45,017 bases of DNA from Lachnospiraceae bacterium (GTDB lineage: Bacteria > Bacillota > Clostridia > Lachnospirales > Lachnospiraceae): NCBI GenBank assembly GCA_017620155.1, contig JAFZQY010000123.1:1-45017 (forward strand), given 5' to 3'. Shown one piece after another: positions 1 through 45,017 of this stretch. Position 1 is the stretch's first letter. The number at the start of each line of letters is the position of its first letter. The position numbers and the translations under genes are program-made. Under the pieces are notes generated by a model that ran no database searches, had not been told where the DNA came from, and saw only the letters and a list, made by a program, of their open reading frames with translations.

Positions 1-1
1 A

Positions 2-1048
2 TCCTTCGGAGCATATGACAATATAATCCAGTCCGGCGGAAGAAGCGCCGGCCTTTACTCTGAAGCAAAGAACACATTAAGCACTCTTGAAACGCAGATT
101 AACGATACTCAGGCAGCTATCGATAACTTGAACCGCAGCATAACCGCAAGAAGAGCATCGATCGCCGAGTACGGAGCAAATCTTCAGATTTCCGTTATCG
201 ATTATTCGGATAATCCTTCTTCATCGGAATATGAAAATCTGCAGAAACTGGTTGCCCAGAATTCATATGATCAGCAGTTTGATCCCGAAGTATTGAGAAT
301 GCAGGAAGAACTCACACAGCTTACCACTCAGCTTTCATCTTACAGAGAACTGAAATCCCAGATGATCTCTCAGCAGGCTACGGGTTATGCAGGGCTTATC
401 ACGGAAGGAACCAAAGAGCAGATCGAGGCAGCCAAGGCTGCAGGCGAACTTTCCACCAATGATGAAGTAAGTAATCTGAAAGAAGCTCTTAACGGTATAA
501 AGGCTGACTTTGACGGCGTCATAACCGCGATCGGCGTATCCGAGAACGAGACAGTCGTAGACGGAACACTTCTCTTTACTATTGAGTCGACCGAGGATGT
601 AGTTATAAGAGTAAATGTGAACAAATATGATATATTGGAAATTGAAGAAGGCCAGGCTACAAGATGCGCGATCAAAGGTAAGGACTATACCGGCACGATC
701 TCCAGGATCGAGCACATGACAGGCCAGGGCGAGAGTGCCAATATCGGTGTTGAGGTCAGCCTCGATGAGCCTGATGAGAACATTATTCTCGGACTTGAGA
801 CCAAGGTTAAGGTAACTACCGCTTCACTTGATGATGTGCTTACGATCCCGATGGATGCGCTTTTCATGGACGATACAAGCGAGTATGTATATGTACTTGA
901 AGAAGGGTGCGCTAAGCGCAGAAATGTGGAGACGGGCGTCAAGAACGATGACTATGTTCAGATCATCTACGGCCTTGAAAACGGTGAAACAGTAATATGG
1001 AACGATGAGACCGATCTTACTGACGGAATGAGCGTTCGCGCGGAGTGA
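2..1048 (+). CDS. HlyD/MFP-family efflux adaptor subunit, 5' end outside window
   Basis: Membrane-fusion (adaptor) protein of an ABC exporter. The frame is open from base 2 with no stop, so the gene begins upstream of the window; an in-frame TTG at 128 is only an internal codon. The visible part has a Gln/Ala/Leu-rich coiled-coil hairpin (about the first 130 residues), then a lipoyl-like segment with GVITAIGVSENETV and a beta-barrel region ending in TIPMDALF and GLENGETV, as in MacA/HlyD-type adaptors. The stop lies 7 bases before the ABC ATPase gene, so the two are co-transcribed with the FtsX permease. It would join the permease to the cell-envelope side and help expel peptides or drugs; the substrate cannot be read from the sequence. 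Confidence 0.88.
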   Translation, partial: SFGAYDNIIQSGGRSAGLYSEAKNTLSTLETQINDTQAAIDNLNRSITARRASIAEYGANLQISVIDYSDNPSSSEYENLQKLVAQNSYDQQFDPEVLRMQEELTQLTTQLSSYRELKSQMISQQATGYAGLITEGTKEQIEAAKAAGELSTNDEVSNLKEALNGIKADFDGVITAIGVSENETVVDGTLLFTIESTEDVVIRVNVNKYDILEIEEGQATRCAIKGKDYTGTISRIEHMTGQGESANIGVEVSLDEPDENIILGLETKVKVTTASLDDVLTIPMDALFMDDTSEYVYVLEEGCAKRRNVETGVKNDDYVQIIYGLENGETVIWNDETDLTDGMSVRAE

Positions 1049-1055
1049 ATTCAAA

Positions 1056-1880
1056 ATGAGTGATAAAAAACAGATTTTGACTGCCAGAGACTTATCAAAG
1101 ACTTTTTCAAACGATTCTGTTCAGCAGCATGTGTTGAAAAACCTGAATCTCTCGATATATAAGGGCGATTTCACGGTCATAATGGGTAATTCCGGCTCAG
1201 GAAAAAGTACGCTTCTATATGCTCTTTCCGGAATGGACAGACCGACTCTCGGGACGATCACATATTATACGGAAAACGAAAAGGGTGAGGATACAGAGAC
1301 CGAGATATCAACCTTCAGTAATGATAAGCTTGCAATATTCAGGCGTGAACATGTAGGTTTTGTTTTCCAGCAGAACTACTTAAATGACAGCATGAGCGCA
1401 CTCGATAACATTATGGTATGCGGACTTCTTCAGCATACGGACCGCAGAAAACTCGCAGATAAGGCCAAGATGCTTCTGCAGAAGGTCGAGATCGGGGAAG
1501 GCGATTGGAACAAATTCCCCACTCAGATGTCCGGCGGACAGCAACAGAGAGTAGCTGTTGTCAGAGGAGTCATAAACAGCCCCGAAGTACTTTTTGCGGA
1601 TGAGCCTACCGGTGCGCTCAACTCCCAGAATACCGAGAATGTTCTGGATATCTTATCGGATCTTAATAACGAAGGCCAGAGCATAGTGATGGTTACTCAT
1701 ACCGTTAAGGCAGCCGAGAGAGGAAACCGCATCATCTACCTTGCCGACGGTATCATCTCGGATGAGATCGATATAGGACCATATGCGGGTGATTATAAGG
1801 ATGAATCTAATCCCAGGCTTGAAGAAGCCAGGATCAGACACGCTAAACTCAAGGAATTCTTACAGGATATGGGATGGTAA
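1056..1880 (+). CDS. ABC transporter ATP-binding protein (MacB/LolD type)
   Basis: Cytoplasmic ATPase that powers the neighbouring FtsX-type permease. The 274 residues hold a Walker A GNSGSGKST at about 44-52, a Q-loop FVFQQN near 105, the ABC signature MSGGQQQR at 158-165, Walker B VLFADEP at 178-184 and an H-loop histidine near 215. The ADEPTGALNS stretch is typical of the MacB/LolD/BceA group. A C-terminal tail of about 35 residues follows the core. The gene sits between adaptor and permease with gaps of 7 and 23 bases, so the three form one exporter operon. Subfamily is clear, substrate is not. Confidence 0.95.
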   Translation: MSDKKQILTARDLSKTFSNDSVQQHVLKNLNLSIYKGDFTVIMGNSGSGKSTLLYALSGMDRPTLGTITYYTENEKGEDTETEISTFSNDKLAIFRREHVGFVFQQNYLNDSMSALDNIMVCGLLQHTDRRKLADKAKMLLQKVEIGEGDWNKFPTQMSGGQQQRVAVVRGVINSPEVLFADEPTGALNSQNTENVLDILSDLNNEGQSIVMVTHTVKAAERGNRIIYLADGIISDEIDIGPYAGDYKDESNPRLEEARIRHAKLKEFLQDMGW

Positions 1881-1903
1881 CCCTTTAACGAGGTTCATTA
1901 TAA

Positions 1904-4291
1904 ATGTACAGGTTTTTCTTTATTGCAAAAAACAACATAAAAAAGCAGAAAAGTGATATGATCACATTCTTTTGTATGACGCTGATCACGGCATTTCTGC
2001 TTTTCATAAGCCTTTCATTCATGGTCGATATAAGTAAAGTCCTTGATAAGGTTTATGATAATACCCACGCTGCGGATATCATGTTTTTCGTATCTGATGA
2101 TCAGATAGCCAGGGAAAAGATGGAAGAAGTCATAAAGGGTTGTTCGTATGTTGCCGAGTATGAGATGACTCCCGCCGTTGTTTCAGATTCCGCTAAATAC
2201 GGGCACAGAGGAGATTCTGAGCTTTCGGAATATCCCTTTTACTTTACTTCGTATGAAAAAGATATAAACATCCATCAGATAAGCATTGATACAAAGAACT
2301 TTAACGGAAATGACATACTCCTTCCGATAAGGATGAACACCGAATTCAAAATCGGAGATTATCTTACGGTCAAGATCGGGGACAACAAATATGATTTTAA
2401 AGTTGCCGGTTTTGTGGAAGATTGCATTTTCTGCTCGCCCATGAACATGGGGTCATATATGACTTACATATCCGACAGGATGTATGATGATATCCTTTTT
2501 GAAAACAGTTCAGCTGCCTACATAAGAGATATTCATAAGGTAAGGCTCACCAGGGATACTATACGTAAAGGCATGGATCCGAATGATGTATCGGATGAGC
2601 TCTTTAATGAAGTAAACGACTGGATCACCGAGTACAGGCTCACGCATCCGGATTACACCGGCGGGATCATGAATAACGTTCCTTATTCCATGCTCCGTAC
2701 ATCCGCGATGATAACGCCGCTCATGTTCATAGCGATCATATTTGTGTTCGCGCTTATCATCTTCGTTATCGCCATGGTCATAATTCATTTCAGCGTCAAG
2801 AACTTCATCATGACCAACATGAAGAATACCGCGATCATGGAGGCGGCCGGATATACCGTAAAAGAACTGGTCCTCATCCTGCTCGTTCAGCTGCTTTCGA
2901 TCGCTTTTGCGGGGGCTTTGGCCGGCATCATTCTCGGATCGCTGACCATAGGTAAGCTTAGCATAATAATCCTGATAACTCTGGGCCTTCCCTGGACAAT
3001 GCCTGTCAATACATCTCTAGCATTTCTTACGCTTGCCGGACTCTGCATGATAGTAGGAGGACTTACCTTTGTCATCGGACGCGATTATTCCAAGACTACA
3101 GTACTGGATGCTCTAAGAGGCGGGATCAACGCTCATAATTTCAAACGGAACCTGTTCCCGTTTGAACACAGCATTTTCCCGATATCGGTTACGCTGGCTC
3201 TCAAAGAGACCTTCGGAAGATTCAAAAATCATCTGGGCGTATTCATCATAATCATGTTGCTTACGGCTGCAACCGTCCTGGGATTAGGCATAGCAGATAC
3301 CTTCTCCGATGAAGATACCGTCATAAACATGGCCGGAGTAGATTATACAGACGTCAATGTTTCGGGCGACATCAATATGGGTGCCAACCTCGATAACATG
3401 ACAACAGTAGATTTTGAGTACGGAGAAGACTGGCTAGCCTTAAACTACACATCAAGAAAAGTCCGTAAAGAATGGACATGCACTACGAGATGCTTTACCG
3501 ATACATCCCGTATCAAGGGAATCGCCATGGTTGAAGGAAGGCTCCCCGCGCATTCTAATGAGATGATGTTTGCGACAAATGCCGCTCGTACCCTTAAGGT
3601 CTCAGTAGGAGATGCCGTCACAGTCAAATGCGGTAACAGAGAAGAATCATATATAATTACGGGAATATGCCAGGTCATTAATAATATGGGATATATGGCA
3701 TATATGACCGTTGAAGGAGAGGAGAGAGTGACCAGTACTCCGGACGATCTTACATATAATGTATTCCTGAAGAGCGGCTACGATATAAAGGATTTTGAGA
3801 AAGAATTCAAGGATATCTATCCCGATGAAGAGGTGGTTGATTTCAAGCAGAGCGTGCAGAGCATAGTCGGTATGGTCAAACTTGGTATCAAGATGGTTGC
3901 ATTTGTAATAGCCATAGTAACCGCTCTTGTTGTAGCGTTTGTAGAATCATTGATAATCCGTACACAGATTACCAGGTCATGGAGAAACTTAGGCGTGAGC
4001 AAGGCTCTCGGTTACACATCATCACAGCTGATCGTCCAGACCATGTTCTCAAACATGCCCGCAGTGATCCTTGGGATGATCCCCGGTCTTGTTCTGTCAA
4101 CAGTGTTTGGAGAAAAAGTGATGACATTAATGTTTTCGATATTCGGATTTAAACAGTCCAATTATTTCATAAATCCTTCATCATATTTGTTCGCATTTGT
4201 GATTATCGCCGGAATAGCAATGCTGACCTCTGCCATAGTCGGAAGAAGGATCAAGTCTTTAAACCCCGTTAAGATGATAACGGAAGAATAG
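1904..4291 (+). CDS. ABC transporter permease, FtsX type, two-domain
   Basis: A 795-residue membrane protein of the MacB/BceB-like permease class. An N-terminal membrane segment (about 20-42) is followed by a large extracytoplasmic domain, a cluster of three hydrophobic segments around 270-400, a second segment near 440-460 with another extracytoplasmic domain, and a C-terminal group of three. The final segments end in RRIKSLNPVKMITEE, typical of FtsX-domain permeases. Duplicated FtsX modules explain the length. It partners the ATPase just upstream and probably the adaptor. Such permeases often confer resistance to envelope-acting peptides or export small peptides; that role is an inference from the family and from the two-component system next door. 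Confidence 0.93.
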   Translation: MYRFFFIAKNNIKKQKSDMITFFCMTLITAFLLFISLSFMVDISKVLDKVYDNTHAADIMFFVSDDQIAREKMEEVIKGCSYVAEYEMTPAVVSDSAKYGHRGDSELSEYPFYFTSYEKDINIHQISIDTKNFNGNDILLPIRMNTEFKIGDYLTVKIGDNKYDFKVAGFVEDCIFCSPMNMGSYMTYISDRMYDDILFENSSAAYIRDIHKVRLTRDTIRKGMDPNDVSDELFNEVNDWITEYRLTHPDYTGGIMNNVPYSMLRTSAMITPLMFIAIIFVFALIIFVIAMVIIHFSVKNFIMTNMKNTAIMEAAGYTVKELVLILLVQLLSIAFAGALAGIILGSLTIGKLSIIILITLGLPWTMPVNTSLAFLTLAGLCMIVGGLTFVIGRDYSKTTVLDALRGGINAHNFKRNLFPFEHSIFPISVTLALKETFGRFKNHLGVFIIIMLLTAATVLGLGIADTFSDEDTVINMAGVDYTDVNVSGDINMGANLDNMTTVDFEYGEDWLALNYTSRKVRKEWTCTTRCFTDTSRIKGIAMVEGRLPAHSNEMMFATNAARTLKVSVGDAVTVKCGNREESYIITGICQVINNMGYMAYMTVEGEERVTSTPDDLTYNVFLKSGYDIKDFEKEFKDIYPDEEVVDFKQSVQSIVGMVKLGIKMVAFVIAIVTALVVAFVESLIIRTQITRSWRNLGVSKALGYTSSQLIVQTMFSNMPAVILGMIPGLVLSTVFGEKVMTLMFSIFGFKQSNYFINPSSYLFAFVIIAGIAMLTSAIVGRRIKSLNPVKMITEE

Positions 4292-4330
4292 TTTTTGTGA
4301 TATGATGATTGTGCATGGGAGAGAAAAGAT

Positions 4331-5062
4331 ATGCACTACAGATGTCTCATAGTTGACGATGAAGTCGAACTGGCTGAGATGACAACCGAATATTTCAAGA
4401 TGTTTGAGGTCTCTACGCAATACGTAACGGGCGCAGAGACCTGCTTTGAATTCTTCAAGGAGAATACTGCGGACATAGTCCTTCTGGATATCAACCTTAA
4501 AGACGGATCCGGCTTTGAAGTATGTAAGAAGCTGCGCGAAGAGCTGAACATGCCGATCCTGTTCATCAGCGCCAGACAGAGCGATGATGATGTCCTTATA
4601 GCGCTTTCGATAGGCGGAGATGATTATATCAAGAAGCCTTACAGTCTTTCCGTGCTGCTTGCCAAGGTAAAGGTCCTTCTTAAAAGGATCGATGCATCAG
4701 CTGATAACGGAGGAGCCATGTATGATGTCCCTTCCGCAGAGGATACAAACGCAGAAGATTTATCGGCGATCTTAACACTCGATCCCGATACGATGTCGGC
4801 TGTATATGAAGGAAAACGCGTACCGCTCAAGGCAAAGGAGTTTGCGCTTCTAAATGCCCTCTACAAGCATCATGATACCATCGTCAAAAAAGAAGATCTC
4901 TTTGAGGAGGTCTGGGGCGATGCATTCTTCGGTGACAGCACGCTTAACGTACATATCCGTAAACTTCGTGAAAAACTTGAAAAAGACCCCAATTCACCCG
5001 AGCTGATTAGAACTGTATGGGGAACGGGATATTATCTTAAATTATGCGAATCAGAAAATTAG
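4331..5062 (+). CDS. Response regulator, OmpR/PhoB family
   Basis: DNA-binding response regulator of 243 residues. The receiver domain has the acidic pair DD at 9-10, the phosphoacceptor Asp53 in LLDINLKDGSG and the conserved Lys102 of KKPYS. The winged-helix output domain fills the last 95 residues or so (LKAKEFALLNAL through STLNVHIRKLREKLE to TVWGTGYYL). The linker between them (about 115-150) is long and Asp/Ala-rich. The GGGAGAGAAAAG before the ATG serves as ribosome binding site. The gene overlaps the histidine kinase gene by 19 bases and follows the exporter after 39 bases, so it probably controls the exporter operon; that target is inferred from position. Confidence 0.95.
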   Translation: MHYRCLIVDDEVELAEMTTEYFKMFEVSTQYVTGAETCFEFFKENTADIVLLDINLKDGSGFEVCKKLREELNMPILFISARQSDDDVLIALSIGGDDYIKKPYSLSVLLAKVKVLLKRIDASADNGGAMYDVPSAEDTNAEDLSAILTLDPDTMSAVYEGKRVPLKAKEFALLNALYKHHDTIVKKEDLFEEVWGDAFFGDSTLNVHIRKLREKLEKDPNSPELIRTVWGTGYYLKLCESEN

Positions 5063-6363
5063 CAGTAGTATTTACGCTGCTCATGTTTGCTTTTCTATAT
5101 TCTCTGGTACATCTCTATAAACAGACCAGCGTACAAAAAAGGGATATCATCTATTATAATGATCTGCTCTACAAGATAGAGGCGGACTTATCGTCGGGCA
5201 GAGATGTTGATCTCATTGAAAATGAATATGGCTGCAAAATAATCTTTTCCAAAGAGATAAACGATCCCGAGCTTGTCGAAATGTATGCAAACGAGGCTTT
5301 TGTCCTGGACCTGGTGGTTGACGGCGAGTATATAGGCAAGGTGGCCTGGCTCGATAAACTTGAGGAATTCAATTTCTATGGCGGAGAATTCCTGTCGACA
5401 TCCCTGATCATATGGTTTGTTCTGCTTCTCATAGGATATGCCCTTTTCTATGTTATATATCTGGTCTATGTCAGGCCGGTAGATGATCTGAAGAACTTCT
5501 CTAAGGAACTTGCAAAAGGAAATCTGGACGCCAAACTTCCGATAAGACGCAACAACATGTTCGGCGGTTTCACAGAGGCCTTTGACATAATGAGAGAGGA
5601 GCTTAAGGCATCGCAGACCCGCCAGATGGAAGCCGAGATAGCCCGTAAGGAGCTTGTTGCATCTTTAAGCCATGATGTGAAGACTCCCGTAGCCGTTATA
5701 GATGCCACATGCGAAGTGCTGGGAGTAAAACTTAACCGCAAACTGAAGAACCTCACCGAATCGGACGAACCCGACTCTTCTGAGATTGATGAAGTTAAGG
5801 ATTCCCTCGATAAAGTGGAGATAATCTCAGCCAAAGCAGCGACTATTCAGACTCTTATGACGGATCTGATGCATTCCAATATGGAGAATTCCGAAAAAGT
5901 CGATGTAAATCCCATGGAAGATTTCGCGAGTCATATCGAGGATTACTTAAGCAGCATCAGCGGTTACGGACAGATAACTCTGAAAAATCATATATCCAAT
6001 TGTCTCATATATATGGACAGGAAGCGCATGGAACAGGTTCTGGACAATATCATAGGCAATTCCGTCAAATACGCCGGCACGCCTATCAGTGTGAGTTTTG
6101 ACGAGATAAATGACATGATGATGGCCGGCGGAAGGAAGGGAAGTTTTATCAGGATCAGGATCAAGGATTCCGGTCCCGGGGTCAGCGAAGAAGATCTGCC
6201 TTTAATCGCTCAGAAGTATTACCGCGGTACCAACACAGGCAGCCAGCCCGGATACGGCATGGGGCTTTATCTTGTTAAACTCTATATGCAAAAACAGGGC
6301 GGCGACATGGAATATTTCAATGACAACGGATTCGTAGTCGGTCTCATGCTCAGGAAAGTCTGA
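5044..6363 (+). CDS. Sensor histidine kinase
   Basis: Membrane-bound sensor kinase of 439 residues. Membrane segments lie at about 6-25 and 118-143 and enclose an extracytoplasmic sensor region of about 90 residues. A HAMP-like linker (VRPVDDLKNFSKELAKGNLD) follows, then the H-box SLSHDVKTPV with phosphoaccepting His210. The ATPase domain carries the N-box DNIIGNSVKYAG, the G1 box DSGPGVSEED and the G2 box GYGMGLYLVK. Between H-box and N-box is an acidic segment around 240-255. It begins inside the regulator gene, which implies translational coupling. The pair should sense a signal handled by the upstream exporter. Confidence 0.95.
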   Translation: MRIRKLAVVFTLLMFAFLYSLVHLYKQTSVQKRDIIYYNDLLYKIEADLSSGRDVDLIENEYGCKIIFSKEINDPELVEMYANEAFVLDLVVDGEYIGKVAWLDKLEEFNFYGGEFLSTSLIIWFVLLLIGYALFYVIYLVYVRPVDDLKNFSKELAKGNLDAKLPIRRNNMFGGFTEAFDIMREELKASQTRQMEAEIARKELVASLSHDVKTPVAVIDATCEVLGVKLNRKLKNLTESDEPDSSEIDEVKDSLDKVEIISAKAATIQTLMTDLMHSNMENSEKVDVNPMEDFASHIEDYLSSISGYGQITLKNHISNCLIYMDRKRMEQVLDNIIGNSVKYAGTPISVSFDEINDMMMAGGRKGSFIRIRIKDSGPGVSEEDLPLIAQKYYRGTNTGSQPGYGMGLYLVKLYMQKQGGDMEYFNDNGFVVGLMLRKV

Positions 6364-6377
6364 AAGATCCCAACACA

Positions 6378-6397
6378 AAATATTTTTAAAAATATTT
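6378..6397. repeat. Perfect 20-base AT palindrome after the kinase gene
   Basis: The 20 bases from 6378 to 6397 are their own reverse complement and contain only A and T (AAATATT arms around a central TTTAAA). It lies 14 bases after the histidine kinase stop and 12 bases before the -35 box of the gpx promoter. It could be a weak bidirectional terminator or an operator or UP-like element; the sequence alone does not decide. Confidence 0.45.
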
Positions 6398-6405
6398 GAT
6401 AAAAT

Positions 6406-6436
6406 ATAATTGACAAATATATATTGCGTCAAATAT
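6406..6436. promoter_or_regulatory. Inverted repeat over the gpx promoter, candidate OhrR operator
   Basis: Left arm ATAATTGAC (6406-6414) and right arm GTCAAATAT (6428-6436) are inverted copies with one mismatch, separated by 13 bases. The repeat overlaps the -35 box, fills the spacer and enters the -10 box, where a bound MarR-type dimer would block RNA polymerase. The second gene of the operon encodes an OhrR-like repressor, so autoregulation is the natural reading. The arms contain the AATTG core found in OhrR sites but are not an exact copy of the Bacillus site. Confidence 0.45.
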
Positions 6437-6439
6437 AAT
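6410..6439 (+). promoter_or_regulatory. Sigma-A promoter of the gpx-ohrR operon
   Basis: A -35 box TTGACA at 6410-6415 and a -10 box TATAAT at 6434-6439, both perfect to consensus, are separated by 18 bases. The gpx start codon follows at 6482 with AAGGAGG in front of it. This is the strongest promoter match on the left arm and fits a promoter that needs a repressor. Confidence 0.75.
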
Positions 6440-6481
6440 ATGACAAAAGAAAACAGCTGCATTCATTAAGGAGGTAAGAAT

Positions 6482-7027
6482 ATGAGCACATTTTATGATC
6501 AGAGCGTAGTAGCAGCAAACGGTGACGTAATCTCAATGAAAGAGTATGAGGGAAAGGTAGTTCTCGTAGTGAATACGGCTACCGGATGCGGTTTCACGCC
6601 TCATTACAAGGACATCGAAGAGATGTATGAGAAATTCCATGATCAGGGATTTGAGGTTATCGACGTTCCCTGCAACCAGTTCGCCGGCCAGACCCCCGGA
6701 ACCGATGAAGAGATTCATGAATTCTGCACGCTTAAATACAATACTCAGTTCCCGCAGATGAAGAAAGCCGATATCAACGGTGAGAATGCGATACCTCTTT
6801 TCACTTTTCTTAAAAGCCAGAAGGGCTTCGAAGGTTTCGGCAAAGGTCCCAAAGCAATGGCAATGAGCGCAATGCTGAAGAAGATAGATAAGGATTACAA
6901 GAACAATCCCGATATTAAGTGGAATTTCACCAAATTTGTGATCGATCGGACCGGAAATGTGGTTGCAAGATTTGAACCTACGGCTAAAATGGAAGATGTA
7001 GCCGATTGTGTAGCATCACTTATATGA
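6482..7027 (+). CDS. gpx: Glutathione peroxidase family protein (Cys type)
   Basis: Thiol peroxidase of 181 residues that reduces hydroperoxides in the cytoplasm, probably with thioredoxin as electron donor as for most bacterial Cys-type members. The catalytic tetrad is visible: Cys36 in TGCGFTP, Gln70 in CNQFAGQ, and Trp147 and Asn148 in KWNFTKFVI. Cys36 is a TGC codon, so this is not a selenoprotein. A second cysteine at 64 (DVPCNQ) is also conserved in the family. A strong AAGGAGG lies 8 bases before the ATG. The stop is 22 bases from the OhrR-like gene, and the two share one promoter. Confidence 0.95.
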   Translation: MSTFYDQSVVAANGDVISMKEYEGKVVLVVNTATGCGFTPHYKDIEEMYEKFHDQGFEVIDVPCNQFAGQTPGTDEEIHEFCTLKYNTQFPQMKKADINGENAIPLFTFLKSQKGFEGFGKGPKAMAMSAMLKKIDKDYKNNPDIKWNFTKFVIDRTGNVVARFEPTAKMEDVADCVASLI

Positions 7028-7049
7028 TTCTGCTTAATAAGGAGCAAAA

Positions 7050-7487
7050 ATGGCACAGACCTACGAACAGCTTAAACTCAAGAATCAATTGTGCTTTCCG
7101 TTATATGCATGTGCGCGTAAGATAACCAACGCGTACACGCCTTATCTGAAACCTCTGGGACTGACATACACCCAGTACATAGTATTTATGGTATTATGGG
7201 AAAAAGAAGAAGTGAATGTAGGCGAACTGGGTCGGACGCTCAAGCTCGACGCAGGTACGCTTACGCCGCTTCTTAAAAAGCTCGAGAAAGAAGGCTATGT
7301 TACCAGGAAACGATCCGAAGAAGATGAGCGGATCACATGTATCCGTCTTACCGAAAAAGGCGCAGCCCTTAAGGAAGAATGTAAGGATATCCCCGGAAAA
7401 GCAGCATCTGCTCTCGGCAATGTCAGCGAGGATGATATCAGGCAGCTCTACCGGATATTATACGAAATCATGGAGGAAGACAGATAA
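7050..7487 (+). CDS. ohrR: OhrR-like organic-peroxide-sensing MarR regulator
   Basis: Transcriptional repressor of 145 residues. The N-terminal NQLCFPLYACARK places the redox Cys at residue 15, as in Bacillus OhrR, and the winged-helix region (LDAGTLTPLLKKLEKEGYVTRKRSEEDER) is close to the OhrR subgroup of MarR proteins. In the family, oxidation of this Cys by organic hydroperoxides releases the protein from DNA. The usual target, an ohr gene, is absent here; the gene lies behind gpx and before a cation exporter, with a 1-base overlap to the latter. AAGGAG precedes the start. The subgroup is clear; the inducing peroxide is inferred. Confidence 0.9.
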   Translation: MAQTYEQLKLKNQLCFPLYACARKITNAYTPYLKPLGLTYTQYIVFMVLWEKEEVNVGELGRTLKLDAGTLTPLLKKLEKEGYVTRKRSEEDERITCIRLTEKGAALKEECKDIPGKAASALGNVSEDDIRQLYRILYEIMEEDR

Positions 7488-8626
7488 TGAACGTACCTAC
7501 TTCAGAGAACGAAAACAGAGAATCAGCCATAGTCAGGACATCCGTGATAGGTATAATCACAAACCTGCTTCTTGTCGCATTTAAAGCAACTGTAGGTATC
7601 ATCAGCAACTCCATTGCGATCGTCTTAGATGCAGTTAATAACCTGTCAGACGCCTTAAGCAGCGTCATCACGATCCTCGGTACCAAACTTGCCGGACGCG
7701 AAGCTGATAAAAAGCATCCTTTCGGATATGGCAGGATAGAATACCTCAGTTCTTTGGTGATCGCTCTGATCGTACTCTATGCGGGCGTTACATCACTAAT
7801 AGAATCCATAAAAAAGATAATCCACCCCGAAACTCCCGATTATTCTACCGCTTCATTGATAATCGTGAGCGTAGCGGTTCTGGTGAAGATCGTTCTGGGG
7901 CTTTATGTAAAAAAGACCGGAAATAAGGTTAATTCCGATTCACTTATCAATTCGGGCAAGGATGCTCTGCTTGATTCGGTCATCTCGGCAGCTACATTAA
8001 TTGCTGCACTCATCTTTATTTTCTCGGGAATATCTCTGGAGGCTTACTTAGGTGCAGTGATCTCACTGGTCATCATTAAGGCCGGATTCGACATGATATC
8101 CGAAACAGTATCCAAGCTTCTGGGGGAACCCGGCGATGCTAAGCTGATCCAGGACATCAAAGCAACTGTAAAAAGCTTCCCGCAGGTTCGCGGAGCCTAT
8201 GATCTGATACTTCACAATTACGGACCGGATAACTATAACGGATCTATTCACATAGAGATCGATGATACTCTGACGCCGAACGAGATAGACGGGCTTAGCC
8301 GCTCGATAATGGTTAAAGTATATAGCGAACTCCAGGTTATTCTGACTGCAATCGGCGTCTATTCCGTCAATACGCATGACCCGGAGATCATCTCGATGCA
8401 CGAAGAGATGAGAGACGTAGCATTGTCTCACCGGTATGTAAAACAGATTCACGGGTTCCATTACAGTAAGAGTGAGAATCTTGTCAGATTCGATCTTGTA
8501 GTAAGCTTTGATGCACCAAGCCGTCAGGCAGTATATAACGAAGTTCTTGATGATCTTTCGGCTAAGTATCCCGATCTCAGATTCTCACTTGCTATGGATA
8601 TGGATTTCGGTGAGATTATTAAATGA
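7487..8626 (+). CDS. Cation diffusion facilitator (CDF) family transporter
   Basis: Inner-membrane metal-cation/proton antiporter of 379 residues. The first 200 or so residues hold about six membrane helices; TM2 carries the metal site IVLDAVNNLSDALSS (D-x3-N-x2-D) and TM5 carries SGKDALLDSV. The family signature region ADKKHPFGYGRIEYL lies between helices 2 and 3. A cytoplasmic C-terminal domain of the ZT-dimer type follows, then an extension beyond about residue 300 that resembles a second such domain. The start overlaps the ohrR stop by one base, so it belongs to the peroxide operon. Export of Mn, Fe or Zn is possible; the ion cannot be told from sequence. Confidence 0.93.
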   Translation: MNVPTSENENRESAIVRTSVIGIITNLLLVAFKATVGIISNSIAIVLDAVNNLSDALSSVITILGTKLAGREADKKHPFGYGRIEYLSSLVIALIVLYAGVTSLIESIKKIIHPETPDYSTASLIIVSVAVLVKIVLGLYVKKTGNKVNSDSLINSGKDALLDSVISAATLIAALIFIFSGISLEAYLGAVISLVIIKAGFDMISETVSKLLGEPGDAKLIQDIKATVKSFPQVRGAYDLILHNYGPDNYNGSIHIEIDDTLTPNEIDGLSRSIMVKVYSELQVILTAIGVYSVNTHDPEIISMHEEMRDVALSHRYVKQIHGFHYSKSENLVRFDLVVSFDAPSRQAVYNEVLDDLSAKYPDLRFSLAMDMDFGEIIK

Positions 8627-9509
8627 TCATCTGAAAGAGACCTTTGGATGTAAGGTCTATAAGATAGCTTTAAACGGCGCGTTCACCTGCCCGAACCGGG
8701 ATGGCAGACTCGGTACGGGCGGGTGTATATTTTGTTCTGCGGGCGGAAGCGGAGAGTTTGCATCCGATCCCGCTTTATCTGTATATGAACAGATAGAAGA
8801 GGGCAAAGCGCTTCTCAAAGATAAGATAGGCGATAAGAAGTGCAAGTATATCGCCTATTTTCAGGCATATACGGGTACGTATGCTCCGATAGAGAAGCTT
8901 AGGGAACTATATACAGAGGCTGTGAATCATCCGGATATTGTCGCCCTGTCAGTCGCTACCAGGCCCGACTGCCTTCCGGATGAGGTTCTGGATCTTTTGT
9001 CTGAGATCAATGAGATCAAACCGGTATGGGTAGAGTTAGGGCTCCAGACCATACATAAGCGTTCTGCCGATTATATTCGCAGAGGATACGATCTGCCGGT
9101 TTATGATGAAGCGGTAGGAAAGCTCAGAGAACGCGGAATAGAAGTTATCACCCATGTGATCCTCGGGCTTTGCGGGGAATCGATCAGCGATATGACCGAA
9201 ACCGTCAGATATGTCTGCGTAAGCGGCGCATCAGGCATCAAGCTTCAGCTTTTGCATGTACTTAAAGGTACCGATCTGGCAAAAGAGTATGCCGAGGGCC
9301 GTATCAAGGTTCTTTCCGAAGACGAATATATCGAAATACTTAAGGAATGTGTTAAAATCATACCTGATGACATAGTTATACACAGGCTTACGGGAGACGG
9401 AGATAAGAAACTTCTGATCGCACCGCTATGGAGCGCAGATAAGAAGCATGTCCGGAACCGTATTCAGAAGGAAGTATTGTATGTTCAGGGACAGAAGGCA
9501 CGAGAGTAA
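8610..9509 (+). CDS. TIGR01212/YhcC-family radical SAM protein
   Basis: Radical S-adenosylmethionine protein of about 299 residues. The cluster motif is CPNRDGRLGTGGCIFC, with cysteines spaced 11 and 2 residues apart, typical of the TIGR01212 (YhcC) group; later motifs are ATRPDCLP, WVELGLQT and THVILGLCGE. A longer frame opens at 8508, but that part overlaps the CDF gene and has no family likeness. The family begins just before LNDHLKETFG, so a GTG at 8610 is chosen; it overlaps the CDF gene by 17 bases and lacks a good Shine-Dalgarno sequence. Members are thought to act in tRNA or small-molecule modification; the exact substrate is unknown. Confidence 0.85.
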   Translation: MRLLNDHLKETFGCKVYKIALNGAFTCPNRDGRLGTGGCIFCSAGGSGEFASDPALSVYEQIEEGKALLKDKIGDKKCKYIAYFQAYTGTYAPIEKLRELYTEAVNHPDIVALSVATRPDCLPDEVLDLLSEINEIKPVWVELGLQTIHKRSADYIRRGYDLPVYDEAVGKLRERGIEVITHVILGLCGESISDMTETVRYVCVSGASGIKLQLLHVLKGTDLAKEYAEGRIKVLSEDEYIEILKECVKIIPDDIVIHRLTGDGDKKLLIAPLWSADKKHVRNRIQKEVLYVQGQKARE

Positions 9510-10116
9510 TCCCAAACTCATAATCTTCATAATCGTTTTTGCGATCGCCGTCATTTTCAATGTTCTTTTAGTTATTCCCATCCTTGCTAAAAACTTTGAG
9601 CCTTGTTTCCCCGGGGCAGTCGGATACTTTTACAAGACCGATGTGGAAAACATGACAGGGCGAGTGCTTGAGTCCAAAGATGCGGAGTTTAACCGTATTT
9701 CTGCCACCAGGTGTTATTATTCCGGTGAAAAAGAGACCGAGTACGATCATCTGGATTACTATCTTTTTTCAAACGGAATAAAGGCACGCATGGCATTCAA
9801 TAAGCTGGGAAAAACCTACTTTGATCCGGCAACTGTCCGCAGAGGCGAAAACTGGATCACCGGCCGCGTATATTTTGAACCCGATGAATATGCTCTCGAT
9901 TATATGCCCGATACGATTTATGAATATTATTATATCTCCGGAAATATGATAGCCAAGGCATCGCTGATCATTCCCGCATCGCTTGATGCTGACGACAGAC
10001 ATGATTACAGAGAAGACATGAAACAGTTCGACAGATTGATCGAATGGATCCCCGAAGGAGTAGTATGGCATCCGTCATATTATTATTCCGAACATCCATA
10101 TCTGGACAATGAGTGA
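9481..10116 (+). CDS. Membrane-anchored protein of unknown function
   Basis: No family was recognised. The ATG at 9481 is preferred to the one at 9448 because AGAAGGAAG lies 6 bases in front of it. The 211-residue product has a short basic N-terminus, one hydrophobic segment (about residues 12-37) and then a Tyr/Asp-rich domain that should be outside the membrane, with repeated aromatic patches (CYYSGEKE, YEYYYISGN, HPSYYYSEHPY). The gene overlaps the radical SAM gene by 29 bases and hflX by 8 bases, so it is co-translated with housekeeping genes. It is probably a real gene given the clean frame and tight packing. Confidence 0.75.
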   Translation: MFRDRRHESNPKLIIFIIVFAIAVIFNVLLVIPILAKNFEPCFPGAVGYFYKTDVENMTGRVLESKDAEFNRISATRCYYSGEKETEYDHLDYYLFSNGIKARMAFNKLGKTYFDPATVRRGENWITGRVYFEPDEYALDYMPDTIYEYYYISGNMIAKASLIIPASLDADDRHDYREDMKQFDRLIEWIPEGVVWHPSYYYSEHPYLDNE

Positions 10117-11215
10117 AAAATATACAGAACAGGAAAAAGAAAAATACATACTCGTAGGAATCGCCGAGAAGGATGAAGAAGAGGCGTATTCTTCACTTGA
10201 TGAGCTTTCCGACCTGCTTGATACGGCCGGCGGAGAGGCTCTTTTTCAGTTTATCCAGAAAAGACAGCATCCCGATCCGGCCACATATATAGGCAAAGGA
10301 AAAGCAGAAGAGCTGCGCGAGCTTATAGATATGCATGAGGCGGACGGTATCATCTGTGATGATGAGCTGAGTCCCGCTCAGATAAGAAATCTGTCTCAGA
10401 TCCTTGATACCAAGGTCATCGACCGCACGATACTGATCCTCGATATATTCGCAGCGCATGCGATGACCAATGAAGGTAAGCTACAGGTTGAGATGGCCCA
10501 GCAGAAATACAGGCTTTCGCATCTTCAGGGCCTGGGTGTCAGCCTGTCGCGTCAGGGCGGCGGTATCGGAACCAGAGGTCCCGGCGAGACCAAGCTCGAA
10601 ACAGACAGAAGACGCATTAAGACGCGTATCGCATCGCTCAATAACCAGATACAGCATCTTAGCCGGATGCGTGAAAACACGCGAAAAAGAAGAGTAAACG
10701 GTACTACCCCGATAGCTGCTATCATAGGCTATACCAATGCCGGAAAATCCACTCTTTTAAACCGCCTGACCGAGGCCGAAGTGTATGCCGACGATAAGCT
10801 TTTTGCAACGCTTGATCCGACAACCAGGAAATGCAGGCTTCCTGACGGAACGCAGTATCTGCTGACGGATACGGTAGGATTCATCAACAAACTTCCACAT
10901 AATCTGATCGACGCCTTCAGAAGTACGCTGGAAGAAGCGAAGTACGCAGATATTTTGATACATGTCGTAGATGCTTCCGATCCCGCACGCGACATGCATA
11001 TCAAGATCGTATATGATACGTTGCGTGAGCTCGGCATTGAAGGTAAACCCATCGTGACCGTATTCAACAAAATGGATAAACTGCCTGCCGATCATAATGA
11101 AAAACTGTATGATACGCATGCCGATTCATGTATCCTTGCATCCGTAAAAAACGGAACCGGCCTTGATAAACTCTTCGAAGCCCTTGCTGACGCAACTATA
11201 GAGGGATACAGATAA
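10109..11215 (+). CDS. hflX: GTPase HflX
   Basis: Ribosome-associated GTPase of 368 residues; in studied bacteria HflX splits stalled or heat-damaged 70S ribosomes. The N-terminal domain includes ATYIGKGKAEEL near 58-69. The HflX-specific GGIGTRGPGETKLE is at 151-164, a coiled linker follows, and the GTPase core has G1 GYTNAGKST at 207-215, G3 DTVGF and G4 NKMD. The protein is shorter than many HflX proteins because the N- and C-terminal extensions are short, but the core is complete. It starts inside the preceding gene (8-base overlap). The next gene starts only 1 base after its stop yet has quite different base composition. Confidence 0.96.
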   Translation: MSEKYTEQEKEKYILVGIAEKDEEEAYSSLDELSDLLDTAGGEALFQFIQKRQHPDPATYIGKGKAEELRELIDMHEADGIICDDELSPAQIRNLSQILDTKVIDRTILILDIFAAHAMTNEGKLQVEMAQQKYRLSHLQGLGVSLSRQGGGIGTRGPGETKLETDRRRIKTRIASLNNQIQHLSRMRENTRKRRVNGTTPIAAIIGYTNAGKSTLLNRLTEAEVYADDKLFATLDPTTRKCRLPDGTQYLLTDTVGFINKLPHNLIDAFRSTLEEAKYADILIHVVDASDPARDMHIKIVYDTLRELGIEGKPIVTVFNKMDKLPADHNEKLYDTHADSCILASVKNGTGLDKLFEALADATIEGYR

Positions 11216-11216
11216 T

Positions 11217-12335
11217 ATGAAAAAATATGAATGGCTTGAACAAGAAACTAAGGATGAAGATATACATGTAAATCTTTCTTCATACTACGAAAGAATAAAG
11301 GATGATCCTCATTGGTTAAATAAGATTTTAGATAATTGGTCCAGCGTTGAATCATATGTTAATACATTATATGTACTGAAATTTGTCAAACGAATGACAA
11401 ATGCTGAAATAAGAAAATACACTAATCATATTGGCTTCCCGGATCTATATAAAAGACTGGGATGGTATTATAACTCTTTTGATTTATCGGAATGTGAGAA
11501 TCTCTTTAAGCAAGAATTAACTCGACTACAAGGAATTTTAGCAAAGTACCGTAAGGATCGTTATTGTAGCAATCCCGAAATAGCAAAACAATATGATATG
11601 ACAATAAGTTCGAAACAACAACTTAGGGACGCTACGATGAAAAGATTTAATGTGCAAAACATAGAAGAATTGTTTTACTTATTGCATTACTTATCAAAAG
11701 AAAACGATTTGACCACAGGAGAAATCGCATTACTGTATGATTGTACTACAGATTATGTAGCGGATCTCTTAAAGAAATGTCATTTAAGTGAGAGCAGAAT
11801 AGAGGCTCGCAGAAAAATAATAAGAAACAAACGAGGAAATTATACACAAGCCACAATAAGCAGAAAGAAAAAAAGCAGTATTGAATCGATAGAGCAGGGT
11901 GTAACCGGAAGTAATATGGAAGTTGTCCTTCGAAGACTTATAGATTCACTTCTTGGAACATATCTGGATATAAACGAATACATATGTTTGGTATGTTTAT
12001 CCACGACAAGTATTATTCCACCAATGGAGATAGATATCCCAATTATTATAATGAACAAGTCAAATAATTACTGTTATAAATATGCAGTTGAATTAGATGG
12101 GGAGATATGGCATACATCAGATGATTCCGAAGAGAATTCCGATATAAAAAAGGAAAACCAAATAAAAGAGATAGATTGGAAACTAATTAGAATCAGATTG
12201 TCATCTGAATCATCCAGCAAATCAAGCAAAATTATATCGATAATAGAATCAGCCGCTAATGAACTATGCCAGATAATCCAAAACGATATATCAAATGAAA
12301 ATGAGAAATGGATCACTAAGAGTCTTTACATATAA
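11217..12335 (+). CDS. AT-rich HTH-like protein with Vsr/PD-(D/E)XK-like C-terminus
   Basis: A 372-residue protein not recognised as a named family. Three segments look like helix-turn-helix units: about 59-82 (MTNAEIRKYT), 117-145 (NPEIAKQYDM) and 165-190 (TTGEIALLYDCTTDYVADLLKK). A basic stretch (about 195-220) follows. The C-terminus has the layout of Vsr/DUF559-like nucleases: Glu235 in a helix, MEIDIPI (271-276), AVELDGEIWH (290-299), Asp309-x-Lys311 and WKLIRIR (321-327). DNA cleavage or nicking is therefore an inference. The start has GAGGGA 10 bases upstream, inside hflX. The gene is far richer in A and T than hflX and uses ATA, TTA and AGA freely, which suggests transfer. It could be a homing-type nuclease, a defence protein or a repair protein. 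Confidence 0.75.
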   Translation: MKKYEWLEQETKDEDIHVNLSSYYERIKDDPHWLNKILDNWSSVESYVNTLYVLKFVKRMTNAEIRKYTNHIGFPDLYKRLGWYYNSFDLSECENLFKQELTRLQGILAKYRKDRYCSNPEIAKQYDMTISSKQQLRDATMKRFNVQNIEELFYLLHYLSKENDLTTGEIALLYDCTTDYVADLLKKCHLSESRIEARRKIIRNKRGNYTQATISRKKKSSIESIEQGVTGSNMEVVLRRLIDSLLGTYLDINEYICLVCLSTTSIIPPMEIDIPIIIMNKSNNYCYKYAVELDGEIWHTSDDSEENSDIKKENQIKEIDWKLIRIRLSSESSSKSSKIISIIESAANELCQIIQNDISNENEKWITKSLYI

Positions 12336-12423
12336 AAATGTATTCTTACAGGTAAACTGCAAAGGAAACAATGCTAAAAGACGTAAAGGATATGATAGCA
12401 GCAGAGGATTTTGAAAAATAAGT

Positions 12424-12457
12424 ATCTAGCCGATAAATATCAGTTTTTCGGCTAGAT
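12424..12457. other. Inverted repeat upstream of the xer gene, candidate dif_SL-like site
   Basis: Ten-base perfect arms, ATCTAGCCGA (12424-12433) and TCGGCTAGAT (12448-12457), flank a 14-base AT-rich centre. The repeat lies about 100 bases before a XerS-like recombinase gene, the arrangement known for dif_SL beside xerS in streptococci and lactococci. There is no T-run after either arm, so an intrinsic terminator fits less well. It also lies within about 1.2 kb of the point where all genes switch strand. Site identity is inferred, not shown. Confidence 0.45.
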
Positions 12458-12508
12458 TAGCCCATAAATAGTGGCGAGAGTGGTTTCGAACCTCTAAATA
12501 TGGTATAT

Positions 12509-12514
12509 TATAAT
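12509..12514 (+). promoter_or_regulatory. Likely -10 box of the xer-like gene
   Basis: A consensus TATAAT stands 39 bases before the chosen ATG at 12554, which leaves room for a short leader with AGGA at 12541-12544. It is the centre of a small palindrome (GTATAT, TATAAT, ATATAC; 12503-12520). Only a poor -35 match (TTCGAA at 12485-12490, spacer 18) is visible. Confidence 0.4.
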
Positions 12515-12553
12515 ATATACGTTTTCATTGATTTTCTTGCAGGAATATACATT

Positions 12554-13615
12554 ATGGGAAAAGATTCCGAATACTACAAAAACAAAAACCGCTCTATCAA
12601 GATCAAACTTCAGGAACTCCTTATGGAGCTTCCTCAGCCTGCACGTGATTATATATATGAAAAACAGATTTCGTCACAACCGAGTACCCTGGTTGCATAC
12701 TCGCTTGACCTGCTTGTGTTTTTTCGATTTTTAAAGGACCGTAACCCATATTTCCGCGATAAAGAGATCTCAAAAATCAATATAGACGATCTTTCTAATC
12801 TGACCAGTGAAGACATTGTCGAATATCAAAGGTACCTTGAGTTCAATATGATCGGTGAACAACACGAAAACGGCAAAAAAGCGATTGCCCGTAAAATGAG
12901 TCCATTACGTGGAATGTTCAAATATCAGGTTGAACACGAATATCTTGAGAAAGATCCAATGACTCTGGTCAAATTACCGCGTATAAAAAAGGACAAAAAC
13001 ATCGTCCGTATGGACAATTATGAGGTCCGAGCCATATTAAACGCCATCGAATATGGTAATTCGCAGATGTCTGACAGGCAGCTTACATATTGTTCTAAAA
13101 CACGTGAACGAGACCTGGCGATCCTTACGCTGATGCTTAATACCGGCATTCGTGTTTCCGAATGTGCCGGCTTGGATGTCGGCGACGTTGATATGATTGT
13201 GAATTCTTTAACAATAGTTCGAAAAGGCGGAGCTCAGGATATTATTTACTTTGGTGACGAGGTAAATAACGCCTTAAAAACGTATATAGAAGGTTGGCGT
13301 AGTACGATCGTTCCTGAATCCGGACACGAAAAAGCACTCTTCTATTCGTTAGAAAACAGAAGAATAAGTATCTCAGCCATAGAGAGGCTTGTCAAGAAAT
13401 ACGCAAAAATGGTCGTTCCGAACAAAAAAATTACTCCGCATAAGCTGCGGAGCACTTACGGCACTGCCCTATACCGTGAAACAGGCGATATAAGGCTTGT
13501 AGCGGACGTTCTCGGACACGAAAACGTCAATACCACCATTGATTACTATGCTGCCATCGATGACGAGCATAAACGTCTGGCGGCCGGTGCCGTTGATTTC
13601 AAGAAAAATGATTAA
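12554..13615 (+). CDS. XerS-like tyrosine recombinase
   Basis: Site-specific recombinase of 353 residues from the ATG at 12554, which has AGGA 9 bases in front; the upstream ATG at 12500 adds a hydrophobic leader that lies inside the promoter. An N-terminal SAM-like core-binding domain (about 20-145) is followed by the catalytic domain with Arg200 (NTGIRVSE), Lys224 (VRKGG), His296 and Arg299 (TPHKLR), His322 (LGHEN) and the Tyr331/Tyr332 pair. The RERDLAIL stretch and the length match the single-recombinase XerS of streptococci more than XerC/XerD or phage integrases. The likely role is resolution of chromosome dimers at a nearby dif_SL-like site. It is the last + gene before the strand switch. 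Confidence 0.85.
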   Translation: MGKDSEYYKNKNRSIKIKLQELLMELPQPARDYIYEKQISSQPSTLVAYSLDLLVFFRFLKDRNPYFRDKEISKINIDDLSNLTSEDIVEYQRYLEFNMIGEQHENGKKAIARKMSPLRGMFKYQVEHEYLEKDPMTLVKLPRIKKDKNIVRMDNYEVRAILNAIEYGNSQMSDRQLTYCSKTRERDLAILTLMLNTGIRVSECAGLDVGDVDMIVNSLTIVRKGGAQDIIYFGDEVNNALKTYIEGWRSTIVPESGHEKALFYSLENRRISISAIERLVKKYAKMVVPNKKITPHKLRSTYGTALYRETGDIRLVADVLGHENVNTTIDYYAAIDDEHKRLAAGAVDFKKND

Positions 13616-13636
13616 ATCTGTGTAAATACATCATTT

Positions 13637-13651
13637 TGACCAGGCTGGTCA
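13637..13651. terminator. Hairpin between the convergent genes
   Basis: TGACC and GGTCA form a 5-base stem around AGGCT between the xer-like gene (stop at 13615) and the kinase-like gene that ends at 13649. Transcription from both sides meets here. A TTTTT run begins at 13660 on the + side, but it is not adjacent to the stem, so the element is a weak terminator candidate. Confidence 0.3.
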
Positions 13652-14284
13652 CTGTTGACTTTTTCGGTCAAATTCCTCTACATACTTTGCGATAAGCTCT
13701 GCAGTTCCGTCCAGACCAAGTACGGAGCTGTTTATTGTCATATCATATGTCGAAGCATGTCCCCATTTTCCTGATGCATAGTAATTATAATAGCTCTGTC
13801 TCTGTTTATCCTTCTTATTCATCATATCACGGGCTTTGGAATCACTCGTAATATCGGGATGACGCTCTTTGATCCTCCCTATCCTGCATTCCTCGTTGGC
13901 GCTGATAAAGAGGTTGAGCACATTATTTCTTTCAGAAAGTGCATAATCGGCGCATCTTCCGACTATAACACAGGGACCTTCATCTGCGATCTTTTTGATC
14001 GTATCAAACTGAGCCAGGAATATCTTATGGCTTATGGGCATATCTATATATGACGATGAGTTATATCCGAACGAATAAGTGTCCATTACCAGATTATAGA
14101 GAAAAGAGCTTGTCGGACGCTCGTCATTGCTCTCAATGATCTCCTGGCAGAAGCCCGAGTCTTTGGCAACTCTGTTGATCAGTTCCTTATCATAATATGG
14201 TATATCGAAATGCGCCGCGAGTTTTTCACCGATCTCACGACCGCCGGATCCGAATTGTCTTCCTATGGTAATAACTGTATTCAT
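13649..14284 (-). CDS. Cytidylate kinase-like family protein
   Basis: A P-loop kinase-like protein of 211 residues, similar to the cytidylate kinase-like family common in Clostridia and distinct from Cmk. The N-terminus has TIGRQFGSGGREIGEKLA (P-loop), then YYDKELI, a VGRCADYAL motif and an Arg-rich lid RIGRIKERHPD. Its substrate has not been established in the family. The ATG at 14284 is chosen because AAAGGAGTG lies 7 bases upstream; a GTG at 14314 would overlap the rluD-like gene by 4 bases but has no such site. It is the last gene of the right arm before the strand switch. Confidence 0.88.
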   Translation of the reverse strand: MNTVITIGRQFGSGGREIGEKLAAHFDIPYYDKELINRVAKDSGFCQEIIESNDERPTSSFLYNLVMDTYSFGYNSSSYIDMPISHKIFLAQFDTIKKIADEGPCVIVGRCADYALSERNNVLNLFISANEECRIGRIKERHPDITSDSKARDMMNKKDKQRQSYYNYYASGKWGHASTYDMTINSSVLGLDGTAELIAKYVEEFDRKSQQ

Positions 14285-14310
14285 GGACAACACTCCTTTC
14301 TTAAGAGAAA

Positions 14311-15243
14311 TCACAATATTGTCAGCAGTTTTTCGTAATACTCAGGTAACGGTGCGGTAAACTCCATATATTCACCCGTAGAAGGATGATCAAAACCGAT
14401 TATATATGCGTGCAGACATTGGCCTTCCAATTTCATCGGCGGCTTCATGCCGAGGTCATGTCCGTATAGCGGATCACCGAGTACGGGATGATGAATATGG
14501 TTCATGTGAACCCTGATCTGATGCGTCCGTCCGGTTTCAAGCCTGCATTCAACCTCTGTATGGTTCTTAAACCGCTGAAGGACCTTCACGTGTGTGACAG
14601 CGGATTTACCGTGCATGTCATCCGTGACCGCGAATTTCATCCTGTCACGCGGATCCCTGCCTATATAACCGGATATGGTCAGTTCATTCTCATCGATAAC
14701 GCCGCAAACGATCGCACGGTACGAGCGCTTGATGCTGTGAACCTTAAGCTGTTCGGCTATGGCTGCGTGAGCTTTATCGTTCTTACATACGACAAGCGAG
14801 CCTGTCGTATCTTTATCTATACGATGAACAATACCTGGGCGAATAACACCGTTAATTCCCGAAAGTGTATCGTTGCAATAATATACGAGTGCATTGACCA
14901 GTGTATCGTTGTAATGACCCGGTGCGGGATGCACGACCATATTCTTGGGTTTATTTACTATAATTATATCATCATCTTCATAAATTATTTCAAGAGGATG
15001 ATCCCAGGGTTCAATATCGGGGATCTCGCTTTCCGGTATGGTCATCTCTATAGATGTACCGGCTACGATCCTGTATGAATTCTTGGTGATGACCTTACCG
15101 TCTATGGTCACCTTTCCGTCAGTTATGAGAGCCTGCAGATAGTTGCGTGAGTATCCCGGATGGATATTCGCAATCCATTTATCCAGACGCTCACCGTCAT
15201 CTTCCTCGTCCACTATATCAAAAAACACTTTTTCGTCATTCAT
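14311..15243 (-). CDS. rluD: RluD-family 23S rRNA pseudouridine synthase
   Basis: RNA pseudouridine synthase of 310 residues. The N-terminal S4 RNA-binding domain (ERLDKWIANIHPGYSRNYLQ) is followed by the RluA-type catalytic domain, with the active-site Asp in GIVHRIDKDTTG and the motifs RTHQIRVHM and PVLGDPLYG. The start at 15243 overlaps the lspA stop by 8 bases, the usual lspA-rluD coupling in Firmicutes; a longer frame to 15297 runs inside lspA and has no family likeness. Modification of helix 69 of 23S rRNA is the family role; RluC/RluD specificity is not certain from sequence. Confidence 0.93.
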   Translation of the reverse strand: MNDEKVFFDIVDEEDDGERLDKWIANIHPGYSRNYLQALITDGKVTIDGKVITKNSYRIVAGTSIEMTIPESEIPDIEPWDHPLEIIYEDDDIIIVNKPKNMVVHPAPGHYNDTLVNALVYYCNDTLSGINGVIRPGIVHRIDKDTTGSLVVCKNDKAHAAIAEQLKVHSIKRSYRAIVCGVIDENELTISGYIGRDPRDRMKFAVTDDMHGKSAVTHVKVLQRFKNHTEVECRLETGRTHQIRVHMNHIHHPVLGDPLYGHDLGMKPPMKLEGQCLHAYIIGFDHPSTGEYMEFTAPLPEYYEKLLTIL

Positions 15244-15940
15244 TTTCTGATTTGGGTTCGGTGTCGGTGGCAGTTTCCGACTTCTGATCAGTTTCACCAG
15301 GTTTCGTTTCTTCGACGGGATCTTCCTTTTTATCAGCCTCTGCGGCAGGTTCTGCTTTCTTTTCTTCTACAGTTTCTGCGGCTTCCTGTTCTATGGCGGA
15401 AGCAGCATTCTTATCTTCAAATGTTCTGTAGCCTCTGGTCCTGAAGCTTAGGAACCTAAGGTCGTTGTCTTTATATACAAAAAGCAGGACCAGAACAAGA
15501 ATGATCGTCGCACAGGTAACATATATGTCGGCAACATTGAATATGGGGAAATTGATCGCCTTTACATATATGAAGTCTACAACATAGTTAAGACTTAATC
15601 TGTCTATCATGTTGCCGATGGCGCCTGCGGCTATGAAAGTAAGAAGAACATGCAGTATTACATATTTCTTCGATGCAGGGGCCTTTATAAGCATATACAC
15701 GATGCATCCTAAGATGACGATCGCAACGAAAATAAAGAATATCTTCTGATTCTGCATCATTCCGAAGGCTGCACCGCGATTTTCAAGATAATTAAGTTCA
15801 AGAATCCCGGAAATCAGAGGTATGGCAGGCTTATCTTTAAGCGCAACAACAGCCCATGCCTTGGTATACTGATCGGCTACGATCAGCAGACACATGAATA
15901 CAAAGTCCAATATAAGGTTAAGGGCGGGCTTTTTAGTCAT
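15236..15940 (-). CDS. lspA: Signal peptidase II with acidic C-terminal tail
   Basis: Membrane aspartyl protease that removes lipoprotein signal peptides. Four membrane segments lie in the first 160 residues or so, with the family motifs NRGAAFGM, GNMIDRLSLNYVVDFI (first catalytic Asp) and FNVADIYV (second Asp). The core is complete. After about residue 170 the protein carries an extra hydrophilic tail of about 60 residues made mostly of Glu, Lys, Ala, Thr and Asp; ordinary LspA proteins are 150-170 residues long and lack it. The gene overlaps aroB by one base and rluD by 8. Substrates in this window would include the lipoproteins at 39549 and perhaps 20291. Confidence 0.94.
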   Translation of the reverse strand: MTKKPALNLILDFVFMCLLIVADQYTKAWAVVALKDKPAIPLISGILELNYLENRGAAFGMMQNQKIFFIFVAIVILGCIVYMLIKAPASKKYVILHVLLTFIAAGAIGNMIDRLSLNYVVDFIYVKAINFPIFNVADIYVTCATIILVLVLLFVYKDNDLRFLSFRTRGYRTFEDKNAASAIEQEAAETVEEKKAEPAAEADKKEDPVEETKPGETDQKSETATDTEPKSENE

Positions 15941-17055
15941 CAGTCATCCTCATTCCATATAATATGTTTCACAGCCCCGATTATATCCTCATCGGTAACC
16001 GTCTCATCTATGATAGCCGAGCCTATGCGGTTAAGCAATATAAAGCGTATATGACCGGCTTTCATTTTTTTATCCGATTTGGTTAGCTCAAGGATCTCCT
16101 CGGGATCTATATCTTCTATAGAGATAGGCAGGTTAAACGGTACGAACATGTCGCGGATCTCGTAGAATTCCTCCATGGAGATCAGCTTATGCTGCCATGA
16201 TATGTATGCGGCGGCCACAGCACCGAGAGCTACACACTCGCCGTGAAGCATCTGAAAATCGCGTGATTTCTCGATCGCATGTCCGATAGTATGTCCGAAA
16301 TTAAGCAGCGCACGTTCTCCCTGTTCGGTAGGATCGTTATCGACGACTTTGCCCTTGATCAGGCAGTTATTGTAGACCATGACCTTCAGGGTTTCATATT
16401 CGCGGTCACTGATCTCATACATATTGTCGATAAGCCATGTATAGAATTTATCGTCCTTGATGAGACCGTGCTTCATGACTTCCGCAAATCCCGAATAGAA
16501 CTGTCTGTCGCTTAAGGTCTTAAGTACGCTTAAGTTCATATATACAAGGCGCGGCATGTAAAAAGCACCGACCATGTTCTTATATCCGTCAAAATCTACG
16601 CCTGTCTTGCCACCTATCGAAGAATCGCATTGTGCGAGAAGTGTCGTAGGAACCTGGATAAAATCGACTCCGCGAAGATATGTGGCCGCAGTGTAACCGG
16701 TAATATCACCGACCACGCCGCCACCGAGGGCGATGAGCAGGTCTTTTCTGTCAAATCCGTTCTCTATGAGATGCTTATAGATAGCTTTAACGGTATCCAG
16801 ATTCTTGTGCTCTTCACCGGCGGGTATCAAGCATATGCACACGGTATCGCACATTTTTTCCAGTACTTCTTTGACCTTGTCGCCATACAGAGGTCCTACA
16901 TCGGAATCCGTGACGATGCACATACGGGCATACGACCTGCCTAGATTCCCGATCTCTGTACCGAGAGTCTCGAACGAGTCCGAATAAACTATATCGTATA
17001 TGGGCTCTCCGCCCTTTTTTATCGTCAGTCTGTCGTCTTTAACGAATTTGACCAT
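15940..17055 (-). CDS. aroB: 3-dehydroquinate synthase
   Basis: Shikimate-pathway enzyme that converts DAHP to 3-dehydroquinate, using NAD and a divalent metal. The 371-residue protein shows the NAD-binding GGGVVGDITGYTAATY, the active-site QVPTTLLAQCDSSIGGKTGVD, the metal ligands in EVMKHGLI and in LLNFGHTIGHAIE, and HGECVALG. Length is normal. It overlaps lspA by one base, so the two are coupled. It follows a terminator behind sepF, with about 10 bases between that T-tract and the ATG, so it may depend on read-through or on a promoter overlapping the hairpin. It feeds chorismate to the trp genes on the same arm. Confidence 0.96.
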   Translation of the reverse strand: MVKFVKDDRLTIKKGGEPIYDIVYSDSFETLGTEIGNLGRSYARMCIVTDSDVGPLYGDKVKEVLEKMCDTVCICLIPAGEEHKNLDTVKAIYKHLIENGFDRKDLLIALGGGVVGDITGYTAATYLRGVDFIQVPTTLLAQCDSSIGGKTGVDFDGYKNMVGAFYMPRLVYMNLSVLKTLSDRQFYSGFAEVMKHGLIKDDKFYTWLIDNMYEISDREYETLKVMVYNNCLIKGKVVDNDPTEQGERALLNFGHTIGHAIEKSRDFQMLHGECVALGAVAAAYISWQHKLISMEEFYEIRDMFVPFNLPISIEDIDPEEILELTKSDKKMKAGHIRFILLNRIGSAIIDETVTDEDIIGAVKHIIWNEDD

Positions 17056-17065
17056 TGTCTATCCT

Positions 17066-17100
17066 CAAAAAAGAAAGCCTCCCTTATACAAGGAAGGCTT
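17066..17100 (-). terminator. Intrinsic terminator after sepF
   Basis: Arms at 17075-17085 and 17090-17100 form an 11-base stem with one mismatch and a 4-base loop. On the minus strand the stem is followed by CTTTTTTG (17073-17066). It begins 11 bases after the sepF stop and should end the yggS-sepF transcript just before aroB. Confidence 0.8.
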
Positions 17101-17110
17101 AGTGCTATAG

Positions 17111-17599
17111 TTATCTGCTGATCTCTACGTCAAGCGTTCCACTGATAAGATCCTGGAAATCACCGGAGATGTCTACGCTCGGAGGCGTAATGAGGAAGAT
17201 ATAATGTGATATCTTCTGAAGATTTCCGCTCATAGCAAAGCATGAACCGGATGCAAAATCGATGATACGCTGGGCAATTCCGACATCAAGGCCTTCAAGA
17301 TTAAGAACTACGGTACGATTGGCGAGCAGGGTCTCTGTAATCTCTCTGGCATCTTCGAACATTGTGGGCTTAACCACAACAACTTCCATACCATTTCCCA
17401 TTGTTCTCTTATTACCTCTCGAAATACGCGGTATACGTTTGGCAACGGTTTCAGAATCATCGGAATCATCAGATTCCTTAGAAGCGGGTTTCTTGAATAA
17501 CGGTTCGGGTTCATCCAAATATCCGTCATCATCGTCGTAGAACTCATCGTCCCCGCCGTCTATCTGAAAAATTCCTTTCATCTTATCCCTTACAGACAT
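17111..17599 (-). CDS. sepF: Cell division protein SepF
   Basis: Cytoplasmic FtsZ-binding protein of 162 residues. The N-terminal amphipathic stretch MSVRDKMKGIF is the usual membrane anchor; an Asp-rich linker (about 15-60) leads to the C-terminal SepF fold, with VVVVKPTMFEDAREI, NRTVVLNLEGLD and the RIIDFASGSCFAMSG motif typical of the family. It helps align FtsZ filaments at the septum and tethers them to the membrane. It follows yggS after 15 bases, a conserved pairing in Firmicutes. A terminator lies directly behind it. Confidence 0.95.
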   Translation of the reverse strand: MSVRDKMKGIFQIDGGDDEFYDDDDGYLDEPEPLFKKPASKESDDSDDSETVAKRIPRISRGNKRTMGNGMEVVVVKPTMFEDAREITETLLANRTVVLNLEGLDVGIAQRIIDFASGSCFAMSGNLQKISHYIFLITPPSVDISGDFQDLISGTLDVEISR

Positions 17600-17614
17600 T
17601 AGTTCAAACCTCCA

Positions 17615-18334
17615 TTAATTGGTTACTGAATAATCACGTTCTCCGAAGATCCCGGTACCCACACGGACCATTGTGGCCCCCTCTTCTGCGGCTACCTGAT
17701 AATCTCCTGTCATCCCCATAGACAATTCAATTTTATCTAACGGATGCCCACTATTATCATTATCCTTGTTTTGCCTAATTATGTCAACAGATAACTGACG
17801 CAAAACCACAAAATATTGACGATTTGTCTCCGGGTCTACTGTATATGGTGCTACGGTCATGAGACCGCATACTTCTATGCCGGGTAACGAGGCCGCATGC
17901 TCATAAAGTGCGCGTACTTCTTCGGAATCAGTGCCGAACTTGCTCTCTTCTTCGGCAACATTGACTTCCAGAAGTATCTTCGCCGTAACACCGTGCTTAA
18001 CAGCCTCTTTTGATATCACATCCGCAAGTTTGATGCTGTCTACGCTGTGTATCATATATACTTTATCAATGATGTATTTAACCTTGTTAGTCTGCAGATG
18101 GCCTATCATGTGCCAGCGGATATCACCGGGAAGTTTGTCGTACTTATCCATGATCTCCTGGACTTTGTTCTCGCCGAAATCGCGGCATCCGGCATCATAA
18201 GCCTCCTGAAGCGCTGATACGGGTTTCGTCTTGCTTACGGCGATAATGGTGACATCAGACGCGTTTCTACCTGCTCTTTCGCATGCCGCATTTATATTTT
18301 CTTCTACCTGAGCGATGTTAGCTGCTATATCCAT
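17615..18334 (-). CDS. YggS/PLPBP family pyridoxal-phosphate-binding protein
   Basis: PLP homeostasis protein of 239 residues with the single-domain alanine-racemase-like fold. The PLP lysine is in IIAVSKTKPV near residue 35. FGENKVQE, WHMIGHLQTNKVK, HSVDS, LLEVNVAEEESKFG, GLMTVAPY and LSMGMTGDYQVA are the family's conserved blocks, and the C-terminus has RVGTGIFGERDY. Homologues bind PLP and protect amino-acid and vitamin B6 balance without a known reaction. It lies between a HlyD-like gene (1-base overlap) and sepF, the standard division cluster location. Confidence 0.95.
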   Translation of the reverse strand: MDIAANIAQVEENINAACERAGRNASDVTIIAVSKTKPVSALQEAYDAGCRDFGENKVQEIMDKYDKLPGDIRWHMIGHLQTNKVKYIIDKVYMIHSVDSIKLADVISKEAVKHGVTAKILLEVNVAEEESKFGTDSEEVRALYEHAASLPGIEVCGLMTVAPYTVDPETNRQYFVVLRQLSVDIIRQNKDNDNSGHPLDKIELSMGMTGDYQVAAEEGATMVRVGTGIFGERDYSVTN

Positions 18335-19722
18335 TATTCGTACAACCTTTCTCCGTCCAGGACCGTACTTGAATCCAGGACTATATAATCGTATTCGTTC
18401 AGACCGTATTGGGTATTCGGCCGGACTATCGAGTAGTCTTCGTTTGAATACAGGATATTGATCTCCTTAAACTCGGCATAACCTTTATTGATGTTATATA
18501 CACCCTGAAGAGTTCCTGTCAGTCTGATCGTGTAGGTCTCATCGGAATCCGGTTTATAGATGATGTCGCCGTTTCTGAGTTCCAGGTTATCCAGATAATA
18601 TTCGTCTTCGGTTTCGGAATAAATGGATGTTTCAATGAATTCCACGGTCGAATTACCCTCATCATCGTGAGAATCCCTCATTACGCCGAGTTTCCCCGAA
18701 GAGCCTACGGTAACATACTCTTTGGGAACGATATAGAAATCTTTGTTCGCAATGGATGAATTCGGGATCTTAAGTCCGGAGGCGTTATCAAGAAGAAGTT
18801 CTATATTGATAAAACGGTCCATCGCAAAAGTTATCATCGAATTGGTAAAGGACAGGCCTATGAAATAATTACCGTCCTCATCGACGTGTTCGCTCACAGA
18901 TGCCCAGGAAGTATACTGGTTTCTGCTGAATCTGACCTCAACATACTCCATCTCCATCAGTAAACCGGCAGTATCGGGATCGACTTCTATGACGATCATC
19001 CAGTCTTCATTGGTACACAATTTGTATATCGTATCACCGTCGGCTACCAGATTGTTGGCAGCCATCTGGGTATATTCATATTCGGCCTGGTCGAAATCAC
19101 CTTCCGTGATGTCTTCAAGCTTCTTTTCTTCAAATCCGTCGATAGTATATAATACAACGCCTGCATTCGGAGCATAACGATAATGAACAAAAGACGAATT
19201 TGCATTAGAAAGATCCGAAACGGAAGTCAGGATATCATAATTGGTAAGTTCGATAGCCTTGGAAGCGATAGAATTCTTGAATCTGTAAACCTCTGAAAAC
19301 CCCGATTCTTTGAACGCAGCGGAAAAACCGCTTATCTCAGTCCTAAGGCGAGCCAGATCCGCATCGGACATGGAATTTTCTTCGGTAATGCTATCTGCGG
19401 ATTCGGACAAGCGTCCGGTCTCATCGATGGTGTAAACAAGATCGCCTACAGCCACATGCTGACCGTCTCTGACATAATAATTGATATAGCCAGAGTCTGC
19501 CGCTGTCACAAGCTGCTCGTCTCTGATGGCAATACCTGTATAAAGGCTGTTCTTATAAAGAGAGCCCTTGCGTACTTCATAGGGGGATATATGCTTGGTG
19601 TTCAGATATCCTGATATGGCCACGATAAGCTCGATCAGAATAAAGCCAAAGATCAATATACCGACATTGATCCCTCTCGGTTTTCGATATTTAACTATAT
19701 TGGTGGAATCAGAACCTGCCAT
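18334..19722 (-). CDS. HlyD-like membrane-anchored protein of the yggS-sepF cluster
   Basis: A protein of about 462 residues with one N-terminal membrane segment (about residues 22-40) and a large extracytoplasmic part. The early part SGYINYYVRDGQHVAVGDLVYTID reads as a lipoyl/HlyD half-motif, and a KIPNSSIANKDFYIVPKEYV stretch resembles the C-terminal barrel of adaptors. No ABC partner lies next to it. Related proteins occur upstream of yggS-sepF in Lachnospiraceae, as recalled from gene order. The ATG at 19722 is chosen over a TTG at 19734; neither has a visible Shine-Dalgarno sequence, and a terminator lies only 42 bases upstream. Function is unknown. Confidence 0.8.
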   Translation of the reverse strand: MAGSDSTNIVKYRKPRGINVGILIFGFILIELIVAISGYLNTKHISPYEVRKGSLYKNSLYTGIAIRDEQLVTAADSGYINYYVRDGQHVAVGDLVYTIDETGRLSESADSITEENSMSDADLARLRTEISGFSAAFKESGFSEVYRFKNSIASKAIELTNYDILTSVSDLSNANSSFVHYRYAPNAGVVLYTIDGFEEKKLEDITEGDFDQAEYEYTQMAANNLVADGDTIYKLCTNEDWMIVIEVDPDTAGLLMEMEYVEVRFSRNQYTSWASVSEHVDEDGNYFIGLSFTNSMITFAMDRFINIELLLDNASGLKIPNSSIANKDFYIVPKEYVTVGSSGKLGVMRDSHDDEGNSTVEFIETSIYSETEDEYYLDNLELRNGDIIYKPDSDETYTIRLTGTLQGVYNINKGYAEFKEINILYSNEDYSIVRPNTQYGLNEYDYIVLDSSTVLDGERLYE

Positions 19723-19763
19723 ATCGAAAAGCAAATAATAAACAAATCAAAAAATCAAATAAA

Positions 19764-19782
19764 ACCCCCGGTCACCCGGGGG
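19764..19782 (-). terminator. GC-rich intrinsic terminator after the P-loop gene
   Basis: CCCCCGG (19765-19771) and CCGGGGG (19776-19782) pair perfectly around a 4-base loop. On the minus strand TTTTATTTGATTTTTTG follows at once. It ends the transcript of the gene at 19797-20216. Confidence 0.85.
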
Positions 19783-19796
19783 CTTAAGGTGTTTGA

Positions 19797-20216
19797 TTAT
19801 AACGCTTCAATAACCTTGTCTTTAATCTCAGACGGGATATTGTTAGAATCCATTGTTACACTCACTACAAAATCGACTTTGAAAGCCTCGCTGATCTTAT
19901 CGATAGACTGAATGATCGGAACGATCTGATCACTGTCTATATTGGCTATCTTCATCAGGCAATCAAGATACATCTGCTCGAGATCGTGATCCTGTGAGAT
20001 GATTCCTGTCACAAAACCCAGGAACTGATCTGCATTAGCTATGTTGTATTCACATACATTGATAAGTCTTATCTTGTTGTTGAGCTCAAACATATGCTCG
20101 GAACTCTTATCAAGGTATACAACGTTACCGTTTATCTCTTTTATCTCTTTATTCACTTTATCAAGAAGAACTTTAGTTTTGCCTTTCCCCTTATCACCGA
20201 CTATCAACTGGACCAT
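19797..20216 (-). CDS. Small P-loop protein of unknown function
   Basis: A 139-residue protein with a Walker A-like GDKGKGKT at residues 7-14, then a beta strand with an acidic end (NVVYLDKSS) and a strand ending KVDFVVSVTMDSN. The rest is helical and acidic. The length and single P-loop suggest a small ATP- or GTP-binding protein; similar short proteins are common in Lachnospiraceae but no role is known to me. It has its own promoter (-35 at 20289-20294), TAGGAGG before the ATG and its own terminator, so it forms a single-gene unit between the elongation and division clusters. Confidence 0.75.
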   Translation of the reverse strand: MVQLIVGDKGKGKTKVLLDKVNKEIKEINGNVVYLDKSSEHMFELNNKIRLINVCEYNIANADQFLGFVTGIISQDHDLEQMYLDCLMKIANIDSDQIVPIIQSIDKISEAFKVDFVVSVTMDSNNIPSEIKDKVIEAL

Positions 20217-20265
20217 GGGACTGTACCTCCTAAGTAAGAAATTTGGATCAGAAATCCTATGTACA

Positions 20266-20294
20266 ATTATATATTTTCAGCGCCGATAATTCAA
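20266..20294 (-). promoter_or_regulatory. Sigma-A promoter of the small P-loop gene
   Basis: On the minus strand TTGAAT (20294-20289) and TATAAT (20271-20266) are spaced by 17 bases. The gene start at 20216 is preceded by TAGGAGGTAC. The -35 box overlaps the stop region of the carboxypeptidase gene. Confidence 0.65.
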
Positions 20295-21313
20295 CTACCA
20301 TTGCTGATATATTCGAGAAGATCATTCATCTGTGAATACAGCGTCTCGGCGTCATCCGCGTTCATGATTACCGCTATATACGGGGCTCCCGAATTATCTC
20401 TCGTATACAGGATCAGGCAGTGTCCCGCAGCACTTGTGGTACCTGTCTTTCCTCCGATAACCGTGATCTGATCGGGGACGTTTACGCCGCCCTTGGTATA
20501 CAGAACAGTAGACTCGAGGCTGAGTTCCTTCTGAGTTCCGTCTGCACCGTAATACACCGTCTCATAGACAGGCATCTGAATGATCTCGTTAAACAGGCTG
20601 TACTGCAGCGCTGCCCTGAATATCAGATACATATCATATGCCGTCACATAATGCTCATCCTGGGTGAGTCCGTTGGGATTGGTAAAATGAGAATTCGTAG
20701 CACCTATCGAAAGTGCTTCCTCATTCATGAGATCACAGAAAGACTCGACCGTGCCTCCTATCCCCTCCGCTATCATGATCGCAACATCATTTGCTGAATA
20801 GATCAGAAGCACATGAAGCGCCTGATCGAGAGTCATCTGGTCACCGGGTTTAAGTCCCATTAGCTGTGCTCCGGGTTCTTCGATCTTTACATTTTCGGAT
20901 GCAGTCAGCATCAGATCCGGCGAAGCATATTTGAGTGCCACCAGTGCGGTCATGATCTTGGTCAGGGACGCAGGATGCATCTGAGCATTGGGATTCTTAG
21001 TATACAGAGTCTCCGCATCGTTCAGATCAAAAAGGCCTGCAGCCTCGGCAACGCCCATATCCAGGTCGCCCGTATTGACATTTCCCGCAACCACACACAG
21101 ATCTTCCGCAAAAGAAGGATAAGTGGCCGCAGCTTCTTCCATCACCCCGACATTATATGCGGAAACAGGGTTATGGACCTCGTACGGCAGTGAGAATTTG
21201 GTCCCGCACCCGCATACGGAACCGGCTATAAGCACAACAAAAAGGAGCATGCATAACTTCTTTGATAAGCAGGCTCCTTTATTTGTTTTATGTCCTAAAG
21301 ATAAAAAGTGCAT
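20291..21313 (-). CDS. D-alanyl-D-alanine carboxypeptidase (PBP5/DacA type)
   Basis: Serine-type carboxypeptidase that trims the terminal D-Ala of peptidoglycan stem peptides outside the membrane. From the ATG at 21313 (CAGGAA upstream) the protein has 340 residues. A hydrophobic signal at about 20-35 ends in VCGC, so it may be a lipoprotein rather than a C-terminally anchored PBP5. The active-site triad is complete: SLTK (Ser116, Lys119), SAN (Ser173-Asn175) and KTG (289-291). The C-terminal PBP5 beta domain and amphipathic anchor are absent. An upstream extension to 21406 overlaps mgsA and is not used. It ends the mre-rodA-mgsA gene series and fits cell-wall growth. Confidence 0.92.
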   Translation of the reverse strand: MHFLSLGHKTNKGACLSKKLCMLLFVVLIAGSVCGCGTKFSLPYEVHNPVSAYNVGVMEEAAATYPSFAEDLCVVAGNVNTGDLDMGVAEAAGLFDLNDAETLYTKNPNAQMHPASLTKIMTALVALKYASPDLMLTASENVKIEEPGAQLMGLKPGDQMTLDQALHVLLIYSANDVAIMIAEGIGGTVESFCDLMNEEALSIGATNSHFTNPNGLTQDEHYVTAYDMYLIFRAALQYSLFNEIIQMPVYETVYYGADGTQKELSLESTVLYTKGGVNVPDQITVIGGKTGTTSAAGHCLILYTRDNSGAPYIAVIMNADDAETLYSQMNDLLEYISNGS

Positions 21314-21341
21314 CTGAATAATTCCTGAAATAACTTTGCAA

Positions 21342-21737
21342 TTATTTGTACATTTCACGCCATTCCATGTCACCGCGGTCGAGCGATTTGATAAGGAGCT
21401 CGGCACTGGCCAGATTAGTCGCTATAGGGATGTTATGCATATCGCAAAGCTTACAGATATTACTGATATCGGGTTCGTGAGATTTGGGACTCAATGGATC
21501 TCTCAGGAAAATAACCAGATCGATCTGATTATGCTCTATCTGAGCACCTATCTGCTGCTCTCCTCCCAGATGACCGGCGAGAAACTTATGTATGTTAAGA
21601 TTCGTGACCTCCTCGATCAGCCTTCCGGTCGTTCCTGTGGCATAGAGGTCGTTCTTTGCAAGTATACCCTTATAAGCTATGCAGAAATTCTGCATAAGCT
21701 TCTTCTTAGCATCGTGTGCTATCAGCGCTATATTCAT
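21342..21737 (-). CDS. mgsA: Methylglyoxal synthase
   Basis: Converts dihydroxyacetone phosphate to methylglyoxal and phosphate, a bypass of lower glycolysis. The 131-residue protein shows ALIAHDAKK at the start, ATGTTGRLI (phosphate-binding), [12 protein letters not shown], and [15 protein letters not shown], followed by [14 protein letters not shown], all family blocks. The ATG at 21737 overlaps the rodA stop by 4 bases (ATGA) and has AGAGGGG ahead of it. rodA-mgsA is a common pair in Clostridia. Confidence 0.96.
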
Positions 21738-22858
21738 GAAATCCCCTCTCTTGTTCGTATGGAGCACTGAAGCCGTACATTGAGCACAACACCAATACCT
21801 ATATACAAACTAACCAAGCTCGTCAGTCCATAACTGACAAAAGGAAGCGGTAACCCCGTGTTGGGAATGAGCTGTGTGGCTACGCCGATATTCAGAAACC
21901 CCTGCATCGCTATCAGGCTCCCCATGCCCGAGGCGATTATCAGCCCTCCCATATCCTTCGCTCGCTTTGCTATAATAATACATTCAATCGATATGAAAAT
22001 CAATAACAGGATGACCGTACATGTTCCGATAAAGCCGAATTCTTCGCCTATCACGGCGAAAATAAAGTCGGTCTGGGGTTCGGATATGAAATTACCGTTT
22101 TTAACGGAATTGATCTCATCCGAATCGTATCCCTTACCCATTAACTGGCCGGAACCTATAGCCATGACCGAGTTGTTCTGCTGGTAAGCACCTGAAGATG
22201 AATACTCTTCGGGATTAAGGAACGCCAGTATTCTGTCCTGCTGGTAATCATTGATGATATCCTGATCGGACTGAAGGATCATCATCAGCATAATGATAAA
22301 AGTAGGTATGGCAACTGCCAGCACGCCGAGAACAACCTTCCAGCTGATCCCCGCTTCAAAGAACAGTATGCAGAAAAGAAGTATTATAACGATGGATGTG
22401 GACATATCCGGCTGTGAATAGACCAGATAAAAGATCGGTGCAAAAAGGACGACGGATATTATGAAGAATCTGAAATTCTTCATATCCTCCTGATGTACCA
22501 TGAAGAAAGCCGCAAAAAACAGTATCATCATGATCTTAGCGGTCTCTGAAGGCTGAAACTGAAAACCGCCTATGTTCAGCCATCTCGTAGCACCATGCGA
22601 TCTTGCACCCTGAATCCGTACCAGCACCAGTAGTACGATATTGACGATATATATGATCCAGTAAAACTTCAGGATGATATTATAATCAAAAAACGAGATC
22701 ACGAGCATCAGGAAAAGACCTATCCCGACACCCATAAGCTGTCTGTTATGATAGGCTTCGTTAGCACTGCTCACGGCAAATACGCCGATGATCGACAGTG
22801 CGATGACAAACACTATTAATTTGAAATCATAATCACGTATCTTGTATAGCTTTATCAT
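21734..22858 (-). CDS. rodA: Rod-shape-determining protein RodA
   Basis: SEDS-family peptidoglycan glycosyltransferase of 374 residues with about ten membrane segments, which polymerises the lateral wall with PBP2. Family features are [22 protein letters not shown] near residue 95, [26 protein letters not shown] and the C-terminal [14 protein letters not shown]. It overlaps minC by one base and mgsA by four. The order mreB-mreC-mreD-PBP2-minC-rodA places it in the elongasome operon, which supports RodA over FtsW or SpoVE. Confidence 0.94.
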
Positions 22859-23568
22859 CAGTCCTGATCCGGTCTGTCTCCGGGAAAGGTGAATCTTTTC
22901 CAGAAATTATTGTCTATGGTCTCGAGAACAACATCGGTCTCAATGAGACGAGCCAGTTTGGGGGCAGGTATGTTTTTGTTCTTGATCGACCACTTCGGTT
23001 TCTCAGAAGGGTGATATTTAATCCCGGCGATCCTCATTTTTTCGGGATTCATGTCAAGAGCCGCTATAACACGGTCGGGATCGCCGTTATTTCCGGCGCT
23101 CACATTGCCGAACAGGCCGCCGAACACAAAGATATCTCCGCCTGCTATCACATTTGTTCCGGGATATACATCGCCCAATATGAGGACGGAACCGGGAACA
23201 TCGACTATACGGCCATCCTTAACGGTACCTTTGACTATCTGGACGCTTGAATCCTTCTGCTGCTCAGCTTTATATTCCAGATCTCCGAGCGCATTTATCA
23301 GCATGGCCTGAGTCAGCTTATTATGGCCGGCTACACATGCGACTTTGACATTGGATGACGAGGTTATGACATTGACAAGATCGCGTTCTGTCTGTGAATC
23401 GATCTCACGATCCTCAAAGCTTATCGCCACCGTGGCATCCTTGAAAAAAGAAGCCGATTCCCTGAATTTTGCAGCCAGATCAGCCTTTATCTGCTCTATG
23501 TCTGCCTCAGGGTCCATATGGACGCTCAATCCATTTTTGTAACTTTTGATAACTATAGAACTTGCCAT
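22858..23568 (-). CDS. minC: Septum-site-determining protein MinC, lone copy
   Basis: Inhibitor of FtsZ assembly, 236 residues. The N-terminal domain covers about 1-100. The C-terminal beta-helix domain begins near 112 and contains SVLILGDVYPGTNVIAGGDI and FVFGGLFGNVSAGNNG, close to Bacillus MinC. The position of the RSGQ motif that contacts MinD in studied MinC proteins reads KDGR here (117-120). A tail of about 45 residues follows, ending in a basic/aromatic part. The next gene is rodA with a 1-base overlap; minD and minE, which often follow minC in related clusters, are not here. It is an intact frame, so function without local MinD is an open question. Confidence 0.9.
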   Translation of the reverse strand: MASSIVIKSYKNGLSVHMDPEADIEQIKADLAAKFRESASFFKDATVAISFEDREIDSQTERDLVNVITSSSNVKVACVAGHNKLTQAMLINALGDLEYKAEQQKDSSVQIVKGTVKDGRIVDVPGSVLILGDVYPGTNVIAGGDIFVFGGLFGNVSAGNNGDPDRVIAALDMNPEKMRIAGIKYHPSEKPKWSIKNKNIPAPKLARLIETDVVLETIDNNFWKRFTFPGDRPDQD

Positions 23569-23571
23569 TTT

Positions 23572-26433
23572 TTAATCTCCGTTTATCGTTCCTTCTTCTA
23601 TCTCGAGCATTTCATCAACCTGCTCTTCCGTTATGAGTCCGAAGTAGTATTTGTATACCTCTCTGGCTATCTGAGCGGCATAATCCGATGTATAACCGTT
23701 TGCCACGCGTACTGTTACGGATATCTCGGGCGCCTCGTAAGGGGCATAGCTTACGAACAATGCGTGGTTGGGCCTGGATTTGGACTCCTGAGCCGTACCG
23801 GTCTTTCCTGCGACATTTACGGCCAGATCCGAGTAGTATGCTTTGGATTCAACCACTCCTCTCATGCCTGCATGAATAGCATCCCAGTAAGCATCGGGCA
23901 TAACGATGGTATTTCTTACCGTGGCTGGATATTCATCCTTGATGTTGCCGGCATAATCGGTCGACTTATCTACGAGCGTCAGATTATAACAAGTACCGCT
24001 GTTTGCAACTGCAGTTACATATCTTGCAAGACCTGCCGTCGTATAGTTATGTGTGCCCTGTCCGATGGAACTTCGGACGGGGTCCATGTCGGAGATCTCG
24101 GGAGTCGCTTCATCTATCTGGATTCCGCTGGTCTCGCTCAGTCCGTACATATCCGCATATTTTGCGATCCTTTCAAGTCCGGTATCCGAGTTGAAAGCGC
24201 CGGATATGGTAGATAATCTGTATCCGACTTCATAGAAGAAGCAGTTACATGAATATCTTATTCCGCCCGTTACATTGATCGAGCCGTGAGTTCCGGGATA
24301 TATCCAGCACCTTGCCGGTGTATCTATTTTATCAAAAATACCCGTGCAGCTGATGGTTGAAGTAGTATCGATAATATCTTCCATGAGACCGGCCGTAGCC
24401 ATGACCATCTTGAATGTGGAACCGGGGGCTGTCTTCTGGAATGTAGCGTAATTAATAAGAGGTGATGCCTGGCTCTCTCTGATCTTCGCATAATAGGTTG
24501 CATCGACGCCGTTGGCCATCTTATTGTTGTCGTAAGAAGGATAGCTTACGAGCGCCAATACTTCGCCGGTATTAACATCTGTAACAACGATGGAGCCGGT
24601 GCACGGATCAAGTGCCAGATCGGCCGGAGTCAGATCCTTGTCGGCGATTCGGTTATGCATAAACGCATATGCAGTCTCGCCCCCTGAAATGAAGCTCTTA
24701 TACTCGGTCTCGGGAATATCGACGATATCCTGATCCAGAAGGATCTGACATATCTGTCTGCCCGTGATCTCGTCATTCAAAAGCATATACTTATACAGTT
24801 TATTTGTAAACTCGCTGTTATCCTGAAGAATGCTCTTGTTGATATAGGCTGCAATACCGTCAAATATCTGCGATGAATCGGAGTATTCGTCATTGATCTC
24901 AAGAAGGGATACATCGATCCAGTTCCTAGCTATGCAATATTCGATATATTCTGCGAGCGATATGGTTTCATCGCTGGTCCAGGCGATATAGACAGGATCG
25001 TTCCTGTCGACTTCGGAATCTATGATCACGCCGTCCGAATATAGTCTCGATGCGATGAGCGATTCATATACCTGATACTCTTTTCCGAGATCCTCGTAAT
25101 GAGTCCTGGTATTGTACAGCTCATCCTCTATGGTCGCCAGGACTCTTGCATATTTGTCCTTATAGGTCTCATATACGGCCGTCTCGGTCTCCGATGCATA
25201 TTTATCCGTAAAATGATCTATATCTATGACATTATTCTCTATGCACGAGTAATAGACACTGTAGATGGGGATCACGATGTCGGCGCTGGATGAGTTCTCG
25301 GACGGCTTATATTCCTTGATGTTCGCAAGCTTAGCGAGTATGATCGCCGCCAGCTTGGTCTCGATGATATCTGTCGCCGCTATCTGCAGATCCTTATCGA
25401 TAGTCAGGTAGATATCATCTCCCGCTATGGGCGGTGTATAGTCGGTGGTCGATATCTCTTTTCCCACGTTATCAACATATACGGTCTCGCGCCCCTTAGT
25501 TCCCTGGAGCTGAAGTTCCATGGAAGACTCTATGCCTGATTTTCCGACGGTATCATTAAGATCATAATCGGAGTTTAAGGGCTGGAGTTCTGCCAGTTCA
25601 TCCCTGTCTATTTTGCCTGTATATCCGATGATATGGGACATATATTTGCTGTAGTTGTACTTCCTTATGGTATCCTCGGATATGCTCACGCCGGGCAGGT
25701 CATCTATGTTCTCGAGCACGACTGCTACGGTTTCCTTGCTGACATCGGTAGCGACCGTGGTCGCGATGTACTTCTGGAAACTGTTGGTATTCATGTTGTA
25801 CCTGATCGTCAGGATCTTAAGCAGCTCCTCGGGTTCATATCCGCCGCCGGGGACAAAAGAGTTCTTATCATCGGGATCCGTATATTCTCCGATGCCGAAT
25901 TTGCTGCGTCCGCAAAGATATTCGACCACATCCGTCGGTGTGGCGTTTAATTCCTTATATTCCAGATCATCCGGATCGATACGCCCGTATACATCAGCCA
26001 GGAAACGAAGCTGCCTGCTCCCTTCCTGCGTGAAATAAAAGTCTCCGCGCTTATTAATGGATATTCCGAAGTCGCTTAAAACTTCATCGCCGTTATCCTC
26101 GATGATGCCGATCAGCGACTGTATCATCGCATTGAGCTTCTCGTTTTTGGTGGATCCCGACTCAAACACATCTTCGATATTTACGGAATAAGCAAGTTCG
26201 TTGTAAGCCAGCAGAACACCGTTTCTGTCAAAGATATTGCCGCGTGTAGCCTTGATGGAACGCGTCTTCTCGATTGTCATCTGGAAATCCTGCAGATAGG
26301 ATTCACCGTTGACTATCTGCAGATCGAAGACCCTGTGGATCAGGACGGCTCCGAACAGCACGATCAGAACAAAGAGGATCAAAAGACGGCTCTTCAGTAC
26401 TCCGATTAAATTGTCTCTTATATCATCATACAT
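23572..26433 (-). CDS. mrdA: Penicillin-binding protein 2 with a large insertion
   Basis: Class B transpeptidase that crosslinks peptidoglycan during elongation, partner of RodA. An N-terminal membrane anchor (about 16-34) is followed by the dimerisation domain and by the transpeptidase domain with STFK (Ser672), SCN (728-730) and KTG (877-879). At 953 residues it is longer than usual PBP2. About 240 extra residues lie between LQIAATD (349) and the TGEVLALVSYPSYDNN block (622 onward), rich in Tyr, Glu and Asp. Large PBP2 proteins of this kind occur in Lachnospiraceae. It stops 3 bases before minC and follows mreD after 9 bases. Confidence 0.95.
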   Translation of the reverse strand: MYDDIRDNLIGVLKSRLLILFVLIVLFGAVLIHRVFDLQIVNGESYLQDFQMTIEKTRSIKATRGNIFDRNGVLLAYNELAYSVNIEDVFESGSTKNEKLNAMIQSLIGIIEDNGDEVLSDFGISINKRGDFYFTQEGSRQLRFLADVYGRIDPDDLEYKELNATPTDVVEYLCGRSKFGIGEYTDPDDKNSFVPGGGYEPEELLKILTIRYNMNTNSFQKYIATTVATDVSKETVAVVLENIDDLPGVSISEDTIRKYNYSKYMSHIIGYTGKIDRDELAELQPLNSDYDLNDTVGKSGIESSMELQLQGTKGRETVYVDNVGKEISTTDYTPPIAGDDIYLTIDKDLQIAATDIIETKLAAIILAKLANIKEYKPSENSSSADIVIPIYSVYYSCIENNVIDIDHFTDKYASETETAVYETYKDKYARVLATIEDELYNTRTHYEDLGKEYQVYESLIASRLYSDGVIIDSEVDRNDPVYIAWTSDETISLAEYIEYCIARNWIDVSLLEINDEYSDSSQIFDGIAAYINKSILQDNSEFTNKLYKYMLLNDEITGRQICQILLDQDIVDIPETEYKSFISGGETAYAFMHNRIADKDLTPADLALDPCTGSIVVTDVNTGEVLALVSYPSYDNNKMANGVDATYYAKIRESQASPLINYATFQKTAPGSTFKMVMATAGLMEDIIDTTSTISCTGIFDKIDTPARCWIYPGTHGSINVTGGIRYSCNCFFYEVGYRLSTISGAFNSDTGLERIAKYADMYGLSETSGIQIDEATPEISDMDPVRSSIGQGTHNYTTAGLARYVTAVANSGTCYNLTLVDKSTDYAGNIKDEYPATVRNTIVMPDAYWDAIHAGMRGVVESKAYYSDLAVNVAGKTGTAQESKSRPNHALFVSYAPYEAPEISVTVRVANGYTSDYAAQIAREVYKYYFGLITEEQVDEMLEIEEGTINGD

Positions 26434-26442
26434 AAGCCGGAA

Positions 26443-26940
26443 TTATCTCTTAATCTCGTAAAATCGTTTATGAATGAACAGGATGATGGGATATACCAGA
26501 AGAGTCATGATGATGGTCATGATTATCTCCGGTAAAATGATATGTCCAAAATAGAAACCTATCTCAAACCTGCCCCTTAACAGGAACAGAAATACATAGC
26601 ATGATAAACCGTATAAAAGATCTGTTGATATGATCAGAGCAAGCGGCAGTTTGACATCTTCAGGATAAAACACATTGCAGAATTTGCCGTTTAAGTATCC
26701 GAGATACATGTAGATCAGTGCATAGAAGCCCTTGAACGATCCGTAAAAAACATCCATCAGCATCCCGCAGAAGAATCCGACGAGAAGCCCCGCCAGATCA
26801 CCTTCCATGAAACCGAAACATGCCGTGATTATGATCAGCATGTTGGGCACTATACCACCTATGTTAATTCTGGAAAAAACGCTGCTCTGAAGTATGAACA
26901 TGAGCCAGACCGATGCAGCGGCGATGATCACCTTTTTCAT
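26443..26940 (-). CDS. mreD: Rod-shape-determining protein MreD
   Basis: Polytopic membrane protein of 165 residues with about five hydrophobic segments, including FGFMEGDLAGLLVGFFCGMLMD, a typical MreD segment, and YPIILFIHKRFYEIKR at the end. It links MreC and the wall synthases to MreB filaments. It overlaps mreC by 4 bases and is followed by mrdA after 9 bases. Assignment rests on topology, segment pattern and position. Confidence 0.92.
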   Translation of the reverse strand: MKKVIIAAASVWLMFILQSSVFSRINIGGIVPNMLIIITACFGFMEGDLAGLLVGFFCGMLMDVFYGSFKGFYALIYMYLGYLNGKFCNVFYPEDVKLPLALIISTDLLYGLSCYVFLFLLRGRFEIGFYFGHIILPEIIMTIIMTLLVYPIILFIHKRFYEIKR

Positions 26941-27809
26941 TCAATATCTGCTCCGGGCTTAACCTTCATGATCACGAGGACATCCGATATGTGTTCAAAA
27001 TCGACAGCCGGAGTCAATGTTCCCGACTTGGTGATGTTGTTTGAATCCGGATTGATGGAATCTATATATCCTATCAGTATTCCGGGAAGATATTTATCGG
27101 AGATGTTACTTGTGACTACCTTATCTCCTATATGGACCTCATCGTCCGAATCTACCAGCTGGCTGAATGAGATGATCCCGTCCTTATACATCTCAAGGGA
27201 ACCGTTGACCATGAGAATGTCGGAATTGGACAGTATCTGGGACGAAACAAAGGAATCGTCATCTATGATGCTCTTGACCTGAGCCCAGTGAGCGCCGGTC
27301 GCGGTAACTCTTCCCACCAGGCCACCGCCTGCCATAACATTCATGTCTATCTCTATGCCGTCTGATGCGCCTTTATCTATGATAAAAGTCGAATACCAGT
27401 TACCAGCGGAGCGTGATATCACTCTCGCGCCCGTCATCTCATATGAAGAATATTCGCTGTCAAGGTTATATAATTCCCTGAGCGAGATCAGTTCATATTT
27501 ATCCTGCTGAAGAAGCGTATTCTCGACAGTCAGTTCATCCACTCTTGCTTTAAGCTCATCGTTTTCGGCAAGAAGTTCTTTGATAGTCGCTATCTGCTCC
27601 GCACGGTTTGCAAGATAGTAACCCGTCTCCGATATTCCTTTTTCAAAAGGGGTAACAATGAAGCCTACCGCGTAATTCAGGGCATTCGCCGAGAAATCCG
27701 TGATATAGCACAGAATCATAAATATGGTACAAAGTATTGTTAAAATAAAAAGGAGATATTTACTGTTAAAGGTAAATTTCTCCCCTTTTTGCTGTACAAC
27801 CGGGCTCAT
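26937..27809 (-). CDS. mreC: Rod-shape-determining protein MreC
   Basis: Elongasome protein of 290 residues. A short cytoplasmic N-terminus and one membrane segment (about 19-37) lead to a coiled coil (about 70-105, AEQIATIKELLAENDELKARVDEL) and the beta-rich MreC domain with GARVISRSAGNW, IDKGASDGIEIDMNVMAGGGLVG and GDKVVTS. It links MreB to PBP2 outside the membrane. It overlaps mreD by 4 bases and starts 6 bases after mreB. Confidence 0.95.
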   Translation of the reverse strand: MSPVVQQKGEKFTFNSKYLLFILTILCTIFMILCYITDFSANALNYAVGFIVTPFEKGISETGYYLANRAEQIATIKELLAENDELKARVDELTVENTLLQQDKYELISLRELYNLDSEYSSYEMTGARVISRSAGNWYSTFIIDKGASDGIEIDMNVMAGGGLVGRVTATGAHWAQVKSIIDDDSFVSSQILSNSDILMVNGSLEMYKDGIISFSQLVDSDDEVHIGDKVVTSNISDKYLPGILIGYIDSINPDSNNITKSGTLTPAVDFEHISDVLVIMKVKPGADIE

Positions 27810-27815
27810 AATCCT

Positions 27816-28808
27816 TTATCTGGGAGCGTATGCTACCGTCCTGTAGTGTTCGTCTTCTATGATCTTGGCCAAACCGTCAACTACGCTGGTTATCGGGGAA
27901 TCGGAAATATTGACCTTAAGTCCCGTACCTGCGGATATCTGCTGAACGAGTTTGGCAGTCTGCGATGCGCCGCCTGTCAGATATATGCCGTGCTTATAGA
28001 TATCTGCGGCAAGTTCGGGCGGAGTACGCTCTAAGATGACTCTGATATTGTCTATAATCGTGGTGAAGTTCTCTTTGAGACAGGAATCCACGAGATCCGT
28101 AGGAATGGATCTCTCAACCGGCAGGCCGGTCACGATATCGCGGCCGTATACGACTGCAGGCTCACCCGACTCTTCGAGTTCAAGCAGATTATTCTTAACA
28201 AATGAAGCGGTCTTACCGCCTATGATCAGGCTGTATTCGGTACGGATCGCATTACGGATGGATTCGTCGAACTTAAGTCCGCCGACCTTGATAAGTTTGG
28301 AAAGCACGATGCCGCCGAGTGACAGTATCGAGATCTCAGTAGTATCAAATCCGACATTAACGACCAGAACACCCTGCGCGTTTAACACATCGATGCCCAT
28401 GCCGATTCCGTCCGCTACGGCTTTCTCGACGATCATGATCTTCTTGGCCTTGACATTGGCTTCCTTGACCAGATCGTAAAACGCTCTCTTCTCCACTTCC
28501 GTTACATCCCAGGGGATCGTTACATAATAATCCGCAGGATGAACATTGCCTTTCATCAGATCGGTAAGGAAGTTCCTGACAAGAGTCTGCTCATACTTAA
28601 GCTCCGCGATAACGCCGTTACATAACGGATAAGAGATATGGATGTTAGCCGGAGCCTTCTCATACATCTCATAAGCCGAATCGCCGTATGCGAAAAGATC
28701 GCCTTTGTCATTAACGGCTATGATGTTCTTCTCGATCAGTGTATGACCGTCATTGCCGTCATATATTTTGATGTTGCTGGTTCCTAAATCTATACCAAAC
28801 GAATTCAT
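27816..28808 (-). CDS. mreB: Rod-shape-determining protein MreB
   Basis: Bacterial actin homologue of 330 residues that guides lateral wall synthesis along the membrane. The phosphate-1 loop is FGIDLGTSNIKIYDG, the ATP-binding blocks are GVLVVNVGFDTTEISILSLGGI and GIYLTGGASQ, and the connecting region has YYVTIPWDVTEVEKRA. It is somewhat more divergent than Bacillus MreB (PWDVT in place of PSGIT). It heads mreBCD and has AAGGAGCG before its ATG. A promoter is proposed at 28894-28921. Confidence 0.93.
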   Translation of the reverse strand: MNSFGIDLGTSNIKIYDGNDGHTLIEKNIIAVNDKGDLFAYGDSAYEMYEKAPANIHISYPLCNGVIAELKYEQTLVRNFLTDLMKGNVHPADYYVTIPWDVTEVEKRAFYDLVKEANVKAKKIMIVEKAVADGIGMGIDVLNAQGVLVVNVGFDTTEISILSLGGIVLSKLIKVGGLKFDESIRNAIRTEYSLIIGGKTASFVKNNLLELEESGEPAVVYGRDIVTGLPVERSIPTDLVDSCLKENFTTIIDNIRVILERTPPELAADIYKHGIYLTGGASQTAKLVQQISAGTGLKVNISDSPITSVVDGLAKIIEDEHYRTVAYAPR

Positions 28809-28893
28809 CTACGCTCCTTGAGAATCTGTATTTCCGGATTGCGATCATATATGATTTCCCGTACTGCGTTACGTTAGTCCTCGCTCGGGAAAC

Positions 28894-28921
28894 ATTATGC
28901 TAGCAATTCTGAGTGTCGCAA
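28894..28921 (-). promoter_or_regulatory. Possible promoter of the mreBCD operon
   Basis: On the minus strand TTGCGA (28921-28916) and CATAAT (28899-28894) are spaced by 16 bases, 85 bases ahead of the mreB start. Just downstream lies an inverted repeat, TTTCCCG (28855-28861) with CGGGAAA (28886-28892), and a small palindrome ATCATATATGAT (28844-28855). The match is moderate; the repeat may instead end the ynbB transcript. Confidence 0.4.
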
Positions 28922-28933
28922 ATATATATTTTA

Positions 28934-30226
28934 CTACAATTCCGCTACGCTATCAAGAAGTGCCTGGCACGCTTTGAGGATTCCGAACTTGCCGTGGGGC
29001 CAGGTCAGGCCGCCCTGGAAATATACGGAATACGGCTCTTTGAGGGGGCCGTCCGCGGAAAGCTCGATGCTTGATCCCGAGATAAAGGCACCCGCAGCCA
29101 TGATGACCTGTGCATCATATCCGGGCATATCCCAGGGTTCAGGCGTTACATAGCTGTCTACAGGAGCCGCGGACTGTATTCCTTTGCAGAAAGCGATAAG
29201 CCTTTCGGGACTTTTTAGTATCGCTTCCTGTATAATATCGTATCTGGTATCCGCTGCCCTGGGTGATACTTCTATGCCCATATCTTCGAGCATATATGAT
29301 GCAAAAATGGCACTTTTAAGTGCTGAAGCCGTAACCGTAGGGGCAAGGAAAAGACCCTGATACATATCACGCAGTGCATTCAGCGATGCTCCGACTTCTT
29401 TCCCTAATCCGGGTGAAGTGAGCCTGTATGAAGCATTCTCCACACATTCTCTCGTACCTGCTATGTAGCCGCCGATCGGGGCGAGGCCTCCGCCGGGATT
29501 CTTGATCAGGCTTCCCACCACCATATCGGCTCCGACATCGCTCGGCTCTATGGTCTGTACAAATTCACCGTAGCAGTTATCAACCATGCATATCACATCA
29601 GGCTTTACGGACTTGATGAAAGATATGATCTCTCCTGTCTGTTCCACGGAAAGCGTGGGTCTGGTAGCATATCCGCGGGACCTCTGTATCTCGACAAGAC
29701 GGGTTTTCTCATTGATAGCGGACTTTATGCCGTCATAATCTACTGAGCCGTCACCTAACAGATCCACCTGGCGGTATGTGATGCCATACTCAGCCAGAGA
29801 ACCCTTGGACGGTCTGATACCTATAACTTCATCCAGCGTATCGTAAGGCTTGCCTACGGGACTGAGCATCTCATCTCCGGGTCTTAGATTGCTCATCAGA
29901 GCAAGAGCCAAGGCATGAGTTCCGCAGGTGATCTGAGGCCTTACAAGTGCATCCTCTGTATGGAAAACATTGGCGTACACTTCTTCTAAGGTATCGCGGC
30001 CCGTATCTCCATATCCATAACCGGTAGAGCCTGTCAAACACGCTTCTGAAACCTTCGCATCCTGCATAGCCTTAATGACCTTGAGCTGATTATACTCAGC
30101 TGTCTCATCGATCGCTCTGAACCTGTCATTCAGTTTCTCAAGAATTGCTTCAGCCTTGTCGGCAAGTTCACGGCTTATGCCCATGTTTTGATTTATGTTG
30201 TACAGATTATTGTTCATCATTTTCAT
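28934..30226 (-). CDS. YnbB-type PLP-dependent protein (methionine gamma-lyase family)
   Basis: Fold-type I PLP protein of 430 residues, often labelled aluminium resistance protein or methionine gamma-lyase family. Blocks are TGSTGYGYGDTGRDTLEEVYA, PQITCGTHALALAL, IQRSRGYATRPTL, CMVDNCYGEFV, and the PLP lysine in GSLIKNPGGGLAPIGGYIAG. The reaction is not established for this subgroup. It starts 4 bases inside miaA, as is usual for miaA-ynbB in Clostridia. The frame begins MKMMNNNL, and an alternative ATG two codons later makes little difference. Confidence 0.92.
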   Translation of the reverse strand: MKMMNNNLYNINQNMGISRELADKAEAILEKLNDRFRAIDETAEYNQLKVIKAMQDAKVSEACLTGSTGYGYGDTGRDTLEEVYANVFHTEDALVRPQITCGTHALALALMSNLRPGDEMLSPVGKPYDTLDEVIGIRPSKGSLAEYGITYRQVDLLGDGSVDYDGIKSAINEKTRLVEIQRSRGYATRPTLSVEQTGEIISFIKSVKPDVICMVDNCYGEFVQTIEPSDVGADMVVGSLIKNPGGGLAPIGGYIAGTRECVENASYRLTSPGLGKEVGASLNALRDMYQGLFLAPTVTASALKSAIFASYMLEDMGIEVSPRAADTRYDIIQEAILKSPERLIAFCKGIQSAAPVDSYVTPEPWDMPGYDAQVIMAAGAFISGSSIELSADGPLKEPYSVYFQGGLTWPHGKFGILKACQALLDSVAEL

Positions 30227-31161
30227 TTATAAATCTTTAAAAGTGTTTTACAGATATCTGAAGTATTGGAATAGTGCCGGCGATCTATCCATGTAAGGTC
30301 TTTTTCGCGGTTAAACCAGGTAAGCTGGCGCTTGGCGTAATGTCTGGAGTCGCGCTTGATCAGGCGTATGGCTTCATCAAGATCAACTTCACCGCTTAAG
30401 TGCATAAGCATCTGCTTATACCCGATGCCCTGCATCGATGTCATATCGGAAGTGCATCCCATCTCAACAAGGCTTCGTACCTCATCCTCGAGGCCGGATG
30501 CGATCATCTTGTCGACGCGGGCATCTATCCGCTGATAAACAGCAGCCCTGTCGTCATTTAAGACGAAATACTTAAAGTCATACGGGCTTTCTTTTTCACG
30601 CTGTTCTTCATTATGCTTTGATATCGCCTCACCGTTCTGTCTTGCAAACTCGATCGCCCGGATGACTCTTTTTACATTATTGGGATGAAGCGAAGCCGCA
30701 GTATCGGGGTCGAGTCCGGTCAGGATCCTGTGAAGCGCTTCGGGCCCTTCATTATCCGCTATTGCTTGAAGCTCCGAGCGCATGGAATCATCTCCGCCCA
30801 GATCAGAGAAATCGATATCATACAGCAGAGCCTGGATATAGAATCCGGTACCGCCTACCACGATCGGAATCTTCCCACGCGAGTATATCTCCTCACAGGC
30901 GATCTTGGCACGCTTCTGGAAGTCATATACATGATAGTTTTCGGTGGGTTCGATTATATCTATCATATGGTGAGGCACGCCGCGCATCTCATCACGACTG
31001 ATCTTGGCCGTACCTATATCCATATGACGGTATACCTGCATAGAATCGGCAGAGATTATCTCTCCGCCGATACGTAATGCAAGTTCAACTCCCAGATCGG
31101 ATTTTCCGACAGCTGTGGGACCTGCGATTATTATAAGTTTAGGTTTCTGAACAACAGACAT
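30223..31161 (-). CDS. miaA: tRNA dimethylallyltransferase MiaA
   Basis: Adds a dimethylallyl group to adenosine 37 of tRNAs that read U-starting codons. The 312-residue protein has the P-loop GPTAVGKSDL, the DSMQVYRHMDIGTAK block, PHHMIDI, VVGGTGFYIQALLYD, and the C-terminal QGIGYKQM and RRYAKRQLTWF-like region (DSRHYAKRQLTWFNRE). Length is normal. miaB at the right end of the window would then methylthiolate the same base. It overlaps ynbB by 4 bases and follows the DUF4867 gene by 13 bases. Confidence 0.97.
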   Translation of the reverse strand: MSVVQKPKLIIIAGPTAVGKSDLGVELALRIGGEIISADSMQVYRHMDIGTAKISRDEMRGVPHHMIDIIEPTENYHVYDFQKRAKIACEEIYSRGKIPIVVGGTGFYIQALLYDIDFSDLGGDDSMRSELQAIADNEGPEALHRILTGLDPDTAASLHPNNVKRVIRAIEFARQNGEAISKHNEEQREKESPYDFKYFVLNDDRAAVYQRIDARVDKMIASGLEDEVRSLVEMGCTSDMTSMQGIGYKQMLMHLSGEVDLDEAIRLIKRDSRHYAKRQLTWFNREKDLTWIDRRHYSNTSDICKTLLKIYK

Positions 31162-31174
31162 GATACCCCGCAGA

Positions 31175-31804
31175 TCATTCTGCTATATCGATGTTTTCTC
31201 CGATAAGACCTACATATGCTCCGTCTTTTGCTTCGGAAGCATCGGCATGAGCGATCAGCCATTTATTTCTTGCCCAGAGAAGCTTATCTTCATCATTAAC
31301 GGGGCTGCTTATGCGATAATCGGTATTAGTGCCGAGAGGAAGTCCTACTGCTACTCTGAAGCCCTTGTCAGCATCACAATGGCAGGGAGCATAGTGAAGC
31401 GCTGTAGCATATACTTCAACGACGCACCCTGCGGGTGCCTTGAACGCTTTTACTTTGGAAGTATCGAGCTTGCCGTCTTTGATCTCTTCTCTTTTGGCAA
31501 GGAGAAGGACGAAATCATCGGTTCCGATATTGATCTCTGAATCGCGGTGATACTCAAGGCAGTTAAGTTTGGTGTTATGGCCCCAGCACATACCGAGTTC
31601 AAAAGGCATGCTTCCGTATGCTTTTTCTTTTAACTCGTTATATATAGGCTCTTTCTCAAGTGAGTCTATGGCAGGCTCATAGCTTACGCCGTCTGCGGGA
31701 AGCGGTATAGCATTCATCGCAGCGATGAGACCGGCTGTGTCATACCCCTCAAGAACCTGGCCGTAATTAGCGAATTCTTCATCGAATACTGAATAGATCT
31801 TCAT
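31175..31804 (-). CDS. DUF4867 family protein
   Basis: A 209-residue protein that I recognise as DUF4867; members are predicted to have a cupin-like fold and often lie near sugar-metabolism genes. Blocks are MPFELGMCWGHNTKLNCLEYHRDSE, FVLLLAKREEI, PAGCVVEVYATALHYAPC and the C-terminal RNKWLIAHADA. His and Glu in the LEYHRDSE segment and His in TALHYAPCH could bind a metal; that is inferred. The ATG at 31804 is preferred because AAGGAGG lies 11 bases ahead. It sits between mutL and miaA, where it is not usually found. Confidence 0.8.
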   Translation of the reverse strand: MKIYSVFDEEFANYGQVLEGYDTAGLIAAMNAIPLPADGVSYEPAIDSLEKEPIYNELKEKAYGSMPFELGMCWGHNTKLNCLEYHRDSEINIGTDDFVLLLAKREEIKDGKLDTSKVKAFKAPAGCVVEVYATALHYAPCHCDADKGFRVAVGLPLGTNTDYRISSPVNDEDKLLWARNKWLIAHADASEAKDGAYVGLIGENIDIAE

Positions 31805-31835
31805 ATTGTTTGTAACCTCCTTGAAAAATATACTT

Positions 31836-31850
31836 ATCTGCAAAGCAGAT
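31836..31850 (-). terminator. Small hairpin between mutL and the DUF4867 gene
   Basis: ATCTGC and GCAGAT are separated by AAA. On the minus strand a TATTTTTC stretch follows after 6 bases. The stem is short and the T-run is not adjacent, so this is at best a partial terminator. Confidence 0.25.
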
Positions 31851-31868
31851 TTAATCTCACTGTTTACA

Positions 31869-33923
31869 TCATACAATCCTATGGAAACGTTTGTCGAGTT
31901 CTGTTTTGGTCATTGTGATGAGAGTCGGTCTTCCGTGAGGACAGTTGTACGGATTATCGAGTGTGAGCATCTCATCGAGCAGTGTTTCCACTTCTTCCAC
32001 GCTCATGGAATTATTACCTTTTACCGAAGCCTTGCAGGCCATAGTGGCTATACGCGTACGGACAGAATCCGGTGTGGAGCCGCGCTTTAGATCCATAAGG
32101 TCGGATACGATCTCTCCTATCAGGCTTGAAGGATCATTACCAAACAGATCCAAGGGTATGGCTCGGATCGCTATCTCGTGGTCTCCGAACTTGTCTAAAT
32201 CAAAACCGAGTTCGCTGAAGTATTCACGGTTTTCTTCTATGATCTGCATTTCTCTGTTAGAAGCGGTGAAGATATCAGGCGGTGAGACCATCTGGGAAGG
32301 AACCTCGGTCTTATTGGCCATATGCGCCATGAAGCGTTCGAAATTCACTTTTTCGTGAGCGGCATGCTGATCCATGAGCATCAGCGTATCGCCCGATTCT
32401 ATGAGCCAGTAGGTCTTAAATACCTGGCCGATTATCCTGTAATTACACCTCGCATCCGGCGAAAGCACCCGTTCATCTTCCGCAAAAGAAGTCTGCTCAA
32501 AACTTCCCTTGGCAAGTTCACGGAACTCTTCTTCTGCTGTTATGCTTATAGAAGAAATTACATCGGGGCTGAGCACTGCTGGCCCAACATGATCTTCGTT
32601 AACACTTGCTGATTCGGTCGGGTTATCAGCTGATTCGGATATGCTTTCAGCAGCTTCGGAGGTTCTTTCCGCTGATTCGGAAGAATCGTTATCGAAATCG
32701 ATCGTGAATCTGATATCCCCGGATTTGGCAGTTACTTTAGTATCACGATCAATCTCATCAGAATCCGGCGCATCTTTATCCGGTGCGTCGGTGTTATGTA
32801 TTTTCTGATCCACCGATTTAATTATCCTGGACTGCTCAAAAAGTTCTGGAAGCCTGGTCTTTTCAGGCGAAGATACTTCTTTTCGATGCGACCGATCGTC
32901 TGCAGCGGGCATAGCATCATCGATCATCTCGCGTTCAGACAGAGTCGACGAAATCCATTCCACTATGCGGTCGTAAACCGCTTTCTCATTGCTGATCCTG
33001 ACTTCCTGTTTGGTCGGATGCACATTCACATCCACAACCGCAGGATCAAAAGAAAGATCCAGCACGCAGAAAGGAAACTTATGCTGCATCAGATATTCTA
33101 TATAGCCCTCTTCCACGGCTCTTGAAAGGAGCGGGCTCTTTATATACCTGTGATTGATAAAGAAAAGTTCGGAAGTCCTGTTCGCGCGGTTAATAGCCGG
33201 CAGACCGAGATATCCTTTTACGGACATCTTCAGCTCATCGTCCTCTTTATCTATAGTGCGGATATTCAATGCAGTTTCCTTGCCGTAGATCCTGTAGATG
33301 ACTTCTTTAAGATCACCCTGACCGGATGTCGAAAATCTGGTGACACCGTTATTGATGAACTGGAATGATATATGCGGCATGGACAGCGCGATATGCTCAC
33401 ACAGATCTGCTATGAGATTGCCTTCAGTCGTTGCCGATTTAAGGAATTTCAGACGCGGAAGCGTGTTATAGAAAATGTCCCTTACAATGAATGTAGTGCC
33501 GACAGGAGCGCCGGCACTTTCACATGTAAGTTCTTTGCCGCCTTCGATCTGGTAATGAACTCCCTCAAGGGATCCTTCTACGCGGGTCGTAAGCTCGATA
33601 CGGCTGACCGCCGCGATACTCGAGAGAGCTTCTCCGCGAAATCCGAGGGTATATAGTCTGTCCAGATCTTCTGACGAATGAATCTTGCTGGTGGCATGGG
33701 GCAGGAATGCATTCCTGACCTGGGAAGGGTCGATACCCTGTCCGTTATCGGTCACGCGGATCAGTTTCATGCCGCCTTCTTTTATCTCTATCGTAATGAT
33801 AGACGCGCCGGCGTCTATGGAGTTTTCCACCAGCTCTTTTACGATACTGACGGGCCTTTCCACGACTTCTCCGGCGGCTATCTTATCTATGGTCTCATTA
33901 TCAAGAACTCTGATCTCATTCAT
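31869..33923 (-). CDS. mutL: DNA mismatch repair protein MutL
   Basis: Mismatch repair ATPase and nicking endonuclease of 684 residues. The GHKL ATPase motifs are at the N-terminus: VKELVENSIDAGA, DNGQGI and HATSKI...LGFRGEAL. The C-terminal domain carries the metal-binding endonuclease motif DQHAAHEKVNFE (DQHA-x2-E-x4-E), as expected for organisms without MutH, and ends with CPHGRPTL. The linker (about 340-490) is low-complexity, with repeated Ser/Glu/Ala stretches (SESAERTSEAAESISES). It lies 7.4 kb downstream of mutS, from which it is separated by a trp operon. Confidence 0.97.
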   Translation of the reverse strand: MNEIRVLDNETIDKIAAGEVVERPVSIVKELVENSIDAGASIITIEIKEGGMKLIRVTDNGQGIDPSQVRNAFLPHATSKIHSSEDLDRLYTLGFRGEALSSIAAVSRIELTTRVEGSLEGVHYQIEGGKELTCESAGAPVGTTFIVRDIFYNTLPRLKFLKSATTEGNLIADLCEHIALSMPHISFQFINNGVTRFSTSGQGDLKEVIYRIYGKETALNIRTIDKEDDELKMSVKGYLGLPAINRANRTSELFFINHRYIKSPLLSRAVEEGYIEYLMQHKFPFCVLDLSFDPAVVDVNVHPTKQEVRISNEKAVYDRIVEWISSTLSEREMIDDAMPAADDRSHRKEVSSPEKTRLPELFEQSRIIKSVDQKIHNTDAPDKDAPDSDEIDRDTKVTAKSGDIRFTIDFDNDSSESAERTSEAAESISESADNPTESASVNEDHVGPAVLSPDVISSISITAEEEFRELAKGSFEQTSFAEDERVLSPDARCNYRIIGQVFKTYWLIESGDTLMLMDQHAAHEKVNFERFMAHMANKTEVPSQMVSPPDIFTASNREMQIIEENREYFSELGFDLDKFGDHEIAIRAIPLDLFGNDPSSLIGEIVSDLMDLKRGSTPDSVRTRIATMACKASVKGNNSMSVEEVETLLDEMLTLDNPYNCPHGRPTLITMTKTELDKRFHRIV

Positions 33924-33945
33924 GATACAAATAAAGGATTATTTA

Positions 33946-33985
33946 TGTACATATCCGGAAATACTCGGATGTATTTCCATGTACA
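33946..33985 (-). terminator. Long hairpin after trpD
   Basis: GGAAATAC (33957-33964) and GTATTTCC (33971-33978) form the inner stem around TCGGAT; TGTACA at 33946-33951 and 33980-33985 can pair outside it. It starts 6 bases after the trpD stop. The minus-strand sequence after it has only short T-runs, so it may be a weak terminator or an mRNA-stabilising 3' stem. Confidence 0.5.
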
Positions 33986-33990
33986 GTGTA

Positions 33991-35016
33991 TCATAATGAA
34001 GCGGATGCTGCCACGAATCTCTCCATTGCTTCAAGCGCTTTTCCGCTGTCGATCAGCTCAGCTGCCATCTTTACGCCTTCTTCCAGAGTCTGTGCTTTCT
34101 CGGTGATATAAAGACTCGCGCCGGCATTCATGAGGACGGTATCGCGCTTCGGTCCCTTATCTGTTCCGGCAAGTATCGCACGGGTGATCGCAGCGTTTTC
34201 TTCGGGCGTTCCGCCGACCAGATCCTCTTTGGCACATCTCTTAAATCCGAACTGCTCGGGAGTAATATCGTAAGTCTTGTACCATCCGTCCTTGAACTCG
34301 CATACGGCTGTAGGTCCTACTGCTGTGATCTCATCAAGCTTCTCCTTACCGTATACGACCATGCCTCTCTCAACGCCGAGTCCGCTTAAAACCTGAGCCA
34401 AAGGCTCGATCAGATATTCGTCGTAAACACCCAGGAGCTGTCTCTTAGGACATGCGGGATTGGTCAGAGGGCCGAGGATGTTGAACACGGTTCTGAATCC
34501 GAGTTCTTTACGGATCGGACCGACATATTTCATGGATGTATGATATTTCTGAGCGAAAAAGAAGCAGAATCCGGTGTCCTGAAGGAGTTTTACACACTGT
34601 TCGGGTTCAAGACTTATGTTGGCGCCGAGTGCCTCGAGACAGTCAGCGGTACCTGACTTGGATGATGCTGCGCGGTTACCGTGCTTAGCTACTTTAACAC
34701 CTGCGGCGGCAACTACAAATGATGTGGTCGTGGAGATATTGAAGCTTCCCGCTCTGTCTCCGCCGGTACCTACTATCTCAAGTGTATCCATGTCACCGGT
34801 ATCTACTTTAAGTGCGTGCTCACGCATTGCCGCAGCACACCCCTTGATCTCATCGATCGTCTCGGCCTTCGCGCTCTTGGTAGAAAGAGCTGCCAGGAAA
34901 GCTGCGTTCTGAGTAGGCGTGGTCTCTCCGTCCATGATCTCGTTCATGACGGTATATGCTTCCGTATAAGTTAAGTCTTCTTTAACGACGATTTTCTCGA
35001 TTGCTTCTTTGATCAT
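33991..35016 (-). CDS. trpD: Anthranilate phosphoribosyltransferase
   Basis: Second step of tryptophan synthesis: joins anthranilate to PRPP. The 341-residue protein has the PRPP site [19 protein letters not shown] and the blocks [41 protein letters not shown] and [10 protein letters not shown]. Length is normal. In most bacteria trpD precedes trpC; here it is last in the operon. GGAGGA precedes the ATG. The trpE/trpG products that make anthranilate must be encoded elsewhere. Confidence 0.97.
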
Positions 35017-35070
35017 TTTTCATTTCCTCCAATTATTGAGTTTTTTATATGGATTATTGTTCGTTAAGGT

Positions 35071-35862
35071 CTACAGTGAATTAAGTTCTCTTTTGAATCT
35101 GTCGGTGTATTCGGTAGCAGCTTTAGGGTCAAAATCAGCCTGTCTGAGTATATTGATGAAATGTGATCCGACGATTGCACCGTCTATGATGTCTTTCATC
35201 GGGCGGACATCTTCCGCCTCCCTGATGCCGAAGCCCATCATGACAGGAATCTTGGATACTGCTTTTACCGACTTAAGATAATCCATGACTTCTCTGTGAA
35301 AATCTGCAGCCTGTCCGGTCACACCCATCGAGGATACGCAATATACGAAACCTCTGGCACCGTCCAGTATTGCCGGAATACGGTCCTTTGATACGGGTGA
35401 TACGAGCTGGATCAGGATCGTTGTGTCATCTCCTTCAAGCGCATTTTTTAAGCTTTCCTGCTCTTCGAGAGGAAGGTCGGGAACTATGAGTCCGTCCACG
35501 CCCGCTTCACGACATCCTGCCACGAACTTCTCTATTCCGCAGCCTACGATGGTGTTGTAGTAGAGCATGAAGACGATGGGTTTTTCCACGCCCTCTGCTC
35601 TGATCTTTTTCATGAGATCAAAGGTTTTCCTTAAAGATGCGCCGGCCTGTATTGCTTCGTATGAAGCCTGCTGAATTACGGGGCCGTCCGCTATCGGATC
35701 CGAAAAAGGAATGCCGAGTTCTATGATATCGGTGGAATCCTGTGCTTTGATTATCTGCTCGGTCCTTTCATAATCGGGAAGTCCGGATGTCATGTATGTG
35801 ATAAAAGCTTTACTGCCAGCGTTCTTTAGTTCTTCTAATCTTTTTTCTATTCTGTTTGCCAT
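35071..35862 (-). CDS. trpA: Tryptophan synthase alpha chain
   Basis: Cleaves indole-3-glycerol phosphate to indole, which is channelled to TrpB. From the ATG at 35862 (AAGGAGG 7 bases before it) the protein has 263 residues. Catalytic Glu in DIIELGIPFSDPIADGPVIQQAS and Asp in CREAGVDGLIVPDLPLEE are present, with FVYCVSSMGVTG and MMGFGIRE as phosphate-binding blocks. The Shine-Dalgarno sequence lies over the trpB stop codon, so trpB and trpA are coupled. Confidence 0.97.
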   Translation of the reverse strand: MANRIEKRLEELKNAGSKAFITYMTSGLPDYERTEQIIKAQDSTDIIELGIPFSDPIADGPVIQQASYEAIQAGASLRKTFDLMKKIRAEGVEKPIVFMLYYNTIVGCGIEKFVAGCREAGVDGLIVPDLPLEEQESLKNALEGDDTTILIQLVSPVSKDRIPAILDGARGFVYCVSSMGVTGQAADFHREVMDYLKSVKAVSKIPVMMGFGIREAEDVRPMKDIIDGAIVGSHFINILRQADFDPKAATEYTDRFKRELNSL

Positions 35863-35872
35863 GTCAGCCTCC

Positions 35873-37060
35873 TTAGTTAAGGTATCCCTTGCCGGCGAGA
35901 TAATCCGAGATGGTATTAACATCCTTATCTCCGCGACCGGACAGACATATGATCATCGACTGGTCGGGCGTCATCTCCTTAGCCTTCTTGAACGCATATG
36001 CTACTGCGTGTGCGCTCTCGATGGCGGGGATGATGCCTTCGGTCTGTGTAAGTTCCATGAGTGCATCCATTGCTTCGGTATCCGTGATAGGCACATATTT
36101 GGCTCTGCCGGTATCATGAAGATATGCATGCTCGGGACCTACGCCGGGATAATCGAGGCCCGCTGAAATAGAATGTGCGAGCTGAATATTTCCGTCTTCA
36201 TCCTGAAGCAGATATGAACGAGTTCCGTGAAGTACGCCCGGACGGCCTTTTGCCATGGAAGCTGCATGTTCATCTGTATCGATGCCCTTACCGGCTGCTT
36301 CAACGCCGATCAGTTCTACAGAAGGCTCATCGATGAAGTCAGCAAACATTCCTATGGAATTGGAACCGCCGCCTACGCACGCCATGACCACATCGGGAAG
36401 TTTTCCCTCTGCTTCCATATGCTGCTTCTTTGCTTCGCGGCTGATGACGGATTGGAATTCCTTGACCATCTTCGGATAGGGATAAGGGCCGATCGCTGAT
36501 CCGATTATGTAGAAAGTATCTTCTGCGGTCTTGGCCCAGGTTCTGATAGCCTCGTTCGTCGCATCCTTAAGTGTATTGCTGCCTGATTCAACGGATACGA
36601 CTTTAGCACCGAGCATCTCCATGCGCATGACATTGAGTGCCTGACGCTTCACATCTTCCTTGCCCATGTACACGGTACATTCCATGTTAAAAAGTGCTGC
36701 GCCTGTAGCGGTTGCCACTCCGTGCTGGCCTGCACCGGTTTCGGCAATGATCTTTTTCTTGCCCATACGCTTGGCAAGCAAGATCTGTCCGATAACATTA
36801 TTGATCTTGTGTGCGCCGGTATGGTTTAAATCCTCGCGCTTTAAGTAGATCTTGGTTCCGTACTTTTCGCTCAGTCTCTCAGCCAGATACAGAGGCGTTT
36901 CGCGGCCTACATACTGTTTGAGATAATAGTTGTATTCCTTAATGAATTCGGGATCTTTGATGGCCGCTTCAAAGGCTTCATCGATCTCATTTAAGGTATT
37001 CATCAGAGATTCCGATACGAACTGTCCGCCGTATTCTCCGTAATATGCCTTATTATTCAT
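35873..37060 (-). CDS. trpB: Tryptophan synthase beta chain
   Basis: PLP enzyme that condenses indole and serine to tryptophan. The 395-residue protein has the PLP lysine in [16 protein letters not shown], the GAGQHG block, the phosphate-binding [12 protein letters not shown] and [19 protein letters not shown]; these identify the TrpB1 class that pairs with TrpA. GCGAGGAAC precedes the ATG. It follows trpF after 46 bases. Confidence 0.98.
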
Positions 37061-37106
37061 GTGTTCCTCGCTTTCATCAGATAATGATCATCGTTACTTT
37101 GTAAGC

Positions 37107-37820
37107 TCATATGCTTTCGGCTGCTCTGGCCTTCTGTATGAACATCCGAATCTTTTCTTTATCCTTACCGTGTTCACCTTCTACGCCTGAGCTTACATCC
37201 ACTATGTCAGGCTCAAAGAGCTTTATTCCCTCCGACACATTGTCGGCATTCAGGCCTCCTGCCAGACAAAAAAGCATCTCGGGCGGTGAATTCGTGCCGG
37301 CTTTTAAGGTTCTTTTGCTTTTCTTTATATCGTTGCTCTTCCAGTTGAAAGTCTTTCCGCTACCGAACTCGGGTGCGTCGGCAACTATAGCCGTGATTTT
37401 CCCGGATAGGTCTTCGGGAAGTTCATCTATATGATTCATTGTCTCTTCGTATGCCGACATATCAGAGAGATTGACGGCTGCCCATACAGGAAGCGTTGCC
37501 GCTTTAAGTGCATCTTCCATGAACTCCCGGTGGATCTGAAGGATATCCGCAAATCCGGCTTCTTCAACCTCACTGATAAAATCTGCATCCGGTGAGACGA
37601 GAACAGCCACTCTTTTGATGTCAGGATCAAGTTTTGAAGCAAGTTCTGAAGCTTGATTGGGAGTAACATAGCGCTTACTGGGCGCATATATCACAAACCC
37701 GGCATAATCGGGCTTTAGTTCATTCAGGTATTCAATTTCTTCGGGACGGGTGATCCCGCAGATCTTTATTTCCAATTTGCTCATATTCGTATTGTTAAAC
37801 GAACTATTCCGTAATTGCAT
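37107..37820 (-). CDS. trpF: Phosphoribosylanthranilate isomerase
   Basis: Isomerises phosphoribosylanthranilate to CdRP. The protein has the catalytic Cys in KICGITRPEE and the catalytic Asp in IVDVSSGVEGEHGKDKEKI, plus AGFVIYAPSKRYVTP and LAGGLNADNV. A longer loop (about 175-200) separates strands 6 and 7. The frame opens at 37820, 9 bases after trpC; an ATG at 37784 would match the family's usual start (MSKLEIKICG) better. Neither has a good ribosome binding site, so the start is uncertain by 12 codons. Confidence 0.93.
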   Translation of the reverse strand: MQLRNSSFNNTNMSKLEIKICGITRPEEIEYLNELKPDYAGFVIYAPSKRYVTPNQASELASKLDPDIKRVAVLVSPDADFISEVEEAGFADILQIHREFMEDALKAATLPVWAAVNLSDMSAYEETMNHIDELPEDLSGKITAIVADAPEFGSGKTFNWKSNDIKKSKRTLKAGTNSPPEMLFCLAGGLNADNVSEGIKLFEPDIVDVSSGVEGEHGKDKEKIRMFIQKARAAESI

Positions 37821-37829
37821 TCCAACTGA

Positions 37830-38615
37830 TCACATGTTTTTCCATCTGATGGCAAGGGTACTGGGGCTTTCCGATTCCATGAAGGCCCGTCCGATCAGGA
37901 ATCCGTCCACGCCGACTCCTTTCAGATACTTAACGTCTTCATCACCCATGATGCCGCTCTCGGCGATCAGGATCTTATCATCGGGAACATATTTCCTGAG
38001 TCTGCCCGTATTCTCAAGTGTGATAGTGAAGTCCTTGAGATTGCGGTTGTTGATGCCTACGATCCGTGGATCGATCTTAAGTGCACGTTCTATCTCGTAT
38101 TCATCATGAGTCTCTACCAGGACTCCGAGCCCAAGTTCACGGGATAAATCATAGAAATCCTTCATCTGAGCATCATCGAGTATGGCTGTGATCAACAGGA
38201 CCGCATCGGATCCGATGACTCTGGCTTCATAGAACTGATACTCTTCTATCATGAAGTCTTTTCTCAGAATCGGGAGAGCGCTCTTTGCTCTGATCTGCTT
38301 CAGATAATCTGTATTTCCGTTGAAATGATCCTCTTCGGTAAGACAAGAGATCGCATCCACGCATTCGTTATATTCGTCGATCCTGTCCATGAGATTGATC
38401 TTGGATTCGATCTTACCGAGACTGGGGGAAGCCTGCTTGAACTCGCCTATGATCGATATCCCGGGTTTGGACATGTTCTTGTAGAACAGGTCATCCGTAT
38501 GCGATCCTACCTTCATAGCATCTTCTGCGAGCCTGCGCATATCTGTCTCGGAGATCCTTGCTTTATGCTCGGTAAGTCTTATTCTTTTATCGCGAACTAT
38601 TGTCTCGAGGATCAT
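37830..38615 (-). CDS. trpC: Indole-3-glycerol phosphate synthase
   Basis: Closes the indole ring from CdRP. The 261-residue protein has GEFKQASPSLG (catalytic Lys), SCLTEEDHFNGN, LRKDFMIEEYQFYEARVIGSDAVLLI, ETHDEYEIERAL, VGINNRNLKDF and ESGIMGDEDV, all IGPS blocks. It is the first gene after the tryptophan T-box leader, with the terminator hairpin 47 bases before its ATG. Confidence 0.97.
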   Translation of the reverse strand: MILETIVRDKRIRLTEHKARISETDMRRLAEDAMKVGSHTDDLFYKNMSKPGISIIGEFKQASPSLGKIESKINLMDRIDEYNECVDAISCLTEEDHFNGNTDYLKQIRAKSALPILRKDFMIEEYQFYEARVIGSDAVLLITAILDDAQMKDFYDLSRELGLGVLVETHDEYEIERALKIDPRIVGINNRNLKDFTITLENTGRLRKYVPDDKILIAESGIMGDEDVKYLKGVGVDGFLIGRAFMESESPSTLAIRWKNM

Positions 38616-38659
38616 GTTTTTCTCCGTTTCTTATCTTGAAATCCTTTCGGAACAACAAA

Positions 38660-38930
38660 AAACCGGCATTACAAAAAGTAATGCCGGGACAGGTTCTTTT
38701 TACCTGCGGTGCCACCCCGCTTGATGCATCTGCATCCTCTCTGTGCATACTATCATATGCTGACTGTTGTTTACGAAGAGTCATCTCCGTCTCCCATACT
38801 CCGGTCTCCCGTTTCTGTTCGCCCTCTGAGGTCCATTCATTCCTACGCTTTGTGCCGCGCTTCCACCATTCGCGACTCTCTACAACAAAGTGATGTGGGA
38901 ACTACTCACTCCTCATCATCGGTTTAACCT
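38660..38930 (-). promoter_or_regulatory. Tryptophan T-box leader of the trp operon
   Basis: A T-box riboswitch on the minus strand, which senses uncharged tRNA-Trp and controls read-through into trpC. The T-box core GGGGTGGCACCGC is at about 38707-38719; its UGGC (38714-38711) can pair with the GCCA end of tRNA-Trp. In stem I an AGAGAGTCGCG box and GAATGGACC are visible, and the latter gives the specifier codon TGG (38835-38833). The transcript would start near 38930 from the promoter at 38937-38965 and ends in a terminator hairpin. Low charged tRNA should favour the antiterminator. Confidence 0.88.
38663..38687 (-). terminator. T-box terminator hairpin before trpC
   Basis: GTAATGCCGG (38678-38687) and CCGGCATTAC (38663-38672) pair perfectly over 10 bases around a 5-base loop, followed on the minus strand by TTTTTTGTTGTT. 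The antiterminator uses the T-box sequence upstream and the CCCGG side of this stem. Confidence 0.9.
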
Positions 38931-38936
38931 TTTTGA

Positions 38937-38965
38937 ATTTAACATCTATGCTGATTGATTGTCAA
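38937..38965 (-). promoter_or_regulatory. Promoter of the T-box/trp operon
   Basis: On the minus strand a perfect TTGACA (38965-38960) and a weaker TTAAAT (38942-38937) are spaced by 17 bases, just in front of the T-box leader and in the gap after the acetyltransferase gene. Confidence 0.65.
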
Positions 38966-38987
38966 GAATCAATTGGCATACTCGCCA

Positions 38988-39536
38988 TTATGAAAGTTCC
39001 AGGCGCATGAGGACTACTTCCTGATAGCCTGTGTATCTGGAGTTATAACCTCTGGGATTGCGGCCGTACTCGACGAATCCGGCTTTTCTGTATATGTTCA
39101 AAGCCTTATCGTTCTCGGCTACGGCCTGAAGTTCCAGCTGCGTATAACCGGCTTTTCTCGCACATTCTATACAGCCTGCGATAAGCGCTGAGCCGATGCC
39201 CAGCCCCCAGTAAGCTTCATCTATGCTTATACCGAAATCGGCTCTGTGCTTAACCTTATCTTTAGATCCCAGTGATTCGATACCCGCAGATCCGACAAGT
39301 TTGCCGTCTGCAATTGCGATGATCTCTATCTCATTATCGCTTTCCGTCTTTTCTTTCAGGTATTTTTCTTCCTCTTCGACAGTAAATGTGTTCTCATCGG
39401 GATATGTAAGAAGAAAATCAGTCTGCTCATGAGTCAGATTAAACTCCTCAAGCAGAGCTGCTCCATCATCTGCAGTTCCGTTTCTTAAGAGGCATTCTCT
39501 CCCGTCTTTCAGTTTTATCGTCTTGTTATATAGCAT
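38988..39536 (-). CDS. GNAT family N-acetyltransferase
   Basis: Acetyl-CoA-dependent acyltransferase of 182 residues. The acetyl-CoA loop is GLGIGSALIAGCIECAR, preceded by the beta4 strand ADFGISIDEAYW; ENDKALNIYRKAGFVEYG is the motif B region seen in many GNAT proteins. The substrate cannot be told from sequence; the group resembles RimJ/RimL-like or small-molecule acetyltransferases. It lies 12 bases after the lipoprotein gene and just before the T-box promoter. Confidence 0.9.
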   Translation of the reverse strand: MLYNKTIKLKDGRECLLRNGTADDGAALLEEFNLTHEQTDFLLTYPDENTFTVEEEEKYLKEKTESDNEIEIIAIADGKLVGSAGIESLGSKDKVKHRADFGISIDEAYWGLGIGSALIAGCIECARKAGYTQLELQAVAENDKALNIYRKAGFVEYGRNPRGYNSRYTGYQEVVLMRLELS

Positions 39537-39548
39537 ATTCTAATTACT

Positions 39549-41249
39549 TTAATCCCACCAATAGCTGCCATAGAACTTATCGATGTGGTCACCTGTGAAA
39601 CTCACTTCAAATATTCCTATAAGTGCAGGACCGCCCAATGAATACGAATCATAATCGTCATCAAGAAGTTCCTTGTTTCTCTTAAACCACTCCAGAGGGG
39701 AATCACCCTCCTCATAGTTACCGAAAAACTCGGTATCACAGCTGTCGGCAAATTCAGTGTCCGAATCTACGACCAGTCTCATGTCTGGCAGTTCTTCACC
39801 TGCTACTCCGAAGATTTTGGTAGCATTCACAATAACGCTGTCATTCTTAAACTCATAGGAGTCACCTTCAGAATATACGACATAATCGATACGCTGCTCG
39901 AGCCTGGCACCGGTATCCTTGATATATGCATCCTTATACCCGGCATCTTTTACCTTAGACAAAAGTGCATCCGCCTCATCCTGCGTATCACAAATGCCTG
40001 CCGTCACGCAATAAAATGATTTAGGGCTAAGGTTCTTCCACTCAGGTGAATACACATACGCAGCATCAAAACCAGCATTCTCTAGTTTTTCCACAAGATC
40101 AATGGCGTCATCTGACTGTTCAAATGCGCTTATCCATACGCCATAGAATTCATCAAGCATTGAAGCATCCGACTCTTCCAGGGAATACATATCATAGATA
40201 TGATCATCCGTAAGGACCTCCAGCACTTCATCTATGGTCACGATCGGGACATCTTTCTCATCGATCCTCTCAAAAGTCCTGGGCTTTCCGTCTTCAAACT
40301 CATAAATATCCGAAGAAGAGAACTTGAGTTCAAGTTGATCATTGATATTGGCAAAATACTCTGCCTGAGCTTCACAAGGCTGTCCGCCGCCCCCCAGGCA
40401 GTTGAATCTGAAACCTATCTCGTCTTCATCAACGCCGTAGTACAATCCGCATCCGAAGGTTACTTCCGTTCCGGGCTCTTCCCAGTAAATCCTATATTCC
40501 CCGTTTTCATCAAACTGCATATAATACGGATTGTCAGATTCAGTCTCGCGCCACAAGCCGCTAAAGAACGCAGTGTCTATGTTCGTACCCGCATCGGCAT
40601 CCTTCATATACGGAAAAGCATCCTCAACCCGATCATCCGATTCGAATAATATAGTCTCATTTTTCCCGGTAAAAAAAGCCGAAGTGACTTCAATCCCTCG
40701 ATCAGCAAAAGCAATAGTACATTTCTCGGGCGGCGCCTGATATTTGCTCAGATTGCTCATGATCGAAAATGCAAGGATGTTCACATCCACCCGGCTTTCA
40801 GTCTTGCTCTGTACATCCGAAGCTTGTTCCGGAATAAGTTCAAGACCGTAGAATGAATATGCATAAAGCTCATCAGGTTCTAAACCCTCTTCCTCATCCA
40901 TGCTCAGGCCGTAATATGCATAGAGATTATCGGCAAATTCGCATATTTCAAGAATATGATATTCTGCGTTTTCATCCTTATAGCTGTATTTTCCGCAGAG
41001 CCTTTTAGCAAGGGAACAAATCTCTGAATCTGCATCGGCTGATTCATCTGCAACCTGTTTTCCGGATAATCCGGAGCTTTCATCGGACACATCGGAATCA
41101 TCGGCCGCACTATCAGCCTGTGTTTCTATCTCTTCAGAAGTCTGATCTGTATCGGTTACAGCATCCTGACTGCCTGATAATCCGCATCCGGACGTAAGAA
41201 GTGCGACTGTAAGAAGAACTGAAAATAATATACCTTGTTTTCTTTTCAT
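39549..41249 (-). CDS. SPOR-domain-containing lipoprotein of unknown function
   Basis: From the ATG at 41249 (GGAGGA upstream) the protein has 566 residues. The N-terminal signal peptide ends with lipobox LTSGC (Cys22), followed by a Ser/Asp/Glu-rich linker to about 75. The middle part (about 80-350) is acidic and of unknown fold. A segment around 370-450, with FYGVWISAFEQSDDAIDLVEKLENAGFDA and FYCVTAGICDTQDEADALLSKVKDAGYKDAYI, resembles a SPOR domain with its two half-repeats; such domains bind glycan strands stripped of stem peptides at division sites. The C-terminal part ends YGSYWWD. LspA on the same arm would process it. The SPOR call is from pattern only. Confidence 0.78.
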   Translation of the reverse strand: MKRKQGILFSVLLTVALLTSGCGLSGSQDAVTDTDQTSEEIETQADSAADDSDVSDESSGLSGKQVADESADADSEICSLAKRLCGKYSYKDENAEYHILEICEFADNLYAYYGLSMDEEEGLEPDELYAYSFYGLELIPEQASDVQSKTESRVDVNILAFSIMSNLSKYQAPPEKCTIAFADRGIEVTSAFFTGKNETILFESDDRVEDAFPYMKDADAGTNIDTAFFSGLWRETESDNPYYMQFDENGEYRIYWEEPGTEVTFGCGLYYGVDEDEIGFRFNCLGGGGQPCEAQAEYFANINDQLELKFSSSDIYEFEDGKPRTFERIDEKDVPIVTIDEVLEVLTDDHIYDMYSLEESDASMLDEFYGVWISAFEQSDDAIDLVEKLENAGFDAAYVYSPEWKNLSPKSFYCVTAGICDTQDEADALLSKVKDAGYKDAYIKDTGARLEQRIDYVVYSEGDSYEFKNDSVIVNATKIFGVAGEELPDMRLVVDSDTEFADSCDTEFFGNYEEGDSPLEWFKRNKELLDDDYDSYSLGGPALIGIFEVSFTGDHIDKFYGSYWWD

Positions 41250-41292
41250 GATCCGGTTATTCCTCCGTAGTATGCATGCCGTCTGCAAGTGT

Positions 41293-44007
41293 TCAGCCTT
41301 TCCACCTGTTCTTCAGCATATTCTGAAGTCTGTAGAGTTCATTAAGCGCATCAACAGGCGTAAGTTTAGTTATGTCAACCTCTTCGAGTTCCTTAAGTAC
41401 GCTGTCATCATCAGTAGTCTCAAACAGAGACATCTGCCCAAGATCCACCTCATCGTAATGATGAGAAGGATTCTGCAATGTGCTCTTTTTGCCCTCGGAA
41501 GCGTTACCTGCACCTGCCATGAAACCGCCGAGGTCCTTAAGTTTATCAGTAAGATCATTCTCGGACAGTTCCTTTGATATCTCTTTTGCACGGTCGATGA
41601 CCATATCGGGCACGCCGGCGAGCTTGGCAACCTGAATACCGTAGCTTCTGTCTGCGCCGCCCTTGATGATCCTTCGCAGGAATACGATCGAATCACCCTG
41701 CTCTTTTACGGCAATGCAATAGTTGTTGACATTATCTATCCGTCCCTCAAGCTCGGTAAGCTCGTGGTAATGCGTCGCAAAAAGCGTACGGGCTCCGAGA
41801 AGGCGCTTGTTTGATATATACTCTATCACCGCCCAGGCGATGCTCATACCGTCAAAGGTCGAGGTACCGCGTCCGATCTCATCAAGGATAAGAAGCGAAT
41901 CGGAAGTCGCATTACGGAGTATATTGGCCACCTCATTCATCTCGACCATGAATGTGGACTGACCGCTTGATAGATCATCGGATGCACCGACCCTCGTAAA
42001 GATCCTGTCGGTTATGCCTATATGAGCGCTTGATGCGGGCACGAAGCATCCGATCTGAGCCATCAGCACTATCAGTGCCGACTGACGCATATATGTTGAT
42101 TTTCCGGCCATATTGGGGCCGGTTATGATCGATACGGCCTTTTTCTTTTTATCCAGATATGTGTCATTGGATATAAAAGGCGTATCGGAATGGATCTTCT
42201 CTATTACAGGATGCCGGCCTTCTTTGATATCTATGATTCCGTCGTCAGCGATCTCGGGGCGTACATAGTGGTTACGCTCGGCCACCAGGCTGAGCGATGC
42301 ATATACATCGGTCTCCGCAATGACCTTGGCAGTTTCCTGGATACGGCCGATGTTCTCGGCAATCCTGTCACGCAGCTCGCAGAACATGTCATACTCAAGA
42401 GTAAAAAGCTTATCCTCTGCGTTTAAGATGATGTCTTCGAGTTCTTTTAGCCTGTCATTAGTATATCTCTCGGATCCGGTCAGAGTCTGTTTCCTGATAT
42501 AATCCTCGGGAACCTTATCGGCGTATGAATTGGTGACTTCAAAATAGAATCCGAAGACCTTGTTGTATTTGACCCTGAGATTCTTGATCCCGGTACGTTC
42601 TCTGTCTGCTTCTTCGAGTTCAGCGATCCATTTACGGCCGTCGGTCTTGGCACGCCTTAGCGTATCTATATCTTCGCTGAAACCGGGCTTGAATATCCCG
42701 CCTTCATGAACAGTGATCGGCGGCTCCTCTTCTATGGCGGCATCGATCATGTCGTGGATATCCTTAAGCTCGTCTATCTGATCCGAAAGCTCGGACAGTC
42801 TTACTGACTTAAAGTCGCTCATTACCTGCTTGATCGCAGGCAGATACTGCATGGAACTCTTAAACGCGAGCATATCCTTGGGATTAACCGTATTTAAGCT
42901 GATCTTGGCAAGGAGTCTCTCCAGGTCATAAACACTGTTTAAGTACTCTCTGATCTCATCTCTCTCCATAGAACGATGAGACAGTTCATCGACCGCATCA
43001 AGCCTTAGCTCTATCGCATCTATATCTATCAGCGGCTGCTCTATGAAATGTCTGAGCATCCTGCCGCCCATAGCGGTCTTCGTCAGATCCAGGACTCCGA
43101 GCAGCGATCCTACTTTGAGTTTGTCGCGCATCGTCTCGGTGAGTTCCAGATTACGCCTCGTAGCTGAATCAAGGAGCATATATCTGCTGGAAACATAAGG
43201 ATAGAGATGAGTGAACTGAACCAGATCATTCTTCTGGGTCTCATACAGATATTCAAGAAGAGCTCCTGCCGCACTTATTCCGGCAGGAAAATCAGCTATT
43301 CCCATTCCGATCAGGCTCGCAGCATGGAAATGCTTTAAGATGATCCTCTTGGCATGCTCCTCATCGTAGACTCTCTCGTCAAGAGAGGTTATGCTGATCC
43401 CAAGTTTGTTCTTCAGATCGTCGATATTTAGGCCGCTTAAAAGAAATGCTTCATTACAGATGATCTCAGAAGGTGAATACTTGGAGATCTCATCGCTCAG
43501 TTTATCGAGAGATTCGAGCTGCGTCAGATAATAATCGCCCGTTGTAACATCCGCAAAAGAAAAACCGATGCAGTCGTCCATATAGAGAACGGATACAATG
43601 TAGTTGTTACGCTTGCCGTCCAGAGATTCAACTATCGGATTGGTACCGGGAGTAACCACCCTTACGACTTCTCTTTTTACCAGGCCTTTGGCAAGTTTGG
43701 GATCTTCTACCTGTTCGCAGATAGCCACTTTATACCCGTGATTGACGAGTCTGCCCAGATAGGTCTCCACTGCATGGAAAGGAACCCCGCACATCGGAGC
43801 GCGCTCCTCTAAGCCGCAGTTCTTGCCGGTAAGCGTGATCTCAAGTACGCGGCTTGCCTCAAGCGCATCATCGAAGAACATCTCGTAGAAGTCTCCGAGT
43901 CTGTAAAACAGGATGCAGTCTTTGTACTGCGCCTTGGTCTCCAGATACAGCTGCATCATCGGAGACAGTTTGTCTTTATCGATTTTATCTACAGTCAGAT
44001 CGTTCAT
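41293..44007 (-). CDS. mutS: DNA mismatch repair protein MutS
   Basis: Mismatch recognition ATPase of 904 residues. The mismatch-binding domain has QYKDCILFYRLGDFYEMFFDDA with the Phe-x-Glu wedge (FYEMF). The clamp and lever domains follow, then the ATPase with Walker A GPNMAGKSTYMRQ, Walker B LLILDEIGRGTSTFDG and the ATHYHELTEL switch. A C-terminal tetramer or beta-clamp-binding tail (about 790-904) has DLGQMSLFE, a likely clamp-binding motif. It overlaps miaB by 4 bases, a conserved miaB-mutS coupling in Clostridia. Confidence 0.97.
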   Translation of the reverse strand: MNDLTVDKIDKDKLSPMMQLYLETKAQYKDCILFYRLGDFYEMFFDDALEASRVLEITLTGKNCGLEERAPMCGVPFHAVETYLGRLVNHGYKVAICEQVEDPKLAKGLVKREVVRVVTPGTNPIVESLDGKRNNYIVSVLYMDDCIGFSFADVTTGDYYLTQLESLDKLSDEISKYSPSEIICNEAFLLSGLNIDDLKNKLGISITSLDERVYDEEHAKRIILKHFHAASLIGMGIADFPAGISAAGALLEYLYETQKNDLVQFTHLYPYVSSRYMLLDSATRRNLELTETMRDKLKVGSLLGVLDLTKTAMGGRMLRHFIEQPLIDIDAIELRLDAVDELSHRSMERDEIREYLNSVYDLERLLAKISLNTVNPKDMLAFKSSMQYLPAIKQVMSDFKSVRLSELSDQIDELKDIHDMIDAAIEEEPPITVHEGGIFKPGFSEDIDTLRRAKTDGRKWIAELEEADRERTGIKNLRVKYNKVFGFYFEVTNSYADKVPEDYIRKQTLTGSERYTNDRLKELEDIILNAEDKLFTLEYDMFCELRDRIAENIGRIQETAKVIAETDVYASLSLVAERNHYVRPEIADDGIIDIKEGRHPVIEKIHSDTPFISNDTYLDKKKKAVSIITGPNMAGKSTYMRQSALIVLMAQIGCFVPASSAHIGITDRIFTRVGASDDLSSGQSTFMVEMNEVANILRNATSDSLLILDEIGRGTSTFDGMSIAWAVIEYISNKRLLGARTLFATHYHELTELEGRIDNVNNYCIAVKEQGDSIVFLRRIIKGGADRSYGIQVAKLAGVPDMVIDRAKEISKELSENDLTDKLKDLGGFMAGAGNASEGKKSTLQNPSHHYDEVDLGQMSLFETTDDDSVLKELEEVDITKLTPVDALNELYRLQNMLKNRWKG

Positions 44008-45017
44008 TTAACAACATCACCGAGGAAATAGAATCCCTTACATTCCCGTAGCCTAACCGGCAAAATGGTGCCGATCATCGAAGCATCACCCGGAATATGG
44101 ACGAGCAGGTTGTTGCCGAGGCGTCCTGTCACCAGTTTATCGTCCCGGTCATTTACAGATTCGATCAATGCTTCCTGAACCTCTCCGGTATGACGCGCCG
44201 CAGATGTGCGCGCACACTCCTGAACAACACTTAATACCGCATCAAAATGAGCCTGCATCTCTTCAGGAGAAAGCTGGCCTTCCATTGAAGCGGCCGGAGT
44301 ACCCGTACGTTTGGAATACTCGAATGTATATGCGTTATCGTACTGCACGCGTCTGATCAGGTCTATGGTATCATCCACATCTTCCATGGTTTCCCCCGGA
44401 AAGCCCATGATCAGATCGGTAGTTATCGATATGTCAGGCATTGCAGTCCGTATCTTATCCACGAGATTTAAGTAATGCTCTCTCGTATAATTGCGGTTCA
44501 TGGCCTTAAGCAGACGGTTTGAACCGGTCTGAACGGGCAGATGAAGGTGTCTGCAGATCTTATCGGATGCAGCACATGTCTTGATCAGTTCATCGGATAA
44601 ATCCTTGGGGTGCGAAGTCATGAAACGGATACGCCTTATCCCGTCGATCTTTTCGACTTCTTTAAGAAGCTGAGCAAAGGTCATCGGATGATCGAGATTG
44701 GTTCCGTATGAGTTAACATTCTGCCCAAGGAGCATAACTTCGATGACTCCGCTTTTCGCCAACTGCTCGATCTCACAGATAATCTCTTCGGGCGCCCTGC
44801 TCCTCTCACGGCCCCTGACATAGGGAACGATGCAGTATGTGCAGAAATTATTGCATCCGAACATGATGTTCACGCCGGATTTAGAACCGTATTTTCTTCT
44901 TACGGGAAGTTCTTCGACTATCTGGTCCGTCTCTTCCCATATATCTACGATCATGCGACCGGTGCTCTCAAATGCATTGCACATGAGTTCAGCAAACTTG
45001 AAAATATTATGAGTGCC
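44004..45017 (-). CDS. miaB: tRNA-2-methylthio-N6-dimethylallyladenosine synthase MiaB, N-terminus outside window
   Basis: Radical SAM methylthiotransferase acting on i6A37 of tRNA, the product of MiaA. The frame stays open to the window edge with GTHNIFKFAEL upstream of the internal ATG at 44984, matching the MiaB N-terminal domain, so the gene starts outside the window. The radical SAM cluster motif is FGCNNFCTYCIVPYVRGRERSR (C-x3-C-x2-C); LLGQNVNSYG and TTDLIMGFPGET are the family's further motifs. The C-terminal TRAM domain runs to GFYFLGDVVK. The ATGA overlap with mutS shows translational coupling. Confidence 0.96.
   Translation of the reverse strand, partial: GTHNIFKFAELMCNAFESTGRMIVDIWEETDQIVEELPVRRKYGSKSGVNIMFGCNNFCTYCIVPYVRGRERSRAPEEIICEIEQLAKSGVIEVMLLGQNVNSYGTNLDHPMTFAQLLKEVEKIDGIRRIRFMTSHPKDLSDELIKTCAASDKICRHLHLPVQTGSNRLLKAMNRNYTREHYLNLVDKIRTAMPDISITTDLIMGFPGETMEDVDDTIDLIRRVQYDNAYTFEYSKRTGTPAASMEGQLSPEEMQAHFDAVLSVVQECARTSAARHTGEVQEALIESVNDRDDKLVTGRLGNNLLVHIPGDASMIGTILPVRLRECKGFYFLGDVVK

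Follow-up and report, generated by a model that had tools for sequence, protein, structure and literature searches.

A Candidate dif Site beside a XerS-like Recombinase Gene at the Predicted Replication Terminus of a Lachnospiraceae Genome

The Inverted Repeat and the Adjoining xer Gene

The window, that is the whole 45,017-nucleotide stretch of DNA analyzed here, comes from a Lachnospiraceae draft genome that is 88.6% complete and 6.6% contaminated; its features are collected in Table 1. Between two genes on the + strand lies a 34-bp inverted repeat, ATCTAGCCGA-TAAATATCAGTTTT-TCGGCTAGAT, which occupies exactly positions 12424-12457 and whose middle part, TAAATATCAGTTTT, is 14 nt long. The 10-bp arms are perfect, as claimed in a preliminary description of this DNA, and when one mismatch is allowed they become 14-bp arms around a 6-nt center. 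The repeat is also unique: its pattern, with up to 3 arm mismatches, gave one match in the window and none in 100 shuffles, and a degenerate pattern with up to 3 mismatches gave a single match in the 2.84-Mb draft assembly and none in the reversed control. The site is intergenic, about 30 bp in length and composed of inverted repeats around a short center, which is the layout of a dif-type site. The gene preceding it (11217-12335) showed a weak, below-cut-off match to the restriction-endonuclease-like domain MTES_1575.

Table 1. Positions of the features in the window, with the basis of each assignment.
Feature	Coordinates	Strand	Basis
Left replichore end: positive GC skew, + strand coding	1..13615	+	Skew profile, gene strands
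Candidate dif-type site, 34 bp	12424..12457		Repeat sequence, uniqueness, similar sites near xer orthologues
Putative left recombinase arm, ATCTAGCCGATAAA	12424..12437		Inner AAA in 117/117 collected distinct sites; binding predicted
6-nt central region, TATCAG	12438..12443		Strand exchange proposed by analogy with the center common to full and partial copies (L331, L274)
Putative right recombinase arm, TTTTTCGGCTAGAT	12444..12457		Inner TTT in 117/117 collected sites; binding predicted
xer, XerS-like tyrosine recombinase, 353 aa from ATG 12554	12554..13615	+	Longest ORF from 12500 = 371 aa
Right replichore end: negative GC skew, mostly - strand coding	13649..45017	-	Skew profile, gene strands

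Translation of xer probably starts at the ATG at 12554 (MGKDS...), since in relatives the match frequently sets in only around residue 15-19 of the longest ORF and a ATGGGAAAAGA start is found in two loci (L020 and L057). With this start 96 bases lie between the repeat and the gene, in keeping with the distance first reported. The protein contains a Phage_integrase domain over cut-off, and alignment to XerD (1a0p) places R218, K242, H314, R317, H340 and Y349 or Y350 (371-aa numbering) at the R-K-H-R-H-Y positions of XerD that we take to be catalytic, so that the residue set of the tyrosine recombinases is present.

Among the NCBIfam models XerS (NF003462) ranked first with 194.5 bits, which is under its curated cut-off of 267 bits, followed by XerC (155) and XerD (144). 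A 37-row tree, composed without chromosomal streptococcal XerS, XerH and XerL and carrying a program warning that long branches meet, gathered the clostridial proteins in one clade (97/88) and four annotated plasmid-borne XerS proteins of Bacilli in another (100/98); these two clades and a Butyrivibrio plasmid Xer join at 92/86, apart from XerD. The earlier designation of the recombinase as XerS-like therefore stands as regards the best-matching family, but neither the score nor the clade supports membership in XerS, and the data suggest a protein of a clostridial clade beside the Bacilli XerS rather than XerS proper. Plasmid pCY360 of Butyrivibrio proteoclasticus B316 (L430) is a large plasmid with its own divergent Xer, and no symmetric site over shuffles was detected within 1.5 kb of that gene. 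In two unannotated human faecal phage records (MT835478 and MT835555; L432 and L433) a Xer of 45-46% identity, either host DNA or phage-borne, is accompanied by a dif-type site.

Terminus Position, Copy Number and Conservation of the Site

GC skew in the window is +0.062 to the left of the site and -0.065 to its right, coding shifts from the + to mostly the - strand, and the cumulative skew reaches its maximum at 13302. The same change was observed in all 16 relatives sampled on both sides (G046, G062, G178, G185, G024, G058, G177, G190, G193 and seven others), in flanks taken to a length of up to 20 kb left and right (4.5 kb on the right side of G058): skew turns from positive to negative at the site and coding from mostly + to mostly -. 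In five of these genomes xer is distant from the site, by about 28 kb (G024), 13 kb (G058 and G177), 10 kb (G190) and 19 kb (G193), and the skew still flips at the site, which indicates that the switch is tied to the site rather than to xer. Seven further sites lie in shorter stretches, and six of them coincide with a flip, the exception being that of G013, where an element is inserted. These six include two with scant left flanks, namely 1.2 kb at the second site of G122 (C103:1209-1242), where the 20 kb to the right gives a weak skew of -0.018, and 0.14 kb in G168. As for second copies, the one on C51 of G076 shows the flip and the one on C6 of G133 does not.

Over a whole chromosome (G191; 20 sampled 20-kb segments), skew was positive in 10 of the 11 segments between the origin and the site, and 8 of the 9 segments beyond it were negative, with exceptions at 1.02 Mb, where coding is reversed too, and at 3.1 Mb. 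Eight assemblies hold dnaA and the site on one contig, and in six the site lies at 0.47-0.49 of the circle from dnaA (G191, 0.482; G085, 0.488; G035, 0.485; G102, 0.478 of the largest contig; G046, 0.473; G185, 0.472). Assembly faults are suspected behind the two misfits, which are G178 (0.336) and G062 (0.27 of a 1.49-Mb contig, with skew negative over most sampled points).

An orthologue of Xer was identified in 182 of 200 genomes of the family (159 of the 164 of good quality), with a single match in 175 of the 182, while 18 genomes had none at 1e-30. Its neighbors include, among others, a GTPase, a pseudouridine synthase and a 3-dehydroquinate synthase. A sample of the class gave Xer matches at E 1e-45 in 32 of 196 genomes, from 15 families, and none at that level in 164; two near-complete genomes of one genus of the same family (G225 and G379) had no match at 1e-45 in this sample.

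The preliminary description had further supposed that a lineage with such a site would use one recombinase in place of XerC and XerD. This is too simple: the source genome encodes a XerD over cut-off (351 bits) on another contig (C123, locus L001:1462-2382), with a counterpart of 348 bits in its genus mate G041, and a XerA-type recombinase, likewise over cut-off (239.6 bits), on C62 (L003:1027-2010). The XerA-type gene is situated among HsdS-like genes, one of them in the opposite orientation (HsdS being judged by eye), and is possibly part of an invertible type I restriction specificity locus. On the other hand, XerC over cut-off was found in 0 of the 200 family genomes (92 of them had no match to the XerC model at 1e-60), and a search for canonical dif at 3 mismatches or fewer gave no match in 12 XerD-bearing genomes; that search used one consensus (from B. 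subtilis), which a diverged canonical dif may escape. XerD over cut-off is patchy, being present in 74 of the 200 genomes, and from these counts nearly every member of the family has the XerS-like protein as its Xer, to which XerD is a patchy addition. XerCD-based models predicted dif for 97 of 100 Firmicutes according to PMC3025954.

With an iterated profile, 136 of 190 loci showed a site that outscored every shuffle in the roughly 0.7 kb ahead of xer, so that the expectation of a site kept upstream of xer orthologues was borne out. The 136 sites came from 76 of the 80 named loci, these being the top 80 among 246, and from 28 of 30 and 32 of 80 loci taken from the genome search; some species may be represented in both collections. 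This upstream scan took in 110 of the 182 orthologue-bearing family genomes. The first iteration gave 117 of 190 and later ones 136-143, and the last (136) was used. Sites close to the gene are typically found some 60-80 bp ahead of the position where the Xer alignment starts, with medians of 62-78 in the three sets.

By the first profile method 54 of the 190 loci had no site over threshold, and three of them (L102, L152 and L185) carry below-threshold yet strongly symmetric repeats with the same core. When several kb around 20 of the 54 misses were scanned, 11 scored at least 15, while none of 100 shuffles went beyond 13; ten of the 11 recovered sites lie about 0.8-1.5 kb upstream of xer, and the site of L223 is doubtful because it falls just downstream of xer and lacks both CGs. 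The other nine stayed below 15 in the stretch scanned, G183 having 14. For the remaining eight, a site was found farther away on the contig of xer in G058, G084, G096, G171 and G193, on a contig other than that of xer in G013 and G037, and with none of the search patterns in G054.

Across the class, 17 of 29 loci (own locus excluded, from the 32 genomes with a Xer match) have repeats scoring at least 14, compared with 0 of 116 shuffles, and 13 of the 17 possess both AAA and TTT. The repeat at L407, which has no core and sits beside the end of xer, may be a terminator. Three loci of one family of the class (L409, L410 and L414) carry a symmetric repeat with GCGC-type arms and no AAA/TTT core about 1.4 kb upstream of xer, perhaps the dif version of that family.

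The two arms vary together. In 117 distinct sites, drawn from the 136 over threshold and 13 added by hand, arm positions 7/28 and 8/27 are complementary in 77% and 75% of cases, with several base pairs used, as against 35% and 40% when partners were dealt at random (relatedness being uncontrolled). These sites were chosen by the profile or by the AAA/TTT core, and the conservation of AAA, TTT and CG is for that reason partly a product of selection.

Copy number and INDEPENDENCE from xer were determined with three patterns over the same 200 family genomes, all with reversed controls of 0. The first pattern matched 31 genomes at one copy each (one of them, G133, shows a second copy by the third pattern), the second matched 8 genomes, 7 with a single copy and G122 with two, and the third matched 70, of which 66 have a single copy and four (G076, G112, G133 and G154) a pair; the two contigs that carry the sites of G154 each carry xer as well. 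Allowing for G093 and G133, which were counted twice, a site match was obtained in 108 of 200 genomes, the source genome included, and the remaining ones would have either site versions missed by the patterns or none. The earlier prediction of one site per chromosome thus agrees with the single copy in the draft genome and with mostly one copy in the matching family genomes.

Site-Flanked Elements and the Interpretation of the Repeat

Several mobile elements appear to have used such sites. In a viral contig which, judging from its IMG number, is presumably isolate-derived (L331, 2360-8588), a full site stands beside a xerS-like gene and a copy of the left arm and center lies 6.2 kb away, the stretch between the copies encoding a replication protein of the type known from filamentous phages (PF23343, 9.7e-14) and a product that matches the Zot family weakly, under the cut-off. 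The same arrangement of a full and a partial copy spans 5.75 kb in L274 (1991-7743), again with a xerS-like gene beside the full copy, and the element there encodes a Zot-family ATPase (6.5e-16) and a Rep_trans protein. Full and partial copies have the same 6-bp center in both cases, as would be expected of strand exchange by Xer. In G013 a full site is found at the end of a PF23343-type Rep gene on one contig and a degraded copy beside xer on another (L251:11641, L252:12708), and the two are probably the ends of one insertion. All three elements look like products of IMEX-type integration with strand exchange in the center.

Sites of this type also occur in many viral contigs. The exact palindrome CTATTCG..AAA......TTT..CGAATAG was present in at least 120 viral contigs (IMG/VR, L271-L390), with a reversed control of 0; in 107 of 120 contigs scanned, of at least 120 matching, it lies outside ORFs of 70 aa or more, and most flanking bases that the pattern leaves free are AA/TT. 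Tailed phages appear to account for many of the contigs, since their widely common proteins resemble terminases and portals (by eye, from clusters). The site in such contigs would be either attP or the resolution site of a plasmid-prophage, and the Bacillus plasmid prophages with XerS-like genes described in PMC8026635 are a possible parallel. Six viral contigs (L391-L396), two of which (L392 and L395) have several genes in common, carry the left arm and center of a Pseudobutyrivibrio-type site followed by unrelated sequence, as expected of a half-site attP mimic. Viral scans with two other versions of the site returned no matches.

Taken together, the usual single copy per genome, the switch of GC skew at the terminus and the intergenic, symmetric repeat are what is found at a chromosomal dif, and we consider it very probable from the sequence data that the repeat is a dif site at the replication terminus, served by one tyrosine recombinase, the product of the neighboring gene. 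The preliminary description, which had proposed a dimer-resolution site beside a Xer of the single type, is upheld in this respect by the flip of skew and coding, the copy number and the conservation near orthologues. In the proposed mechanism one Xer protein would bind both near-identical arms; when homologous recombination has produced a chromosome dimer, its two dif copies would pair at the division septum, probably under the control of FtsK, whose gamma domain is encoded in the source genome. Each Xer would then cleave next to the 6-bp center, strands would be exchanged there, and the dimer would be converted into two monomers. That one protein reads both arms is the simplest reading, because the arms change together and pairing within an RNA is excluded by the inverted and displaced sites of relatives.

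The stable RNA fold of the repeat (z -3.1, with 2 of 200 shuffles folding equally well) and its position between two + strand genes would suit either a terminator for the gene upstream or a regulatory RNA structure within the xer leader. This reading is nonetheless highly improbable. No terminator-like site was found at 12200-12700, in line with the earlier remark that the lack of an adjacent T-run speaks against a terminator, and the skew flip stays with the site. Some relatives have the site kilobases from xer or opposite to it in orientation (11 of 136 matches), with asymmetric versions inverted relative to xer in G027, G093 and G102, and these inversions exclude a leader or terminator role as a general explanation; the terminator and the RNA element were rejected on orientation, distance and the lack of a terminator-like site. 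An operator through which xer regulates itself, in place of a recombination site, would account for the usual position of the repeat shortly before the start of Xer and for symmetric arms that suit a dimeric repressor, and we judge it very unlikely given that the site is about 10-28 kb from xer in the five genomes named above and on a different contig in G013, that the L331 and L274 elements are flanked by full and partial copies that share a center, and that most genomes contain a single copy. Autoregulation as a secondary role would be compatible with a dif function.

The repeat might also belong to a resident mobile element that brings its own Xer and uses the site for attachment or resolution, instead of to a housekeeping system. 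Xer-like genes do occur on plasmids and phages, and dif-like motifs in many viral contigs. We nevertheless give this explanation hardly any weight, because the Xer gene is nearly universal in the good-quality genomes of the family, is mostly single and stands among neighbors such as the GTPase, and because the L331 and L274 elements adjoin the Xer gene rather than carry it.

With a dif site and its recombinase as the preferred reading, a wider picture can be drawn tentatively, and we regard it as possible rather than probable: the Lachnospiraceae in general, and at least 14 other clostridial families, would have a single-Xer system in which arms that change in concert form a lineage-specific landing code, and filamentous phages and many apparently tailed phages would carry host-matched whole or half mimics of dif, used either in lysogeny driven by Xer or to resolve the dimers of plasmid-like prophages. 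Lachnospiraceae are abundant in the mammalian gut and the rumen. If true, a large lineage with a single-recombinase system would be added beside XerS, XerH, XerA and XerL. The site would provide a terminus marker for draft genomes of the family and, in commensals, a candidate place at which genetic tools might be integrated, and it could explain how some Lachnospiraceae phages integrate without an integrase of their own.

Comparison with Known Xer/dif Systems

No description of a clostridial single-Xer system, and no paper naming XerS and Lachnospiraceae together, was found among the papers listed in the literature searches (titles and starts of abstracts); since most subscription journals and preprints lay outside this search, such silence is no proof of novelty.

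With canonical dif/XerCD the present system shares the terminus position, one copy, the palindromic site and a tyrosine recombinase, and it differs in that the canonical system has two recombinases. PMC5357621 and PMC2731167 describe dif_SL/XerS of streptococci and lactococci as a single Xer of about 355 aa adjoining an inverted-repeat site at the terminus. That arrangement is shared, XerS is the best NCBIfam match, and here too the site adjoins the gene, though not in every relative. Unlike dif_SL, which according to PMC5357621 is 31 bp long and has an 11-bp central region between imperfect arms that differ in size, the site in the window has 34 bp, symmetric arms and a 6-nt center, and the Xer differs from XerS in its score below the cut-off and its separate clade. 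The likeness of a CCGA...TTTTTC part to dif_SL, noted at the outset, did not hold. One window arm fits the first of the dif_SL halves quoted in PMC5357621 (TTTCCGAAAA and TTTTCTTGAAA) at 8 of 10 bases by eye, and relatives do not keep these bases. An IMG/VR search with the two halves as quoted there returned 12 contigs, none convincing. Four plasmid-borne xerS genes of Bacilli showed no AAA/TTT-core repeat over shuffles: a weak repeat starts 89 bp before that of an S. salivarius plasmid (score 12, shuffles up to 13), and an E. hirae plasmid has two perfect 14-bp repeats without the core (score 14, shuffles up to 12).

With difH/XerH of Helicobacter and Campylobacter, as described in PMC2731167, the system has in common a single longer Xer, a site often beside the gene, and an A-run and T-run around a short center. 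Ungapped comparison of the window site with difH sites (PMC2731167) gave 15-17 identities in 34, values matched by 136, 332 and 551 of 1000 shuffles for the three difH sites listed out of eight compared, and when five sites were compared with difH the lowest shuffle count among those listed was 89 of 1000. Similarity to difH is thus no better than that of shuffles, and the likeness to dif_SL and difH appears to be one of layout, not demonstrated homology.

The dif/XerL system of the Legionellales, found through a mobile element that mimics dif according to PMC9765430, offers a further parallel in its single recombinase, its long uninterrupted inverted repeats and its dif-mimicking element. It differs in belonging to an unrelated host lineage and in the distance of over 400 kb that separates xerL and dif in L. 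pneumophila (PMC9765430), whereas here gene and site are usually neighbors. Filamentous phages of the CTXphi type integrate at XerCD dif as IMEX (PMC5357621), and the L331 and L274 elements resemble them as inovirus-like elements at dif that leave one full and one partial copy, and differ from them in the XerS-like gene beside the full copy. Taken together, these comparisons identify the system as a variant of the single-recombinase dif/Xer type, and not as XerS/dif_SL proper.
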